DNA of 64,000 nucleotides from Streptomyces chumphonensis. Its GTDB lineage: Bacteria > Actinomycetota > Actinomycetes > Streptomycetales > Streptomycetaceae. The DNA is taken from assembly GCF_014779715.1 (NCBI RefSeq), contig NZ_JACXYU010000001.1, positions 806,001-870,000 of the forward strand, in the 5' to 3' direction. The translations under genes and the position numbers were made by a program. This document shows positions 1 through 64,000 of the stretch, piece after piece. The notes below the pieces were generated by a model. It was not told where the DNA came from. It was given only the letters and a program-made list of their open reading frames with translations, and searched no databases. The first letter of the stretch is position 1, and the number at the start of each line of letters is the position of its first letter.

Positions 1-393
1 CTGGGTGGCGAAGAACGGGAACCGGAGGTTGACCTCCATGACCCGGTCGTACTCCTCCGGCGTCAGGTCCAGGAAGCCGGTGCGGGTCGCCGTGGCGGCG
101 TTGTTCACCAGGACGTCCGGCAGCCCGACCGCCGCGGCCGCCGCGTCCATCAGCCGGTCGACGGCGCCGGTCGCGGCGGCGTCGAGCAGCGTGAAGTCCG
201 CCGCGACGCCGTACCCGCGCAGCTCGGCGCGGGTCGAGCGGGCGGCGGGCTCGTCGTTCAGCGCGGTGAAGAAGACGTCGCACCCCTCGCGGGCGAACGC
301 CGTGGCGATGGCGCGGCCTATGCCGTTCGCACCGCCGGTGACGATCGCCCGCCGCCCGTCCAGTCGGCCCACGGCCCGCCCCCCGTTCCCCAT
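1..393 (-). CDS. Short-chain dehydrogenase/reductase, C-terminus cut off by window edge
   Basis: Reading leftward from an ATG at 393, the protein has an SDR Rossmann start (IVTGGANGIGRAIA, the TGxxxGxG cofactor motif), then VLVNNAAT, the NNAG-like motif of classical SDRs. The catalytic Tyr/Lys would lie beyond base 1. It would be an NAD(P)-dependent oxidoreductase of unknown substrate. Its ATG overlaps the TGA of the upstream ArgRS gene (ATGA), so it is probably translationally coupled and co-transcribed with the minus-strand biosynthetic-looking run. Family assignment is secure; the role is unknown. Confidence 0.85.
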   Translation of the reverse strand, partial: MGNGGRAVGRLDGRRAIVTGGANGIGRAIATAFAREGCDVFFTALNDEPAARSTRAELRGYGVAADFTLLDAAATGAVDRLMDAAAAAVGLPDVLVNNAATATRTGFLDLTPEEYDRVMEVNLRFPFFATQ

Positions 394-2438
394 CAGATCT
401 TCGGGGGGCACTCGACGTGGCACATCGCGAGCCCGTTGACGAGGACCGTCTGCACGGACTTCGTGATGAGCAGGCGGAACTCGTTCGCCTCACCGCCCTG
501 CAGCACGGGGGCGCTGGCGTAGTACGAGTTGTAGATCCCGGCGATGTCGAGCAGGTGCCGGACGACGACGGCCGGGTCGTCCTCCTCGGCGGCCCGGGCC
601 ACCTTCTCCGGGAACTCCAGGAGGCGGAGGATCAGCAGCGCCTCCTGGTCGCTGACGTCGAACGCGCCGATGGCGGCGGCCTCCGGCAGCGGCCGGTCGT
701 ACTTGCGCAGGATCGCCCGGGCGCGGCAGGCGGAGTAGACGACGTAGGCGCCGCCCGCCTTCTCGAAGCCCGCGATGGTGGAGTTCAGGTCGTCCTTGGC
801 GATGCTGACGGACGCCTTCATGTCCTTCTTGAGGTCGTTGAAGACGACCGAGCCGACGGCGAGCTGGCGGGCGGCCTCGTCGATCTCCTCCTCCGTCATC
901 CCGCCGCTCTCGGCGGTCTTGGCGCGGAAGTGCTCGACGGACCCGGCCAGCAGCTCGTTGACGCCGGCGACGCTGTCCCGGCTGGAGAGCTTCTTGCCGG
1001 AGGCGGCGTCCACGTAGAAGCCGAACCACGTGTGCGTGAGGTTCAGCTCACCCGGCTCGGCCAGGCCCATGACCTCGGCGGCCTCGAACAGCCGCGAGAA
1101 GTGGACGCGCTGCTCCTGGCCCACCACGTAGTTGATGTCGGTCGGCGCGAACAGTTCGCGCCGCAGCTTGATGGCCCCGACGTCCCGGGTGGCGTAGATG
1201 CTCCGGCCGTCGGAGCGGCGGACGACGAGGCGCTCGCCCTTCTTGAGCGGCACGACGATCGCGCCGAGGTCCTTCCGCAGGGAGGTGACGGCCTTGTCCC
1301 GCGCCTCGGGCGTCATCTCGTCCTTCTCGACCAGGCCCGTGAGCTCGGCGGCCTCGCGGTCCACCATCTCCTGGGTCAGCTCGTAGGCCCGGCCGCCGCG
1401 GATGGCCTCGTCGACGGCGGCGTTCCCGGCGTCCAGGTAGAAGCTCTCACCGATGGTGAAGTCGATGTCGATGTCGAGGGCGGCGTAGAACTCCCGGAAG
1501 TCGGCCAGGCTCCACCGGACCATGCGCAGCCAGAGCCCGACCTCCTCCGGGTCGCCCTCCTCCAGGCGCTGGAAGCGGGCGTCGGAGGCGGCGACGAACT
1601 CCTCGTACGTGCGCCGCAGCGCGTGCGCCTCGGTCACGCCGGGGAAGTAGGTCTCGATGACCTTCCGGTCGCTCTCGGCCGCGTGGTCGAGGTCGGTGCC
1701 CGCCGCGACGGTACGCTCCAGCCCGCGCCGGATGGCGTAGATGGACAGCAGCCGCTCGTTGTCGCCGAGGTCCGGGGGGAAGTGGGGCTCGAAGCGGCGG
1801 TAGCCCTCCAGCATGAAGCCGAAGCCGCCGAAGTCGTTGATGTGGTTGACCCGGTAGACCAGGGCGCCGCAGGCCTCGTAGAGGTTGCTCAGCACGTGGC
1901 CGATCATCGTCGACCGCAGGTGACCGGCGTGCAGCACCTTCGCCACGTTGGGCGAGGAGTAGTCGACGATGTGCGTGCGGTCGGCCCGGCGGTCGTTGTG
2001 CCCGAAGCGGCCGTCCAGGGCGACGACGGAGGCCACCCCGGCCAGGTACCAGGCGTCGGTCAGCCGGACGTTGACGTAGATGCCCTTGCGGCTGACCTCG
2101 GCGACGGCGTCGCCGAGCGACGGCGACGACAGCGCCTCGACGATCCACGGCACGTGGGAGGCGATGTACTCCTTCGCCCCGCCCTCCTTGAGGAGCCCCG
2201 TCAACCGCACCGCCAGGTCGGCGCCGAAGCGGGTGCGGTCGAGGATGTCGACCTCCCAGTCCAGCGTGTCGCGGCCGGACCGCTCCCGCAGTGCCTGCTC
2301 GATGCGCGCCTTGACGTGGGCCAGCGGATAGTCCCCGGCGGCCGGCGGCGTCGAGGCGCGTCGGCGCTCGCGCACGGCGTCGCGCAGGGCCTCCACCTCG
2401 TGCCGACGGGCTTCGTTCTGCTTGGCCAACTCGTTCAT
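393..2438 (-). CDS. Arginyl-tRNA synthetase, long divergent form inside a biosynthetic-looking locus
   Basis: A class I ArgRS of about 681 residues. It charges tRNA-Arg with arginine using ATP. Visible are the HIGH-type motif HAGH (about 170-173) in the context DYSSPNVAKVLHAGHLRST, a KMSKS-like KKLSSR (about 482-487), and a C-terminal DALR-like helical domain (LLDIAGIYNSYY). From family knowledge the housekeeping streptomycete ArgRS is roughly 590 residues, so this one has about 90 extra, mostly at the N-terminus. The ATG at 2438 is preferred; an in-frame GTG at 2456, with a possible -10 just upstream, could make a leaderless start. The gene sits with tailoring enzymes rather than translation genes, so it may be a second, self-resistance or tRNA-dependent biosynthetic copy. 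That part is inference. Confidence 0.88.
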   Translation of the reverse strand: MNELAKQNEARRHEVEALRDAVRERRRASTPPAAGDYPLAHVKARIEQALRERSGRDTLDWEVDILDRTRFGADLAVRLTGLLKEGGAKEYIASHVPWIVEALSSPSLGDAVAEVSRKGIYVNVRLTDAWYLAGVASVVALDGRFGHNDRRADRTHIVDYSSPNVAKVLHAGHLRSTMIGHVLSNLYEACGALVYRVNHINDFGGFGFMLEGYRRFEPHFPPDLGDNERLLSIYAIRRGLERTVAAGTDLDHAAESDRKVIETYFPGVTEAHALRRTYEEFVAASDARFQRLEEGDPEEVGLWLRMVRWSLADFREFYAALDIDIDFTIGESFYLDAGNAAVDEAIRGGRAYELTQEMVDREAAELTGLVEKDEMTPEARDKAVTSLRKDLGAIVVPLKKGERLVVRRSDGRSIYATRDVGAIKLRRELFAPTDINYVVGQEQRVHFSRLFEAAEVMGLAEPGELNLTHTWFGFYVDAASGKKLSSRDSVAGVNELLAGSVEHFRAKTAESGGMTEEEIDEAARQLAVGSVVFNDLKKDMKASVSIAKDDLNSTIAGFEKAGGAYVVYSACRARAILRKYDRPLPEAAAIGAFDVSDQEALLILRLLEFPEKVARAAEEDDPAVVVRHLLDIAGIYNSYYASAPVLQGGEANEFRLLITKSVQTVLVNGLAMCHVECPPKI

Positions 2439-2515
2439 GGGAATCGCTTCACGCACCGTAGCAATAGTCGTTTTCGGGTGGGTGTGTCCGGTCCGTCCGG
2501 ACCGTCACGAAACGG

Positions 2516-3595
2516 TCAGCTCCGAGCGGCTCCCCGTCCACCGTCGTCACGCGCGCGGAGCGTGGTGTCGCTCCGCAGCTCCGTCACGACGTCGACGATG
2601 AGGTCCTCCTGCCCGGCGACCACCTGCCGCCTGCCCAACTCGAAGAAGACGTCGCGCGGATCGACCCCCGCGCGGCGGGAGGCGTCCAGCACCCGGTTTT
2701 TGAAGCCCGAGAATACCCCAGCCAGTCCGCTCACGATGCTTTCGGAGCTGATGGTGGGAGGCGCGGGCATGAGGGTCCGCTCGGCCAGGTCGCCCGCGTC
2801 CAGGAGGGCGTAGAGGTCGATGCCGGTGTCGAATCCCATCCGTTCCAGCACCGGCACGACGACCTCCAGCTGGGTGTTCCCCGCTCCGGCGCCGAACCCC
2901 CGGGCGCAGGCGTCGACGATCGTGGCACCCGCCGTCGCGGCGGCGACCGAGTTGGCCACGGCCATGCCCAGGTTGTTGTGTGCGTGGAAGATCACCGGCA
3001 CGTCCACCGCGGCCGTGATCGCGGTGATCCGTTCCGTGACGTCGGTGGGCAGGTAGTGCCCGGAGGAGTCGAAGATCCCCACGGCCCGCGCGCCGTAGGA
3101 GACGAGCGCCGCGCACTGCTCCGCCAGCCGCCCCGGCTCGGCCATGTGGCTCATGAGCAGGACGCCCTGCGCCTCGACCCCCGTCTCGCCGAGGAGGTCC
3201 AGATGACGCTCGGCGACGTCGGCCTCGGTGCAGTGGGCGGCGACGCGTACGACGTCCGCGCCGTGCCGGACCGCCCGCCGCAGGTCGTCGCCCGTGCCCC
3301 AGCCGGGCAGCATGAAGACGCCCATCCGGCTGTTCGGCAGGGCCTCGCGGACCACCGCCAGCATCTCGTCGTCGCGCAGCCTGGCCCGGCCGACCTGCAG
3401 GGAGGAGGCGCCCAGGCCGTTCCCGTGCCCCACCTCGACCACGGGCACCCCGGCGGCGTCGGCCGCCGCCGCGTAGCCGCGCAGCTGCTCCGCGTCGAGC
3501 CGGTGGCGCACCGCGTGGTGCCCGTCCCGCAGGGTGGGGTCGTGGATCACGATGCGCGGCCGGTCCTCCGCGTGCTCGTCCACCGTCCGGCTCAC
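2516..3595 (-). CDS. 4-hydroxy-2-oxovalerate aldolase family (DmpG/BphI-like)
   Basis: About 359 residues, the family's usual size. It has the TIM-barrel HMGL-type start [13 protein letters not shown] (the DxTLRDG metal/base motif, about 19-25), then [25 protein letters not shown] and the metal-binding FHAHNNL. These match DmpG-type aldolases, which cleave 4-hydroxy-2-oxoacids to pyruvate and an aldehyde. The GTG start at 3595 overlaps the TGA of the aldehyde dehydrogenase gene (GTGA). Aldolase and dehydrogenase normally form a substrate-channelling complex, and the adjacency fits. No hydratase or meta-cleavage gene is visible nearby, so the pair may serve a biosynthetic pathway instead of aromatic degradation (inference). 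Confidence 0.87.
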
Positions 3596-4497
3596 GACAG
3601 CTCCTCCGTGGCGCCCGCCCGGGGCCGACGCGCGGCGTACCGCTCGGCGATCAGCACGGCGGCCGCGTTGATGATGTCCAGGTTCCCCGCGTACCGGGGA
3701 ATGCGGTCCCCCGCGGCCGTCACCTCGACCGCGACGAAGATCCGCTCGTCGGTGACGGTGCAGGCGGTCACCCGGTAGCCGGGGGTGTGGCGGCGCACCT
3801 CGGCGGCCGCGGCCTCGACGTGCGCCGCGACGGTGTCCTCGTCCGCGCCGGGCACGACGAGGGACATCGCGACGCGGAACGGTGCGGGTGGCCGCGCGGG
3901 GCTCAGGTTGACGATGGCCTTGACGTCGGCGACACCGGTGAACGTGCGCACGGCCGTCTCCGTCGTCGCGATGTACTCGTCCAGGTTGAGGCGGGTGGCC
4001 CGGCCCACGCTGACACTCGCGGCCGTGGTGACCACCTCGACGTACTCCGGGTACCGCGGCCGGCACAGGCGCGCGAGCGCGTGGAGGACGGGCACGGAGG
4101 CCTGGCCCCCGCAGCTCACCAGGTTGACGTTGCGGTGCAGCAGCGCGTCGGCGCCGTTGACCGTGGGCACGACCATGTGGCCCACCCGGCTCGGCGTGAG
4201 GTCGACCAGCAGCGTCCCGAGCGGCTCGAGCCGGGCCCAGTGCTCGGCGTGCGCCGTCGCGTTGGTGGCGTCGAAGACGACGTCGAACGGTTCACGCCCG
4301 GCGACCAGCGCGTCCACGCCGCCCGCCGCCGTCGCGCAGCCCAGCGCGGCGGCGTGCCGCAGACCGCGCGTCTCCTCGGTGCGCCCGACCACCAGTTCAC
4401 AGCTCAGCGCCGGGGACCGCTGGATCTTGGTGACGAGGTCGATGCCGATGAGCCCGGCACCGAGGACGGCGACCCTCAGGGGTTCACTGCGGGGCAT
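3592..4497 (-). CDS. Acylating aldehyde dehydrogenase (DmpF/BphJ-like)
   Basis: 301 residues, typical for the family. An N-terminal NAD-binding GAGLIG motif (about 14-19) is followed by the catalytic-cysteine motif [17 protein letters not shown] near the C-terminus also fits acetaldehyde dehydrogenase (acetylating). It oxidises an aldehyde to its acyl-CoA with NAD+ and CoA, normally taking aldehyde channelled from the partner aldolase encoded next. It could therefore supply an acyl-CoA starter, for example to the KAS III encoded on the other strand; that link is inference. Its start region overlaps the end of the carbamoyltransferase gene by 14 bp. Confidence 0.88.
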
Positions 4498-6502
4498 CGG
4501 CGAGCGACCTCCCCCGCGCCAGCAGCAGCCGGTCCGCCAAGAGCCCGCGCACGACGCGCAGCGCCTCCGCGCGCTGCGCCGCCTCCGGACAGTGCGTCTT
4601 CAGCAGGTCGCGCAGCGGGGTGGCGCCGTCGGCGTGCGCGAGCAGCAGGAAGGCGGAGGACGTCAGCTCCACGCCCGGACCGCCCCGGGGCCGGCTGGTG
4701 AGCCGGTAGGCGGGCCCGTCCTCGCCGACCGCGGCACTCAGCTCCACGCCCGGCGCCCGGGCCGGCAGGCAGTCCTCCAGCGCGTCGGCACCGGAGGGCG
4801 GCGGGACGGGGGCCACGACGCGGTCCTCGATCACCAGCGCGTCCATCTGCGTCGCCAGCAGCACGTCGACGGCCTGCGCGGGCGTCTCGACGATCGGCTC
4901 CCCGCGCACGTTCATGCTCGTGTTGACGAGGACCGGCACGCCCGTCCGCTCGCCGAACGCGGTGAGCAGCGCGTGCCAGCGCGGGTTGCGGACGCGGTCG
5001 ACCGTCTGGACGCGGGCCGATCCGTCGACGTGCGTCACGGCGCCGAGGCGGTCCCGCCACTCGGGGCGCACCGGCACGACCCGCAGCATGTACGGGCTCT
5101 CCGGATCCGGGCCCATGTCGAAGAACCGATCGGCCACCTCCACCGGCACGATGGGGGCGTAGGGCCGGAACTCCTCCCGGTACTTGATCGAACGGTTGAG
5201 GTGCTCCCAGGTCTCGCGCTCGAACGGCGCGGCCATGATGGAGCGGTGGCCGAGCGCGCGCGGCCCGAACTCGGAACCGCCCTCGAACCAGCCGACCACC
5301 TGCCCGGCGGCCAGCCGTTCGACGACCTGCCGCTGCGCGTACCCGGCGACGTCCAGGAACCCGCCGCGCTCCCCCAGCGCGGCCTCGACCTCCTCGGGCC
5401 GGTAGGGGCGGCCCAGGAAGTCGTGCGGCACCTGGCCCCGCTTGGTCTCACCGGTGAGCAGGTAGTGCGCGGCCGCCGCGACACCCACGGAGACACCCGC
5501 GTCGTGGCTGGCCGGCATGGCGTAGAAACGGCGCACGCCCGACTCCCGCACCATGCGCTGGTTCGCGACGCTGTTGAGCGCCACCCCGCCGGCGTAGGCC
5601 AGGTCGGGCTCACCGGTCCGCTCCAGCACCCGGGCGGCCCGCTCGGTCAGCGCCACCTCCAGGTCGGCCTGCACCCGCGCGGCCAGGTCGCGGTACTCCA
5701 TGGGGCCGCCCCGCCGGTTGGCCCGGCGAAGGTCCTGCTTCCACACGCTGCCGAAGCGGGACACCCCGTCGTCGTCCCGGGTCAGCAGACTCGCCCCGAA
5801 GCGCGCCGGGTCGCCGTAGGGGGCCAGCCCCATGAGCTTCCCGCCCTCCTGCCAGTCGCCGAAGACGTACTGGGAAACGGCCGCGTAGGTCTCCCCCAGC
5901 GAGGAGGACCCGCACATGGGGTGGAAGGACGCCGCCATGGCACGGTCCACCAGCCGGTAGCCGCTCCGGTCGAAGACGTACGCCGACTCCACGTGGTACG
6001 GCGGCCGGGGCACCGGCATCGGCGTGTTGGCGTACGCGGCGAGCTCGGGCCCCCGCAGGAGGAGGTCGTCGGCGCCGATCACGCTGCCGCCGGAGCCGTC
6101 CACCACCCAGACGGCCGACCGGTCGAACGGGCTGGAGAAGAACGTCGCGAAGGCGTGGGCCAGGTGGTGCGAGACGAACACCGACCGCTCACCCACCGGA
6201 TCGAACAGGTCGAAGCTCTCGTCCGCGAAGGGGAAGTTGAGCCCCACCTGACTTGGGACCAGGTTCTGGGTGTTGAACGCGAAGAGGTCCACGTCGTCGG
6301 GCGTGAGCCCCGCCGCGTCGAGGCAGTAGTCGGCGGCGAGCCGCGTGTTGAGGTAGGGGCGGCCGTCCCGCTTGACGCGCGTGAGCCGTTCGAGCTGGAT
6401 GGCGGCGACGACCTGCCCGCCGCGCAGGAGACACGCCGAGGCGTCGTGGCTGCACGACATCCCGAGCACGACGGGGCCGTCTTCGGCCCGGCTGGAGACC
6501 AT
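4484..6502 (-). CDS. NodU/CmcH/TobZ-family O-carbamoyltransferase with extra C-terminal domain
   Basis: About 672 residues. The N-terminal Kae1-like half has SCSHDASACLLRGG and the metal-binding HHLAHA (about 112-117), then VVDGSGGS. The C-terminal YrdC-like half has EFGPRALGHRSIMAAPF and VNTSMNVRGEPIV. Together these identify an enzyme that transfers carbamoyl from carbamoyl phosphate (via carbamoyl-AMP) to a hydroxyl group, as in cephamycin, tobramycin and nodulation factor biosynthesis. After the usual end (about residue 562) there is an additional segment of roughly 110 residues rich in Leu/Ala/Arg, with helix-strand patterning suggestive of a small PqqD- or winged-helix-like domain. The ATG at 6502 begins VVLGMSCSHD, the normal family N-terminus. 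Confidence 0.9.
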   Translation of the reverse strand: MVSSRAEDGPVVLGMSCSHDASACLLRGGQVVAAIQLERLTRVKRDGRPYLNTRLAADYCLDAAGLTPDDVDLFAFNTQNLVPSQVGLNFPFADESFDLFDPVGERSVFVSHHLAHAFATFFSSPFDRSAVWVVDGSGGSVIGADDLLLRGPELAAYANTPMPVPRPPYHVESAYVFDRSGYRLVDRAMAASFHPMCGSSSLGETYAAVSQYVFGDWQEGGKLMGLAPYGDPARFGASLLTRDDDGVSRFGSVWKQDLRRANRRGGPMEYRDLAARVQADLEVALTERAARVLERTGEPDLAYAGGVALNSVANQRMVRESGVRRFYAMPASHDAGVSVGVAAAAHYLLTGETKRGQVPHDFLGRPYRPEEVEAALGERGGFLDVAGYAQRQVVERLAAGQVVGWFEGGSEFGPRALGHRSIMAAPFERETWEHLNRSIKYREEFRPYAPIVPVEVADRFFDMGPDPESPYMLRVVPVRPEWRDRLGAVTHVDGSARVQTVDRVRNPRWHALLTAFGERTGVPVLVNTSMNVRGEPIVETPAQAVDVLLATQMDALVIEDRVVAPVPPPSGADALEDCLPARAPGVELSAAVGEDGPAYRLTSRPRGGPGVELTSSAFLLLAHADGATPLRDLLKTHCPEAAQRAEALRVVRGLLADRLLLARGRSLADAPQ

Positions 6503-6516
6503 GGAGGAGTGACCGC

Positions 6517-7263
6517 CTAGGAGTTCTGCGGAAGCGGCGCGTCGCGCAGCGGACGCGTCGAGCCGTAGCGCGAGACCTGCGTCGCGTTCTTCGGCTCCGA
6601 GTAGTAGTTGACGACCGAGGCGAGCCGGTCGTGGTCGGAGCGGTTGCGCGCACTGGCGTGGACCGTCAGGACGTCCAGGAACAGCGCGTCGCCGGGCTCC
6701 ATGACGGCCGCTTCGACCGTGCTCAGGTCCAGGGTGTTCTCGCGCACCTGGTAGTCGTCCAGGTCCTCGTGCGGCAGAAGCTGCTTGTGCGAGCCGGGGA
6801 GCAGCTCGATGCCGCCGCGCTCCGGCGTCGCCGGGTCGATCGCGCACCAGAGGGTGAGCTGCCGCGCCGACAGGTCCGTCCAGTACGCGAGATCCTGGTG
6901 CATCGGTTTGCGGCGCCCACTTCTCGCGGGCTTGAAAATGAGCTTGGAGGAGTGCAGGTAGATGCGGGGCCCCATCAGATCCTCGACGTGATCAAGAACA
7001 CGCGGAGAACCGAATATCCCGCGGAAACCGGCGTCGTTGTCGAAAGGCGCCGGAACACGGCGCAGCACCGGCGCGGCGCTTCCGTCCTGATCCCAGGCCG
7101 TACCGTCCGCAGCGGAGGCCGACGCGGACTCGGCCGCGGCGGCACGCTGGTAGTACGCCTTGATGTACGTGATGTCCTCCGGGCTCAGAAAGCCCGGAAC
7201 TATGCAGTAACCGTCCCGGCTGAACTGCTCGGCCTGAGCGGCGGTAAGCGCCTTGAGCGTCAT
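6517..7263 (-). CDS. Phytanoyl-CoA dioxygenase (PhyH)-family Fe(II)/2-oxoglutarate oxygenase
   Basis: About 248 residues. A PhyH start (GYCIVPGFLSPEDI) is followed by the iron ligands His122 and Asp124 (MHQDLAYW) and a distal His202 (TVHASARNRSD), with a nearby Arg for 2-oxoglutarate. It would hydroxylate, desaturate or cyclise a small-molecule substrate. It is the first gene of the minus-strand run and lies 14 bp upstream of the carbamoyltransferase start, so a new hydroxyl made here could be the carbamoylation site (inference). The chosen ATG at 7263 gives the usual PhyH N-terminus; no strong Shine-Dalgarno is visible, and in-frame starts further out (for example 7293) cannot be excluded. 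Confidence 0.85.
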   Translation of the reverse strand: MTLKALTAAQAEQFSRDGYCIVPGFLSPEDITYIKAYYQRAAAAESASASAADGTAWDQDGSAAPVLRRVPAPFDNDAGFRGIFGSPRVLDHVEDLMGPRIYLHSSKLIFKPARSGRRKPMHQDLAYWTDLSARQLTLWCAIDPATPERGGIELLPGSHKQLLPHEDLDDYQVRENTLDLSTVEAAVMEPGDALFLDVLTVHASARNRSDHDRLASVVNYYSEPKNATQVSRYGSTRPLRDAPLPQNS

Positions 7264-7491
7264 ATGCCCGAGCGTACTGACGGACCACCACATGATCAAC
7301 GTGCTTTTGGTGAAAGGACCTTCACGGTGTTCCCGCACCCCGCATTCGGGGCGGGGGTGGGGCGGCCGTCGTCATCCTACCCGGGTGACGCCGCCGCCCG
7401 CGCCGCGCGCACGGCGCTGACCTGCGGATCGCCGGCCGTCCGCTCTACACTGATCGCCGACACGACCGACCGAACGGGCGAGGTAAGCGCT

Positions 7492-7539
7492 GTGCGACGG
7501 ATACTCCGCAACTCCCTTCGCTCCGGGACGCGTCGATGA
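7492..7539 (+). CDS. Arginine-rich 15-residue leader ORF, coupled to the KAS III gene
   Basis: A GTG at 7492, preceded by GAGG at about 7480-7483, opens a short frame encoding VRRILRNSLRSGTRR and ending in TGA at 7537-7539. The stop overlaps the KAS III ATG as ATGA. Six of 15 residues are arginine. Such an ORF could couple KAS III translation to passage through Arg codons, or could be chance. The locus also contains a second ArgRS, which makes an arginyl-tRNA-sensing leader conceivable, but there is no direct proof that it is translated. Confidence 0.4.
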   Translation: MRRILRNSLRSGTRR

Positions 7540-8570
7540 CGGCCGACGGACCGCCCACCACCGCCCCGGCAGACCGGGCGGCGGTGCTCTGCGGCCTCGG
7601 ACACTGGCTCCCGCCCACGGTCGTGACCAACGAGGAGCTGAGCTCGCGGCTCGACACCTCGGAGGAGTGGATCCGCAGCCGCACCGGCATCTCCACCCGG
7701 CATCTGGCCGGCCCGAACACGGCCACCTCCGACCTGGCGGTGGAAGCGGGCGCCCGGGCGCTGAAGTCGGCGGGCGGCGGTGAGGTCCAGGCCCTCGTCC
7801 TCGCCACGACGACGCCCGACCACCCCTGCCCCGCCACGGCCCCGGACGTCGCCGCCCGCCTCGGCATGACGGGCATCGCCGCCTTCGACGTCTCCGCCGT
7901 GTGCACCGGCTTCCTCTACGGCCTCGCCACGGCGGCCGGACTCATCGCGGCGGGCACCGCGGAGCGCGTGCTCCTCATCGCGGCCGAGACGTTCTCCACC
8001 CTCCTGGACCCGCAGGACCGCACCACCGTGCCGATCTTCGGCGACGGCGCGGGGGCGGTCGTCCTGCGGCGCGGCTCCGCCGAGGAGCCCGGGGCGATCG
8101 GACCCGTCGTGCTCGGCAGCGACGGGGGACGCCGCGAGCTGATCGCCGTCGACGCGGGCGGCTCCCGCCGCCGCGCCGACGGACCGGCGGACACCGCGCC
8201 CGACGGCTACTTCCGGATGCGGGGCCGGGAGGTCTTCCGGCAGGCCGTCGAGCGCATGGGCGAGGCGTCCCGGAGCGCGGTGGCGGCCGCGGGCTGGTCG
8301 CTGGAGACGGTGGACCGGCTCGTGGCCCACCAGGCCAACGCCCGCATCACCTCCTTCGTCGCCTCGGAGCTGGACATCCCGACGGCGCGGTGCGTGCACA
8401 ACATCGGACGGGTCGGCAACACCGCCGCCGCCTCGATCCCCCTCCTGCTCTCCCAGGCCGCGCAGGACGGCACGCTCACCCCGGGGCACCGCGTCCTCAT
8501 GACCGCCTTCGGCGGCGGGCTGACCTGGGGCGCCACCACCCTCGTGTGGCCCGGGCCCGACCTCGGGTAG
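7536..8570 (+). CDS. 3-oxoacyl-ACP synthase III (KAS III / FabH-like)
   Basis: 344 residues, normal FabH length. The catalytic triad is visible: Cys123 in DVSAVCTGFLYG, His265 in AHQANARI, and Asn295 in RVGNTAAASIP, with the glycine-rich C-terminal GGGLTWGA. KAS III enzymes condense an acyl-CoA starter with malonyl-ACP, and secondary-metabolism relatives may instead act as acyltransferases. No ACP or FAS operon is adjacent, so it is probably a pathway-specific copy, possibly fed by the aldolase/acylating-dehydrogenase pair (inference). It is transcribed divergently from PhyH; its ATG overlaps the stop of the small Arg-rich leader. Confidence 0.9.
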   Translation: MTADGPPTTAPADRAAVLCGLGHWLPPTVVTNEELSSRLDTSEEWIRSRTGISTRHLAGPNTATSDLAVEAGARALKSAGGGEVQALVLATTTPDHPCPATAPDVAARLGMTGIAAFDVSAVCTGFLYGLATAAGLIAAGTAERVLLIAAETFSTLLDPQDRTTVPIFGDGAGAVVLRRGSAEEPGAIGPVVLGSDGGRRELIAVDAGGSRRRADGPADTAPDGYFRMRGREVFRQAVERMGEASRSAVAAAGWSLETVDRLVAHQANARITSFVASELDIPTARCVHNIGRVGNTAAASIPLLLSQAAQDGTLTPGHRVLMTAFGGGLTWGATTLVWPGPDLG

Positions 8571-8805
8571 CTCCGCGCCGACGCGGCCCGAGGTGGGCGA
8601 CGCCGAGGGGCGGCATGTCGGTTCGGCCTGGCGGAACAACCCCTGACCAGGGCTGGAGATCGCCCTCTTGATCGTTTAAGGTGTGCGTGCCGTGCCATAG
8701 TGTCTATACGCATGGCACCCGGGGGCCGCGCGGCGGACACCTGCTCGCCAGGAGCGGGCACTCCACCCCGCAGCGCGGTCACCGTCACAGAGGGGGGATT
8801 TCCTG

Positions 8806-9663
8806 ATGAGCGACACCGATACCGCGTACTTCGGCATCAAGAGCGTTCCCTATCCCCGGTTGAGCCTTGACGAATTCCTGGCCTGGGGCCCGGAAGCCGT
8901 CATCAGGGCGGACACCCCCGCGGTGATCGACATCCTCCCCTCCCCCGACCCCGGGCACTACCGCACCGCCGTTCTGGAAAAGCTCGGGGACGCCACGGTG
9001 ACACTGGTCCGGAAGGACCGCACCAAGGAGAACGAAACACGCGCCGAGGTCTCGAAAATACCCCTGCGGGAATTCTTCGAGAAGGAGCCCTACACCTCGA
9101 ACACGGACGGCACCTACCGCGTCGTCTCCAACATCAAGCACCACGCGGAGACGATCAGCGCACTGCTCGGCTTCGACACCACCAGAATGTTCGACTACCG
9201 GGCCCCGCTGAACTCGGCGAACCTGTGGGTGAACTACGGCGGAATGCGGTCCCGCAACCACTTCGACGACCTGGAGAACTTCAACATCCAGCTCGAAGGC
9301 CGGAAGCGGTTCGTCGTGATGCCCCCGGGCTTCCGGAACTACTACGTCCGCTCACCCCTGCACGGCTACGCCAACACCTCCAGGAGCGTCCGCGTCGACC
9401 ACGCCGACCTCGGCCGCTACCCCAGGCTCGCGGCCGCGCTGGCCCGGCGCCGGGACATCGTCCTGGAGCCGGGCCAGATGCTGTACCTCCCCATGGGCTG
9501 GTGGCATCAGGTCGACGCGATGGACGGCCTGAACATCAACCTCAACTTCTGGCTGTACCACCCGAAGATGCTGCGCCGCCCCCTCATGCTCGCCGACTCC
9601 CTCTACAAGGTCGCCTTCCGCAAACTGAACGGCCTCTACAACCTGCAGCCGGAGAAGCCGTAG
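8806..9663 (+). CDS. JmjC/cupin_8-type Fe(II)/2-oxoglutarate oxygenase
   Basis: 285 residues. A jelly-roll oxygenase with the iron-binding HxD at His152/Asp154 (NHFDDLENFN), the typical KRFVVMPPG after it, and the distal His234 in MGWWHQVDA. These are hallmarks of the cupin_8/JmjC hydroxylases, which hydroxylate amino acids, peptides or small molecules. The ATG at 8806 has a strong Shine-Dalgarno (AGAGGGGGG) a few bases upstream. It is the second oxygenase of the locus, downstream of KAS III on the same strand but separated by about 235 bp, so it may have its own promoter. Confidence 0.85.
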   Translation: MSDTDTAYFGIKSVPYPRLSLDEFLAWGPEAVIRADTPAVIDILPSPDPGHYRTAVLEKLGDATVTLVRKDRTKENETRAEVSKIPLREFFEKEPYTSNTDGTYRVVSNIKHHAETISALLGFDTTRMFDYRAPLNSANLWVNYGGMRSRNHFDDLENFNIQLEGRKRFVVMPPGFRNYYVRSPLHGYANTSRSVRVDHADLGRYPRLAAALARRRDIVLEPGQMLYLPMGWWHQVDAMDGLNINLNFWLYHPKMLRRPLMLADSLYKVAFRKLNGLYNLQPEKP

Positions 9664-9676
9664 GGAGCGCCGGGCT

Positions 9677-10108
9677 TCAGCCCTTCGCCCGGCGGCGGCC
9701 GAGGGCGACCAGGCCGGCCCCCGCCAGCAGGACGGCGGCACCCCCGCCCACCAGGTACGGGGTGTCGTCGTCGCCGCCGGTCTCGGCCAGCTCCGTGGCG
9801 TCCTCCGCCCCCTCCCCGCCCGTCGGCTCCTCCGGGGCGGAGGTCGGCTCCGTCGTGTCCTCGACGACGACCTGCTCCTCGACGGGCACGAAGCCCGAGG
9901 GCGGCTGGTCGCACCCGATGCCGTCCCGGTCGCGGTCCAGGTGCGAGCCGTAGTGCTCGTCGCCCCGCGGGATGTTCGCGTGGCCGGACTCGTACGCCTC
10001 GGTGCAGTTCGTGAACGGGTGGTTGCCGTCGTGTGCCTGAGCAGTCGTCGGCAGCACGGCGAGGACCACCGCGCCGGCGGCCACGCCGAGGGAGTTCTTG
10101 AGCTTCAC
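9677..10108 (-). CDS. Secreted Excalibur-domain protein with LAETG sortase signal
   Basis: 143 residues from a GTG with GAGAGG 5 bases upstream. There is an N-terminal signal peptide (VKLKNSLGVAAG...TAQA), then an Excalibur calcium-binding domain (Cys35 and Cys66 flanking DRDRDGIGCD), an acidic Pro/Glu/Thr linker, LAETGG (about 107-112), a hydrophobic helix and a basic tail RRRAKG. LAXTG is the motif recognised by streptomycete class E sortases, so the protein should be covalently attached to the cell wall. It is convergent with the JmjC gene. Function beyond Ca-binding wall display is unknown. Confidence 0.85.
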   Translation of the reverse strand: MKLKNSLGVAAGAVVLAVLPTTAQAHDGNHPFTNCTEAYESGHANIPRGDEHYGSHLDRDRDGIGCDQPPSGFVPVEEQVVVEDTTEPTSAPEEPTGGEGAEDATELAETGGDDDTPYLVGGGAAVLLAGAGLVALGRRRAKG

Positions 10109-10295
10109 GGGTACCTCTCGTCTGTACGTACGGGCGACGCGGGCGTCCGCCCCGTCCCCCCTGGAGTCCTGTCTCCGGGCGCGCTCCAGAGACCGCGCGA
10201 AGCGGTCGCAGTGGGGGGACTGGAACGTACTTCCTCCGGAAGCACGCAGACCGTAGCGCGTGCTCACCCATTCGGCAACAGACCACTTCAGAGGG

Positions 10296-11495
10296 TTACC
10301 TGAGCGCACGCACATCCGACCGCTCCCGTGTCCGACCGAACTCCGTGGCGCCGAGGACCCCTGCACCCCGCGCCACCCCCGCCACGGCCAGGGCGACGCC
10401 GACGAGCACGGCGCTCACCACGAGCGGCGAGCGGTGGCCGAGGCCGCCGCCCAGCGCGAGACCGCCCAACGCCGGCCCGGCGGCGGCCCCGACGTTGAGC
10501 GCCGCCGTGGCGAAGCCGCCGCCCAGCGTGGGGGCGTCCGACGCCGTGTACAGGGCCCGTGCGATGAGCGTCGAGCCCACGCCGAAGGAGAGCGCCCCCT
10601 GGACGAAGACGAGGATCAGCGCAACGACCGGGTTCGCGGCGGTGAGCGCGAAGACCGGCCAGCCCACCAGCAACGCCGCCCCACCGACCGCGAGCACCTG
10701 CCCGGAACGCGCGTCCGCCAACCGTCCACCCACGTTGACCCCGACGAAGGACCCGATGCCGAACAGCGCCAGCACGGCGGGCACCCACCCGGAGCCCAGC
10801 GCCGTCACATGGGTGAAGACGGGCGCGAGGTAGGTGAACGAACAGAACGTCGCTCCGTTGACCAACGCGCCCAGACCGAGGATCACCAGCAGCCGAGGCG
10901 CACGGAACGCCCGCAGCTCGTGACGGACGCGGGGAGCCGCAGGGTCGACGGGCGTCGCCGGAACGGACCGCAGCACCGCCAGGACGGCGGGGGCGGAGAG
11001 GAGCGCGACGCCCCAGAAGGCCGAACGCCAGCCCCACACCTCGCTCAGGACGGCCCCGAGGGGAACCCCCGCGACGCAGGCGAGCGTGACTCCGCTCAGG
11101 AGCACCGACGTCGCCCGCCCCTTGGCACGGGAGCCCGCCAGGCTCCCCGCCGTCGCGAGACCGACCGCGAGGAAGCCCGCGTTCGCCAGGGCGGCGACGA
11201 CCCGGGTGACGAAGAGAACCTCGAAGCTGTCGGTGAGCGCACCGACGACGTGGGCGAGGAGGAAGGTGACGAGGAAGGCGAGCAGCGCCCGGCGGCGTGG
11301 CCACCGCAGGCTCAGCATCGCGACGAGCGGCGCGCCGACGACCATGCCGACGGCGAAGGCGGAAGTGAGCGAACCGGCGGCCTGCAAGGAGACGCCCAGA
11401 TCGGCGGCCAGGTCCTCGACCAGCCCGGACAACATGAACTCGGACGTTCCCTGGGCGAAGACGGCCAGCCCGAGAACGTAGACGGCGAACGGCAT
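10296..11495 (-). CDS. MFS drug exporter, Cmx/CmrA/CmlR (chloramphenicol-type) family
   Basis: 399 residues and about 12 hydrophobic helices. The N-terminus MPFAVYVLGLAVFAQGTSEF and the following DLGVSLQAAGSLTSAFAVGM are typical of the Cmx/CmlR subgroup, and the MFS loop (RWPRRRALL) is present. It should be a proton-driven exporter giving chloramphenicol-type resistance; the actual substrate cannot be read from sequence. The ATG at 11495 has GGGAG upstream. Monocistronic as far as can be seen. Confidence 0.88.
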   Translation of the reverse strand: MPFAVYVLGLAVFAQGTSEFMLSGLVEDLAADLGVSLQAAGSLTSAFAVGMVVGAPLVAMLSLRWPRRRALLAFLVTFLLAHVVGALTDSFEVLFVTRVVAALANAGFLAVGLATAGSLAGSRAKGRATSVLLSGVTLACVAGVPLGAVLSEVWGWRSAFWGVALLSAPAVLAVLRSVPATPVDPAAPRVRHELRAFRAPRLLVILGLGALVNGATFCSFTYLAPVFTHVTALGSGWVPAVLALFGIGSFVGVNVGGRLADARSGQVLAVGGAALLVGWPVFALTAANPVVALILVFVQGALSFGVGSTLIARALYTASDAPTLGGGFATAALNVGAAAGPALGGLALGGGLGHRSPLVVSAVLVGVALAVAGVARGAGVLGATEFGRTRERSDVRALR

Positions 11496-11882
11496 GCAGA
11501 AGCTCCCACGACATCGCAGAACAGGGGGCACGACGCACGGACGGAAGGTCGGTGGTCGCGTGGGAGCGTCCCGGACGGATTCCGGACGTGCTCCCGCGAT
11601 GCGGTGGATCCGTGGCGATCGGCGCGACGCGCTGCCCGGCGCGGGGCCGGAGGAAGCAGGGGTCGTCAGGGGGTCACGCGGTCAGCCACCGGATCACCGG
11701 TGGCCCGCTTCTCTCCGCCTCAGGACTCGACACGCACGCCAACCTAGCAACCCCCACCCACCCCGTCTCGTCCCTCCGGCAGAAACTCGCTGTCGGACCG
11801 GACACCGGCCGCACCCCGGCGTCACCACAGCCGGGACCTATTCCGCTCTGCCCGACCGATACCGCCTCGGGCCCGTACGCGA
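11496..11882. other. Intergenic region, no supported gene
   Basis: Lies upstream of the exporter gene. Open frames here lack Shine-Dalgarno sequences and coding-like composition. The region presumably holds the exporter promoter, but no clear -35/-10 pair was identified. Confidence 0.5.
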
Positions 11883-12114
11883 TCAGTCCAAGGCTGCCCG
11901 CCGAGCACGCTTCGCGTCTGCACTCGCCCGAGCCGCAACGGCGAACTCACCCCGCTCACCACGCACGGCCAGCCTCTCGGCTGCCTCCGCCCGATTGCGG
12001 CGTGCCACGTTTTCCCGCAGATCGTCCAACAGGTCGTCTAACGGCTCAGGTTCGCCCATGCAGATATGTTGCCCCTGCGCCCGGACAAACCCATTTCTTG
12101 CTGAGCTGGGCCAT
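11883..12114 (-). pseudogene. Small fifth gene of mini-operon, interrupted by one frameshift
   Basis: An ATG at 12114 overlaps the TGA of the preceding 61-residue gene (ATGA) and reads MAQLSKKWVCPGAGATYLHG before an early stop. Removing one G from the G4 run (minus strand; CCCC at 12072-12075) joins it to a long frame reading CPGAGQHICMGEPEPLDD, LLDDLRENVARRNRAEAAER and onward to a stop at 11883. The restored product would be about 76 residues: an N-terminal Cys-containing segment and a charged helical C-terminus. Seen directly: coupled start, broken frame, coherent continuation. A homopolymer error or true decay would look the same. Confidence 0.5.
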
Positions 12115-12299
12115 CACGGCCGAGCGTTGGCGACGACGCGGTCGTGTAGTCCAGCGATGCAGGGGGCGCAACAGTAGACGTCAGCGATGACGTAGCCCGT
12201 TGTCTCGGCAACGCCGATCCGCAGAACGCGCGCACGGTGCCGACCGCACCAACCCCAGCACGGCCCCCACACCCAACGGTCGTCGCCCCCCGGCTTCAT
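12114..12299 (-). CDS. Small cysteine-rich hypothetical protein
   Basis: 61 residues with a Trp/Cys-rich start (WVWGPCWGWCGRH) and later YCCAPCIAGLHDR: two CxxC-like clusters that could bind zinc. Its ATG lies two bases after the stop of the preceding gene, and its stop overlaps the next start, so it is part of a tightly packed five-gene minus-strand operon opposite an XRE regulator. This arrangement of tiny proteins beside an HTH regulator is common in streptomycetes; the function is unknown. Confidence 0.6.
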   Translation of the reverse strand: MKPGGDDRWVWGPCWGWCGRHRARVLRIGVAETTGYVIADVYCCAPCIAGLHDRVVANARP

Positions 12300-12301
12300 G
12301 G

Positions 12302-12541
12302 TCACAGCCACTCCCCCGGCACCATCCGGTACGGCAGGCGGAGCACATGCCGATACGTGAAGTGCTCCGGAAACCCGCGGAGGTGCACCAAGGCCCAACC
12401 GGACGCCGTCGTGGCGTCGGCCTCCTCCGGACCGAACTCCCCGCAGACGGCGCACTGCATGGCGTACGCCACCGGCTCCACGTCGGGCTCCGCGTCCGGC
12501 CGCACGACAAAGCTCCGGAAGCGGTAAGTCGCCCGGCTCAT
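12302..12541 (-). CDS. Small conserved protein with CxxC motif (DUF7848-like)
   Basis: 79 residues. The N-terminus MSRATYRFRSFVVRPDAEP and the central MQCAVCGEFGPEE resemble a widespread streptomycete family with a single CxxC knuckle (I believe annotated as DUF7848; not verified). Its start overlaps the stop of the 41-residue gene upstream (ATGA). Function unknown; probably co-expressed with the neighbouring tiny genes under the divergent XRE regulator. Confidence 0.7.
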   Translation of the reverse strand: MSRATYRFRSFVVRPDAEPDVEPVAYAMQCAVCGEFGPEEADATTASGWALVHLRGFPEHFTYRHVLRLPYRMVPGEWL

Positions 12542-12663
12542 CGGCCCAGCTCCTCAAAATGCTTGCGGATGGCCTTGCTCAACTCGTCGCACCGGCGGCT
12601 CAGGTCGTCCTCGGGAGCCGGCTGCGTCTCGTCGCCCGCATCTCCCTCGTTCGCACAGAGCAT
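12538..12663 (-). CDS. 41-residue hypothetical protein of the mini-operon
   Basis: Read by hand: MLCANEGDAGDETQPAPEDD then LSRRCDELSKAIRKHFEELG and a final Arg. It is very acidic at the front, with a short amphipathic helix at the back. Both ends are coupled by 4-bp ATGA overlaps: its ATG with the stop of the 70-residue gene, and its TGA with the start of the 79-residue gene. The two overlaps are the main evidence that it is a genuine gene. No family recognised. Confidence 0.6.
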   Translation of the reverse strand: MLCANEGDAGDETQPAPEDDLSRRCDELSKAIRKHFEELGR

Positions 12664-12875
12664 CACGACACAGCCGCCTGAATCCGTACAACCGGCGCCT
12701 CCCACTCGCGCCCGCCACCCACCGGACGGAGATAAGCCTGCCGACTCACGACCTGACCGTCATCGGCCCGTTCCACCAGCACCCCCATCAGTTGTCCGGT
12801 CCGCCCCGTGCACGCGTCATGCACCAGCGTTCCCCGAGGAAACGGAAGCTCGTCAGCATGTCCAAGTGTCGCCAT
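12663..12875 (-). CDS. 70-residue hypothetical protein, first gene of the mini-operon
   Basis: The sequence begins MATLGHADELPFPRGTLVHD and has a small beta-rich look with GRTGQLMGVLVE and YLRPVGGGREWEAPV. Such small proteins often sit first in XRE-linked streptomycete operons. It faces the divergent XRE gene across about 140 bp that should hold both promoters. Function unknown. Confidence 0.65.
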   Translation of the reverse strand: MATLGHADELPFPRGTLVHDACTGRTGQLMGVLVERADDGQVVSRQAYLRPVGGGREWEAPVVRIQAAVS

Positions 12876-13014
12876 GTTCGGTGATCCCCTGCTCGCAACT
12901 TTTCAGTAAACAGATCATCGCTGTGTGCTGAGGTCATCGAGTTGGTCATGAGGCAGCGGGCTGGGCCGTCCGGGCGGTAGGTTCGAAAACGCCCAAACGA
13001 CCCATGGAGGGGCC

Positions 13015-13764
13015 TTGAACGCTGCGCTGCGCCGGGCTATGAGCGAGAGGAAGTTGTCACCCCGTCAGCTGGCAACCCACGTGGGTGTCACAGCCAAGAC
13101 TGTGGAACGGTGGTTGGGGAACGCCGAACTCGTCCCGCACGCGAGGAACCGCGCGGACGTGGCCGAAGTGCTGGGGGTTGATGAGCCGATGCTGTGGCCG
13201 AAGGCGATGCAAACGGTCGTCAAGACCGGACCGGACCGTGAAGTGGTCAGCGTGTATCCGTATCGCTCAGCCTGTCCCACATCGGTGTGGGCCGAGCTGA
13301 TCCACGCCGCCGAGCAGGACATCGTCTTCGCCGGGTACACGAACTACTTCCTGTGGACCTCGCAGCCCGGTTTCCCGTCCACGTTGCGCACCAAGGCGGG
13401 TCGGGGCTGCCGCGTACGGTTCCTCCTGGGTGACCCCACCGGCGATGTCACCCGACAGCGGGAAGAGATCGAGGACGTGACGCTCTCGGTCTCCACACGC
13501 ATCCGCGTATCCCTTGAGGCGCTGGAAAAGCTCGGCTCTCCGGAGGGTATCGAGGCCCGCTTCAGCAGCACCTTGGACGCGCCCCACCACGTCGGCTTGT
13601 CGCTGTTCCGCTTCGACGATCAGATGCTGGTCACGCCGCATCTGGCACGGCTGGTGGGCCACGACTCCCCAATGATGCACCTCCGCCGCCACCAGGACGA
13701 CGGCATGTTCGACCGTTTCGCGCAGAGCACCGAGGAGCTGTGGGAGCGCGGACGGCCCGTGTGA
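13015..13764 (+). CDS. XRE-type helix-turn-helix transcriptional regulator
   Basis: 249 residues from a TTG preceded by GGAGGGG. The N-terminal lambda-repressor-like HTH reads SPRQLATHVGVTAKTVERWL (about 15-34). The remainder (about 75-240) resembles the ligand/phospholipase-D-like domain seen in many streptomycete XRE regulators (SVWAELIHAAEQDIVFAGY), with no obvious catalytic pair of HKD motifs. It is divergent from the mini-operon of tiny genes and probably controls it and itself. Confidence 0.8.
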   Translation: MNAALRRAMSERKLSPRQLATHVGVTAKTVERWLGNAELVPHARNRADVAEVLGVDEPMLWPKAMQTVVKTGPDREVVSVYPYRSACPTSVWAELIHAAEQDIVFAGYTNYFLWTSQPGFPSTLRTKAGRGCRVRFLLGDPTGDVTRQREEIEDVTLSVSTRIRVSLEALEKLGSPEGIEARFSSTLDAPHHVGLSLFRFDDQMLVTPHLARLVGHDSPMMHLRRHQDDGMFDRFAQSTEELWERGRPV

Positions 13765-14045
13765 GGGGCATGAGTGCACGACCTCAGGAGCGGGTGGGGC
13801 CGCACTGACCCTGCCGCGAACCGCTCGACGAGCGGGCACCCACTCATGCCGCCACCGGATACACGCTTCTTCCACCGCTGTGGAGCCGGACGGCAGGTGC
13901 TGAGGTGACTTCACCCGTCCCGAGCCGGACAGGGCTGGCCAGCTCCGCCGAGGTGTCTGACACGCAGCGACGTCCGCCCGGCGACGCCCACCCACGTCCG
14001 ACGGCGTTCGTAGACTGACGTGCCGCCGACGGAAGGAAGACCACC

Positions 14046-14459
14046 ATGCGACCCCAGCGTTTCGAGGCCCTCGTCCTGGATCTGGCCAAGAACGACCCCA
14101 GGGTCGGCACCGTCACCACGCTGAAGGAGGCCGGAGACGACCGGTACCCGTACGGGCTGGCTGTCCGCGTGGACGGCCGCGAGATGCGCTTCCAGTTCAT
14201 CGCGCAGTCCCGCGACGGGGACAAGTTCACCGAGCCCGAGCGCGTCACCGAGGCCGAGCAGCCGTTCGACGTCGACCGGGTACCGGCAGGTGGTCTGCCC
14301 GAGGAACGGTTCATCGCCGAGCTCGTCGCCCGCTCCGGCTCCCGCGAACTCGTCGATGTCGTGATCTGGTCCTCTCGGCCGGACAACCGGGACGGCAACG
14401 AGGGGGCCAGCTTCTTCTTCGCCGACACGGCGAGGATCTACGCCCGCGTCGTCCGCTGA
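14046..14459 (+). CDS. Conserved hypothetical protein
   Basis: 137 residues, soluble, of mixed alpha/beta composition, beginning MRPQRFEALVLDLAKNDPRV. The ATG follows GGAAGGAAGA. It looks coding (third-position GC, no rare frames) but no family was recognised. It may be co-transcribed with the Cys-containing 42-residue ORF downstream (gap about 70 bp), ahead of a strong hairpin. Confidence 0.65.
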   Translation: MRPQRFEALVLDLAKNDPRVGTVTTLKEAGDDRYPYGLAVRVDGREMRFQFIAQSRDGDKFTEPERVTEAEQPFDVDRVPAGGLPEERFIAELVARSGSRELVDVVIWSSRPDNRDGNEGASFFFADTARIYARVVR

Positions 14460-14528
14460 ACCACCGACGGGCGTGCGTAAGGCACCACTGAGCACGGACC
14501 TGCACCACCATCCATCAAGGAGGTAGTC

Positions 14529-14657
14529 ATGTCTGACCAGTCCGGTTGCGGCTCCTGCGGGGCCCGGGTGAGCGTCCCACCCGGCACTCCCTGCCCGCCC
14601 CACCAGCCCGCCGGTGATCGGGCCATGTGTCCCGGCGCCGGTCAGCCGACCCAGTAG
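14529..14657 (+). CDS. 42-residue cysteine-containing small protein
   Basis: A near-perfect Shine-Dalgarno (AAGGAGG at 14517-14523) precedes ATG 14529. The peptide starts MSDQSGCGSCGARVSVPPGT and has Cys at 7, 10, 22 and 34 with many prolines. It is followed immediately by a strong terminator-like hairpin. A CxxC plus two further cysteines suggests a tiny zinc knuckle or a disulfide peptide. No family recognised and no modification enzymes adjacent. Confidence 0.5.
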   Translation: MSDQSGCGSCGARVSVPPGTPCPPHQPAGDRAMCPGAGQPTQ

Positions 14658-14667
14658 CCGGACGCCC

Positions 14668-14701
14668 AGGCCCCCGCTCAGCTCTGGCTGGGCGGGGGCC
14701 T
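14668..14701 (+). terminator. Strong hairpin terminator after the small protein
   Basis: A 15-bp stem (one G-T pair) closed by a TCTG tetraloop begins 10 bases after the stop codon. There is no T-run, which is usual for streptomycete terminators. Confidence 0.65.
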
Positions 14702-14801
14702 CCTCGTTGGGCGCAAGTTCGAGTAGTGGGAAAAACAGGATGGCTGGACCGCCGAGCGAATCACCCGACGGCCAGCCCCCTGCAGACGCAGTCAAGAGCG
14801 T

Positions 14802-14865
14802 CCCCGCGCTCGGGAGGGCAAGACCTACCCAACGTTGGGTAGGTCTTGCCCTCCCGAGCGCGGGG
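14802..14865. repeat. Perfect 64-bp palindrome
   Basis: The 32 bases 14802-14833 are exactly reverse-complemented by 14834-14865, with no spacer and no mismatch; the centre is AACGTT. Flanking bases do not pair. It lies in a gene-free stretch about 440 bp left of the island's left repeat. Confidence 0.95.
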
Positions 14866-14990
14866 CAACCGACTCCGCGCGTGCTCACCGGCCCCGACCC
14901 CCGGAGCATCCCCGCACGCGCGGGGTAACGCCTCCTCCTGCCTGGCCCAGCTTGGCCCCTCCGAGTCGACAGTGCGCCGCCGGGGCCGAC
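14841..14990. repeat. Possible degenerate type I-E CRISPR-like repeat debris
   Basis: GCGCGGGGCAAC (14858-14869) and GCGCGGGGTAAC (14918-14929) recur at 60-bp spacing, and a weaker CGGGG follows another 60 bp on (14981). The middle copy is preceded by CATCCCCGCAC, giving the short GC palindrome typical of type I-E repeats. Only one unit looks good, there are no cas genes, and the first overlaps the 64-bp palindrome. Confidence 0.2.
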
Positions 14991-15306
14991 CCACATGGGT
15001 CGATCATCACGGAGATGCGCAGCCGGTGTCGCGGCATGAGGCGATCCGTGTCGGACACGGGCCGACGGCGGCGGGAGGGGCCGCCCGCGCTCGTCGCGAG
15101 CAGCCGGGCGGCGAGCACGAGCCGTCGGTGACACAGTCGAGCTCCGTTCAGCTGCGGCTGGTCGGGGGCTTCGTCATGTGTGATTGTTTGCTGCTCGAGC
15201 CGACAGCGGGCCGGCCGCTGATCTTCGCAAGGTCCGCACCCGCCCGTTCCCCGACCGCTCACCACTCGTTGTGCCGGTCGGTAGATTCCCATCGTGGAGC
15301 CCTGGA

Positions 15307-15352
15307 GTGGGGCGGGTGGGACTCGAACCCACGGCCGACGGATTATGAGTCC
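15307..15352. repeat. Left attachment repeat of genomic island (tRNA 3'-half copy)
   Basis: 46 bp identical to 32812-32857, covering the 3' half of the CAT tRNA gene from acceptor end to anticodon loop. Immediately after it the sequence stops matching a tRNA. This is the classical footprint of tyrosine-recombinase integration into a tRNA gene. Confidence 0.9.
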
Positions 15353-15898
15353 TTTTCGGCTGTTCCGATCCGCCCCGGCTCTTGCCCCGTCTTTCCCATA
15401 ACTGCAGGTCAGAGGAATTTTGCCGTTCTGGCTCTGTGCAGGCTTTCCTGATCCTTCCGGGTCCTTCCGTCCCCTGCGTGTCCCCTGGAGGTCCTCCGAG
15501 AGCCCTCCCGAGGGAGTCACGTGGGGGTGTCTGCACAGATCTACGCAGGTTGAGCAGCGGGACAAGTCGAGGTCTGGACCCCGCACGCAGCGGAGAGCCT
15601 TACCGGAGCAACGTTCTCACCTCTCGTACCGGAGGTAGAGCCGAAGGGCTTTTCGCAGGTCAGCCACCGCTCCCCAGCGTAACGTGCAGCACCGTTCAAG
15701 CTGCCTCCGCGCCACCGAATTCGAGCGGCAGCACATCAGGGATCGCCGTGACCGGATCTTTCCTCCCGGGCTGCTGCACGGCGAGGTCGTAGCCACCGCC
15801 CCGCGCTGCTCCGGACCCGTGCTGGTGACGCTCGGCAGGGGGACAAGGCTCCAGTTCTGGAACGGCATCTCTACCGTGCCCGATACTCTCCGGACTAC
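15353..15898. other. Island left end, no supported gene
   Basis: Several open frames exist on both strands but none has a Shine-Dalgarno or recognisable protein. A GTGTCCCCTGG motif at about 15478-15488 recurs near the island's right end and may be an integrase arm site. Confidence 0.5.
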
Positions 15899-17361
15899 AT
15901 GGAATTGGGCAGAGGCGTGGACATGGAGCAAAGGACCTGGGCCAGTGAACGTCGGCTGACGGCAATCAGTCGAGCGAGCCTGTCCGTCCCCGCGCGGCAG
16001 CCATTATCGACAGACAGGTCAGCCCCGGACGCACGGTTTTGGACTACGGCTGCGGACATGGCGGGGATGTGCGTGCCCTCCGGCAACTGGACTGCCACGT
16101 CACGGGCTGGGATCCCTTCTACCAGCCGGACACCGTGCTGCAGCCCGCTGACGTCGAACTGTTGACGTACGTCCTCAACGTCATCGAGGACCCTCAGGAA
16201 CGGCGAAAGACCCTCAAAGCGGCTTGGGACCTCGCGGGAACTGTCCTGATCGCATCGGCCCGGCTCACGTGGGAGAAGTCCAAGGTCCGCGGCGAGGCAT
16301 TCGGCGACGGGTTGCTCACTAGCCGGCAGACGTTCCAACACCTCTTCGGCGCCAGTGAACTGCGCAACTACGTCGAGGAAGTCACCGGAGTCCGCACCGT
16401 TTCGGCAACTCCCGGCATGGTGTATGCGTTCAAGGATGAGACAGCGCGACTCAGCTACCTCGCGCGGCGCATCATCCCCGACAAGGAATGGCTCGCTTCC
16501 GAGGACACGGCATCAGCTATCGCCGCCATCGTGGATCATGCCGAGCGGCGCGGTCGGCTGCCCCCCCCATGGAAGAGGTGCCCCAGCCGATGGCCGAACT
16601 CCTCGGCCAACTGCGTCCCAACGAGATCCGTCGACTCGTCCGTGACTCCGCAGACCAGGCCAAGGTCGAAGGAGGCGGCAAACAGAGCACGTTGAACACG
16701 CTGCTTTTTCTGGCCGTCGAACTCTTCAACGGCCGAGGGCCCTTCAGCAGCCTGCCCCTGAGTGTCCAACTCAACGTCCGCGCCTTCTTCACGTCGTACA
16801 AGGAAGCGTGCCAGCGCGCCGACCGCCTCCTGCTGAAGCTTCGCGACGACACATACATCGCGGGGCCATGAACGCCTCCGCGGTGGGGAAGCTGACCCCA
16901 ACCGCCCCATACGTGCACCGCCGGGCCGTCGACCGCATGCCCACCGTGCTACGCCTCTACGAGTACTGCGCATCGATCGCAGCCGGCCGCCCGTCGGAGT
17001 GGACCGTGGCCAAGCTCCGGCACCGAGGACGTACCGTGAGCTGGCTCAACTACCCCGACTTCGACAAGGACCCGCATCCCCGCATCCGCTCTTCGTACCA
17101 GGTAGACCTGCAGAGCCTTGAGACCTCCCACACCTCTTACGCAGACTCCGTGAACCGCCCATTGTTCCACCGCAAGCACGAGTTCCTCGCTCCGGACGAT
17201 CGCGACGTCGACCGGTACAAGAGACTGACCGCATCAGAGGTGCGCGCAGGCCTGTCGAATCACCGCACCTCATCGGCACAGAGAACGGCTGGGAGGCAGA
17301 ACTCATCCGCTGTGGGGGCCAGCTCCGGGGGCACCGCCTGGTGCGGCGCACGTCCTCGTGA
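15899..17361 (+). pseudogene. DNA phosphorothioation-associated putative methyltransferase, multiply frameshifted
   Basis: Pieces in successive frames match the dnd-associated methyltransferase family (TIGR04096 as I recall it): RRLTAISRASLSVPAR; then IIDRQVSPGRTVLDYGCGHG (SAM-binding motif I), VLNVIEDPQERR and RLTWEKSKVRGEAFGDGLLT; then VPQPMAELLGQLRPNEIRRL; then GKLTPTAPYVHRRAVDRMP with LNYPDFDKDPHPRIRSSYQ and LFHRKHEFL; then IGTENGWEAELIRCGGQLRG. Domain order is normal, but the frame breaks near 15991, in a C8 run at about 16560-16567, at about 16868 (where an ATGA overlap could restart translation) and near 17262-17284. It ends 3 bp from the convergent dndA stop. Either a decayed gene or an error-rich stretch. 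Confidence 0.75.
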
Positions 17362-17363
17362 GG

Positions 17364-18506
17364 TCAAGCCGTGTCCGGCTGAAGCCTCTTGATGGTCTCC
17401 ACGAGATCAGCCGGATCCAGCTCGGTCGTCTGGCTGGGGAACCACGAGAGGCGAAGCCCGTTCGAGGCTACCTCTGCCGGCAAGCCCATGGCGGTGAGTA
17501 CGTGGCTCGGCGTGTACGAGGCGCTCGTGCAGGCAGACCCCGTGGCGACTGCGACCTGGTCCTTGAGCATGACGATCAGTGCTTCAGCGTCCACCCCGTC
17601 GAAGGACAGGTTCAGGATGTGCGGGAGGGTGTGCTCCTGGTCGCCGTTCACAGTGAAGCGGGTCTTACCCAGTGCCTCCAGCAGGCGGTCACGGAACGCG
17701 GAGGCTTCCTTCAGCCACCGGGCGTGCTCCTTGTGGAAGAGCTTCGCTGCTTCCACAAGCCCCATGATCAACGGGACAGGAAGCGTGCCGGGCCGCAGCC
17801 CTCGCTCCTGACCGCCTCCGAACATGATCGGCTTCAACGGGATCGCGTCCCAACCCCGATGCCGTGCAAGGAGCATCCCGATCCCCTTGGGGGCGCCGAT
17901 CTTGTGACCGCTCACGCTGATCAGATCGATCGGGGCCGTCAGGTCCTGCGTCAACTTCCCGTAGCCCTGAGCGGCATCGACATGGAAGAAGGTCTCCGTC
18001 TCACGGATCTTGCTCGCCAGCTCAGCGACTGGCTGAACGACGCCGGTCTCGTTGTTGACGTGCATCAGAGACACCAGCAGCGTGTCCGGGCGAAGCCGCT
18101 CCATGACTGCTTCCACCGTGACCCGCCCCGACGCGCCGGGCTCGATGAAGTCAACCTCGAAGCCACGGGTCTGCAGGTGCTCCAGTGGCTCGATGACGGC
18201 CTTGTGCTCGACCGCAGAGGTGATGATGTGACGCCGCTCGGTCGCCTCACCGTGCGCCGCGAGCCCCAACAGGGCGATGTTGTTGCTCTCGGTGGCGCCA
18301 CTTGTGAAGATCAGCTCATCCGGGTCTGCGTTGAACGTGCCAGCGAGGTGCTGGCGGGACTGCTGGACAGCACGCTTCGCACGAGTCCCGTACTCGTGGG
18401 TGCGACTGCCGGCGTTGCCGAACTCCTCGGTCATCCAGTACAGGACGACCTCGGCCACTCGCGGATCCACGCGAGTCGTCGCTGCCGCATCAAGGTACGT
18501 AACCAT
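17364..18506 (-). CDS. dndA: Cysteine desulfurase DndA
   Basis: 380 residues from the ATG at 18506 (VTYLDAAATTRVDPRVAEVV), which in length and N-terminus matches the well-studied S. lividans DndA as I remember it. It is a fold-type I PLP enzyme with the PLP lysine in SGHKIGAPKG (Lys202) and the sulfur-carrying cysteine in ATGSACTSAS (Cys326). It mobilises sulfur from L-cysteine and helps build the DndC iron-sulfur cluster for DNA phosphorothioation. It is divergent from dndBCDE across a short shared promoter region with inverted repeats. A GTG at 18539 would add 11 residues but lacks a Shine-Dalgarno. Confidence 0.95.
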   Translation of the reverse strand: MVTYLDAAATTRVDPRVAEVVLYWMTEEFGNAGSRTHEYGTRAKRAVQQSRQHLAGTFNADPDELIFTSGATESNNIALLGLAAHGEATERRHIITSAVEHKAVIEPLEHLQTRGFEVDFIEPGASGRVTVEAVMERLRPDTLLVSLMHVNNETGVVQPVAELASKIRETETFFHVDAAQGYGKLTQDLTAPIDLISVSGHKIGAPKGIGMLLARHRGWDAIPLKPIMFGGGQERGLRPGTLPVPLIMGLVEAAKLFHKEHARWLKEASAFRDRLLEALGKTRFTVNGDQEHTLPHILNLSFDGVDAEALIVMLKDQVAVATGSACTSASYTPSHVLTAMGLPAEVASNGLRLSWFPSQTTELDPADLVETIKRLQPDTA

Positions 18507-18546
18507 GGGGTCCACCACACTTCTGTTCGTTAAAGCCACGCAGGCC

Positions 18547-18588
18547 GTACGTGTTCTGAATGACGTACAAGTACGATACCGTTACGTA
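18547..18588. promoter_or_regulatory. Divergent dndA/dndB promoter with GTACGT inverted repeats
   Basis: GTACGT (18547-18552) and ACGTAC (18563-18568) form a perfect inverted repeat with a 10-bp spacer; GTACG (18571) and TACGTA (18583-18588) follow, just before the dndB GTG at 18590. DndB is a known negative regulator of the S. lividans dnd operon, so this is a plausible autoregulatory operator (inference). Confidence 0.5.
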
Positions 18589-18589
18589 G

Positions 18590-19720
18590 GTGGGATCACC
18601 GTCACCTTCGCAGCTCGCTGACACCGCCACATCCTCTGGCTTCGACTACATCTTTCCAGCCATTCGAGGGGTACAGGCCGGGCGTGAGTTCTATGTATCC
18701 ATGTGTCCGCTTCGTCTCATTCCGAAGATCTTCCTCTTCGACGAAGACGAACTGGCCCCCGAAGTGCGGGCCCAACGGGTACTGAACAAGGGGAGACTCC
18801 CCGCCCTTACCCGGTACATTGTGGACAATCCGGACGACTACGTCTTCAGTGCCCTCACCGCTTCCGTCGACGGTGAGATGCACTTCCAGAGCATCGGGGA
18901 CTCCGGTGTGGGCATGCGCGCCGGTCAGCTGCGCATCCCCATGGCAGCCCGCTTCCTCATCAATGACGGGCAGCACCGCCGCGCAGCCATCGAGCAGGCC
19001 CTCAAGGAGAACCCAGATCTCGGTGAGGAGACGATCGCCGTCGTCTTCTTCTACGACGCCGGACTTGCCCGCTGCCAGCAGATGTTCGCCGACCTAAACC
19101 GCCACGCCGTCCGCCCGGCCAGGTCGATCGGAGTCCTCTACGACCACCGCGACGACCTCGCCATCATCGCGCGTCTGCTCGCGATGAAGTCCCCTGTCTT
19201 CAAGGGGCACGTCGAGATGGAGAACAGCACTCTGTCCCAGCGGTCCCGCAAGCTCTTCACCCTCAGCGCCGTCTACTACGCCACCCAGTCCCTCCTCCAA
19301 GGTCTCAAGGTCGACAAGGAGCGGGCGGAAGCACTCGCTGGCCTGTACTGGGAGGCAGTCGATACGGTCGTGCCCGAATGGGCACTGGTGCGAGGCCGTG
19401 AGATGACCGCTCCCGAAGTGCGTCGCGACTTTATCCACAGCCATGGCATCGCCCTGCACGCGCTCGGCAGAATCGGCAACACGCTGCTGAGGGAGTCACA
19501 GACGCAGAAGAGCTGGAAGTCAAAACTGAACCGTCTGAAGACGGTCGACTGGTCCCGAAGCAACACCGACTGGGAGGGCCGGGCTCTCGTCGGTGGCCGC
19601 GTATCGAAGAGTCATCAGAACCTGGCCCTTACGGTCAACTACCTTCGGCGGCATATGGTCTTGCAGCTCAGTCCAGAAGAACAGCGTGTAGAAGAAGCAT
19701 ACGTGCGAGGAGATTCATGA
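18590..19720 (+). CDS. dndB: DndB, DGQHR-domain regulator of DNA phosphorothioation
   Basis: 376 residues containing the diagnostic LINDGQHRRAAIEQA, then FADLNRHAVRPARSIGVLYD. DndB is not needed for sulfur incorporation itself; it affects modification specificity and represses dnd transcription in characterised systems. The GTG start lies only a few bases beyond the palindromic operator region, so the message may be leaderless or nearly so. Its stop overlaps the dndC ATG (ATGA), showing translational coupling. A second, larger DGQHR protein is encoded elsewhere in the island. Confidence 0.93.
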   Translation: MGSPSPSQLADTATSSGFDYIFPAIRGVQAGREFYVSMCPLRLIPKIFLFDEDELAPEVRAQRVLNKGRLPALTRYIVDNPDDYVFSALTASVDGEMHFQSIGDSGVGMRAGQLRIPMAARFLINDGQHRRAAIEQALKENPDLGEETIAVVFFYDAGLARCQQMFADLNRHAVRPARSIGVLYDHRDDLAIIARLLAMKSPVFKGHVEMENSTLSQRSRKLFTLSAVYYATQSLLQGLKVDKERAEALAGLYWEAVDTVVPEWALVRGREMTAPEVRRDFIHSHGIALHALGRIGNTLLRESQTQKSWKSKLNRLKTVDWSRSNTDWEGRALVGGRVSKSHQNLALTVNYLRRHMVLQLSPEEQRVEEAYVRGDS

Positions 19721-21237
19721 GCACCGCCACACGGACTGTCCCCTTCCAGGGACGCGGTCTCTCCGAAGTCGTGAGCGAGCTGACCGAGGAGGTTCGCGAG
19801 CTCTATAGCGCGGACGAGGTGCCCTGGGTAATCGGCTACAGCGGAGGCAAGGACTCAACTGCCGTCCTTCAGCTCGTCTGGCTCGCCTTGAAGGAACTTC
19901 CCGCCGCGCAGCGCACCAAGCCTGTGCATGTCATCAGCACTGACACACTCGTCGAAAACCCCATCGTCGCCTCCTGGGTCTCCCAATCCCTCGACACGAT
20001 GAAGAAGGCAGCGACCGAACAGGATCTGCCTATCGAGCCCCACCGCCTCACCCCGAAGGTCGAAGACACCTTCTGGGTGAACCTCATCGGCCGCGGATAT
20101 CCGGCGCCCCGGCCGAAGTTCCGGTGGTGCACCGAGCGCATGAAGATCAAGCCGTCGAACCGCTTCATCCGCTCGGTGGTACGCCGGCACGGCGAAGCGA
20201 TCCTTGTGCTGGGAATCCGTAAGGCGGAGAGCCAGGCCCGTGCCCGTGCCATGGCCAAGCACGAAAAGGGACGTGTACGCGACCGCCTCTCACCCAACGG
20301 CAATCTACCCAACTCGCTTGTGTACAGCCCTATCGAGGACTGGACCAACGACGAGGTCTGGGCGTTCCTCATGCAGCAGGCCAACCCCTGGGGATACAAC
20401 AACAAGGACCTGCTCACGATGTACCAGGGTGCCTCCAGCGACTCGGAGTGCCCCCTCGTCGTCGACGACACCACACCCTCCTGTGGTGACAGCCGGTTCG
20501 GCTGCTGGACCTGCACTCTCGTGGACCAGGACAAGTCCATGACCGCCATGATCCAGAACGACCCCGAGCAGAAGCGATGGATGCTCCCACTGCTCGCCCT
20601 GCGCAACGAGCTCGATGACGTCTCCAGCGAGAAGGAGACACGCGACTTCCGGCGCATGAACGGGCGAGTGCAGCTTTTCAACGACCGCATCATCCAGGGC
20701 CCGTATACGCAGAAGGCGCGCGCGGACTGGCTGCGCAAGCTCCTTGAGGCCCAGGCATACGTACGGAAGAACGGCCCTCAAGAAGCCCGCACGATCGAAC
20801 TCATCACCATGGAAGAGCTGCACGAGATCCGCCGACTCTGGGTCTTCAAGAAGCACGAAGTGGAAGACATCCTGCCGCAAATCTACGAGGAAGCGACCGG
20901 CGAGAAGTTCCCCGGCCAAGACCTCGAAGAGCAACTCGTCGTCCGCGCTAGCGAGATCGAGCTCCTCAAGAAGGTCTGCGGCGACGACGAAATCCACTTC
21001 ACAATGGTCCGCGAGCTCTTGGCTGTCGAACGGGAATACCGCACTAAGACCCGCCGTAAAGGGCTCTACGAAGCCATCGAGAAAGTCATCGAGAAGGGCT
21101 TCTACGAGGATGAGCAGGACGCACTGGAGTTCGCAAAACTGAAGCAAGAGGTGCAGAGTTCCGGAGCCCGCGCCGAGAAAGCCCCACAGGTGGAATCCCG
21201 CACGTTCGACGAAGAGAAGACCAATGCTTCTGCATAA
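19717..21237 (+). CDS. dndC: DndC, PAPS-reductase-like ATP pyrophosphatase / Fe-S sulfurtransferase
   Basis: 506 residues. The N-terminal PP-loop YSGGKDST (about 41-48) binds and hydrolyses ATP. Cysteines for a 4Fe-4S cluster are visible at about 138 (RWCTERMK), 245 (SECPLV), 256, 263 and 266 (SCGDSRFGCWTC). In the Dnd pathway it receives sulfur from DndA and activates or transfers it into the DNA backbone. It overlaps dndB by 4 bp and dndD by 14 bp, so the operon is tightly coupled. All expected motifs are present, so modification should be functional. Confidence 0.95.
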   Translation: MSTATRTVPFQGRGLSEVVSELTEEVRELYSADEVPWVIGYSGGKDSTAVLQLVWLALKELPAAQRTKPVHVISTDTLVENPIVASWVSQSLDTMKKAATEQDLPIEPHRLTPKVEDTFWVNLIGRGYPAPRPKFRWCTERMKIKPSNRFIRSVVRRHGEAILVLGIRKAESQARARAMAKHEKGRVRDRLSPNGNLPNSLVYSPIEDWTNDEVWAFLMQQANPWGYNNKDLLTMYQGASSDSECPLVVDDTTPSCGDSRFGCWTCTLVDQDKSMTAMIQNDPEQKRWMLPLLALRNELDDVSSEKETRDFRRMNGRVQLFNDRIIQGPYTQKARADWLRKLLEAQAYVRKNGPQEARTIELITMEELHEIRRLWVFKKHEVEDILPQIYEEATGEKFPGQDLEEQLVVRASEIELLKKVCGDDEIHFTMVRELLAVEREYRTKTRRKGLYEAIEKVIEKGFYEDEQDALEFAKLKQEVQSSGARAEKAPQVESRTFDEEKTNASA

Positions 21238-23218
21238 GATCACCCTGCACGACTTCGGGGCGTATCAAGGGGAACAGCGCCTCGACCTCAGCACAAAACC
21301 CGGACGTCCCATCGTCCTTATCGGAGGGTTGAACGGCTGCGGCAAGACCACCCTGCTCGACGCCATCCAGCTCGTCCTCTACGGACCCAAAGCTGAATGC
21401 AGCGGTCGCGGTAGCCGCCCGTACAACGAGTACCTCCAGCAGTGTATCAACAGGAACGCCGACCCTAAGGCTGGCGCCTCCATCACATTGGAGTTCTCCA
21501 TCGTGGTAGAGGGCGTGGAGCAGCACTACCGAGTTGTACGGAACTGGCTCTTCACGGGAGAGAAGACGCTCCGTGAATTCCTTACAGTCTTGGTAAACGG
21601 AAAGTTCAGTCGCACGGTCACCGAGACTTGGGCAGACCACGTCGAATCCATCCTTCCCCTTGACGTCGCCGCCCTATTCTTTTTCGACGGAGAGAAGATC
21701 GAGGAACTCGCTGACCCGCGAAGTGCGGCACGAGTCATCGAGTCCGCGATTCACTCCCTGCTCGGTGTCAGCGCGGTCAAGAGCCTCGGGCAGATCCTGA
21801 AAACGTTCGAGAACCGACAGCAGCTCTCCGGAGCGCATCAAGATGTCCTCGACAAGATCCGGGAACAGGAAGACGAATACAGCCACGCCAAGCAGGTGGC
21901 CGAGGACGCTAACCAGATGGCGTCCGCTGCGAGGTCGGATCTGGATCGATGTAAAAAGGAACTCCAAGACAGTGAGCGCAAGTTTGAGCGTGCAGGCGGC
22001 GTCGAGTACGAGCGTCGCAAGGAGCTTGAAGCGGCGCGGAATGCTCTCAAGAGCCAGGCTCAGACCACGAACAAGGCGCTCGTGTCACTGTCAGAAGGCG
22101 CTCTTCCCCTCCTTCTGCTCCAGGAGCAGCTCGAAGAAGTGAAACGCCAGGCAGAGCTGGAACGCGAGGCAGACGACGCCTCACGTGTCCTCGGCGTGCT
22201 GGAACAGCGGGACAAGTGGCTGCTGCAACAGATCACCAAGGAGCTGCCTGCCGAGGCGCGCACGGCTCTACGGAAGAAGTTGGCCGCCGACCGCAAGAAG
22301 CGCGCTGGTGTCGTCGATCTGCCGCAGAACCTCGGACTCCCGCACGATGCGTTGACGCAACTGATCACCCTGGAACAAGTTCTGGCCGGTGACACGAACC
22401 GAGCAAACGAACTACTCAAGGATGCAAGCAAGCTCGCTGAAGACCTTGAGATCGCCCAGCGTCGCGTCGACGCGGTACCCGACGACGAGGTCATCGGCAC
22501 TCTCGTGATGGAGCGGCAGGCTGCCCTCGAGAAGGTGGCCGTGGCCGAAGCACAGGTCAAACGAGCAGAGGCCATACATGCCGAGGCCACAGCCCGGCAC
22601 GTACGACTCAAAGAAGATCTGGACCGGTCCCACAAGTCCCGCCGAGAAGCCGAGTGGCGGTCGGAATGGCTCAAGCGGGTCATCCACTACTCGGACAAGA
22701 CCCGCAGCACACTGACCAAACTCAGCGACGAGATGCTTGATCACCACATCGAGGTCGTTGAAGCAGCAGTTCTTAAGAGCTTCAACACCCTCATGCGCAA
22801 GCAGGGCCTTATCCGAGACATCTCGATCGACACCAGCAAGTACACGCTCGTCCTGACCGGCCCGGACAACGAGCCGGTCGACCCCCGCCGACTCAGCGCC
22901 GGCGAGCGGCAGCTCCTCGCAGTGTCGCTTCTGTGGGGCCTGGCGAAGGCAGCGGGGAACCGACTGCCTACGATCATCGACACCCCCCTCGGACGCCTGG
23001 ACAGCCAGCACCGGAAGCACCTCGTGGACCGGTACTTCCCAGAGGCCGGTCGGCAGGTACTCCTGCTCTCCACAGATGAGGAGATCGACGAACAGCTCCT
23101 CAAGCGGCTCAAGCCCAACATTGCCCATACCTACACCCTCGTGCATGACGACAAGACCCTCGCCACCAGCGTTGAGTCCGGCTACTGGTGGACTTCAGGA
23201 GCAGCGTATGTCGCTTGA
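21224..23218 (+). CDS. dndD: DndD, SMC/RecN-like ATPase of DNA phosphorothioation
   Basis: 664 residues with a split ABC-type ATPase: Walker A GGLNGCGKTTLLDAIQ near the N-terminus, a long coiled-coil middle (about 210-520, rich in Glu/Arg/Ala), then the signature RRLSAGERQLLAVSLLWGL and Walker B TIIDTPLGRLD near the C-terminus. DndD is thought to provide nicking or energy-dependent structural change in DNA during sulfur incorporation. It starts inside the end of dndC and ends 11 bp inside dndE. Confidence 0.95.
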   Translation: MLLHKITLHDFGAYQGEQRLDLSTKPGRPIVLIGGLNGCGKTTLLDAIQLVLYGPKAECSGRGSRPYNEYLQQCINRNADPKAGASITLEFSIVVEGVEQHYRVVRNWLFTGEKTLREFLTVLVNGKFSRTVTETWADHVESILPLDVAALFFFDGEKIEELADPRSAARVIESAIHSLLGVSAVKSLGQILKTFENRQQLSGAHQDVLDKIREQEDEYSHAKQVAEDANQMASAARSDLDRCKKELQDSERKFERAGGVEYERRKELEAARNALKSQAQTTNKALVSLSEGALPLLLLQEQLEEVKRQAELEREADDASRVLGVLEQRDKWLLQQITKELPAEARTALRKKLAADRKKRAGVVDLPQNLGLPHDALTQLITLEQVLAGDTNRANELLKDASKLAEDLEIAQRRVDAVPDDEVIGTLVMERQAALEKVAVAEAQVKRAEAIHAEATARHVRLKEDLDRSHKSRREAEWRSEWLKRVIHYSDKTRSTLTKLSDEMLDHHIEVVEAAVLKSFNTLMRKQGLIRDISIDTSKYTLVLTGPDNEPVDPRRLSAGERQLLAVSLLWGLAKAAGNRLPTIIDTPLGRLDSQHRKHLVDRYFPEAGRQVLLLSTDEEIDEQLLKRLKPNIAHTYTLVHDDKTLATSVESGYWWTSGAAYVA

Positions 23219-23585
23219 GACAGTCCGCCTCTCGCAGACCGCCAAGGACCAACTCGTATGGCTCAAGCGGCATACCGGCATCAGCCACTGGAACGTCCTG
23301 TGTCGGTGGGCGCTGGCATTGTCCCTCCGTGATCCGTCGACCCCGCTCGTACGGGACATTGTCACCGACTCCAACGTCGAGATGAGCTGGAAGACCTTCG
23401 CGGGAGCCCATGGAGACATCTACCTGGCGCTCCTGAAGCAGCGATGCCTCACAGATGGCGAAGAGGCAACCGACGAAGCCGTGTCCCGAACCCTCCTGGT
23501 ACACATCCACCGCGGAGTCGGATACCTGCACGGCCGCCGAGATCTGAAGAGCATCAGCAACTTCGTGCAGCTCTCGGTCGCCTGA
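23208..23585 (+). CDS. dndE: DndE
   Basis: 125 residues, essentially the size of other DndE proteins, starting MSLETVRLSQTAKDQLVWLK with GISHWNVLCRWALALSL. DndE forms a small oligomer reported to bind nicked double-stranded DNA and completes the DndACDE modification complex. It overlaps dndD by 11 bp and is followed by a strong bidirectional hairpin, so the dndBCDE operon ends here. There is no dndF, dndG or dndH after it. Confidence 0.92.
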   Translation: MSLETVRLSQTAKDQLVWLKRHTGISHWNVLCRWALALSLRDPSTPLVRDIVTDSNVEMSWKTFAGAHGDIYLALLKQRCLTDGEEATDEAVSRTLLVHIHRGVGYLHGRRDLKSISNFVQLSVA

Positions 23586-23599
23586 CGACCCGTCGGGCA

Positions 23600-23642
23600 G
23601 AAGGCGGCCGGCTGGGACACTCGATCCCAGCCGGCCGCCTTC
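23600..23642. terminator. Bidirectional terminator between dndE and the GHKL ATPase gene
   Basis: An 18-bp perfect GC-rich stem with a 7-base loop sits between convergent genes, 15 bp after the dndE stop and 22 bp from the other stop. Confidence 0.85.
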
Positions 23643-23663
23643 GTCATCCGGCGCAGTCTCCCG

Positions 23664-25397
23664 TCAGAGAACGTCCTTGATCTTCGTCAGGTACTGCTCC
23701 GTGAAGCTGCCCCACCACTTGCGCAGCTCCTTGTACTGATCCACCGGAGTCTCGTGCATGGACTCCGCCTTCGCGTACGCTACCAGGAGAAGCGTAATGG
23801 CTTCGATAGCGCGGCGTGCGGTCACCGATGCGTCCGGGCCTGTGCCCGAGCTGCCTCCGTTCTTGGACAGCAACTGCAGAGGCTCGTACATCTCCTGGTA
23901 GAAGACATGACGCTCATTGAGCCGGATGATCGTCTGCTCCTTGAGGTGCGTCAGCTGGAAGAGATCGTCTCCGGGGATGTCGACCGTCTCGATGACGAAC
24001 GGGAGATCCTTGATCTCCTTCACGTAAGCGGCCTTCTCCTCCTCCGTCGTGTTCCGGCCAGCATCCTTTGCAAGGTTCTCGTACTCCCGCTCCTGCTGCT
24101 TTGGAGTGGGAACCTGCTTGACCCGACCCTTCGGCATCGTGCGATCCGCTTCCTTGAGCGCCTTCGTGATGGGAGCGTGCTCACCCGCCTTCACGGCGTC
24201 ATCGCGGTTTACCTCGCCCCAGATGCGGTCGATCTCCTCACGAGCGTTGGGGATGACGCTCTCGGCGATGGTGCGAAGCGTCGCCCGCAGCTCATCTGCC
24301 GGAACCGCGCCGCGCTTGACGTTGCGGACGCCCATCATGCGGTCCAGTTCGGGGGTGAAGTAGACCTCGAAGCCGATGTAGCGGTCCTTGGTCTGGACTC
24401 CGCCCGGAAACAAGCGGGGCACGAGGGTGTAGTTAATCTCGCGATCGAGGCGCATGAAGCTGATGGCGCCTTCGTTCTCCGGGATACGGAGCTTTCTGGC
24501 GAAGGCGTCGCCGCCAGCACCCTTGAAGCGCAAGACCTGTGGCGGCGCCAGGGTGATGACCACGCGGATCTTGTGGTTTGTGTTCTGCACCTTGACCTCC
24601 TTGTTGAAGAAGGTCTGGCCGGGGAAGTGCTGGCCGCCCGCCCGGGAACGACCGCTGGTGCGAGCGAGTTCTTCAGTGACGACCTGGTCAGCCCACGTGC
24701 CCTTGCGGAGGAACGTTGGGTCGTGAGGCTTCAGATCCGTGAGGTCGACGGTGATGCGGATGCCGCTGCTCAGGAACTCCCGGAAGATGCGGGACAATTC
24801 CTTGTTCATCTCGACGCGGACGTGGTCCGGCGCACTACGCCCGTCTCCATCAGAGACACGGTCGATCTTCGACCACATCACCAGCGTGCCCGAGCCTTCG
24901 GGGAAGTAGATCTCCAGGTGGGCCGGGATCGGCTCGTCATCCGGGGGACGGATACCGACCTTCTCGCCGCGCTTCTCAGCTTCGATACCCTCTTCGAGGT
25001 CGAAGAAGACGTGCCGAATCCGGTCACTCCCGTCGACGCGGGACCACGCATCGATGCGCATGCCAACGCTGAGACCGGCGAGCTTCGCGCCGACACCGAA
25101 CTTACCGATGGTCTTCTCAGACATGAACCTCTGCGAGAACCCGAGCTGCAGGTAATGCTGGAGGGTCTCGTCGTCCATCCCCTCGCCGTCGTCGATAAAC
25201 GAGACCTGGGTAATGGACCTCTTGTTCTTCTTCATCGCCTCCTCGGTGATGATCTGGATGTGGTTCGCGCGGGCCTCGATGCTGTTGTCGATCACCTCGC
25301 CAACCGCCGAGGGGAAGTTGTGGCCGGACTCGCGGAGGCTCAGGAGGGCCTGGCCGGAGAGGACGATGGGGACGATGTTCGTGTCATCAGTGCTCAT
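23664..25397 (-). CDS. GHKL-family (Hsp90/MutL/MORC-like) ATPase
   Basis: 577 residues. The Bergerat ATP-binding fold is clear: N-box GEVIDNSIEARA (about 33-44), G1 FIDDGEGMDD (about 68-76) and G2 GKFGVGAKLAG (about 98-108). The central region resembles a GHKL transducer domain, and the C-terminal third (about 420-577) is charged and helical. MORC/MutL-like GHKL ATPases are known next to restriction-modification genes in bacteria. Here it is the last gene of a three-gene coupled operon (4-bp ATGA overlap with the GIY-YIG gene) and convergent with dndBCDE, the position where dndFGH often sits. A role in sensing or restricting unmodified DNA is inference. Confidence 0.85.
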   Translation of the reverse strand: MSTDDTNIVPIVLSGQALLSLRESGHNFPSAVGEVIDNSIEARANHIQIITEEAMKKNKRSITQVSFIDDGEGMDDETLQHYLQLGFSQRFMSEKTIGKFGVGAKLAGLSVGMRIDAWSRVDGSDRIRHVFFDLEEGIEAEKRGEKVGIRPPDDEPIPAHLEIYFPEGSGTLVMWSKIDRVSDGDGRSAPDHVRVEMNKELSRIFREFLSSGIRITVDLTDLKPHDPTFLRKGTWADQVVTEELARTSGRSRAGGQHFPGQTFFNKEVKVQNTNHKIRVVITLAPPQVLRFKGAGGDAFARKLRIPENEGAISFMRLDREINYTLVPRLFPGGVQTKDRYIGFEVYFTPELDRMMGVRNVKRGAVPADELRATLRTIAESVIPNAREEIDRIWGEVNRDDAVKAGEHAPITKALKEADRTMPKGRVKQVPTPKQQEREYENLAKDAGRNTTEEEKAAYVKEIKDLPFVIETVDIPGDDLFQLTHLKEQTIIRLNERHVFYQEMYEPLQLLSKNGGSSGTGPDASVTARRAIEAITLLLVAYAKAESMHETPVDQYKELRKWWGSFTEQYLTKIKDVL

Positions 25398-25846
25398 GGC
25401 GTGCTCCTAGAAATCGAGGGGACGGGGTTCGGGAACGTCCTGTCGAGTGCCCTCGCAGTGGCGCCGTTAGGACAGAAGGGGCAGCGCCGACCTGTGCCAG
25501 CCGGGCTTGCCGGGTGGATTCGGTTCATGACGGGGAAGCCCTCAGACCTGTACTGGTGGTACCAGGGCGATTCGACGGCGAAGGCTTGTTCGGGATTGCA
25601 GGTGGGGGCCACCAGGAAGCGACTCGCGAGTCCGCGCAGTGGATGACGGATCAGCCGACGGCGCAGGCAGGTATCAGAGCGTCCGTCGTAAACGGGGAGG
25701 GCATCGTTGGGGTAGTACCGCAGCAGCACGTAGGCACCGGCCGTGCCCGTCGGGATCTGCATGGTCACGACGCTCCGGGTGAACCGCAGAGCGGACCTGG
25801 CGGCCCCCCTGTACGGTTCAGCGACCCGGACGGGGTGTGACGCCAT
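25394..25846 (-). CDS. Small GIY-YIG-like nuclease domain protein
   Basis: About 150 residues from ATG 25846. The core reads GAYVLLRYYPNDALPVYDGR (a GIY...YIG-like pair with YDG), followed by an arginine-containing SDTCLRRRLIRH, a glutamate in AFAVESPWYHQY and an asparagine in MNRIHPA, the positions expected of the GIY-YIG catalytic Tyr/Arg/Glu/Asn set. A Cys pair follows (RRCPFCP). The YIG motif is altered to YDG, so activity should be tested. Its start shares one base with the upstream stop and its stop overlaps the GHKL start. Confidence 0.6.
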   Translation of the reverse strand: MASHPVRVAEPYRGAARSALRFTRSVVTMQIPTGTAGAYVLLRYYPNDALPVYDGRSDTCLRRRLIRHPLRGLASRFLVAPTCNPEQAFAVESPWYHQYRSEGFPVMNRIHPASPAGTGRRCPFCPNGATARALDRTFPNPVPSISRSTP

Positions 25847-26382
25847 CACGCGGCGAAGCAGATGAGCGTGCGGGCGTGGTTGCGTACGGCGCGCCGGGCA
25901 CGTTCGACCGTGGCTACCGAGACACCCGTGTGCTGTGCCGATTCCGGGACGGTCATCATGTCGAGCATCCCCTGAAGACAACCGACACCGTGCGGACCGA
26001 GAGTGGACGCGAAGGCGGCGAGCTCCCGAACGGTCTCAGTAACGAGGGCACGGGCCTCCGGGGTGTCGTACGTGACCATCTCCGCGGCCGGTGCCCCGTC
26101 GAAGGACACTGCCAGAACACGTCGGCGTGATGCGTCGGCCAGTGGACGACGCGCGGCGTTCTCACGTGAGGTGGCCTGGGACCGCCGAATCGTGCGGCGT
26201 GCGTCCCGGATGACATTCCGGCAGAGCTGGTCGGGGTTCTCTACCACACGCTCCTCACCGAGCGTCAGGCTCAGCGCCGTGTCAAGGACGTCGAGGTACT
26301 CGCTGTCCCAGGGCCGTGCTTTGTTCATGTCGTGCAGGCGGCGCATCGTCTCGAAGCGCACGTCGTCGAGCTGGAGCATCAA
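25846..26382 (-). CDS. Sigma-factor-like / HTH regulatory protein heading the GHKL operon
   Basis: 178 residues. The C-terminal VPESAQHTGVSVATVERARR and RAVRNHARTL look like a sigma region 4-type helix-turn-helix, and LCRNVIRDARRTIRRSQ may be a weak region 2 equivalent. No anti-sigma gene is adjacent. It may be an ECF-like activator of the operon or a DNA-targeting subunit; the sequence cannot distinguish these. Its stop and the GIY-YIG start overlap (TGATG). Confidence 0.5.
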   Translation of the reverse strand: MMLQLDDVRFETMRRLHDMNKARPWDSEYLDVLDTALSLTLGEERVVENPDQLCRNVIRDARRTIRRSQATSRENAARRPLADASRRRVLAVSFDGAPAAEMVTYDTPEARALVTETVRELAAFASTLGPHGVGCLQGMLDMMTVPESAQHTGVSVATVERARRAVRNHARTLICFAA

Positions 26383-26785
26383 AGCTCCTCTCCGGGTGCC
26401 CGGCTGCTATAGCCGGACCCACTCAGTTGTTACCCGCTCTCCCTTTGGCCGTCGTCGCCGTCTGGTCGACTCCGGCATGAGCAGGTGCTGCCACTGTAGA
26501 GCGGCCCTCCGACAGTGCGGTGGGGATCGCTCACATGTCATAGGGGACAGGGCAACGCCGAACCCCCTCACACCGCAGGTCAGAGCAACTCGGCTCATCT
26601 GCTGAGACTTGACGTACCGTCCACCCGGCCGATCGAGCTCTCATCGGCTGGGGAACCTCGCTTCGAGAGCACAACCGCTGGATGGCTCATCTGAGCCCGT
26701 CGGCGGCCCGATGCGGCATATGCTGATCCGGATCTGTGTCCTGGGACGGACAGGCGCACACCAAGGGACGAAGACGGGGACAGAG
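26383..26785. other. Divergent promoter region between two island operons
   Basis: Separates the sigma-like/GIY-YIG/GHKL operon from the GIY-YIG/DGQHR pair. No clear consensus promoter was identified. In-frame ATGs at 26711 and 26720 could extend the plus-strand GIY-YIG gene leftward. Confidence 0.45.
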
Positions 26786-27547
26786 TTGGGTGTCATAGAG
26801 GATGCCGACGCAGGCGCTGATGACCGGGCGGCCCTCCGGTTCGGCATGCTCGACGTAGAACAGGCGCCGGAATCACCAGGGATCTATGCCTGGTACGTGA
26901 AGTTCCATGCGAGCGTTCAGGACTGGGAGACCAACCCAGTCGACGGTCGAGACGCCTCGATCGAGGGATTCCTTGGCCTTCTTCGGGAGTACGCAAGCTT
27001 CTATGAACCGCTGCCGATAGCCCTGCGTGGCTCGGCCCCGTATGGAGGGCGCTGGGATGGAACCCTGGAATTGGACCACGGCGTCAACCATAAGCAGTCG
27101 CAGCCTTCTGAAAGTGGTGCCGAACGTCGAGAGAATGATCGACGTGAGCGGGACAGGGAAGCCCTGGAGAACACCATCAGCTCGCAGACAGGGCGCCGCG
27201 CACTGGCTCAACTCCTCGGTCGTGCGACACCCGTATTCTCGTCCCCGCTCTACATCGGAGTGGCTGAAAACCTGAATGAGCGTCTTCAGAAGCATCGGTC
27301 AAACTACAGCAGGGCTATGGAATGGCTTCGCAAGAGCCCGAATGACATGGAGAGATTGCGAGGCGACGCCAAGAATTTTGGCCAGCGCGCAGCCTCTCGC
27401 GGGATCCCTATGGAAAATCTTGAGGCGTGGATCATCGACTTGAAGGGGTTGGAATCTAGCACCTCCGTCAATTCATTGCGTGAGAGCGCGCAATCAGCCG
27501 AGTGGCTGCTCCATCGTCTGTTCGCGCCGGTCTTGGGAAGGCAGTAA
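26786..27547 (+). CDS. GIY-YIG nuclease-domain protein
   Basis: About 253 residues from a TTG with GGGGAC upstream; an internal ATG at 26846 (MLDVEQAP) or ATGs at 26711/26720 are alternatives. The GIY motif (APESPGIYAWYVKFH) and YIG motif (SPLYIGVAENLNERLQKH, including the catalytic Arg) are separated by an unusually long insertion of roughly 115 residues. A late SAQSAEWLLHRLFAP supplies the metal-binding Glu. It should be a nuclease. The DGQHR gene starts 3 bp after its stop, so the two form a unit. Confidence 0.8.
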   Translation: MGVIEDADAGADDRAALRFGMLDVEQAPESPGIYAWYVKFHASVQDWETNPVDGRDASIEGFLGLLREYASFYEPLPIALRGSAPYGGRWDGTLELDHGVNHKQSQPSESGAERRENDRRERDREALENTISSQTGRRALAQLLGRATPVFSSPLYIGVAENLNERLQKHRSNYSRAMEWLRKSPNDMERLRGDAKNFGQRAASRGIPMENLEAWIIDLKGLESSTSVNSLRESAQSAEWLLHRLFAPVLGRQ

Positions 27548-27549
27548 CT

Positions 27550-29811
27550 GTGTTGTTTCGTACTACGGGAAAAAGCACGTTTCGCGACTACGTGCAGGGA
27601 ACTTGGGGGACCTTCACCACTCCTGCCGGGCGCGTTGACTACATTATGACGAAGGCGCGCCTGGGTGAGGAGTCGCCTGCCCCGGAGCGGCTGCTGACCC
27701 AGCACCTTTCGCCGGTCCGGGAAGTCATGGACGCAGAGATGCTGGACTTCAACCAGCTCCTGCAGCGTGACCTTGATGACCACCGTGTAGCGACAGGATT
27801 GATCCCGTATCTTCTTCAGAACCGCGCGACGGGGCCGGCGTTTTTCCCTCCGATCATGGCAGTCCTTCTGCCCTTCAGAGATGGCTCTCCCTCACACTTT
27901 CCCAATCTTGGGGGTGCCGAGGAGGTCGACGACAACGACCTGACGTGGGAGCAGGTTCAGGCTGGCGATGCCTTCGCGGTTCGCCGGGTGGTGGATCAGG
28001 ATGGGAAATACCACCCAGTGAATCTCGCTCAGCTACGGTGGAATGAACATGCATCCCGGCTCGTTGTCCTCGATGGACAACACAGGGCCATGGCATTGCT
28101 TGCCATCGATCGCACCATGTCGCACAAGTGGCGTGGGAGTAAGGGCGAGAAATTCCGAGACTTCTATGAGAAGCAGGTGCAGCGCCACCTCTCCGAGGGA
28201 GGCGTTTCATCGCAGCTCGACCTTTCCAACGTAGAGGTTCCCGTCACAGTCTGCTGGTTTCCAGACCGCGTGGGTGAGTCCGGGCATGCGCATGAGGCAG
28301 CTCGGACGCTGTTCGTCGATGTCAACAAAGAAGCCAAGGAGCCCAGCGAGTCACGCATCATCCTCCTTTCGGACGCTGAACTCGTCAACGTCCTCACGCG
28401 GAGCATGCTGAGCGAACTGCGTGGGGCGGATAACAGTGACCTGCTTCCCCTCTATGCGGTCGAGTATGATAATCCTGAGATCAATACCACGCGCCCTGCA
28501 CGTTGGTCCGTCCTCACTAATATCCACCTGCTCAAGGAGGCAGCGAACCGCTGTGTCTTCGGCCACCCTAAATACCTGACGGATGTCACTAAGAAAATCA
28601 GTGGGCGCGAGAAGGAACCCGAGCGAGACGCTTTCATGCGAAAGCAGCTCGAAGTTGCGGAACTGTTCCCTGCAGAGATTCAGGATGAGGGGTTCACTTA
28701 CCGGCGTGACGCCATGGGGAACACGTATTTCCCGGTCGGCCAGTCGACAGTCCTGAGCGATCGATTCTCCGAGACTTGGGGACGAGCGATCCTCACTCTC
28801 CTGTCAAAGGTGGCCCCGTACGCCGCACACTCGCGCGCGCTGCGGCGCATGCAGGAGGGGTGGAATGGCGTCGAAATCTTTGCCTCGCTCGCTCGTGACG
28901 CCCTGTTCGGCGGGGTTGGTGTGTATTGGACGCTGAAGGATAGCTACGACCACTACACAGATAAGGCCAGGGAAGCGCATGGGGCGCTCAAGCGCAAGCC
29001 CGACGACGACGTGTTGCGCGCATGGGAAGTCATAGAGGAGAAGCAGAGCGAGTTCGAGGTATTTCGGTCAGACGAGTATCTCGGCTCAACGGCCGCCGAA
29101 AAACGTGAGGCCAGCAAGGCGTCGTACGCCGTTCTCAATACCCATGCTTGTCAACTCGGCATGGTGATGACCATGGCATCTCTCTGGGAGATGCGGAAGG
29201 CGGAAGTCGGGAACTGGAGCCTCGATGAACTTCCAGCTTTCGCTGAAGCTCTCACGCGTGGCTGGAATGCATTTTTCCTGCATGAGACCGGAAAGGGGAA
29301 AGCGAAGGATCGACGCTTGGCGTTTGGTAAGGGGGTCACGAACCCGATCAACCTGATCTCCAAGCTCGAAACTGCGCGGGCCGTCTACTTCCGATACTTC
29401 TGGCTCGAGGTGCTTGCTACCCCCGACTCCTGGCAACATGTCGCTGAATGGCTCAACGGGCGCAACGCGTTCGATCGAATGCTCTCCGACGCTCGTCGAA
29501 TGTACCGAAGCTTTTGTGTCGAAGAGCGGATCAAGGCGCTCAGGACCGGACGCCCCGGTCAGACGGAAGAGCAGCGACGTAAGGCGGCAGTGGAACTAGC
29601 CACGAAGGAACTTCGCAAGGCCTTGGTCACATGGTTCTTTGTGACTGATGCGGAGTTTGAGGCATGGATTTCTTCGGAATCTTCGGCAACACCTCTTGAG
29701 CTTCCGGTTGCCATCGGCGAATCCGTTGAAACCGACGAGGAGGACGAGGCTGAGGAGTCCGACTCGCATCCGGACAGCTACGAGGATCTCCTCAACGACG
29801 AAGACGAGTAG
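27550..29811 (+). CDS. Large DGQHR-domain protein (second, DndB-related)
   Basis: 753 residues from GTG 27550 (GGGAAGG upstream). RLVVLDGQHRAMALLAI (DGQHR about 175-179) and LFVDVNKEAKEPSESRIILL parallel the DndB motifs, but the protein is twice as long and its C-terminal 450 residues are unlike DndB. The C-terminus is strongly acidic. DGQHR proteins are found with DNA-modification systems. Being coupled to a GIY-YIG nuclease on a dnd island, it may regulate or direct that nuclease with reference to phosphorothioate sites (inference). Confidence 0.8.
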   Translation: MLFRTTGKSTFRDYVQGTWGTFTTPAGRVDYIMTKARLGEESPAPERLLTQHLSPVREVMDAEMLDFNQLLQRDLDDHRVATGLIPYLLQNRATGPAFFPPIMAVLLPFRDGSPSHFPNLGGAEEVDDNDLTWEQVQAGDAFAVRRVVDQDGKYHPVNLAQLRWNEHASRLVVLDGQHRAMALLAIDRTMSHKWRGSKGEKFRDFYEKQVQRHLSEGGVSSQLDLSNVEVPVTVCWFPDRVGESGHAHEAARTLFVDVNKEAKEPSESRIILLSDAELVNVLTRSMLSELRGADNSDLLPLYAVEYDNPEINTTRPARWSVLTNIHLLKEAANRCVFGHPKYLTDVTKKISGREKEPERDAFMRKQLEVAELFPAEIQDEGFTYRRDAMGNTYFPVGQSTVLSDRFSETWGRAILTLLSKVAPYAAHSRALRRMQEGWNGVEIFASLARDALFGGVGVYWTLKDSYDHYTDKAREAHGALKRKPDDDVLRAWEVIEEKQSEFEVFRSDEYLGSTAAEKREASKASYAVLNTHACQLGMVMTMASLWEMRKAEVGNWSLDELPAFAEALTRGWNAFFLHETGKGKAKDRRLAFGKGVTNPINLISKLETARAVYFRYFWLEVLATPDSWQHVAEWLNGRNAFDRMLSDARRMYRSFCVEERIKALRTGRPGQTEEQRRKAAVELATKELRKALVTWFFVTDAEFEAWISSESSATPLELPVAIGESVETDEEDEAEESDSHPDSYEDLLNDEDE

Positions 29812-30097
29812 GTGCGTGATTTCACGTCGCGTGCGTGGTCGCTCTGCAGTGGGTTTCACCAGCCGTGTCACCGTTCCGCTCGTGACCGGGAGAACCCGAG
29901 CGGGGCGCGTGAGGTAGTCCACTTCGCGCGCCCCCTGCGACGCTGACAAGCCGCGCTCCGTCCTATGATCATCGGAAGGAGCTGCATGGGTTCATCCACG
30001 CGACTTGGAGAAGCTCGGTGGGCGTCGGTGTCTCGGTTGCCCCACCAGGCGCCTGAGCTTTTCAGGCCTGGGACTGCTGCATAATCGGGTGACAGCG
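29812..30097. other. Intergenic, no supported gene
   Basis: Gap between the DGQHR gene and the IS3 remnant; no ORF with supporting signals. Confidence 0.5.
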
Positions 30098-31272
30098 GGG
30101 TTCATGCAGCCAGGGCTGCGGGTGGGGTCATGATGGTCTCGTACTCGACGGGGGGCAATTGGCTCAGGCGTTTCTGACGTCGGTGTCGGTGGTAGGCCCG
30201 CTCGATCCAGGTGAAAATCGCGATCCGCAACTCCTGCCGGGTAGCCCAGACTTGGCGGTCGAGGACATTCTTCTGCAGCAGCGCGAAGAAACTCTCCATC
30301 GCGGCGTTGTCGCCGACGGCCCCGACCCGGCGCCCATCGAGCCGACCAAGTGTGCCGGGTGAGTACGGCGGCGACCGTTCCGGGACCGGAATTGCGATCC
30401 TCGGTCGGAATGCACGATGCAGCCCTCAGCCCCCTGCGACGGGCGACGGCGGACTCCAGCGCGGCCACTGCGAGGCGGGACTTCATCCGGGCGTCGATGG
30501 AGTAGCCCACGATGCGGTCGGAGTGCAAGTCCTTGACCGCGCACAGATACAGCTTGCCCTCGCCGGTCGCGTGCTCGGTGATGTCCGTGAGCCACAGCCG
30601 GTTCGGCCGGTCGGCGGTGAAGTTGCGGCGCACCCGGTCGTCGTGGATCGGCGGTCCGGCCTTGGCGTTCTTGCCGCGGCCCCGTCGCTTGCCGGAGGCG
30701 CTCCACCAGCGGTTGTCCCGGCAGATCCGCCAGGCGGTCCGCTCAGCCATCGACTCGCCAGCGGCGCGCGTCTCGTCGCGCAGGAACCGGTGGCCGAACT
30801 TCGGGGTCGTCGCGATGCGTGTCAAGCAGGGCATCGGCCCGTTATGCCTAAGACAGTTTGGCATTGATGACCGGTCGGGCAAGGGTGGCGGGCCAGATTG
30901 AGCACCCGGCACGTCACCGCCACCGGGACCCTGTGAGGGGCAGCTGCGGCGGCCAGCTCGCGGACGAGCGGGTACATCATTCTGCCGCCAAATTCGCCTG
31001 CGACAGATACGCCGCAGCCCTCCTGAGCACCTAGTTCTCCTGCTCCCGCAACCGGATCCGTTTGCGGCCTCGCGCAGCTCGGCGGACTCACCCGACGGCG
31101 TCACGGGCCCGGCGCCCTCATCGGTCTCGGCGCGGCGCAGTCACTTCGAGAGCGTGATCGGGTGGACCCCGAAGTCGGCAGCGATCTGCTCCAGCGTGAC
31201 GTCGGGATCGCGGTTGCGCGCGACCCACACGCCGTTTTCGCGGAACTCCTTCGGATACGGCTTGGACACTGC
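30098..31272 (-). mobile_element. Degenerate IS3-family insertion sequence
   Basis: OrfA starts at a GTG at 31268 (VSKPYPKEFRENGVWVARNR, DPDVTLEQIAADFGVHPITL) and hits a stop at 31141. OrfB fragments in shifting frames include an rve integrase core ([20 protein letters not shown] with the first catalytic Asp, and [20 protein letters not shown]) and a C-terminal piece ([20 protein letters not shown], stop at 30102). Several frameshifts make it inactive. Terminal inverted repeats were not located with confidence. Confidence 0.85.
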
Positions 31273-31335
31273 GACATCCCTCCAGGCCGCCTCTCGGCAA
31301 GCCAGGTCAGGTGTCACCCGATCATGCAGCAGTCC

Positions 31336-32245
31336 CTGAAGCCCGATCTTTCGTTGGCGAGGCATACAACCCGTCGGCCGACATCCACCAGATCTGCGGC
31401 AAGCCAGCCACGATCACGGCGAGCGTGCGGTGAATCCGGACACCACTAGCCTCGATCTTGCATGACGGTCCGCGGAGGGAGTCGGTGGACCGTTTTGGTT
31501 TTGGAGGCTGATGGCGGGCATGCTGGCGGCCCCGCTTCGCGAGCCAGGACACGAAGCCGTGGGTGCCGCCGGCGGAGTCCGAGCGGATCAGCGTCTGTCG
31601 TCCTCGTCGGTAGCGCTTGGGCAATTGGGCCAGGGCGAGCTGGGCGGCAGTGTTTGAGCCCGCGTTTCCCGGTCTGAGGAGGGCGGCGACGGGCTCGCCG
31701 GTTCCGCCGGTCCGTGGTCGACGAAGGCCGTCAGTGGGTGATGGCCGTAGGTCTTCTTCCAGGTCGCGGCCGCGTCCTGCTTGTCGGAGTGGGCGATCCC
31801 GAGGACGCCGTCGAGGTCGACGGTGACCTGACCGTGGATGTCCGGGGCGTTCTCACCGGCCAGCGACCAGGCACGATGACGGACTTCGGAGCGTGCGGCC
31901 CGGACGGCCTGCAGGGCCTTCTCGCCGGAGGCGGCGAGGGTGTCGATCAGGCGGGAGACGGTCGGGGCGGAGGCGACCGGGCCGAAGACGGCCGGCTCGG
32001 CCCGCAGTACGGCGACGTCCGCGAGGCAGTCCCCGCCCAGTGCGACCGCCAGGGCGACGCCCAGGAGGATCTTGCCGGGATCGTGGACGGGCCCGCCGCT
32101 TCCGCCACGGAGCCAAAGCTGCGGATATCGCCTGGTCGAGGCCCGTCTTGCGGACCGTCTCCAGCAACAGGACCGCACCGGCCTGCGAGACCACCTGCCG
32201 ACCGTCTCCCTGGAAACGGACACGTGGGTACGACGAGATAGGCTC
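31336..32245 (-). mobile_element. Truncated IS1380-family transposase remnant
   Basis: Minus-strand fragments read QVVSQAGAVLLLETVRKTGL, then DPGKILLGVALAVALGGDCL and ASAPTVSRLIDTLAASGEKA with HGQVTVDLDGVLGIAHSDKQ, then LPKRYRRGRQTLIRSDSAGG with THGFVSWLAKRGR in another frame. Order and content fit a DDE group 1 (IS1380) transposase; the frames are broken and the C-terminal half is missing, so it is non-functional. Confidence 0.85.
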
Positions 32246-32811
32246 TCTCACCCGGAAAGCGCTCTTCTCCTTGCAGCCAACAGGACCCTCAGCAAGTCCT
32301 ATCGTTGCAGGTCAAGGGCACTTTCCGTGTTTCTGATCAACTCTTGGACAGCCCGCCTCGTGAAAGCGCGAGGTTGGCGCCCCGACCCCGGACCCCGTTC
32401 TACGACTGCGGGTCGCTGCCAGGCTCCATCGCACCGGTCAATTGCCACGAGCTACCGCGCTGGGGGGCCGCCCCAGGCGGGCCGCGCCTCAGCTCGAGAA
32501 GGCATCCCAAGCCGCCCTCGTCGACCGTGTACGGGCGGGTGTGGCGGAAGCCCGGGCCCCTCCCGCCATCGACTCGAACGGTAGTTTCAAGAACCTCGTG
32601 TCCCCTAAGTGTCCCCTGGGCACGCCCCCAGCACACCTCACCGCACCAACAGCCACAGCATCCCCGCAGGTCACAGCCCCAGGAACCACTCACGCCCCAC
32701 TCGTTCACCGAAGTAACATCAACGGGGCGGAATCCGTTGGGCGAGACTTCGACCCACAGGCCCCCGAAAACACATTTACTCAGGTCAGAACGGATCTCTG
32801 GCCTGCGCTTG
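32246..32811. other. Island right end, no supported gene
   Basis: No integrase or other protein is recognisable on either strand. Two copies of GTGTCCCCT (32598-32606 and 32609-32617) match a motif near the left end and may be recombinase arm sites. Confidence 0.5.
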
Positions 32812-32857
32812 GTGGGGCGGGTGGGACTCGAACCCACGGCCGACGGATTATGAGTCC
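32812..32857. repeat. Right attachment repeat of the genomic island
   Basis: 46 bp identical to 15307-15352, lying in the 3' half of the intact CAT tRNA gene. It marks the island/chromosome junction. Confidence 0.9.
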
Positions 32858-32886
32858 GCTGCTCTAACCGGCTGAGCTACCGCCCC
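32813..32886 (-). tRNA. tRNA with CAT anticodon (elongator Met or Ile2)
   Basis: A 74-nt cloverleaf: 7-bp acceptor stem GGGGCGG/CCGCCCC with discriminator A, D arm AGCTCAGCCGGTTAGAGC, anticodon loop CTCATAA and T arm with TTCGAGT. The anticodon is CAT and the initiator features are absent. Elongator Met versus lysidine-modified Ile2 cannot be decided by eye. Its 3' half is the island's integration target. Confidence 0.9.
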
Positions 32887-33032
32887 GTTCGGCGCGTCGC
32901 GTACATCTGTACGCGCCGTCTGCCGCAGCATAGCCCCTTATACGATCTCCCGCCCGGACGGGGCTGCGGCCTTCGGGAGGGGAGACAACGATCACGTGGG
33001 ACGTGGTTCCACGATCGGCGAAGATCACCAAA

Positions 33033-33054
33033 AAGGGCCCCTCGCGGGGCCCTT
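33033..33054 (-). terminator. Rho-independent terminator of tRNA-Asn
   Basis: AAGGGCCCC and GGGGCCCTT form a 9-bp stem with a TCGC loop, followed on the minus strand by a T-run, 12 bp beyond the tRNA 3' end. Confidence 0.75.
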
Positions 33055-33065
33055 CGTGTGACGTG

Positions 33066-33138
33066 CTCCCCCGACTGGACTCGAACCAGTAACCTGCCGG
33101 TTAACAGCCGGCTGCTCTGCCAATTGAGCTACAGGGGA
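33066..33138 (-). tRNA. tRNA-Asn (GTT)
   Basis: A 73-nt cloverleaf with acceptor TCCCCTG/CGGGGGA (one G-T pair), discriminator G, D arm TAGCTCAATTGGCAGAGC, anticodon loop CTGTTAA (GTT) and T arm TTCGAGT. Confidence 0.95.
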
Positions 33139-33295
33139 CTGCCCTGCGCGGGTGCGTCCGCCGACCTCCGGGGGCGCTCCCTCGCTGCGAGCAATACATT
33201 AGCGCATGCCAGGGCGTGGTTTGAAATCGGTAAGCGCGCGGGATCTGGGCACCCTGGACAGTGAGCGTTGAAGACGAGCGGAAGGGTTGTCGAGC

Positions 33296-33601
33296 ATGCG
33301 GTACCGACTGACGTTCCTCGCCGGTCTGGCGATCGGCTACGTGGCCGGCGCGAAGGCCGGGCGTGAGCGGTATGAACAGCTGCGGAAGGCAGCGGAACGG
33401 TTCACCGAGAACCCGGCCGTACGGAACACCTTCGAGGCCGCCGCCGTGAGCGGCCGGGACGCGGCGGGCAAGGCCGGGACGGCCGTGGCCGACCGGATGG
33501 GCGACCGGCTGCCGCCTTCGGTGAGCGACCGGATGCGGACGATGGCGGGCGGGCGGCGGAACGCCTCGGCCGGGGACGACTGGGGCACGAGCAACACCTG
33601 A
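33296..33601 (+). CDS. YtxH-like small membrane-associated protein
   Basis: 101 residues from ATG 33296 with GAAGGG upstream. One N-terminal hydrophobic helix (RLTFLAGLAIGYVAGAKAG) is followed by a charged amphipathic tail (RERYEQLRKAAERFTENPAV), the pattern of YtxH-type gas-vesicle/stress-like proteins. It probably sits at the membrane with the tail inside. Function unknown. It ends at a very strong hairpin terminator. Confidence 0.75.
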   Translation: MRYRLTFLAGLAIGYVAGAKAGRERYEQLRKAAERFTENPAVRNTFEAAAVSGRDAAGKAGTAVADRMGDRLPPSVSDRMRTMAGGRRNASAGDDWGTSNT

Positions 33602-33606
33602 ACGGC

Positions 33607-33657
33607 CGTGTGGGGCCGGTGCCCGGAGCGGTTCGCTCCGGGCACCGGCCCCACACG
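33607..33657. terminator. Very strong bidirectional terminator
   Basis: A perfect 24-bp stem with a 3-base loop between the convergent YtxH-like and flavoprotein genes. Confidence 0.85.
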
Positions 33658-33698
33658 TGTCCGCCGTGCGGGCGGTGGGCGGGCGGTGGGCGTGTGCC

Positions 33699-34958
33699 TC
33701 AGGCGGAGGGCAGGTCGGTGAGCGGGGTCGCCGGATCGGCGAGACGGTGGGGGTCGACGGCCCGGCCGGAGCGGACGAGGTCCTGGATGGGCCCGGCGAC
33801 GTCCCAGACGTTGACGTTGAGCCCGGCCAGTACGCGGTTCTCGCGCAGCCAGAAGGCGATGAACTCGCGCTTGCCGACGTCGCCCCGGCACACGACCTGG
33901 TCGTAGGTGCCGGGCGGCGCCCAGCCGCTGTACTCCAGGCCGACGTCGTACTGGTCGGAGAAGAAGTAGGGGATGCGGTCGTAGGAGACGTCCTGGCCGA
34001 GCATGGCGCGGGCGGCGGCGGGGCCGCTGTGCAGGGCGTTCGCCCAGTGCTCGACGCGCAGCCGGGTGTCGAGGACGGGGTGCTGGACGGCGGCGGCGTC
34101 GCCGGCGGCGTGGATGGCCGGGTCGGAGGTGCGCAGGGCGGCGTCGACGGCGATGCCGCCGGTGGCGGCGTCCAGGTCCAGCCCGGCGGCGTCGGCCAGC
34201 GCGGCGCGGGGGGCGGCGCCGATGGCGGCGAGGACGCCGTGGGCGGGGTGCTCCTCGCCGTCGGCGGTGCGGACGGCGAGCACCTGCCCGTCGGCGCCGA
34301 CGATCTCCGCCAGGGTGGCGCCGAAGACCAGCCGGACGCCGTTCTCGCGGTGCAGGTCGGCGAAGAGGGCGCCCAGCTCGGGGCCGATGACGCGGTGCAG
34401 GGGGGAAGGGTCGCGTTCGATGACGGTGACCTCCGCCCCGTAGCTCCGCGCGGCGGCGGCGACCTCCAGCCCGATCCAGCCGGCCCCGGCGATGACGAGG
34501 TGGCCGTTCTCCCGGCCGAGCCGGGTGAGCATGCCGCGCAGCCCGTCGGCGTGGGCCAGTCGGCGCAGGTGGTGGACGCCGGCCAGGTCGGTGCCGGGGA
34601 CGTCCAGGCGGCGGGGCTCGGCGCCGGTGGCCAGGAGCAGCTTGTCGTAGCGCAGGACGGTGCCGTCACCCAGGCGGACGGACCGGGTGTGGCGGTCGAT
34701 GTGGACGGCGGGCTGGCCCAGGTGCAGTTCGACCTCGGCGCGGGCGTACCAGGCGGGTTCGTGGACGAAGAGGCCCGCGCGCTCCTCGTCTCCGGTGAGG
34801 TAGCCCTTGGAGAGCGGAGGGCGCTCGTAGGGGTGGTCGCGTTCGTCGCCGATCAGTATGACCCGGCCGGCGAATCCCTCCCCGCGCAGGGTTTCGGCCG
34901 CCTTGGCTCCGGCCAGTCCGCCGCCGATGATGACGAAGGTCTCGTGTGCGTCCACCAC
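33699..34958 (-). CDS. FAD-dependent ferredoxin/putidaredoxin-reductase-like oxidoreductase
   Basis: 419 residues. N-terminal FAD motif VIIGGGLAGAKAAETLRGEG, then YERPPLSKGYLTG, a second Rossmann motif HLVIAGAGWIGLEVAAAA for NAD(P)H, and SDPAIHAAGDAAAV (FAD-binding GD). A C-terminal reductase domain follows. This is the architecture of rhodocoxin/putidaredoxin reductases, which pass electrons to ferredoxins. No ferredoxin or P450 is adjacent, so the partner is unknown. The GTG at 34958 follows GAGGAGG. Confidence 0.88.
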   Translation of the reverse strand: MVDAHETFVIIGGGLAGAKAAETLRGEGFAGRVILIGDERDHPYERPPLSKGYLTGDEERAGLFVHEPAWYARAEVELHLGQPAVHIDRHTRSVRLGDGTVLRYDKLLLATGAEPRRLDVPGTDLAGVHHLRRLAHADGLRGMLTRLGRENGHLVIAGAGWIGLEVAAAARSYGAEVTVIERDPSPLHRVIGPELGALFADLHRENGVRLVFGATLAEIVGADGQVLAVRTADGEEHPAHGVLAAIGAAPRAALADAAGLDLDAATGGIAVDAALRTSDPAIHAAGDAAAVQHPVLDTRLRVEHWANALHSGPAAARAMLGQDVSYDRIPYFFSDQYDVGLEYSGWAPPGTYDQVVCRGDVGKREFIAFWLRENRVLAGLNVNVWDVAGPIQDLVRSGRAVDPHRLADPATPLTDLPSA

Positions 34959-35086
34959 GTGGTGCCTCCTCGCTGCCGTTCCGGTCGCCCCCCGGAAGGT
35001 TCACCCGGGAGCGTCCCGCACATGCGGGAACAGGGGAAGGGCGCACACCCATTGTGCGGACCGGCCGGTCCGTGCGGGGGTGACCG

Positions 35087-36391
35087 TCACTCCGCCCGGC
35101 GTGTTCGGTGCGCGGGGTGGGCGGGGAGGCGGGTGAGACGGGCGTGCAGGGCCCGGGCGGAGGGGTCGGTGAGGCAGGCGATCTGGTCGACGACGACGCG
35201 GACGCGGGCGGCGTCGTCGGCGGCCCGCGCGTGCAGGGCGCGGAACTGGGGGTCGAGGCCGACGGGCGCGCGCGGGATGAGCACCTCGGCCAGCTCGGCG
35301 AGGATGACGCGCTGCTCGGCGCGGAGCTTCTCCTGGTCGGGGCGTTGCATGACGTAGCGGTCGGCGACGGCCTTCAGGACCGCGCACTCCAGCCGGGGCC
35401 CGCGCGGCACGATGAGATCGGCGCCGTAGCGGGTGAGGGGGCCGCTGCCGTGGGCGGCGCGGGTGGCGTGCTCGGCGGCGAGGCAGAAGCGGCCGATGAG
35501 CTGGCTGGTGGCGTCCTTGAGCCGGGCCTGCGCGGTGGCGGTGCCGTCGTAGCCGTGCGGCCACCACTCCTGGTCGAGCAGCCGGTCGAGGGCCTCGGCC
35601 AGTTCGGCGTCCTCGGTGCCGGGCGGGGCGTAGCGTTCGCGGGCGACGGCGAAGACCTCCCGCCGCTCGGGGTCGGCGAGGAGGACGCCGGGGTCGAGGT
35701 GCCCGGCGTGCAGGCCGTCCTCGACGTCGTGCACGGAGTAGGCGACGTCGTCGGACCAGTCCATGACCTGGGCCTCGAAGCACCGGCGGCCGGGTGGGGC
35801 GCCGGCCCGGTACCAGGTGAAGACGGGGACGTCGTCGGCGTAGACGCCGAACTTCGGGGAGCCGGGGTCGTCGGGGTGGCCGCCCCGGGGCCAGGGGTAC
35901 TTGGTGGCGGCGTCGAGGGTGGCGCGGGTGAGGTTGAGTCCGACGGGGAGGCCGTCGGCGGAGAATCGTTTGGGCTCCAGCCGGGCGAGCAGCCGCAGCG
36001 ACTGGGCGTTGCCCTCGAAGCCGCCGCAGGGTTCGGCGATCTCCGCGAGGGTCTGCTCGCCGTTGTGGCCGAAGGGCGGGTGGCCGAGGTCGTGGGCGAG
36101 GCAGGCGACCTCGACGAGGTCGGGGTCGCAGCCGAGGGCGGCCCCGAGTTCCCGGCCGACCTGGGCGCACTCCAGGGAGTGGGTCAGCCGGGTGCGCGGG
36201 GTGGCGTCCCAGGCGTGCTCGTCGCCGCCGGGGGCGACGACCTGGGTCTTGCCCGCGAGGCGGCGCAGCGCGGCCGAGTGCAGGACGCGCGCCCGGTCCC
36301 GCTGAAAGGCGGTGCGGCCGGGGCGCTTGTCCGGCTCGGGCTCCCAGCGCTCGGTGTCGGTCGGGTCGTACGTGCGGTACGTGCCGTGCAT
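35087..36391 (-). CDS. dgt: Deoxyguanosinetriphosphate triphosphohydrolase-like protein
   Basis: 434 residues. The HD-domain residues are visible in [12 protein letters not shown] and [16 protein letters not shown] (HD pair), plus [16 protein letters not shown]. dGTPases cleave dNTPs to deoxynucleoside and triphosphate. The streptomycete homologue normally lies by dnaG; here it is followed by a flavoprotein gene in the same orientation (128 bp gap). Confidence 0.9.
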
Positions 36392-36424
36392 GGGTCCGAC
36401 GGTAGCCGGGCCCGCCGGGTCCCG

Positions 36425-37222
36425 TCAGGCGGCGGCGGGCAGGGCGGACAGGGCGGGACGCGCGCGGACGCGGGCCTCGTCGTAGCGGTGCAGGACGAGG
36501 CGGGCGAGGGCGGGGTGGGCGCCCAGCGGCGGTGCGGCCGGCACGCCGGGGCCCGCGGCGCGGGCGCAGCGGGTGGCGAAGTGGCCGGGCGCCGTGAAGT
36601 AGGAGGCCAGGGCGATGCGGCGGTGTCCGGCCGCGCGCAGGGCGGCGACGGCCCGGGGGACGGTGGGCGTGGCGGCGGTGGCGTAGGCGGGCCGGACGGG
36701 GGTGCCGCCGAGGCGGCGGGAGAGCAGGGCGGCGGTGTGCTCGGCGTCGGCGGCGGAGCGCGGGTCGCGGGAGCCGGCGGCGGCCAGGACGACGGCGTCG
36801 GGCGGGCCGTGCCGACGGCCTCGGGCCTCGGTCAGGCGGGCGTGCAGGGCCTCGGCGAGCAGGGGGTGCGGGCCCAGGGCGGCGGCCGGGACGGACCGCA
36901 GGTGCGGCGCGGCGTCGGCGGCGCGGGGGAGGTCGTGCCCCACGTGGTGGCCGCGGCCGAGGAGCAGCGGGACGAGGACGACGTCCCCGGGGGCGTGGGC
37001 GGCGAGGGTGTCGCCGAGCAGCGGGGCGGCCAGTTCGATGTGGCCCAGTTCCACGCGCAGGCCGGGCCGCTGGGCCCGGATCTCGGCCAGGAGCGCCTGG
37101 ACGGTGGTGAGGGCGCGGGGGTCGCGGGAGCCGTGCGCGACGGCGACGAGCGTGGGGGCGTCCGTGGGGGCGTCCGGGCGCGGTGGGCCGAGGGAGGGGG
37201 TGCGGTGGGTGGTCGCCGTCAT
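36425..37222 (-). CDS. CbiX/SirB-type sirohydrochlorin chelatase
   Basis: 265 residues made of two homologous CbiX-like halves. The first has VAVAHGSRDP with the metal-binding His and LLGRGHHVGHDLPR; the second has VVLAAAGSRDPRS. It inserts ferrous iron (or cobalt) into sirohydrochlorin, giving siroheme for the nitrite reductase encoded about 21 kb downstream. It is divergent from the nitrate reductase gene, with a GlnR-like site between, which suggests joint nitrogen control. Confidence 0.87.
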   Translation of the reverse strand: MTATTHRTPSLGPPRPDAPTDAPTLVAVAHGSRDPRALTTVQALLAEIRAQRPGLRVELGHIELAAPLLGDTLAAHAPGDVVLVPLLLGRGHHVGHDLPRAADAAPHLRSVPAAALGPHPLLAEALHARLTEARGRRHGPPDAVVLAAAGSRDPRSAADAEHTAALLSRRLGGTPVRPAYATAATPTVPRAVAALRAAGHRRIALASYFTAPGHFATRCARAAGPGVPAAPPLGAHPALARLVLHRYDEARVRARPALSALPAAA

Positions 37223-37321
37223 GTCTCCAGGGTGAACGGGGGCGGTTGCCGGGCCGTTGCGCAGGGGAAACGGCGGGTTGCGCGGTCCTCACGGCGTGCG
37301 GGGACCGGCGGGGAGGGGCTT

Positions 37322-37360
37322 GTTACCGGACCCGTAACACGGTGGGGGCGGTCAGGAAAC
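37322..37360. promoter_or_regulatory. GlnR-like box in the chelatase/nasA intergenic region
   Basis: GTTAC (37322), GTAAC (37334) and GAAAC (37356) lie on about 11/22-bp spacing, matching the gTnAC/GaAAC pentamers of actinobacterial GlnR boxes; one intermediate box is poor. nasA is a reported GlnR target in S. coelicolor. Confidence 0.45.
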
Positions 37361-37383
37361 ACGCCCGACGCACGATGGGCGCC

Positions 37384-39612
37384 ATGAACGCGACGCCCGC
37401 CCCGCAGCCCGTGCCGTCAGCCCGGATTCCCGGTCGGGAGCCCGATCGGGAATCCGCTCCGGGCTCCGTCGAGACGCACTGCCCGTACTGCTCGCTCCAG
37501 TGCGGCATGGGCCTGCGACCGGGCGGCGCGACGGGCCTGGAGGTCACCGAGCGGCCCGCCTTCCCCGTCAACCGGGGTGCGCTGTGCGGCAAGGGCCGCA
37601 CCGCCACGGAGCTGCTGTCCTCCGGGGCGCGGCTGACGGAGCCGCTGGTGCGCCGCTCCCCCGGCGGCCCGCTGGAACCGGCGGGCTGGGACGAGGCGCT
37701 GGAGCGGATCGCGACGGAGCTGACGCGGGTCCGCGCGGCGTACGGGCCCGACGCGCAGGGCGTCTTCGGCGGCGGCGGGCTCACCAACGAGAAGGCGTAC
37801 CTGCTCGGGAAGTTCGCCCGGCTGGTGCTGGGGACCTCGCAGATCGACTACAACGGGCGCTTCTGCATGTCCTCGGCGGCGGCGGCCGGCATCCGGGCGT
37901 TCGGGCTGGACCGGGGGCTGCCGTTGCCGATGGCGGACATCGCCGGGTCCGGCTGCGTGATCCTCGTCGGGGGGAACCCGGCGGAGACGATGCCGCCCGC
38001 GCTGCGGTACTTCACGGAGCTGCGGGAGAACGGCGGCAGGCTGATCGTCGTGGACCCGCGCCGCACCCGGACGGCGGAGCTGGCCGACCTGCACCTGGCT
38101 CCCCGGCCGGGGACCGACCTGGCGCTGGCGCTGGGTCTGCTGCATCTCGTGGTCGCCGAGGGGCGCACGGACGAGCGGTACATCGCCGAGCGGACGACGG
38201 GCTGGGCCGGGGCGCGGGCGGCGGCGATGGCGCACTGGCCGGAGCTGGTCGAACGGATCACGGGGGTGCCCGTGCCGCAGCTCCGCGAGGCCGTCGGGCA
38301 CTTCTGCGACGCGGAGTCGGCCATGGTGCTCACCGCGCGCGGCCCCGAGCAGCAGGCCAAGGGCACGGACACGGTGGGGGCGTGGATCAACCTGACCCTG
38401 GCCACCGGGCGGGCGGGTCGGCCGCGTTCGGGCTACGGCTGCCTGACCGGGCAGGGCAACGGGCAGGGCGGCCGGGAGCACGGGCAGAAGGCCGACCAGC
38501 TCCCGGGGTACCGCCTGCTGACGGACCCGGCGGCGCGGGCCCACGTGGCCGGGGTGTGGGGCGTGGACCCGGACGTCCTGCCCGGCCCCGGCCGGAGCGC
38601 CTACGAGCTGCTCGACGCCCTCGGCCGCGACGTGCGGTCGCTGCTGGTGCTGGCCTCCAATCCGGTCGTCTCCGCGCCACGCGCCGCGCACGTGGAGGAG
38701 CGGCTGCGGGCGCTGGACTTCCTCGCGGTGTGCGACGTCGTGCTGTCCGAGACGGCGGCGCTGGCGGACGTCGTGCTGCCGGTGACGCAGTGGGCCGAGG
38801 AGAGCGGCACGCTGACGAACCTGGAGGGGCGGGTGCTGCTGCGGCGCAGGGCGGTGGACCCGCCGCCCGGGGTGCGGTCCGACCTGTGGGTGCTGGGGGC
38901 GCTGGCCGCGCGGCTGGGTTGGGAGAAGGGGTTCCCGGACGATCCGGAGGAGGTGTTCGAGGAGCTGCGGCGCGCTTCGGCGGGCGGCCCGGCCGACTAC
39001 TCGGGCATCACCTACGGCCGCATCGCGCGGGAGGACGGCGTCTTCTGGCCCTGCCCGGCGTCGGCGGACGGCACAGGGGCGGATGGCACGGGAACGGACG
39101 GCACGGAGGTCGACGGCACGGGGGCGGGGACACGGCATCCGGGCACGCCCCGGCTGTTCCTGGACCGGTTCGCCACGCCGGACGGCCGGGCCCGGTTCGC
39201 TCCCGTCACGCACCGGCCGTCCGCAGAGGAGCCGGATGCGGAGTACCCGGTGCTGCTGACGACGGGCCGGGTGCTGGCCCAGTACCAGTCGGGGGCGCAG
39301 ACGCGCCGGGTGGCGGAGCTGAACGCCGCCGCGCCGGGCCCGTTCGTCCAGCTGCACCCCCGGCTCGCGGAGCGGCACGGCATCGCCGAGGGTGATCCCG
39401 TCGCCGTCACCTCGCGCCGGGGACGGGCGGTCGCGCCCGCCCGCGTCACCCGGGACATCCGGCCGGACACGGTGTTCATGCCGTTCCACTGGCCGGGTGC
39501 GGGACGGGCGAACACGCTGACCAACCCGGCGCTGGACCCCACCTCGCGGATGCCGGAGTTCAAGGTCTCGGCGGTGCGGGTGGAGCGGGCGGGGGCCGAG
39601 TCGGCGGGATGA
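37384..39612 (+). CDS. nasA: Assimilatory nitrate reductase catalytic subunit
   Basis: About 742 residues. The N-terminal 4Fe-4S site has Cys33, 36 and 40 (HCPYCSLQCGMG) and Cys68 (GALCGKG); molybdopterin-oxidoreductase motifs follow (GGGLTNEKAYLLGKFARLVL, CMSSAAAAGIRAFGLDRGL, GQGNGQGGREHGQK) and a C-terminal molydopterin dinucleotide-binding domain (VLLTTGRVLAQYQSGAQTRR). It reduces nitrate to nitrite in the cytoplasm. A Gly/Asp/Thr repeat insert lies around residues 559-583. The ATG at 37384 is chosen; an ATG at 37375 is equally possible, and neither has a strong Shine-Dalgarno. Confidence 0.9.
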   Translation: MNATPAPQPVPSARIPGREPDRESAPGSVETHCPYCSLQCGMGLRPGGATGLEVTERPAFPVNRGALCGKGRTATELLSSGARLTEPLVRRSPGGPLEPAGWDEALERIATELTRVRAAYGPDAQGVFGGGGLTNEKAYLLGKFARLVLGTSQIDYNGRFCMSSAAAAGIRAFGLDRGLPLPMADIAGSGCVILVGGNPAETMPPALRYFTELRENGGRLIVVDPRRTRTAELADLHLAPRPGTDLALALGLLHLVVAEGRTDERYIAERTTGWAGARAAAMAHWPELVERITGVPVPQLREAVGHFCDAESAMVLTARGPEQQAKGTDTVGAWINLTLATGRAGRPRSGYGCLTGQGNGQGGREHGQKADQLPGYRLLTDPAARAHVAGVWGVDPDVLPGPGRSAYELLDALGRDVRSLLVLASNPVVSAPRAAHVEERLRALDFLAVCDVVLSETAALADVVLPVTQWAEESGTLTNLEGRVLLRRRAVDPPPGVRSDLWVLGALAARLGWEKGFPDDPEEVFEELRRASAGGPADYSGITYGRIAREDGVFWPCPASADGTGADGTGTDGTEVDGTGAGTRHPGTPRLFLDRFATPDGRARFAPVTHRPSAEEPDAEYPVLLTTGRVLAQYQSGAQTRRVAELNAAAPGPFVQLHPRLAERHGIAEGDPVAVTSRRGRAVAPARVTRDIRPDTVFMPFHWPGAGRANTLTNPALDPTSRMPEFKVSAVRVERAGAESAG

Positions 39613-39641
39613 GCACCTCGGTGGTGGGGGAACGAGTGACG

Positions 39642-42410
39642 TCACGGGCCGAGGTCGGCGTCGAGGTCGGCGTCCAGGCCGGGCAGCAGGCCGAGGTCGG
39701 GCAGCGGGCCGCCTCCCAGGGCCTGCTCGGTCCAGACGACCTTGCCGGTGGGGGTGTAGCGCGTGCCCCAGCGCTGGGCGAGCTGCGCGACGAGGAACAG
39801 GCCGCGCCCGCCCTCGTCGGTGATGGCGGCGCGCCGCAGGTGCGGTGAGGTGCTGCTGCCGTCCGAGACCTCGCAGATCAGTGTGCGCTCGTACAGCAGC
39901 CGGACGTGGATGGGCGCGGAGCCGTAGCGGATGGCGTTGGTGAGGAGTTCGCTGAGGACGAGTTCCGTGGTGAAGGCGATGTCCTCCAGACCCCAGTCCG
40001 CCAGCCGGCGGGTGCACGCGGCCCGGACGCCCGCGACGGCGGCGGGGTCGAGGGGAACGTCCCATTCGGCGATGCGGGAGCGGTCGAGCAGCCGGGTGCG
40101 CGCGACGAGGAGGGCGATGTCGTCGCGGCGGTGGTCGGGGAGCATGCGGGCGAACACCGCCTCGCAGGTCTCCTCGGGGGTGCGGTCCGCCGGGTCCGCC
40201 AGCGTCGTCCGGAGCAGCGCGATTCCGGCGTCGATGTCGCGGTCGCGGTCCTCGACGAGGCCGTCGGTGTAGAGGACGAGCCGGCTGCCCTCGGGCAGGT
40301 GGAGCTCGGTGCTCTCGAAGGGCATGGAGCCGAGGCCCAGCGGCGGGGCGAGCGGGAGTTCGGGGAAGTCCACGGTGCCGTCCGGGCGCACCACGGCGGG
40401 GGCGAGGTGGCCGGCCCGGGAGACGTCGCACCGGCCGGAGACGGGGTCGTAGATGGCGTACAGGCAGGTGGCGCCCGTGATCCCCTCGCCGCCGGGTTCG
40501 TCCTGGTCGATGCGGCTGACCAGTTCGTCGAGGTAGGCCAGCAGTTCGTCGGGGGGCAGGTCGAGGGTGGAGAAGTTGTGCACGGCCGTGCGCAGCCGCC
40601 CCATGGTGGCGGCGGCGTGCAGGCCGTGGCCGACGACGTCGCCGACGACGAGGGCGACGCGGGCGCCGGGGAGCGGGATGACGTCGAACCAGTCCCCGCC
40701 CACCCGGGCCTGGGCCGGCAGGTAGCGGTAGGCGACGTCCAGGGCGCTCTGGTGGGGCAGGACGTGCGGGAGCAGGCTGCGCTGGAGGGTCTCGGCCATG
40801 GCGTGCTCGCGGGTGAACCGGCGGGCGTTGTCGATCGCGACGGCGGCGCGGGCGGCCAGTTCCTCGGCGAACGTCAGGTCGTCCTCGCCGAACGGCTCCG
40901 AGCCGGCCCCGCGCCAGAAGTTCGTCATGCCCAGGACGACGCCGCGGGCCTGGAGCGGCACCGTGACGAGCGAGTGGATGCCGTAGGCGACGGCGTGTCC
41001 CGCGCCGACCGGGTCCTGGGCCCGCCAGGCGTCGGCGACTGTGAGGTCGGCCTCCAGCACCGCGTGGCCGCCGGCCAGGGCCGCCGCCATGGGGGTGCCC
41101 GGCGCGACGAAGGGGATGAGGTCGCCGACCGGCTGGAAGGGGTGGTCGTCGCGCACACCGCTCAGGGCGGTGCGGCGCATCTCCGTCGGCGGGCCGACCG
41201 GCTCCCCGCCGAGCGGTACGGGCTCCAGCAGCTCCACGGTGACGAAGTCGGCGAACCTCGGCACGGTGACGTCGGCCAGTTCCTCGGCCGTGCGGACGAC
41301 GTCCAGCGTCGTGCCGATGCGCACCCCGGCGTCGTAGAGGATCTTCAGCCGGTCGCGGGCGACCTGCGCCGTACCGGACAGGGCGCTCAGCTCCGTGGTG
41401 TCCCGCAGGGTCGCCACCGACCCCGGGGGCCCGCCGTGCGGGGCCGTGGGCCTGGTGTTGACGGCCACCAGCCGGTCCCCGGCCAGGTGCACCTCGTCGG
41501 TGACGGCCCGGTGGGAGCTCAGCAGCTCGGCCGTGGACGGGTCCAGCCCCAGCTCGGTGACGTGGCGGCCGTCGGCGTCGGGGGGCAGTTCCAGCAGACG
41601 CCGGGCCTCGTCGTTGGCCAGCGCCAGCCGGCCGTCGTGGCCGATGATGAGCACGCCTTCGCGCACCGCGTGCAACACGGCGTCGTGGTGCTCGTACATC
41701 CGGGTCATCTCGCTGGGCCCGATGCCGCGCGTCTGCCGGCTCAGCCGGCGGCTGACGAGCGCCGCGCTCCCCACGGCCAGGGCCAGTGCGGCGGCCGCGG
41801 AGATGAAGATCACCGGGAGCTGGCCGTCCACGGACTCGCCCACGGTCTCGATCTCGACCCCGGCGGCGACCAGCCCGATCACCATGCCGTCCGGTTCGGT
41901 CACCGGCACGACGGCCCGGGCCGCGTCCGTCGGGTCGCCCCGGAAGATCTCGCTGAACGCCTCCCCCTTGGCGGCGCGCTCGACGCCGGAGGTGCGCTCG
42001 CCCACGAGGTCGGCGTCGGTGTCGGCGTAGCGGGTGCCGTCCGTGGCCATCACGGCGATGAAGTCCACGCCGGAGCCCCAGTGGGCCGCCTCCACGGAGG
42101 GCTGGAGCCGCAGCGTCGGATCGTCGGAGCGCAGGGCCTCCGCGACGCCCGGCGCGTTCGCGTAGGCCGCGGCGGCGGCCCGGGACCTGCGCTGCGCGTC
42201 CTGCTCGGTGTCGTTGCGGGCCTGGGTCGTGACGACGAGCAGCGCGGCGGCGATCAGCAGGACCGCGACCAGGACCTGCAGGAGGAGCACCTGGCCCGCG
42301 ACGCTGCGTCCGCGCAGCTCCCACCAGAGGCCCGGGCGCCGCCTTCCGGCGTCCGGACCGGCGGGCCTTCGGCCTGTGGCACGCCTCCGTGGAGCAGAAC
42401 GCCCAGGCAT
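39642..42410 (-). CDS. Membrane sensor PP2C (SpoIIE) phosphatase with anti-sigma kinase domain
   Basis: 922 residues from an ATG with AAGGGGGT. Order: TM1 (about 38-60), an extracytoplasmic PAS/Cache-like sensor (about 60-200), TM2 (about 203-225), a PAS (VREGVLIIGHDGRLALANDE), a GAF (about 340-530), a SpoIIE phosphatase (RVGGDWFDVIPLPG, VVGDVVGHGLHAAATMG) and a C-terminal HATPase_c anti-sigma-type kinase (ELVLSELLTNAIRYG). Such proteins tune anti-anti-sigma factor phosphorylation, linking an external signal to alternative sigma factors. No sigma or anti-anti-sigma gene is next to it. Confidence 0.92.
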   Translation of the reverse strand: MPGRSAPRRRATGRRPAGPDAGRRRPGLWWELRGRSVAGQVLLLQVLVAVLLIAAALLVVTTQARNDTEQDAQRRSRAAAAAYANAPGVAEALRSDDPTLRLQPSVEAAHWGSGVDFIAVMATDGTRYADTDADLVGERTSGVERAAKGEAFSEIFRGDPTDAARAVVPVTEPDGMVIGLVAAGVEIETVGESVDGQLPVIFISAAAALALAVGSAALVSRRLSRQTRGIGPSEMTRMYEHHDAVLHAVREGVLIIGHDGRLALANDEARRLLELPPDADGRHVTELGLDPSTAELLSSHRAVTDEVHLAGDRLVAVNTRPTAPHGGPPGSVATLRDTTELSALSGTAQVARDRLKILYDAGVRIGTTLDVVRTAEELADVTVPRFADFVTVELLEPVPLGGEPVGPPTEMRRTALSGVRDDHPFQPVGDLIPFVAPGTPMAAALAGGHAVLEADLTVADAWRAQDPVGAGHAVAYGIHSLVTVPLQARGVVLGMTNFWRGAGSEPFGEDDLTFAEELAARAAVAIDNARRFTREHAMAETLQRSLLPHVLPHQSALDVAYRYLPAQARVGGDWFDVIPLPGARVALVVGDVVGHGLHAAATMGRLRTAVHNFSTLDLPPDELLAYLDELVSRIDQDEPGGEGITGATCLYAIYDPVSGRCDVSRAGHLAPAVVRPDGTVDFPELPLAPPLGLGSMPFESTELHLPEGSRLVLYTDGLVEDRDRDIDAGIALLRTTLADPADRTPEETCEAVFARMLPDHRRDDIALLVARTRLLDRSRIAEWDVPLDPAAVAGVRAACTRRLADWGLEDIAFTTELVLSELLTNAIRYGSAPIHVRLLYERTLICEVSDGSSTSPHLRRAAITDEGGRGLFLVAQLAQRWGTRYTPTGKVVWTEQALGGGPLPDLGLLPGLDADLDADLGP

Positions 42411-42499
42411 ACCCCCTTTCTAGCACCAAGACCCCGGCGGCGACCCCCGTGGGCCGCCGCCCGGGTCAGGTCGGCGCGCGGACGCCCCGGGCCGGTCGC

Positions 42500-43201
42500 T
42501 CACCCGCGACGATCCACAGGCCCGGTGGCCGGAGCGGGGGCGGCGTCCGGCGCGTGGCCGTCGTGGTCGCCCCAGCCGGTGAACCGGTCCCAGGCCGGCC
42601 ACGTCCCGCCCGTGTGCCGACGGAGGAGTTCGCCGGGCAGGCTGAAGGGCGGTGCCTTGTGGGGCTTGGCGAGGGCCTGCCCGACGATGGTGTCGTGGAG
42701 CACGGCCGCCGCGTGCAGCCGGGGCAGTTCCGCGTGTACGCGGTCGGTGTAGCCGGGCGGCAGCGGGCCCGGCCCCTCGATACCGAGGTCGAATCCGGCT
42801 CCCGCCGTCACCAGGGCGATCTCGGGCCGTTTGCGTCCCGCGATCTCGGGGCTCAGGTGCAGGGCGACGGCGTCCCAGACGACCTCGGCCCGGTCGTCCC
42901 CGAGCCCGTGTGCGCGCAGGAACCGGACGGCGAGGTCCGCACCGTCGAGGTCGAAGCGCTGGTCGCCGTCGCCGTGGTCGCTGAGACCGGTGTCGTGCAG
43001 GACGCAGCCGAGGAACAGCAGCTCGTCGTCGTAGTCCTGGTCGGGCAGGAGTCCGCGCCGCTCGCCGAGGGCGCGGCCGTAGTGGTAGGTGCGCAGGCTG
43101 TGGTGGTAGATCGCCGGGTGCTCGATCTCCCGGGCGAAGCGCGTGGCGGCCAGGGCGAGGTCGGTGCGGGGGAACGGAAGGGGCGCGTGGGCCTCGGACA
43201 T
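42500..43201 (-). CDS. HD-domain phosphohydrolase-like protein
   Basis: 233 residues. IYHHSLRTYHYG and CVLHDTGLSD provide the H...HD metal motif, and VALHLSPEIAG and LHDTIVGQAL fit the cyanamide hydratase-like HD subgroup (HD motif with histidine-rich helices). Substrate unknown. It lies upstream of the SpoIIE gene in the same direction, but 90 bp apart. Confidence 0.75.
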   Translation of the reverse strand: MSEAHAPLPFPRTDLALAATRFAREIEHPAIYHHSLRTYHYGRALGERRGLLPDQDYDDELLFLGCVLHDTGLSDHGDGDQRFDLDGADLAVRFLRAHGLGDDRAEVVWDAVALHLSPEIAGRKRPEIALVTAGAGFDLGIEGPGPLPPGYTDRVHAELPRLHAAAVLHDTIVGQALAKPHKAPPFSLPGELLRRHTGGTWPAWDRFTGWGDHDGHAPDAAPAPATGPVDRRG

Positions 43202-43386
43202 GTCGGGCTCCCGTCGTGGCAGGTACGTTGACTTGGCCCCCTATAGATAGCACGCCTACATATGCACGTGCCGACCCGCCCTCGCCCGGTGGCGGCGCGC
43301 CCGGGTCCGCCGCGCGGTCGGGCGCATCACCGCCGACCAGGCGGGTACTCGGCGGCGGAAACCGGAGTCCAGGGAGAGAACGAACC

Positions 43387-43566
43387 ATGACGGTGCCGGA
43401 CGGGAACCGCCCGAAGACCGAGAAGACCGAGAACGCGCCCCGGACGCCGTCCGACGAGCCGGGCCGCACCCGGCCCGAGGACTCCGAGCACGGAGCCACG
43501 GGCCGCACGATGCGGGAGGCGCTGGAGGAGGCGGACGTCAGGCCGGAGGACTACGAAGAGGGCTGA
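43387..43566 (+). CDS. Small acidic hypothetical protein
   Basis: 59 residues, very hydrophilic (MTVPDGNRPKTEKTENAPRT) and ending TMREALEEADVRPEDYEEG. GGGAGAG lies upstream of the ATG. It is probably disordered. Function unknown. Confidence 0.6.
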   Translation: MTVPDGNRPKTEKTENAPRTPSDEPGRTRPEDSEHGATGRTMREALEEADVRPEDYEEG

Positions 43567-43611
43567 GAGCCGAGGGCCGGGCTCCGAGCGGCGACGCCGG
43601 GAAGCGGCCCC

Positions 43612-45141
43612 TCACAGTGCGGGGGTGACGTAGAGCTCGGGGGCGGGGCCCCGGGCGGGGATCTCCAGGACCGGCACCGGCTTGCGGCCGGGGTCGCCGC
43701 CGCGCGAGGTGCTGTAGGACAGCGTGCCGCTGGCGCCGGCGACGGTGTTGTCCTCGTTGAGGAGGAAGAGCGCGCGGGCCGTCCTGGCGGCGCTCGGTGC
43801 CTGGCCGTCCTCGCCGCTGTGGGTCAGCCGCAGGGCGCGGACGGCGACCATGACGGCGTCGTGGTGGGCGGCGGCGTAACCGTCCTGGAGCGCGGCCTCG
43901 ACGTCCGTCACCTCGGACAGCCGGGCGCGGAACGCGGCCTCGAACGGCGCGTACCCCTCGGGCACCGGGCCGGCCGCCCGCTCCTCGTCCGACCAGGCGG
44001 GGTCGGCGGCCGAGGCGTGCACGACGGTGACGCGGCTCTCGCGGAGCTTCTCGACCTCCTCGGGCGGTATGACGGGGCCGGTCTCCACGAAGAGGACGGA
44101 GACGGGTTCGTCGAGGCACGGCCGCACGTGCAGGGCGTCGAGGAACTCGCGCAGGTCCACGGTACGGCCGGAGAACAGGGCCATGTCGGCCTCCGCCGCG
44201 CAGAGGTTGCGCACGACGGCGTCGAAGTAGGTGTAGGCCACGTCCTCGGAGACGCTCCGGCCCTGGAAGGGCTGCGGCGCGTGGCCCGCGAGCTCCTCGG
44301 CGAAGGTGCGGGTGAAGGCGTCGGTCAGGGACTTCACGTGCAGGTCCGGCGGGCTCTCGTCGTGCACGAGCATCGCCGTGTCCAGCATGTCGCGCTCGCC
44401 CACGTAGGCGTGCAGGGCGGCCACGAAGTCGGTGTTGCCGGGCGTGACGCGGACGAGCCCGGGGATCTCGGCGTGGCGCAGGCCCGTGGCACTGGCGACC
44501 GAGGACACCATCGGCACGTCCTCGGCGGACAGCCGCTCGGCGGCCTCGCGGGTGGCCTCGACACTGGGGCCCAGCCCGACGACGGCGACGAGCGGGGCCC
44601 GGTCGTCGGTCATGCCGACGAGTTCGTCCACCACCGGCTCCCACTGGTCGTGCCCGCTGCCCGCGTTGGCCAGGTAGAGCTGGATCTGCGGGGCGGGATC
44701 ACCGAGTTCGCGGGTGTGGTTCGCCCGCATCTGGGCGACGTGGGCGCCGTGCAGCGAGTGCAGGACCTGCTCGGGCGACAACGGACCGTCGGGGGTGGCG
44801 GACAGCGTGCTGAGGAGCGCCACCTTGACCGCCGAGCTCTCCTCGTCGGCCACCCGGTCGTTCTCGGCCTCGATCCGCTCCTGGACGGCGCGGTAGCGCT
44901 CACGCAGCCCCTCGCCGCCGCCGGGCAGGAACGCGGGGCCGCCGTCGGTGACGCCGATGCACTCGCCGTCCCGCTCGACGACGCCCGAGCCCGGCCCGTC
45001 GCACGCCAGCCGGGGCGGCAGCCACACGACGGCGGCCACGCCGGCGGCCAGCAGCACCAGGACGCCCGCGATGACGAGGAGACGGGTGAGGCGGCGGGCG
45101 GGGGGTGAGAAGTCGGTGTGGTCGACGGCGGAATCGCTCAC
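43612..45141 (-). CDS. Membrane-anchored periplasmic-binding-protein-like (type 1 fold)
   Basis: 509 residues from a GTG with GAAGGAG. One N-terminal membrane helix (RLLVIAGVLVLLAAGVAAVV) is followed by an extracellular domain resembling Leu/Ile/Val-binding or ABC substrate-binding proteins (VKVALLSTLSATPDGPLSPE, VAVVGLGPSVEATREAAERL, DTAMLVHDESPPDLHVKSL). No ABC permease or ATPase is nearby; instead it follows a large P-loop NTPase gene by 19 bp. It may be a receptor-type sensor rather than a transporter part. Confidence 0.8.
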   Translation of the reverse strand: MSDSAVDHTDFSPPARRLTRLLVIAGVLVLLAAGVAAVVWLPPRLACDGPGSGVVERDGECIGVTDGGPAFLPGGGEGLRERYRAVQERIEAENDRVADEESSAVKVALLSTLSATPDGPLSPEQVLHSLHGAHVAQMRANHTRELGDPAPQIQLYLANAGSGHDQWEPVVDELVGMTDDRAPLVAVVGLGPSVEATREAAERLSAEDVPMVSSVASATGLRHAEIPGLVRVTPGNTDFVAALHAYVGERDMLDTAMLVHDESPPDLHVKSLTDAFTRTFAEELAGHAPQPFQGRSVSEDVAYTYFDAVVRNLCAAEADMALFSGRTVDLREFLDALHVRPCLDEPVSVLFVETGPVIPPEEVEKLRESRVTVVHASAADPAWSDEERAAGPVPEGYAPFEAAFRARLSEVTDVEAALQDGYAAAHHDAVMVAVRALRLTHSGEDGQAPSAARTARALFLLNEDNTVAGASGTLSYSTSRGGDPGRKPVPVLEIPARGPAPELYVTPAL

Positions 45142-45160
45142 GGGTGCTCCTTCGGGCGGG

Positions 45161-47188
45161 TCACATCCACCAACGGGCCTGTCGCTCGTAGTCGTCGGCC
45201 GCTTCGTGCAGGGCCACCAGACCGTCCGGGGAGTGCAGCGCCAGCGCCGTGAGCGCGTGGGACGACTGCGCGTACAGGAAGCCGCGTTCCACTCCCCCGG
45301 CCGGGTCGCCGACGACGCGCAGGGCCGCGAGGAGCCGGGTGACGTGGCCGGTGACGTCCCCGGCCACGGGCTCGGGGAGGTCCTGCACGAGGCTGCTGAA
45401 GTGCTCGTAGGGGTCCATGCGTTGTCGCTCCAGGCTGCCGCAGGGCGCCGTGGCGACGGTCCGCAGGAGCTCCAGCCAGGCCGTGCCGGTCGTCTCGGGG
45501 AGCAGCCGGGCCAGTTCGGCGGCCACCGCCGGGAGCTCGTCCCGGGCCAGCCGGTGGTAGAGGGTGCCGGGACCGTCGTCGCGTTCGCGGCAGAACGCGC
45601 CGAGGCGGCGGTGCACGGCCTGCCAGGAGACGGGGTCGTCGGCGGGGCGGTCGGCGAGGCGGCGCAGCAGCAGCCTGCGCAGGACCGCCGTCGCCGAGGC
45701 GCCCGTCGCCTCGTCCGCCCCGCCGCCGGGCGGCGGGGCGGCGGGGGGCGGCGCGGCGCCGTCCCACAGCCGGGCCTGGCGCACGGCCGCCGCCCAGGCC
45801 GGGTCCACGAGGTCGTCCTGGTGGCTCAGCCACAGGCCGTCCGCCTCCCGGCGGGCGGCGGCACCGGCCGCGAAGGCGGTGGCCATGCCGTCCCACTGCG
45901 GGCCGTCCGGCGCCGCGCCCTCGGCGGCCAGGAGCCGGCGCAGCAGGTGGTCCTCGGTGGTCCCGGCGTCCGGCTCCCCGTCGAGCCCCGTCCCGGGGGC
46001 CGGCCGCAGCAGGAGGCCGACGACGCCGCCGGGCTCGGCGGGGTGCCGTGCGGCGTGCGCGGCGAGCAGTCCGGCGACCTCCGGGTGGCCGCCGGTGTAG
46101 GTGTGCACGAGCCGTGCCAGCCGGCGGTCGGCGCGGCCGGTGGGGGCCTCCATGAGGCTCTGGACGTCGGCGCGGGTCAAGTCGGGCAGCCGGTGGCGCA
46201 GCCACACCGGGGGGTCGGCGGGTGGCGCGGAGCCGGGGGCGAGCCGTTCGAGTGCCCTCTCCAGGGGCGCGCAACCGGCGTCGGCCATCCCGGGGAGTTC
46301 GCCGCGCGCGGTGGCGACGACGGTCAGCGGCTCGGCCGCGTCCGAACCGCGCAGGGGTGCCCGCGCGTCGAGCAGGTGGCGCAGGAAGGCCCGACCGGCC
46401 GGGGTGTCGGCGTTGTCGAGCAGGACGACGGGCGTCGGCAGGCTGCGGACGCGGCGCGGAACGTCCCGCAGGTCGGCGAGGAACGCCTCGCAGAGCAGGC
46501 CGTCGAGCCGGGCCCGGGCGGCCAAGTGGTGCCGCTCGCCCGGTTCCTCGCTGCGCAGTTCGTGCGCGGCCCGGTTGAGGGCGACGAGGGTGTCGACGGC
46601 GCGGTCCGGCAGCTGCCGGTCGCGGTGGCCGTACCAGTGCTGCGCGCGGTCGGGGAAGGTGAACCCGGCCAGGGCGCTGAGCCCGTGCAGCGGGAGCTGT
46701 AAGGAGGTGGAGAGCACCCCGGCGGTGAGGCCGAGGTCCAGCGGGCTGTTCGCCACGTCCTGGAGGAACCGGTGGGGCCAGCTCTTGTTGCGCCGCTGCT
46801 TCAGCAGCTGCTCGACGTCCTGGCGGGCCTGCTCGAAGTCGAGGTGGGTCAGGTCCTGCCGCATGACGAGCAGGCCGATGAGGAGGCGTGGGAAGCGGAG
46901 CCTGCCGTAGCGCGGCCGGTGTCCGGTCAGCCCGGCGGCCAGGGCCGAGAGGGTGGCGGGCAGGTCCTCGCCGAGCGGGTCGCCGAAGTCGGCGCGCCCG
47001 TGCGGGATGTGGGGACCGATCTTGTCGGCGAGGACGTCGAGGAGGACGGTCTTGCCGCTGCCGTGCGGGCCCTCGAACACGACGACGGGCCGCCGTTCGG
47101 CCGGGTGGGCCGGGTAGTCGGGCTGCATGAGCGTGTGGACGGCCCGTACCGCCGTGTTGCGTTCGAAGACCGGTCTGCTGTCCGCCAC
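45161..47188 (-). CDS. Large P-loop NTPase (AAA/STAND-like)
   Basis: 675 residues from a GTG with GGGGGAGGG. Walker A FEGPHGSGKTVLLD (about 39-52), a Walker B-like TPVVLLDNADTPAG and a sensor-like LTVVATARGELPG identify an ATPase of the AAA/STAND class. The C-terminal half is helical (about 440-675). No DNA-binding or transmembrane region is evident. Its tight linkage to the anchored binding-protein-like gene suggests an ATP-dependent signalling pair. Known family members have no established function that I can name. Confidence 0.75.
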   Translation of the reverse strand: MADSRPVFERNTAVRAVHTLMQPDYPAHPAERRPVVVFEGPHGSGKTVLLDVLADKIGPHIPHGRADFGDPLGEDLPATLSALAAGLTGHRPRYGRLRFPRLLIGLLVMRQDLTHLDFEQARQDVEQLLKQRRNKSWPHRFLQDVANSPLDLGLTAGVLSTSLQLPLHGLSALAGFTFPDRAQHWYGHRDRQLPDRAVDTLVALNRAAHELRSEEPGERHHLAARARLDGLLCEAFLADLRDVPRRVRSLPTPVVLLDNADTPAGRAFLRHLLDARAPLRGSDAAEPLTVVATARGELPGMADAGCAPLERALERLAPGSAPPADPPVWLRHRLPDLTRADVQSLMEAPTGRADRRLARLVHTYTGGHPEVAGLLAAHAARHPAEPGGVVGLLLRPAPGTGLDGEPDAGTTEDHLLRRLLAAEGAAPDGPQWDGMATAFAAGAAARREADGLWLSHQDDLVDPAWAAAVRQARLWDGAAPPPAAPPPGGGADEATGASATAVLRRLLLRRLADRPADDPVSWQAVHRRLGAFCRERDDGPGTLYHRLARDELPAVAAELARLLPETTGTAWLELLRTVATAPCGSLERQRMDPYEHFSSLVQDLPEPVAGDVTGHVTRLLAALRVVGDPAGGVERGFLYAQSSHALTALALHSPDGLVALHEAADDYERQARWWM

Positions 47189-47418
47189 GGTGTCCCTCCC
47201 CCGACCGAGCGTGACAGGAACATTTCCACACCCGGTGACACTGCGCCAACCCCGTGCCGTCGAACGGTGACGATTCGTGACCGAACCGTCAACTCCCGCC
47301 CCGGTCGGCGGACAGGGATGTCGCCGGAGCTATGGCCGGGTGCGGTCTTGGCAGGGCCGCCCGCGGCTGGCAGGGTCACGCCGTTCGTGTGCGTCCCCCA
47401 GCTCGGAGGAGACCCCCC

Positions 47419-48597
47419 ATGGCACGGAAACGTACGGCGGCGTTGTTGGCGGCGGCCCTGGCGGCCCTGACACTCGGGGCCGCCCCGGCGCAGGAGGCGG
47501 AGGCCGAACGGGCCGCCTACGTCGTGATGCTCGACGGCGCGGGCCCCGGCGCCCGCGCGGTGACGGAGACCGGTGCGCAGGTGACGCGGTCCTTCGGCGC
47601 GGCCCTGGACGGCTACGCGGTGCGGGCGACCGAGGCGGAGGCCCGCGCGCTCGCGGGTCGGCCGGGCGTGCTGCGCGTCGTGCCGGACACCCCGGTGCAC
47701 GCCCTGGGCACGGGCGGCGTGGGCGGCACGTCCACCGCGCACGGCCCCCGCACGGTGCAGGAGGACGCGCCCTGGCACCTGGACCGGCTCGACCAGGAAC
47801 GGCTGCCGCTGGACGGGCGCTACGCCTACCCGTCCTCGGCCGGTGAGGGCGTGACGGTGTACGTCCTGGACACCGGGGTGCGCGTCACCCACGAGGAGTT
47901 CGGCGGCAGGGCGTCCCACGGCACGGACGTGGTGGACGGCGACGGCGTGGCCGACGACGGCAACGGGCACGGCACGCACATGGCCGGACTCGTGGCCGGT
48001 GAGACCTACGGCGTGGCGAAGAAGGCCGACGTGGTGGCCGTCCGGGTGCTCAACGACCACGGCAGCGGCACGACGTCCGGCATCATCGCGGGCATCGACT
48101 GGGTGGTGCGCAACGCCGACGGTCCGGCCGTGATCAACATGAGCCTGGGCGGCGGGCCCAACGCCGCGCTGGACGCGGCGGTCCGCAGCGCCATCGCGGC
48201 CGGGGTGACGTTCTCCGTCGCGGCGGGCGGGTCGAACGCCGACGCGGGCTCGTCCTCCCCCGCGCGGGTCGCCGAGGCGCTGACCGTCAGCGCCACCGAC
48301 GAGCAGGACCGGCGGGCGCGCTTCGCGAGCTACGGCAGCGTCGTGGACCTGTTCGCACCGGGCACGCGGATCACCGGGCCGTGGCACACCTCGGACCAGG
48401 CGACCGTCACGCTCTCCGGCACCTCGACGTCCGCCGCCCTCGTCAGTGGCGCGGCCGCGCTGGACCTGGGCGCACGGCCCTGGGCGAGCCCCGCGTCGGT
48501 GGCCCGCCAGCTGAAGTGGGCGGCCACGGAGGGCATCGTCGTCGATCCCGGGCCGAACACCACCGACCGGCTGCTGAACGTCACCGGGCTCGGCTGA
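47419..48597 (+). CDS. Secreted S8 subtilase (proteinase K-like) with altered active-site residues
   Basis: 392 residues. Signal peptide ([20 protein letters not shown]), I9 propeptide (about 30-95), then the peptidase with Asp151 (YVLDTGVRV), His184 ([13 protein letters not shown]) and Ser336 ([13 protein letters not shown]). Two family-invariant features differ: the oxyanion-hole Asn of AAGN is Gly271 ([11 protein letters not shown]), and GTSMATPHVAG has become [11 protein letters not shown]. The triad is intact, but activity is likely weakened or altered. GGAGGAGA precedes the ATG. Its 3' end overlaps the convergent GGCT gene by 17 bp. Confidence 0.9.
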
Positions 48598-49003
48598 GCC
48601 AGTCGCCGGACGGTATGCGGGTGCCCCGCCCGCGCAGGCGGCGGGCCAGCGGCGGCGCGGCGACGTAGACCCACACCGTCTCCGTGCCGCCGCCGACCGG
48701 TCGGGCCTCGGCGGTGACGCGTTCGTAGAGGTTCGCGGTGCCGCCGGGGGTGTACCCCTCCAAGGTGTCGAGGGCGCGCAGGACCTCGGCGTACCGCGCG
48801 GCGGCCGGTTCGATGACCGCGCCGGTGACCTCGCCGTCCCCGGCGACGGCGTAGGGGTAGCCGGGGCCCTCGTAGAGGACGAACCCCGGCAGTGTCGCCG
48901 GGGTGGTGCGCGCCACGCGGCCCGCGAGCGTCCGGGCGTGGTGGTGCTCGCCGGGCCGCAGGGTGCCGTAGACGAAGAAGGGGAGGCGGGGCGACGGCGT
49001 CAC
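48581..49003 (-). CDS. Gamma-glutamylcyclotransferase (GGCT/AIG2-like)
   Basis: 140 residues from a GTG, with [14 protein letters not shown] (YGTLRxG motif), a Glu-containing [11 protein letters not shown] and NLYERVTA. The fold releases 5-oxoproline from gamma-glutamyl compounds. The start overlaps the cutA stop (GTGA), so the two are co-translated. Confidence 0.85.
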
Positions 49004-49320
49004 GGTGCCGTCTCCTCCGCGACCCAGCGCGCGTAGTCCTCGCTCGCCCGCGCGACGGGCGTGGCGATGATCTCCGGGACGTCGTAGTCGTGCGCCTCCC
49101 GGAGGAACGCCTCCAGCGCGGCGTAGCGGGCGGCGGTGCTCTTGAGCAGCACCTGCCACTCCGGATCGGTGTGCAGCTCACCCTCCCACCGGTAGACGGA
49201 GGAGACCGGGCCGGCGATCTGGGCGCAGGCGGCGAGCCGCCGCTCCACTGCCCCGGCGGCCAGGGCCCGCGCCTTCTCGGCGCTGTCGGTGGTGGTGAGG
49301 ACGGTCAGCAGTTCGGCCAT
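49000..49320 (-). CDS. cutA: Divalent-cation tolerance protein CutA
   Basis: 106 residues, normal for CutA1. VLTTTDSAEKARALAAGAVE, RLAACAQIAGPVSSVYRWEG and LKSTAARYAALEAFLREAHDYDVPEI match the trimeric CutA1 family with its Cys and Trp/Tyr positions. Its role in metal tolerance is loosely defined. First gene of a two-gene operon with GGCT. Confidence 0.92.
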   Translation of the reverse strand: MAELLTVLTTTDSAEKARALAAGAVERRLAACAQIAGPVSSVYRWEGELHTDPEWQVLLKSTAARYAALEAFLREAHDYDVPEIIATPVARASEDYARWVAEETAP

Positions 49321-49442
49321 ACCGGCACCGTATCCACCACGCGGCCGGACGGGCCGGTGAGGTCGGTCCCGACCCGGGCACGGGGCGCGCCACGTCCGAT
49401 CCGTTCAAGACGACGGGGACGCGCGGGCGTCACCATCGGGAC

Positions 49443-49838
49443 ATGGCACCTCGATTCGATCTCATCGGCATGGTGACGGCCGACATGGCCGCCACGCTCG
49501 CGTTCTACCGCCGTCTCGGCCTGGACATCCCCGCCGAGGCGGACACCGCGCCGCACGCCGAGGCCGTCGGGCCCGGCGGCGTGCGGCTGGCCTGGGACAC
49601 GGTGGAGGTCATCGCCTCGATGCACCCCGGCTGGGAACTCCCCCGGGGCCCCGGACGGATGTCGCTCGCCTTCCGCTGCGAGGACCCGGCCGAGGTGGAC
49701 CGGGTCCACGCGGAGCTGACGGCCGCCGGGTACCGGGGGCTCAAGGAACCGTGGGACGCCTTCTGGGGGCAGCGGTACGCCGTCGTCGAGGACCCGGACG
49801 GCAACGGCGTGGACCTTTTCGCCGAGCTCAACCCGTGA
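49443..49838 (+). CDS. VOC (glyoxalase/bleomycin-resistance) family protein
   Basis: 131 residues with the paired beta-alpha-beta-beta-beta pattern: MVTADMAATLAFYRRLGLDI at the front and YAVVEDPDGNGVDLFAEL at the end. The substrate is unknown. Its tail overlaps the convergent AraC gene by 11 bp, suggesting a functional pairing, commonly regulator plus VOC enzyme. Confidence 0.85.
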   Translation: MAPRFDLIGMVTADMAATLAFYRRLGLDIPAEADTAPHAEAVGPGGVRLAWDTVEVIASMHPGWELPRGPGRMSLAFRCEDPAEVDRVHAELTAAGYRGLKEPWDAFWGQRYAVVEDPDGNGVDLFAELNP

Positions 49839-50550
49839 CGCGCAGCAGCGCACCGACCGGCCGACCGGTGAGGGCGCGGGCCTCACGGGTGAGGTGGGCC
49901 TGGTCCGCGTAGCCGGTGAGGGCGGCGACCCGGGCGAGCGGGGCTCCGGCCCGCGCCCGCGTCAGGGCCCGCTGCAGCCGCAGGATGCGGGCCAGCGTCT
50001 TCGGGCCGTACCCGAAGGCGTCCAACGAGCGGCGGTGCAGCTGCCGTTCGCTCAGCCCCACCCGGCGGGCGACGTCCGCCACCGGCCGGCCGCGCGCCAG
50101 CGCGCGGGCCACCGCGCCGTGGAGCGGGTCCGGTGCGACCGCCGCGCGGGCCGCGACGGCCTCCAGCGCCGCGCCCCGGTCCGCGGCCCCGGCGACCTCC
50201 CCGGCCAGCCGTCGCACCCGAGCGGCGGGCCACAGCGCGTCGAGGGGCACCCGCAGGTCCCGCAGCTCGCGCGCGGGCACGCCGAGGACGGCCGGCCCCG
50301 TGCCCGGGGCGAAGCGCAGGCCCGTCCAGGCGGTGCCGGGCGGCGCGGGCGCCTCCTGGGCGCGGGTGTCGGGCCCGGCGACCACGAAGCCGGAGCCGCC
50401 CTCGCCGCCTCCCGCTCCGTCGCGCCAGATGAGGTCCATGCAGCCGTCGGGGAGCACCGGGGCCGGGGCCGGCGCGGGGTCCGCCGTACGGGTCCACAGG
50501 ACGGTGCCGCCTCCGAGTCCCGAGGGGCGTTCCCGGTACATCGCGTTCAC
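49828..50550 (-). CDS. AraC-family transcriptional regulator
   Basis: 240 residues. The C-terminal HTH_18 region includes GRPVADVARRVGLSERQLHR and VAALTGYADQAHLTREAR; the N-terminal domain (PDGCMDLIWRDG, RFAPG) is of the DUF6597 type. GTG 50550 or ATG 50541 can start it. It probably controls itself or the VOC gene. Confidence 0.85.
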   Translation of the reverse strand: MNAMYRERPSGLGGGTVLWTRTADPAPAPAPVLPDGCMDLIWRDGAGGGEGGSGFVVAGPDTRAQEAPAPPGTAWTGLRFAPGTGPAVLGVPARELRDLRVPLDALWPAARVRRLAGEVAGAADRGAALEAVAARAAVAPDPLHGAVARALARGRPVADVARRVGLSERQLHRRSLDAFGYGPKTLARILRLQRALTRARAGAPLARVAALTGYADQAHLTREARALTGRPVGALLRVTG

Positions 50551-50732
50551 CCGGCCGTGACGGGCGCGAAGGCGTTGGCGTAGCCGACCCGCCGGGGTGT
50601 GGTGCCCGTGTCGTCGGGGTGGATCACCGGCTGGGGAGTCCGCCCCGGGCGCGGGTGCCGTCGAAAGGTTCCGCGAGTACGTCCACCCGCGCAGGGTAGC
50701 GCGGTACGGGCACGCGGTGTGGACGCACCCGT

Positions 50733-50909
50733 ATGAGGCACGTGGTGATGCTGTCGCTGCGCGGCCGGGACGACTCGCGTCCGACGGGCGTTGAGGTGCG
50801 GGAGGTACTGGGACGGGCGCCGCGCGATGTCGGCGACTTCGTCAAGTCCGGTGCAGTCTCCGGGGTTTGGCTGGACCGAGCCCGACACCCGGGGTTCACC
50901 GAGAGTTAA
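50733..50909 (+). pseudogene. Remnant of an NmrA/SDR-like C-terminus
   Basis: 58 codons beginning MRHVVMLSLRGRDDSRPTGV with EVREVLGRAPRDVGDFV, reminiscent of the C-terminal LGRxPRxFxDF segment of NAD(P)H-binding NmrA-type proteins. No N-terminal Rossmann domain precedes it, so it is probably a leftover fragment. Weak evidence. Confidence 0.3.
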
Positions 50910-51107
50910 GTCGAACGCCCGCATGACGGTGAACCCGGCCGTCAAATGCGGGCGTTCGTCGTACCGCAGCATGAGACGGGTGGCCGGAAGTGGAGAAGGG
51001 TGGCTGGTATGTGGAAAGTTACTCCTAGGATCTGAGAGATTCTGACCAGTGAAGCAGTGCAGGACGCGCGTCGTGTCCTACGGAGGGGCAGTGGCTTTGA
51101 GGACTCC

Positions 51108-52775
51108 ATGCTGAAACGGCCGGTGGAGCGCACGGGGAAGCGGGGAAGACGGGCGAAGCGCCGGGACACCTGGTGGGCCGCCACGGCGGCCGTGGCCCTC
51201 GTGCTGGGCGCCGCCGGGGCCGCCGCGCCGGGCTCCGAGCCGTGGGTGCGGGTGACCCTCGGCGTCCTCACGGCCACCGCCGTGGTGGGCGTGGCGGCGA
51301 CGTTCCGGCTGCGCGGCAGGCTCGCAGCGGCCCGTGCGGCGCAGGCCCGCGCGGAGTCCGTGGCCGGAGCGCGCGGCGCGGAGGTCGCCCATCTCGCCGG
51401 GGTACGGATGCCCGCGATCGCCGAACGCGTCCGCGCGGGACAGCGGTTGGACGGCCTGCCCGGCCCGGTCACGGCCCCGGAGGCGACCGGCGAGGACTTC
51501 GCCCGCGCCGTCGCCGCCCTGGTCGGCGGCCTCGGCTCGGACGACGCGGTACGCCGTGAACGCGCCCTGCGCGACTCGGTGCAGGCCGCCTTCGAGTCCG
51601 TCGCCCGCAACATGCACGCCATGGCGACCGTCCAGCAGCAGGTGCTGGACAACGTCGAACGGATCATCAGCGACGCCCGGCTCATGTCCGAGGTCATGAA
51701 GGCCGACCACGCGGCGGCGCAGATGACCCGCAAGGCGCAGACGCTGCTGGTGATGTGCGGCATCTGGCCCGCCCGCCGGGAGACGCGGCCGGTGACGCTC
51801 TTCGACTGCGTGCGCGGCGCGCAGTCGCGCATCGTGGAGTTCGGCCGGGTCGACGTGCACGGCGGGCAGACGCTCCACGTCGTCCCGCCCGCCGTCGAGG
51901 GCCTCATGCACACCGTGGCCGAACTCCTGGAGAACGCCACCGTGTTCTCCCCCTCCAGCACCCAGGTCGTGGTGACGGTACGGGAGGTGGGCGCCGGCGC
52001 GGTCGTGGAGATCGACGACGCGGGGCTCGGCATGCCCCCCGACGTGCTGCACCAGGCGCTCGGGCAGCTCCGCGACGACCTCGACCTCGCCCAGCTCGGC
52101 GCCGTCCCCCGGCTGGGGCTGGCGTGCGTCGGACGCTGGGCCCGGGAGCTGGGCTTCAACGTGGAGCTGACGGGGGCCTCCGCCTACGGCGGCACCCGCG
52201 CCGTCATCTTCGTCCCGCACCGGCTGCTCACCGAGCCCGTGCCGGAGGCGCCGCGTCCCGAGGTCCGCGCCCGGCCCGAAGCGCGGGACGGACACGCCTA
52301 CGCCGCCCCGCCGCCGCTCGGCGCGCCCCACGATTCCGCCCGCGCACCGGCACCGGCCTATGCCACGGGACGCGCCGAGGAGCGGCCCCCCGCCCACGAC
52401 GCCCCGGACGCCCACGACGGCCAGCCCACCCACCCCGCGCTGCCCCGCCGCCGCAACCGGCGACGGGCGCCCGGCGCCGGGCCCCCCGGGACGGAGGGCT
52501 CGGGCGGCTACGGGGCCAACCCGTCGCCAGCGCAGCCCGCGCAGCCCGCGCAGCCGCAGCCGTACCCGCGGCCCGCACCGCACGACCCTCCGCACGACCC
52601 GCAGCACGCCCGGCCGTCCGCACCGGTCTGGTCGCCCGAGGCGGCCCGCGCCTCCGTGGCCAGCGTCGTGTCCGGTTCGCGGCGCGGCCGGGCGGAGGCG
52701 CAGGACCCGCACGCCCGGCACACCGGCGCGCAGGACTCCGACCAGACCGACCACCACGATGGGGGCACGACGTGA
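51108..52775 (+). CDS. cvnA: Conservon CvnA: membrane sensor histidine kinase-like protein
   Basis: About 555 residues from ATG 51108 with GAGGA five bases upstream. Two N-terminal helices (about 23-70), a helical dimerisation segment with VARNMHAMATVQQQVLDNVE and an HATPase domain (VAELLENATVFSPSSTQV; VEIDDAGLGMPPDVL). The usual phospho-accepting His box is not evident. The C-terminal ~150 residues are a Pro/Ala-rich low-complexity tail. In conservons CvnA, B, C and D form a G-protein-like complex at the membrane. Its stop overlaps cvnB (GTGA). Confidence 0.9.
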   Translation: MLKRPVERTGKRGRRAKRRDTWWAATAAVALVLGAAGAAAPGSEPWVRVTLGVLTATAVVGVAATFRLRGRLAAARAAQARAESVAGARGAEVAHLAGVRMPAIAERVRAGQRLDGLPGPVTAPEATGEDFARAVAALVGGLGSDDAVRRERALRDSVQAAFESVARNMHAMATVQQQVLDNVERIISDARLMSEVMKADHAAAQMTRKAQTLLVMCGIWPARRETRPVTLFDCVRGAQSRIVEFGRVDVHGGQTLHVVPPAVEGLMHTVAELLENATVFSPSSTQVVVTVREVGAGAVVEIDDAGLGMPPDVLHQALGQLRDDLDLAQLGAVPRLGLACVGRWARELGFNVELTGASAYGGTRAVIFVPHRLLTEPVPEAPRPEVRARPEARDGHAYAAPPPLGAPHDSARAPAPAYATGRAEERPPAHDAPDAHDGQPTHPALPRRRNRRRAPGAGPPGTEGSGGYGANPSPAQPAQPAQPQPYPRPAPHDPPHDPQHARPSAPVWSPEAARASVASVVSGSRRGRAEAQDPHARHTGAQDSDQTDHHDGGTT

Positions 52776-53218
52776 ACGGAACCATTGCCCGACTTCCCGA
52801 CCTGGGCTGGATGTTGCGCCCGCTGACGGACATCCCGGGGGTGCGGCACGCCGTCGTGCTCTCCGAGGACGGCCTGCACCTGGGCCACGCGTCCGCCGAG
52901 GGGCTCTCCGGGACGGTCTCCCGACTCGGCCGGGACGAGGCGGAGTCGCTGGCCGCCGCGTGCGCCGCGATGACCATGACCAGCCGGTCCACGGCGACGC
53001 TGCTGTTCGGGCCGGGAACGGGCGTGCGGCAGCTGATGCTGGAGTCGGAGCACGGCTTCGTCCTGTTCACGGCCGCCGGGGTGGGCGCCCACCTCGGCGT
53101 CGCCACGGATCTGGGGGCCGACGTCGGCCTCGTCGCCCAGCAGATGCAACTGCTCGTCGCGAAGATCGGCGCGCACCTCAGCACCCAACCCCGGGATGCG
53201 GTGAGCCCGTCACGATGA
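52772..53218 (+). CDS. cvnB: Conservon CvnB: roadblock/LC7 protein
   Basis: 148 residues from a GTG. LGWMLRPLTDIPGVRHAVVL with SEDGLHLG is the Roadblock/LC7 start, followed by AAMTMTSRSTATLL and GVGAHLGVATDLGADVGLV. Such proteins regulate small GTPases; here it would connect CvnA with the CvnD GTPase. GTGA/ATGA overlaps on both sides. Confidence 0.93.
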   Translation: MNGTIARLPDLGWMLRPLTDIPGVRHAVVLSEDGLHLGHASAEGLSGTVSRLGRDEAESLAAACAAMTMTSRSTATLLFGPGTGVRQLMLESEHGFVLFTAAGVGAHLGVATDLGADVGLVAQQMQLLVAKIGAHLSTQPRDAVSPSR

Positions 53219-53583
53219 CGGGTCAACGGGAGGAACGGACGACGCCGGCCGTCCGCCCCTACGTCATCACCCGCGGCCGTTCCGGCGCGGCGAGCCCGGA
53301 GCTGCCGTGGGAGACGCTCGTCGTGGCGGTGGCCGCGGACCCGCCCGCCGGTCCGTCCGGGCTGCAGCCCGAGCACCGGCGCATCCTGGGGCACTGCCAG
53401 GGGCTGCTGTCGGTCGCCGAGATCGCCGCCCATCTGGGGCAGCCGCCCTCGGTCGTGCAGGTGCTGCTCGGCGATCTCGTCGACTGGGGCCTGATCACCA
53501 CCCGTCCACCCGTCCCGGCTGCCGAACGCACCGATGTGACCATGCTCAGAAAGGTCCTCCATGGTCTCGAAAGCCGCCTCTGA
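53215..53583 (+). CDS. cvnC: Conservon CvnC: DUF742 protein
   Basis: 122 residues: VRPYVITRGRSG, then QPEHRRILGHCQGLLSVAEI with AAHLGQPPSVVQVLLGDLVD, the winged-helix-like DUF742 fold. It is part of the conservon complex. Its 3' end overlaps the cvnD start by 23 bp. Confidence 0.93.
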   Translation: MTGQREERTTPAVRPYVITRGRSGAASPELPWETLVVAVAADPPAGPSGLQPEHRRILGHCQGLLSVAEIAAHLGQPPSVVQVLLGDLVDWGLITTRPPVPAAERTDVTMLRKVLHGLESRL

Positions 53584-54211
53584 CCAGCCGGTCGTCCCCC
53601 ACGACGCCGCACAGCCGGGCGCCGGGGGCGGCCCGGACCCCGAGCAGCACTACGTGCGGTCGAGCGTCGCCGGGGCGGCGAAGATCCTCGTCGTCGGTCC
53701 GCTCGGCGTGGGGAAGACGACGCTCATCGGCGCCGTCTCGGAGATCAAACCGCTGTCGACCGAGGCCGTCATGAGCCAGGCCGGCGCCCGGGTGGACCGG
53801 GGCGGGGAGCGGACGAAGACGACCACGACCGTGGCCCTGGACTTCGGCCGCATCACCATCGACGGTGAGCTCGTGCTCTACCTGTTCGGGACACCGGGCC
53901 AGCAGCGCTTCCTGCCCGCGTGGCGGGAGCTGGCGCGCGGCGCGCTCGGCGCCCTCGCCCTGGTGGACACCCGCGACCTGGAGGCGTCCTTCGACGCCCT
54001 CGGCCACCTGGAGGACCTGGGCCTGCCGTTCGCCGTCGCCGTGAACGCCTTCCCCGGCAGCCCCGACCACGGCGAACAGCGGCTGCGCGAAGCCCTGGAC
54101 CTGCTGCCCCAGACGCCGCTGGTGGTGTGCGACGCCCGCGAGTACCGCTCCTCCGTCCAGGCCCTCATCGCCCTCGTCAGCCACCTCATCAACGCCGCGG
54201 AGCCCACATGA
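53561..54211 (+). CDS. cvnD: Conservon CvnD: Ras-like GTP-binding protein
   Basis: 216 residues. Walker A GPLGVGKTTLIGAV, switch-like TKTTTTVALDFG, LFGTPGQQRFLPAW (G3 with TPGQ) and AVNAFPG (G4 substitute). It is the GTPase of the conservon. Its stop overlaps the P450 start (ATGA), so the P450s are translated with it. Confidence 0.93.
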   Translation: MVSKAASDQPVVPHDAAQPGAGGGPDPEQHYVRSSVAGAAKILVVGPLGVGKTTLIGAVSEIKPLSTEAVMSQAGARVDRGGERTKTTTTVALDFGRITIDGELVLYLFGTPGQQRFLPAWRELARGALGALALVDTRDLEASFDALGHLEDLGLPFAVAVNAFPGSPDHGEQRLREALDLLPQTPLVVCDAREYRSSVQALIALVSHLINAAEPT

Positions 54212-55602
54212 CGAGCCCACGTCCCGACCACAGGTCCGCGCCGGGCGCGGGCCGCTGCCCGGCCACGGCGCTCTACGGGCCGCACCTGGACGGCGACGCG
54301 ATGCCGGGGCTGTACGAGGAGCTGCGGCTGCGGCACGGGCCGGTCGCCCCGGTGACCGTCGCGCCGGGGATCGACGCCTGGATCGTCCTCGGCCACCACG
54401 AACTGCTCCGCCTGACCCGGGAGGAGCAGGACTTCTCGCACGATCCGCGCCGGTGGACGCTGCTGCGCGAGGGCCGGGTCCCGGCGGACTCGCCGATCAT
54501 GCCCATGGTCGGCTGGCGGCCCGCGCTGCTGTTCGCCGACGGCCAGCAGCACCGCAGGATGCGCGCGGCCGTCTCCGACGCCCTCACCCGCATCAACGGG
54601 CACGAACTGCGCCGCACCGTGCGGTTCACCGCCGAACGCCTCATCACCTCCTTCGCCGAGCGCGGTGAGGCCGACCTCGTGCCGCACTTCGCCCGGAAGC
54701 TGCCCATGGAGGTCATCATGCGGCTGCTGGGGCTGGACGAACGCACCGGGCAGCAGCTCGTGCAGGCCATCGCCGGCACCGTCGTCGCCAACGCCGACTC
54801 GGCCAACGCCAGCCGCCGCATGGGCGCCATCCTCGGTCAGCTCATCGAGAACAAGCGCCGCGAGCCGGGCAACGACGTGACGTCCGCGCTCCTGGCCCAT
54901 CCGGCCCGCCTGACGGACGAGGAGGTGCTGCACAACCTCGTCGTGATGTTCGTGGCGGGCAACCAGACGACCGTCAACTGGATCGCCACCACCTTGCGCA
55001 TCCTGCTCACCGACGCGGCCTTCCGCTCCTCGCTGACCGGCGGTCACCTGACCGTGGACGACGCGCTGGACCTCGTGCTGTGGCGCTTCCCCCCGACGCA
55101 GAACTTCCCCGCCCGCTACGCCACCCGGGACCTGCACTTCGGTGGGCAGCACATCCGGGCCGGGGACATGCTGATCCTCGGCCTCGCCGCCGCCAACGCC
55201 GACCCGTCCGTCCTGCCCCCCGACGGGCGGCCGGTCACCGGCAACCGCGCGCACCTGGCCTTCGGCGCCGGGCCGCACGCCTGTCCGGCGCAGGACCCGG
55301 CCCGCCTCATCGCCCGTACCGCCGTGGACACCATCCGGCACCGGCTGCCGGACATGGAGCTGGCCGTGGACGAGCACGAGCTGGCGTGGGTCAAGTCGCC
55401 GTGGAGCAAGGGGCTGGCCGCCCTGCCGGTCCGCTTCGCCGACCCGCAGCTCCCCGCCCCGGCGGACCCGGGCCACGACCCCGGCGTCGTCGCGCACCCC
55501 GCTCCGGCGTACCCGCGTACCCCCTCGTCGTCGGCCCACGCGGGCCGCCCCGCGCAGCACCCCGTGCCCTATCCGCCCCACCCCCAGGGAGAGCGAAGAT
55601 GA
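54208..55602 (+). CDS. Cytochrome P450, CYP157-type, lacking the EXXR motif
   Basis: 464 residues. Heme ligand Cys359 in AFGAGPHACPAQ. In the K-helix the EXXR Glu and Arg are replaced: LDLVLWRFPP aligns with the neighbour's EETMRWDSP, so E becomes Leu289 and R becomes Trp292. The I-helix acid is also changed (VAGNQTT for AGHETT). Loss of EXXR is a published trait of CYP157 enzymes encoded in Streptomyces conservons. The C-terminal ~50 residues are a Pro/His-rich tail. Substrate and redox partner are unknown. Confidence 0.88.
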   Translation: MTSPRPDHRSAPGAGRCPATALYGPHLDGDAMPGLYEELRLRHGPVAPVTVAPGIDAWIVLGHHELLRLTREEQDFSHDPRRWTLLREGRVPADSPIMPMVGWRPALLFADGQQHRRMRAAVSDALTRINGHELRRTVRFTAERLITSFAERGEADLVPHFARKLPMEVIMRLLGLDERTGQQLVQAIAGTVVANADSANASRRMGAILGQLIENKRREPGNDVTSALLAHPARLTDEEVLHNLVVMFVAGNQTTVNWIATTLRILLTDAAFRSSLTGGHLTVDDALDLVLWRFPPTQNFPARYATRDLHFGGQHIRAGDMLILGLAAANADPSVLPPDGRPVTGNRAHLAFGAGPHACPAQDPARLIARTAVDTIRHRLPDMELAVDEHELAWVKSPWSKGLAALPVRFADPQLPAPADPGHDPGVVAHPAPAYPRTPSSSAHAGRPAQHPVPYPPHPQGERR

Positions 55603-56840
55603 CCGAGGTCCACAACGCGCCGCACCGCCTCGACCCGGCGGGCGGCTGCCCGCACGCCGCGAACGCCCGCTTCCTCGCCGAGGGTGCCGTCACCCGGGTC
55701 GTGCTCCCGGACGACGTCGAGGGTGCGATCGTGCTCGGGCACCAGGAGCTCAAGGAGTTCCTGTCCCATCCCGACGTGGCGAAGAACGCCCGCCACTTCA
55801 CGGCGCTGGAGAACGGCGAGATCCCCGACGGCTGGCCGCTGCGGACGTTCGCCACCGTGCAGAGCATGACCACGGCCGACGGCGCCGACCACCGCCGACT
55901 GCGCTCCCTGGTGAGCCGGGCCTTCACCGCCCGCCGGGTGGAGGCGCTGCGCCCCCGGGTGGAGGAGCTGGCCGCCCGTCTGCTGGACGACCTGGAGCGG
56001 GCCGCGGCGCAGAGCGAGGACGGCACGGCCGACCTGCGCCGCAACTTCGCCATGCCGCTGCCCATGGGGGTCATCTGCGAGCTGCTGGGCGTGGACGCCG
56101 AGCAGGGCGAGCAGCTGCACGCCCTGTCCAACCGCGTCGTCTCCACCAGCCTCAAGCCCGCCGACGTGGTCGCCGCCAACCAGGAGCTGCTCCAGGTCCT
56201 CGCGCAGGTCGCGGCGGCCCGGGCGGCCGACCCGGGCGACGACCTCACCAGCGCGCTGATCGCCGCCCGCGAGGAGGACGGCGACCGGCTGAGCGAGCCG
56301 GAGCTGATCGGCACCCTGATGCTCATGGTCATCGCGGGTCACGAGACGACGCTGAACCTCATCACCAACGCCGTGCGGGCCCTGTCGGGCCACCCCGAGC
56401 AGCTGGACGCCGTGCGGTCCGGCACGGCGGACTGGGGCGACGTCGTCGAGGAGACGATGCGCTGGGACAGCCCCGTCAGCTACTTCCCCTTCCGCTACCC
56501 CACCCGGGACCTGACCCTGGACGGCACGGTCATCCCGGCGGGCACACCGGTGCTCGCCGGCTACTCCGGAGCCGGACGGGACCCCCGGACGCACGGCGCG
56601 GACGCCGACGTGTTCGACGTCACCCGCACCCAGGTGCGCCACCTGTCCTTCGGGCACGGCGCCCACTTCTGCATCGGGGCGCCGCTGGCCCGCATGGAGG
56701 CGTCCCTCGCGCTGGAGGCCCTGTTCACGCGGTTCCCGCAGCTCACCGTGGCCGTGGACGAGACGGAGATCCCCCGGCGGGGCAGCTTCGTGGGCAACAG
56801 CGTGCCCGTCCTGCCGGTGCGGCTCACAGCCGCACCGTGA
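55599..56840 (+). CDS. Cytochrome P450, CYP154-type
   Basis: 413 residues with all canonical motifs: I-helix VIAGHETTLN, K-helix VEETMRWDSP (EXXR), and the heme loop LSFGHGAHFCIGAPLARME. CYP154 enzymes pair with CYP157 in S. coelicolor conservons, and here its ATG overlaps the CYP157 stop (ATGA). It is probably a monooxygenase acting on a polycyclic substrate. Last gene of the conservon operon. Confidence 0.9.
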   Translation: MTEVHNAPHRLDPAGGCPHAANARFLAEGAVTRVVLPDDVEGAIVLGHQELKEFLSHPDVAKNARHFTALENGEIPDGWPLRTFATVQSMTTADGADHRRLRSLVSRAFTARRVEALRPRVEELAARLLDDLERAAAQSEDGTADLRRNFAMPLPMGVICELLGVDAEQGEQLHALSNRVVSTSLKPADVVAANQELLQVLAQVAAARAADPGDDLTSALIAAREEDGDRLSEPELIGTLMLMVIAGHETTLNLITNAVRALSGHPEQLDAVRSGTADWGDVVEETMRWDSPVSYFPFRYPTRDLTLDGTVIPAGTPVLAGYSGAGRDPRTHGADADVFDVTRTQVRHLSFGHGAHFCIGAPLARMEASLALEALFTRFPQLTVAVDETEIPRRGSFVGNSVPVLPVRLTAAP

Positions 56841-56867
56841 CGGGGCTGAGGCCCGCGTTGCCCGGGG

Positions 56868-56894
56868 GAAACAGCCGGGAACCCACCGGGTAAC
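56868..56894. promoter_or_regulatory. GlnR-like box upstream of the nirB operon
   Basis: GAAAC (56868-56872), GAACC (56879-56883) and GTAAC (56890-56894) at exact 11-bp spacing match GlnR pentamers, 24 bp before the flavoprotein ATG. nirB is a known GlnR target in S. coelicolor. Confidence 0.5.
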
Positions 56895-56917
56895 AGCGAC
56901 GCCGCACGCTGGGTGAC

Positions 56918-58249
56918 ATGACCTCGAAACAGCGTGTGGTGGTGATCGGCGGCGGCATGGCCGGAGCGCGGCTCGTGCAGCAGCTCGGCCGTGCCGCCGA
57001 CGCCCCCGGGCGGTCCGGGCACGCCGTCACCGTGATCGGCGAGGAGCGGCACGCGCCGTACAACCGGGTGCTGCTCGCCGAGGTGCTGGCCGGGCAGTAC
57101 ACGCCCGACGTCATCGCCCTCCCGGCCCCGGGCCCCGACGTGCGGAGGCTGACGGGCGTCCGGGCGGTGCGCGTCGACCGGGACGAGCGGCGGGTCGTCT
57201 GCGACGACGGCGGCGTCGTCGCGTACGACGCGCTCGTCCTGGCCACCGGCTCGAACCCGGTGCTGCCGCCGGTACGCGGCCTGTTCGACGAGGGCGGCCC
57301 CGGCGCCGAGGCGGGCCTGCCCGACGGCGTCCATCCGTTCCGCACCCTGGACGACTGCGCGGCGCTCGCCGCGGCGGCCGGGCCCGGCACCCGGGCGGTG
57401 GTCATCGGCGGCGGGCTGCTCGGCGTCTCGGCGGCGCGCGCGCTGGCCGCCCGGGGGGCCCAGACCGTCCTCGCCCACCAGGGTGAGCACCTGATGGAAC
57501 GCCACCTGGACGCCACCGCCTCCGACCTGCTGCGCACGCACCTGACCGGCCTCGGCGTCGAGGTGCACACCGAGTGCCGTGTCCGCGGCCTGGGCACGGG
57601 ACGCGACGCCCGCACCGGCCACCGCACGGTGCGCTCGGTGACGCTGGCCGACGGCTACGCGCTGGACACCGACCTCGTCGTGCTGGCCTGCGGGGTACGG
57701 CCGCGCACCGGACTGGCGCACGCCGCCGGCCTCACCGTCGGCCGGGGCGTCGTCGTCGACGACGAGCTGCGCACCGACGACCCGCACATCTTCGCCGTCG
57801 GCGACTGCGCCGAACACCGCGGCACCGTCTACGGGCTCGCCGGACCCGCGCAGGAGCAGGCCGACGCCCTGGCCGCCGTGCTGCTGGGGCGGGATACCGC
57901 GACGCCCCGCGCCGCGCCCTCCCCCACGGCCCCGCCCGCGCCCGCGCGGGCCGGCGGCCCCTACACCGGCACCCGTGCCCTGACCCGACTGACCCTCGCC
58001 GGCCCCGGGCCCCTGGACCTGGCCGCCTTCGGGGAGACCGTGCCGCGGCCCGACGACGACGTCGTGCACCTGGCCGACGCCACCCGGGGTGCGTACCGCA
58101 AGGTCGTCGTCCGGGGCGACCGGCTCGTCGGCGGCATCCTGCTGGGCGACCTCGGCACCGTCGGCGCGCTCGCCCGCACCTGGGAAGGGGACGAGCCCCT
58201 GCCCTCCGCACCACTGCTCCACCTGCTCACGAACGATGGAGGCCTGTGA
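56918..58249 (+). CDS. FAD-dependent NAD(P)H oxidoreductase of the nitrite-reductase operon
   Basis: 443 residues. VVIGGGMAGARLVQQLGR (FAD), AVVIGGGLLGVSAARALAAR (NAD) and DPHIFAVGDCAEHRGTVYG resemble the N-terminal half of NirB. It is the first gene of flavoprotein-nirB-nirD and probably relays electrons to nitrite or nitrate reductase. Its stop overlaps the nirB GTG (GTGA). Confidence 0.88.
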   Translation: MTSKQRVVVIGGGMAGARLVQQLGRAADAPGRSGHAVTVIGEERHAPYNRVLLAEVLAGQYTPDVIALPAPGPDVRRLTGVRAVRVDRDERRVVCDDGGVVAYDALVLATGSNPVLPPVRGLFDEGGPGAEAGLPDGVHPFRTLDDCAALAAAAGPGTRAVVIGGGLLGVSAARALAARGAQTVLAHQGEHLMERHLDATASDLLRTHLTGLGVEVHTECRVRGLGTGRDARTGHRTVRSVTLADGYALDTDLVVLACGVRPRTGLAHAAGLTVGRGVVVDDELRTDDPHIFAVGDCAEHRGTVYGLAGPAQEQADALAAVLLGRDTATPRAAPSPTAPPAPARAGGPYTGTRALTRLTLAGPGPLDLAAFGETVPRPDDDVVHLADATRGAYRKVVVRGDRLVGGILLGDLGTVGALARTWEGDEPLPSAPLLHLLTNDGGL

Positions 58250-60864
58250 CCGTGTCGCACTCGTCCCAGCCGCAAGCGAAGCCGACGATCGTCCTGGTCG
58301 GCCACGGAATGGTCGGGCAGCGCTTCCTCGAAGCCCTGGCCGCCGAGGGCGTCACCGCCCGCGCCCGCGTCGTGGTGCTGTGCGAGGAGCCCCGCCCGGC
58401 CTACGACCGGGTGCAGCTCACCTCGTACTTCTCCGGCGTCACCCCCGAGCAACTGTCCATGACGGACGAGGCGTTCCTCGCCGAGCACGGCGTGGAGCTG
58501 CACCTGGGCGACCCGGCCGAGACGGTGGACCGGGCCGCCCGCACCGTCACGGCCCGCTCCGGGCGGACGTTCCGCTACGACACCCTGGTGCTGGCCACCG
58601 GTTCGTACCCGTTCGTGCCCCCGGTGCCGGGCAGGGACAGCGCGGGCTGCTTCGTCTACCGCACCATCGAGGACCTGCTGGCCATCGAGGAGTTCGCGAA
58701 GGACGCCACCTCCGGCGTCGTCGTCGGCGGCGGGCTGCTCGGGCTGGAGGCGGCGGGGGCACTCAAGGGCCTCGGCGTGCGGGCGCACATCGTCGAGTTC
58801 AACGCCCGCCTGATGGCCCTCCAGGTCGACGACGGGGGCGGGTCCGCGCTGCGGCGCAAGATCGAGGACATGGGCCTGACCGTCCACACCGGCGTCGGCG
58901 GCAAGGAGATCACCGCGAACGCGGACGGTGCGGTGACCGGCATGGTCCTGTCCGACGGCTCCACCCTCGACACCGACATGGTGATCTTCTCCGCCGGCGT
59001 GCGCCCCCGCGACCAGCTCGCCCGCGACTGCGGCCTGGAGGTCGGCGAGCGCGGCGGCGTCGTCGTGGACGCCCGGTGCCGCACGAGCGACCCCGCGGTC
59101 TACGCGATCGGCGAGTGCGCCAAAGCCGTCGACGGCATGGTGTACGGACTGGTCGCGCCCGGCTACGAGATGGCCGAGGCGGCCGCCGCGGCCATCGCCG
59201 GAACGGCGGCGGGCGAGGGCTTCACCGGCGCCGACACCTCCACCAAGCTCAAGCTCCTCGGCGTGGACGTGGCCTCCTTCGGCGACGCGCACGGGACGGC
59301 CGAGGGCTGCCTCGACGTCATCTACGCCGACTCGCGCGCGGGCGTCTACAAGAAGCTCGTCATCGCCCCGGACGGCGCGCTCCTCGGCGGCGTCCTGGTG
59401 GGCGACGCCGACGCCTATGGGCTGCTGCGGCCGCTGACCGGCTCCGTCCCGCCGGTGGCCCCCGAGTCGCTGGTGCTGCCGGCCGGTGCCGGGGCACCCG
59501 CCCAGCTCGGCCCGTCCGCGCTGCCGGACGACGCCGTCGTGTGCAGCTGCCACAACGTCACCAAGGGGACGATCCGCGCCGCCGTGACCGAACACCGCTG
59601 CGGCACGGTGCCGGAGGTGAAGACGTGCACGAAGGCCGGCACCGGATGCGGCAGTTGCGTGAAGGTGCTCGGCCAGCTCGTGGACGCCGAGCTGACCGCC
59701 CAGGGCATCGAGGTGGACCCGGGACTGTGCGCCTGCTTCGGCCAGACGCGGCAGGAACTGTACGAGATCGTGCTCGCGCTGCGGCTGACGTCCTTCCAGC
59801 AGCTCCTGGACGGCCACGGCCGCCCCGAGGCGCGCGGCGGCGAGGGGTGCGAGGTCTGCAAGCCCGCCGTCGCCTCGATCATCGCCTCCCTCGCGCCCAC
59901 CATCGGCGCCGGGGCCTACGTCCTCGACGGTGAGCAGGCGGCCCTCCAGGACACCAACGACCACCACCTCGCCAACCTCCAGCGCAACGGCTCCTACTCG
60001 ATCGTCCCCCGCGTCCCCGGGGGCGAGATCTCGCCGGAGAAGCTCATCGTCATCGGCCAGGTCGCGCGGGACTTCGGGCTCTACACCAAGATCACCGGCG
60101 GCCAGCGCATCGACCTGTTCGGCGCCCGGGTGGACCAGCTCCCGCAGATCTGGGCGCGGCTGGTGGACGCCGGGTTCGAGTCCGGGCACGCCTACGGCAA
60201 GGCGCTGCGGACGGTGAAGTCCTGCGTGGGGCAGACCTGGTGCCGCTACGGCGTGCAGGACTCGGTGAAGATGGCCATCGACCTGGAGCTGCGCTACCGG
60301 GGCCTGCGCGCCCCGCACAAGCTCAAGTCGGCCGTCTCCGGCTGCCAGCGGGAGTGCGCCGAGGCCCAGAGCAAGGACTTCGGCGTCATCGCGACCGCGG
60401 GCGGCTGGAACCTGTACGTCGGCGGCAACGGCGGCGCCACACCCCGGCACGGCGACCTCCTGGCGCAGGACCTCTCCGACGCCGAACTCGTCCGGCTCAT
60501 CGACCGGTTCCTGATGTTCTACATCCGTACCGCCGACCGGCTGGAGCGCACCTCGGTGTGGCTGGAGCGCATCGAGGGCGGCCTGGACCACGTCCGCGAC
60601 GTCGTCGTGCACGACTCCCTGGGCATCTGCGCGGAACTGGAGGCCATGATGGCCGAGCACGTCGCGGGCTACCGGGACGAGTGGGCCGAGACCCTGGCCG
60701 ACCCGGAGCGGCTGCGGCGCTTCGTCTCCTTCGTCAACGCCCCGGACGCGCCCGATCCCTCGGTGCGGTTCGTGCCGGAGCGCGACCAGAACAAGCCCGA
60801 CCTCGACATCCTGGCCGGCCCGGACCTCCCCGTCCGCACCCTCGAAGGAGCACCCCTGTCATGA
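58246..60864 (+). CDS. nirB: NAD(P)H nitrite reductase large subunit
   Basis: 872 residues from GTG 58246 (or GTG 58252). Order: FAD/NAD Rossmann region (about 10-330), BFD-like 2Fe-2S domain (VVCSCHNVTKGTIRAAV, CTKAGTGCGSC) and C-terminal siroheme/4Fe-4S domain (SCVGQTWCRYGVQDS with Cx5C-type spacing, then SGCQREC). It reduces nitrite to ammonium, using siroheme presumably supplied through the upstream CbiX chelatase. It forms a unit with nirD (ATGA overlap). Confidence 0.95.
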   Translation: MTVSHSSQPQAKPTIVLVGHGMVGQRFLEALAAEGVTARARVVVLCEEPRPAYDRVQLTSYFSGVTPEQLSMTDEAFLAEHGVELHLGDPAETVDRAARTVTARSGRTFRYDTLVLATGSYPFVPPVPGRDSAGCFVYRTIEDLLAIEEFAKDATSGVVVGGGLLGLEAAGALKGLGVRAHIVEFNARLMALQVDDGGGSALRRKIEDMGLTVHTGVGGKEITANADGAVTGMVLSDGSTLDTDMVIFSAGVRPRDQLARDCGLEVGERGGVVVDARCRTSDPAVYAIGECAKAVDGMVYGLVAPGYEMAEAAAAAIAGTAAGEGFTGADTSTKLKLLGVDVASFGDAHGTAEGCLDVIYADSRAGVYKKLVIAPDGALLGGVLVGDADAYGLLRPLTGSVPPVAPESLVLPAGAGAPAQLGPSALPDDAVVCSCHNVTKGTIRAAVTEHRCGTVPEVKTCTKAGTGCGSCVKVLGQLVDAELTAQGIEVDPGLCACFGQTRQELYEIVLALRLTSFQQLLDGHGRPEARGGEGCEVCKPAVASIIASLAPTIGAGAYVLDGEQAALQDTNDHHLANLQRNGSYSIVPRVPGGEISPEKLIVIGQVARDFGLYTKITGGQRIDLFGARVDQLPQIWARLVDAGFESGHAYGKALRTVKSCVGQTWCRYGVQDSVKMAIDLELRYRGLRAPHKLKSAVSGCQRECAEAQSKDFGVIATAGGWNLYVGGNGGATPRHGDLLAQDLSDAELVRLIDRFLMFYIRTADRLERTSVWLERIEGGLDHVRDVVVHDSLGICAELEAMMAEHVAGYRDEWAETLADPERLRRFVSFVNAPDAPDPSVRFVPERDQNKPDLDILAGPDLPVRTLEGAPLS

Positions 60865-61241
60865 CCGACGTGCTGACCCCGAACGCCCCCGCAGCGACCA
60901 CCACGGCCACGGGCACGGCGCGCGTGGAGGTGCGGACCGGCGGCGTGTGGGCCGCCGTGTGCGCCGTCGACCACCTCGTCCCCGGACGCGGCGTCGCGGC
61001 CCTGCTGCCCGACGGCGGGCAGATCGCGCTCTTCCTCGACCGCACCGGCACCGTCCACGCCATCGGCAACCGCGACCCGTTCACCGGCGCCTACGTGCTC
61101 TCCCGGGGCCTGCTCGGCTCGGTGGACGGCGCGCCCTTCGTCGCCTCGCCGCTGCTCAAGCAGCGCTTCGACCTGGCCAGCGGACACTGCCTGGACGACG
61201 ACACCGTCACGGTGCCCGCGTACGCGACCCGCGTGCGGTGA
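60861..61241 (+). CDS. nirD: Nitrite reductase small subunit
   Basis: 126 residues, with GAAGGAG before the ATG. VWAAVCAVDHLVPGRGVAAL and AIGNRDPFTGAYVLSRGLLG with LLKQRFDLASGHCLDD are typical NirD. It is a Rieske-like fold without the cluster-binding CxH pairs and supports NirB. Confidence 0.93.
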   Translation: MTDVLTPNAPAATTTATGTARVEVRTGGVWAAVCAVDHLVPGRGVAALLPDGGQIALFLDRTGTVHAIGNRDPFTGAYVLSRGLLGSVDGAPFVASPLLKQRFDLASGHCLDDDTVTVPAYATRVR

Positions 61242-61351
61242 CCCCGACCGGCGCCGCCCCGCCCTGTCCATCGGGCGGCGCCCCACCGTCCGGGCCCGGC
61301 CCGACCGCTACGCGCGGCCGCGCCGGGCCCGGCGCATGGAAGGCTGGCGGG

Positions 61352-62302
61352 GTGACGACGACAACGAACACCGCCCCCCTCCTGTACGGCTGCATGGGTC
61401 TGGGCGGCGCCTGGAACGCGGCCGGTTACGAGGCGGCTGACGTCGCCGAGGCCGAGGCGGCCGTGGCGGCGGCCCTCGACAGCGGGATCACGACGTTCGA
61501 CCACGCCGACATCTACGGGCGGGGGAAGGCGGAGGCCGTCTTCGGCGAGGTCCTCTCCCGTACGCCGGGGCTGCGCGAGCGGATCACCCTCCAGAGCAAG
61601 TGCGGCATCCGGCTCGCCGACGGCGAGCGCCCCGGCGTCTACGACCTGCGCGGCGGGAGCATCACACGGCGGGTGGAGGAGAGCCTGGCCCGGCTCCGGA
61701 CGGACGCGCTCGACGTGCTCCTCCTGCACCGCCCCGACCCCCTCGCCGACCCGGACGAGGTCGCCGAGGCCCTGACCTCCCTGCACCGGCAGGGCCTCGT
61801 CCACCGCTTCGGCGTCTCCAACATGAGCGCGGCGCAGGTGGCCCTCCTCCAGTCGCGGACGGACGTGCCGCTGGAGGTGAACCAACTGGAGATGAGCCTC
61901 CACCGGCGCGACTGGCTGGAGGCGGGCGTCCTCGTCAACACCCCCGAGGCCACCGGGAACGGATTCCCCCACGGCACGGTGGAGCACTGCCTGACCGCCG
62001 GGATCCGGCTCCAGGCATGGGGGGCACTCGCCCAGGGCCGCTACACCGGACGTCAGACGACGCAGGCCGAGCGGGCGACGGCGGAGCTGGTGACCCGGCT
62101 TGCCGAGGCGAAGGGCACGACCGCCGAGACCGTCGTGCTGTGGTGGCTCCAGCGCCACCCGGCGCGGGTGGCGCCGATCATCGGCAGCGTGCGGCCGGAG
62201 CGCATCCGTGCGTGTGCCGACGCCGCGCTCCGGCACCCGGCCCTCAGCCACGAGGAGTGGTACGCGCTCTGGCTGACGGCACGCGGCGCTCCCCTGCCGT
62301 GA
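61352..62302 (+). CDS. Aldo/keto reductase
   Basis: 316 residues from a GTG. LLYGCMGLGGAWNAAG, a catalytic-type HADIYGRGKAEAVFGE (Asp, Tyr), SKCGIRLADGE (Lys) and LLLHRPDPLADP are AKR hallmarks (TIM barrel, NADPH). Substrate unknown; probably separate from the nitrite operon (110-bp gap). Confidence 0.88.
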   Translation: MTTTTNTAPLLYGCMGLGGAWNAAGYEAADVAEAEAAVAAALDSGITTFDHADIYGRGKAEAVFGEVLSRTPGLRERITLQSKCGIRLADGERPGVYDLRGGSITRRVEESLARLRTDALDVLLLHRPDPLADPDEVAEALTSLHRQGLVHRFGVSNMSAAQVALLQSRTDVPLEVNQLEMSLHRRDWLEAGVLVNTPEATGNGFPHGTVEHCLTAGIRLQAWGALAQGRYTGRQTTQAERATAELVTRLAEAKGTTAETVVLWWLQRHPARVAPIIGSVRPERIRACADAALRHPALSHEEWYALWLTARGAPLP

Positions 62303-62723
62303 GGGGCCCGACACCGCCGACCGCGCGGAGGAGACGGACCAGAAAACCATCGAAAAGACCCATGACGTATCCAAACGGACATGACGACCGGGGCCGCCTG
62401 ACCCATCCTCAGAGGAACGACGCCGGGATTGGACCGATATAAAGAGGCGGCCGACGGGCGGGTGACCGGACTCACAGCTTCCCGGAGCCCGTACGACCGG
62501 ACGATCGGGACCGTTCTCACCGCCGCACCAATTTCCCTGCTGACCAGGGATTTTCGGACATACGGAAAGATCCGCCCCGCTGACGCTCGGAATCGGCCCC
62601 GGCGCTCACCGTGCCGAAGGCCGCTCCCGGCGGTCCGGTCACCGGCCCCAGCCGCTTGTCTGGTGCAAAGCGTTGTGTCTACGGTTCCTCCGCACCGCAT
62701 CGGATGCGGTGCCCCACCGCCGG
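62303..62723. other. Intergenic region upstream of the riboswitch
   Basis: No supported gene. Presumably contains the promoter for the riboswitch/rpf transcript; no confident -35/-10 was identified. Confidence 0.5.
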
Positions 62724-62917
62724 GACGCCGAATCCTGCCGCCCGGCCGGGGGAATTCCTGAAAGACCAGGGCGGCAGGAGCGGGGGAACCAGGTAAGCGC
62801 CGTGCCGTGTATCCGTACCGGTACGGCTAGGGGTGAAGCCACGACCCGACGCGTTCCGGCGCGAGGGGAGTGGCCGGGCTTCTCCGGTCCGAATCCGACA
62901 GCTCACCTCGCAGGCGT
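62724..62917 (+). ncRNA. ydaO/yuaA-type c-di-AMP riboswitch
   Basis: Conserved blocks appear in the expected order: GCCGAATCCTGCCGC (62728-62742), GGAGCGGGGGAACCAGG (62777-62793), CTAGGGGTGAAGCC (62827-62840) and CCGAATCCGACAGCTCAC (62889-62906) followed by CGCAGGCG. These are the ydaO signature. It ends about 18 bp before the rpf ATG, leaving the Shine-Dalgarno AGGAGAGG just outside. In Streptomyces, c-di-AMP binding to this element lowers rpfA expression. Confidence 0.92.
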
Positions 62918-62919
62918 AG

Positions 62920-64000
<1,081 letters not shown>

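What the first reader, a model, noticed from the sequence alone, without database searches (positions are those of the whole stretch)
17364..29811. Complete dndABCDE with no dndFGH; GHKL, two GIY-YIG and a second DGQHR protein in their place
All five modification genes have intact motifs and coupling, so phosphorothioation should work. The usual DndFGH restriction genes are absent from the island. Instead there are two divergent defence-like operons: sigma-like/GIY-YIG/GHKL and GIY-YIG/DGQHR. Two nuclease-fold proteins, an ATPase often linked with restriction, and a DndB relative form a plausible alternative restriction arm reading phosphorothioate status. I do not recognise this combination from Dnd, Ssp, Pbe or BREX systems.
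Basis: partly seen in the sequence, partly recalled or inferred. Interest (0 to 1): 0.82.

Follow-up and report, generated by a model that had tools for sequence, protein, structure and literature searches.

The report
Sulfur-DNA defence island, new cutting arm
A Streptomyces-like genome carries a mobile island that marks its DNA with sulfur and, next to it, two small gene sets (a MORC-like ATPase and a DGQHR protein, each paired with its own GIY-YIG nuclease) that recur beside such sulfur-marking genes in other bacteria, which makes them strong but untested candidates for the missing part that destroys unmarked phage DNA.

Summary
dndABCDE is complete. dndFGH is absent from the island; no DndF or DndH was found in the genome, but DndH is absent from all 21 dndC+ genomes of this order, so that absence is ordinary. 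Two divergent operons follow: sigma/HTH-like–GIY-YIG–GHKL (minus strand) and GIY-YIG–large DGQHR protein (plus strand). All lie in a 17.5-kb element flanked by a 46-bp tRNA-Met repeat.

The linkage to phosphorothioation (PT) is not incidental. In 392 genomes of the order, full-length DGQHR homologues occur in 7, all dndC+ and within about 7 kb of it. Full-length GHKL homologues occur in 10, all dndC+, 9 linked. Across 85k species, 48 of 51 DGQHR loci with good flanks carry dnd or ssp genes. In many actinobacteria GIY-YIG–GHKL–DGQHR is one block beside dndE. In 20 dnd genomes GHKL largely complements PbeA (7 GHKL only, 10 PbeA only, 3 both, 0 neither).

The GHKL is MORC-like; the GIY-YIG proteins keep their catalytic motifs; the DGQHR protein is DndB-like, with a weak fold match to SspE. 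Most likely this is a PT-reading restriction arm: a new variant of a known kind. Function is untested, and one complete dndC-less genome has the GIY-YIG–GHKL pair.

The parts
15307..32857 (.). 17.5-kb island between two 46-bp exact repeats of the 3' half of tRNA-Met (15307-15352 and 32812-32857)
   Evidence: GC falls to about 59-65% against about 75% on the right flank
15878..17349 (+). remnant of the PT-associated methyltransferase gene (TIGR04096 type), broken by frameshifts
   Evidence: tblastn pieces in different frames; family of the intact homologue
17364..18539 (-). dndA, cysteine desulfurase
   Evidence: TIGR03235, 541 bits against cut-off 480
18590..19720 (+). dndB, DGQHR-type regulator
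   Evidence: TIGR03233, 539 bits against cut-off 328
19717..21237 (+). dndC, sulfurtransferase of the PAPS-reductase type
   Evidence: TIGR03183, 702 bits against cut-off 290; only dndC of the genome
21224..23218 (+). dndD, ABC-type ATPase
   Evidence: TIGR03185, 649 bits against cut-off 246
23208..23585 (+). dndE
   Evidence: TIGR03184, 129 bits against cut-off 72; start
23664..25397 (-). GHKL ATPase of the MORC/paraMORC kind, 577 aa
   Evidence: HATPase_c_3 4e-20; profile finds MORC structures, best E 4e-9; ATP-site residues invariant in 19 homologues
25394..25762 (-). GIY-YIG protein 1, 122 aa, with C-terminal CxxC
   Evidence: invariant GxY, YxG, R, E, N; 16 of 22 homologues hit Pfam GIY-YIG; fold matches UvrC GIY-YIG domain, Z 8.2
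25846..26382 (-). sigma/HTH-like protein, probable regulator of the GHKL operon
   Evidence: weak sigma-factor and HTH matches; conserved beside the window's GHKL clade
26846..27547 (+). GIY-YIG protein 2, 233 aa
   Evidence: invariant GxY, YxG (nearly invariant YIG), R, E; 19 of 33 homologues hit Pfam GIY-YIG
27550..29811 (+). large DGQHR protein; DndB-like first half, all-helical second half (frame open from 27502)
   Evidence: TIGR03187 and PF14072 below cut-off; DGQHR invariant in 56 homologues; profile match to DndB E 5e-5; model pLDDT 84.6

Best explanation
The island is a mobile Dnd phosphorothioation (PT) locus with an alternative restriction arm made of two PT-satellite modules. Shown: DndABCDE is complete, and both modules are statistically tied to PT-modification genes. 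Inferred: the DGQHR protein reads PT status with its DndB/SspE-like NTPase half and controls its own GIY-YIG nuclease, like an SspE or DndI whose nuclease is a separate GIY-YIG protein in place of a fused HNH domain. Inferred: the MORC-like GHKL ATPase clamps or loops DNA on ATP binding, as proposed for paraMORCs in restriction systems, and brings the second GIY-YIG nuclease to nick DNA that lacks PT; here it stands in for the PbeABCD arm. The sigma/HTH-like protein probably controls expression of the GHKL operon. Self DNA would be spared because PT stops or resets the ATPases.
For: Co-occurrence with dndC in the same 392 genomes: DGQHR 7/7, GHKL 10/10, background 21/392. DGQHR loci across 85k species: 48 of 51 with good flanks have dnd or ssp genes. 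GIY-YIG 1, GHKL and DGQHR in one block beside dndE in many actinobacteria. Near-complementarity with PbeA in 20 dnd genomes: 7 GHKL only, 10 PbeA only, 3 both, 0 neither. GIY-YIG motifs and fold. MORC-type GHKL with intact ATP site. DGQHR protein related to DndB, with SspE as its best though weak structural match. SspE and DndI are precedents for PT sensing by DGQHR-type NTPases (PMC11662687).
Against: No activity, phage protection or PT reading is shown. The GHKL operon is found without dndC in one complete genome (G628) and on a plasmid that lacks dndC. The two modules are separable. GHKL-Pbe complementarity rests on about four changes per trait on the tree and is not significant there. The window's GIY-YIG 1 has YDG in place of YIG/YVG. 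The SspE match (Z 5.5) is within the range of chance similarity.
Confidence: 0.55

Rival explanations
1. Backup suicide effectors: the GIY-YIG proteins are indiscriminate nucleases fired when the main PT system is inhibited by a phage, with the GHKL and DGQHR proteins as triggers or brakes.
For: Rakesh et al. proposed this for stand-alone nucleases, GIY-YIG (URI) included, at the edges of Dnd loci (PMC10853773). The window's modules lie at the edge of the locus, one on the opposite strand.
Against: In this genome no other restriction arm was found for them to back up: no DndF or DndH, no PbeA. In many relatives GIY-YIG 1, GHKL and DGQHR follow dndE on the same strand.
Confidence: 0.2
2. PT homeostasis: the DGQHR protein is a second DndB-like regulator and the GIY-YIG proteins help modification or repair; the modules tune PT and do not restrict.
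For: The DGQHR region aligns to DndB, a known regulator of PT levels (PMC4507180). The pair goes with both Dnd and Ssp.
Against: dndB is already present here. The pattern of GHKL against PbeA fits a role in restriction better than in modification, but this bears on the GHKL module only.
Confidence: 0.15
3. Incidental neighbours in a defence island: the operons are independent defence systems that merely landed beside dnd.
For: The island is mobile. The GHKL operon exists without dnd in G628, beside SRA and GapS1-like genes, and on a plasmid without dndC.
Against: Co-occurrence and short distance to dndC in 392 genomes, and association of the DGQHR pair with two different PT machineries.
Confidence: 0.05

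Closest known systems
DndABCDE with DndFGH or PbeABCD (PT-based defence)
   Same: complete DndABCDE; a linked multi-gene module in the position of a restriction arm
   Different: no DndF, DndH or PbeA in the genome; GHKL, GIY-YIG and DGQHR proteins in their place
SspE and DndI (PT-sensing DGQHR-type NTPase fused to an HNH nickase)
   Same: DGQHR motif; linkage to PT genes; SspE is the best structural match of the first half
   Different: no match to DUF262 by profile; no HNH domain seen; nuclease is a separate GIY-YIG protein; match is weak (Z 5.5)
MORC/paraMORC GHKL ATPases of restriction systems (Iyer et al. 2008, PMC2292703)
   Same: GHKL ATPase with MORC proteins as best solved relatives, beside a nuclease gene
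   Different: no helicase or DNA methylase in the operon; partner is GIY-YIG; tied to PT and not to base methylation
URI/GIY-YIG nucleases at Dnd loci (Rakesh et al. 2024, PMC10853773)
   Same: GIY-YIG nuclease near dnd genes, reported there in general terms
   Different: main text names no GHKL or DGQHR partner; the supplement was not read
TIGR04172, DGQHR satellite of PT systems (ProPhylo 2011, PMC3226654)
   Same: a DGQHR protein found only beside PT genes
   Different: this protein does not match TIGR04172 and is about twice as long
PD-T4-3 / CMoRE (PMC12923530)
   Same: GIY-YIG nuclease that acts on DNA according to its modification; structural match Z 6.1
   Different: single protein that cuts 5hmC DNA; here the sensing part would be a separate ATPase

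Membership tests
DndABCDE PT modification system | DndA, DndB, DndC, DndD and DndE all present | tested here: met
   all above NCBIfam equivalog cut-offs
DndABCDE PT modification system | phosphorothioate in the DNA | not testable with these tools
   needs LC-MS or cleavage assays
DndFGH restriction arm | DndF and DndH present | tested here: not met
   DndF TIGR03238 and DndH TIGR03237 not found in the genome
PbeABCD / CxC arm | PbeA and a second DndD-type ATPase (PbeC) | tested here: not met
   no PbeA in the genome; no second DndD-type ATPase
SspE / DndI | DUF262 (GmrSD N-terminal) domain in the same protein as an HNH nuclease | tested here: not met
   DGQHR protein has no DUF262 match
SspE / DndI | shared fold of the NTPase half | tested here: inconclusive
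   SspE top match but Z 5.5 only
DndB / DGQHR family | DGQHR motif and sequence similarity to DndB | tested here: met
   DGQHR invariant in 56 homologues; profile match to DndB, E 5e-5; below the Pfam and TIGR03187 cut-offs
TIGR04172 DGQHR PT satellite | score over the family's cut-off | tested here: not met
   no match
GIY-YIG nuclease (protein 1) | GIY and YIG motifs with the later R, E and N | tested here: met
   GxY, YxG, R, E, N invariant in 22; window copy reads YDG; homologues hit PF01541, best 2e-6; fold match
GIY-YIG nuclease (protein 2) | GIY and YIG motifs with the later R and E | tested here: met
   invariant in 33; 19 of 33 hit PF01541 at weak E-values, best 6e-4
MORC/paraMORC GHKL ATPase | GHKL ATPase motifs and MORC-type relatives | tested here: met
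   conserved motifs; best PDB relatives are MORC4, MORC2, MORC3
MORC/paraMORC GHKL ATPase | operon with an SF2 helicase, as in about 70% of prokaryotic MORCs | tested here: not met
   no helicase in the window operon; a helicase is present with the distant GHKLs of Ssp clusters
PT-dependent restriction arm | genetic association with PT-modification genes | tested here: met
   exception G628
PT-dependent restriction arm | restriction activity controlled by PT | not testable with these tools
   requires phage and biochemical assays

The most novel reading that the evidence does not exclude
A PT-reading restriction class not found in the literature searched here, built from GIY-YIG nucleases driven by separate ATPases: a 'split SspE' (DGQHR protein plus GIY-YIG) shared by Dnd and Ssp systems, and a MORC-like GHKL plus GIY-YIG pair that takes the place of PbeABCD in actinobacterial Dnd. 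Together they could supply the restriction function for part of the many PT systems that lack DndFGH, SspE and SspFGH.
Probability: 0.5. Interest if true: 0.85.

Novelty: new variant of a known kind. Interest (0 to 1): 0.7.

Why it matters
Many PT loci have no assigned restriction component: in one survey sspFGH and sspE each accompanied only about 7% of 2,678 sspBCD modules (PMC8092258), and DndH was absent from every dnd genome of this order tested here. A module that tracks PT genes across Dnd and Ssp, and a second that often stands where relatives have the Pbe arm, give concrete, easily tested candidates. It would also link MORC-type ATPases, known from eukaryotic silencing, to a DNA-backbone mark.

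Tried and rejected
Incidental neighbours: rejected on co-occurrence. dndFGH elsewhere in the genome: no DndF or DndH (DndG not searched genome-wide). A Pbe arm elsewhere: none. A DUF262 gene elsewhere in the genome (C3:24886) exists but matches no SspE or DndI model of PADLOC. SspFGH: described as Walker-A and FtsK-like proteins, unlike these (PMC8092258). Strict mutual exclusion of GHKL and Pbe: rejected, 3 of 20 genomes have both and 4 of 17 GHKL+ DGQHR loci do; the phylogenetic sign test is not significant. The C-terminal half of the DGQHR protein showed no convincing PDB match, but that half was not searched alone. Literature searches for GHKL with DndB or PT and for DGQHR with PT found no description of these modules in the open-access library searched; most subscription papers and the supplement of PMC10853773 were not covered.
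Full report
What is there. The island carries a complete dndA<>dndBCDE locus: every protein passes its NCBIfam equivalog cut-off, diagnostic motifs are present and successive dndBCDE genes overlap. It holds the only dndC of the genome. Downstream are two divergent operons. On the minus strand: a sigma/HTH-like protein (25846-26382), a 122-aa GIY-YIG protein (25394-25762) and a 577-aa GHKL ATPase (23664-25397), the last two overlapping by ATGA. On the plus strand: a 233-aa GIY-YIG protein (26846-27547) and a large DGQHR protein (about 27550-29811). A 46-bp exact repeat of the 3' half of tRNA-Met bounds 15307-32857, so the whole looks like a 17.5-kb element of the tRNA-integrating type. Upstream of dndA lies a frameshifted remnant of the PT-associated methyltransferase gene, whose homologue stands beside dndA in most sister loci.

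dndFGH. The genome has no DndF and no DndH (with a positive control that rings at 1282 bits); DndG was not searched genome-wide. DndH is also absent from all 21 dndC+ genomes of the order, so its absence here is not special. The known alternative in these relatives is PbeABCD (CxC): PbeA is found at over 600 bits in 13 of 392 genomes, all dndC+. PbeA and a second DndD-type ATPase are absent from this genome.

Is the linkage real? The same 392 genomes were searched for dndC, the DGQHR protein and the GHKL. dndC passes its cut-off in 21. The DGQHR protein is full-length in 7 genomes, all dndC+ and within about 7 kb of dndC. The GHKL is full-length in 10 genomes, all dndC+; in 9 it lies within about 8 kb of dndC, in one (G108) 0.93 Mb away. 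Chance probabilities are 4e-10 and 2e-14, ignoring shared ancestry. A scan of one genome for each of 85k species gave 78 DGQHR loci: 65 hold dnd (33) or ssp (32) genes, and 48 of the 51 with at least 8 kb of DNA on both sides do. In the simpler arrangement the DGQHR protein is preceded by the GIY-YIG 2 family, from actinobacteria to cyanobacteria and alphaproteobacteria. In many Streptomyces, Actinomadura and related loci the order is dndE, GIY-YIG 1, GHKL, DGQHR on one strand. In cyanobacterial Ssp clusters the DGQHR protein is followed by an SF2 helicase, a distant GHKL and a PLD-type protein; the same trio stands beside sspABCD in 7 of 7 loci of the order examined, once with a DGQHR protein.

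Complementarity. Among 20 genomes with a full dnd set, 7 have GHKL only (this one included), 10 PbeA only, 3 both and none neither (Fisher p 0.003). Among the 37 best DGQHR loci 13 have GHKL only, 11 Pbe only, 4 both and 9 neither; five of these nine show no dnd gene, most of them on short stretches. On the dnd tree each trait changes four times and a paired test cannot reach significance, so this is a tendency and not proof. G270, a GHKL genome nested among PbeA genomes, is the clearest swap.

Exceptions. In a draw of 380 genomes across the class, two more genomes have the GHKL: G714 beside dnd, and G628 with HTH, GIY-YIG and GHKL genes but no dndC, next to SRA and GapS1-like genes. The Nocardiopsis flavescens plasmid has the sigma-like/GIY-YIG/GHKL operon but no dndC on that plasmid. 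Three Vibrionaceae plasmids have a 29-32% GHKL near a DndC-like gene that is below the dndC cut-off.

What the proteins are. The GHKL profile finds MORC4, MORC2, MORC3, topoisomerase VI-B and PMS1 among its best solved relatives, with the ATP-binding residues invariant in 19 homologues. The tree has one clade with the sigma-like gene (the window's), one with GIY-YIG 1 and often DGQHR, and a distant one that includes the GHKLs with helicase and PLD in Ssp clusters. GIY-YIG 1: GxY, YxG, R, E, N and a C-terminal CxxC are invariant in 22, 16 of 22 hit Pfam GIY-YIG, and the model (pLDDT 81) matches UvrC's GIY-YIG domain, I-TevI and PD-T4-3. The window copy has YDG in place of YIG/YVG. GIY-YIG 2 keeps GxY, YxG, R and E. 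The DGQHR protein aligns to DndB through the DGQHR region (E 5e-5), not to DUF262. Its model (pLDDT 84.6) gives SspE as top match over residues 44-279, at a weak Z of 5.5, and a mostly helical second half without a clear relative.

Mechanism (inferred). SspE and DndI show that DGQHR-type NTPases can sense PT and control a nickase (PMC11662687). The simplest reading is that the DGQHR protein does the same for a separate GIY-YIG nuclease. paraMORC ATPases were proposed to loop DNA and couple recognition to cleavage in restriction systems (PMC2292703), and a GHKL-nuclease fusion protects against phage (PMC12137116); the GHKL/GIY-YIG 1 pair would do this on PT-free DNA. None of these steps has been shown for these proteins.

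Comparison. Rakesh et al. 2024 (PMC10853773) reported GIY-YIG (URI) nucleases near Dnd loci in general terms and suggested backup roles; its main text does not mention GHKL or a DGQHR partner (its supplement was not read). TIGR04172 is another DGQHR PT satellite (PMC3226654), which this protein does not match. I found no description of either module in the open-access papers searched. I file it as a new variant of PT-based defence, with function unproven.

Noticed in passing
15307-15352 and 32812-32857: 46-bp exact direct repeat of the 3' half of tRNA-Met bounds the dnd island; likely integration sites. No integrase gene was looked for.
   Followed up: partly
15878-17349: PT-associated methyltransferase gene (TIGR04096 type) is broken by frameshifts here, while its homologue stands beside dndA in most sister loci.
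   Followed up: partly
29992-31449: Transposase-like reading frames at the right side of the island, apparently of IS3 type (judged by eye, not tested).
   Followed up: no
L138-L144 (genomes of the order), L001, L002, L056, L081 (cyanobacteria): A DEAD helicase, a distant GHKL and a PLD-type protein stand beside sspABCD, in 7 of 7 loci of the order examined: a second candidate restriction arm, for Ssp.
   Followed up: partly
L006, L158, L159 (Vibrionaceae plasmids): GHKL genes (29-32% identity) a few kb from a DndC-like gene below the dndC cut-off, without dndD or dndE found nearby.
   Followed up: partly
L160 (G628): HTH, GIY-YIG and GHKL genes in a complete genome without dndC, next to an SRA-domain protein and a GapS1-like protein.
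   Followed up: partly
L134 (G130) and L135 (Streptomyces plasmid): Orphan dndC-type genes (64% identity to the window's DndC) without other dnd genes in the 20-kb stretch.
   Followed up: no
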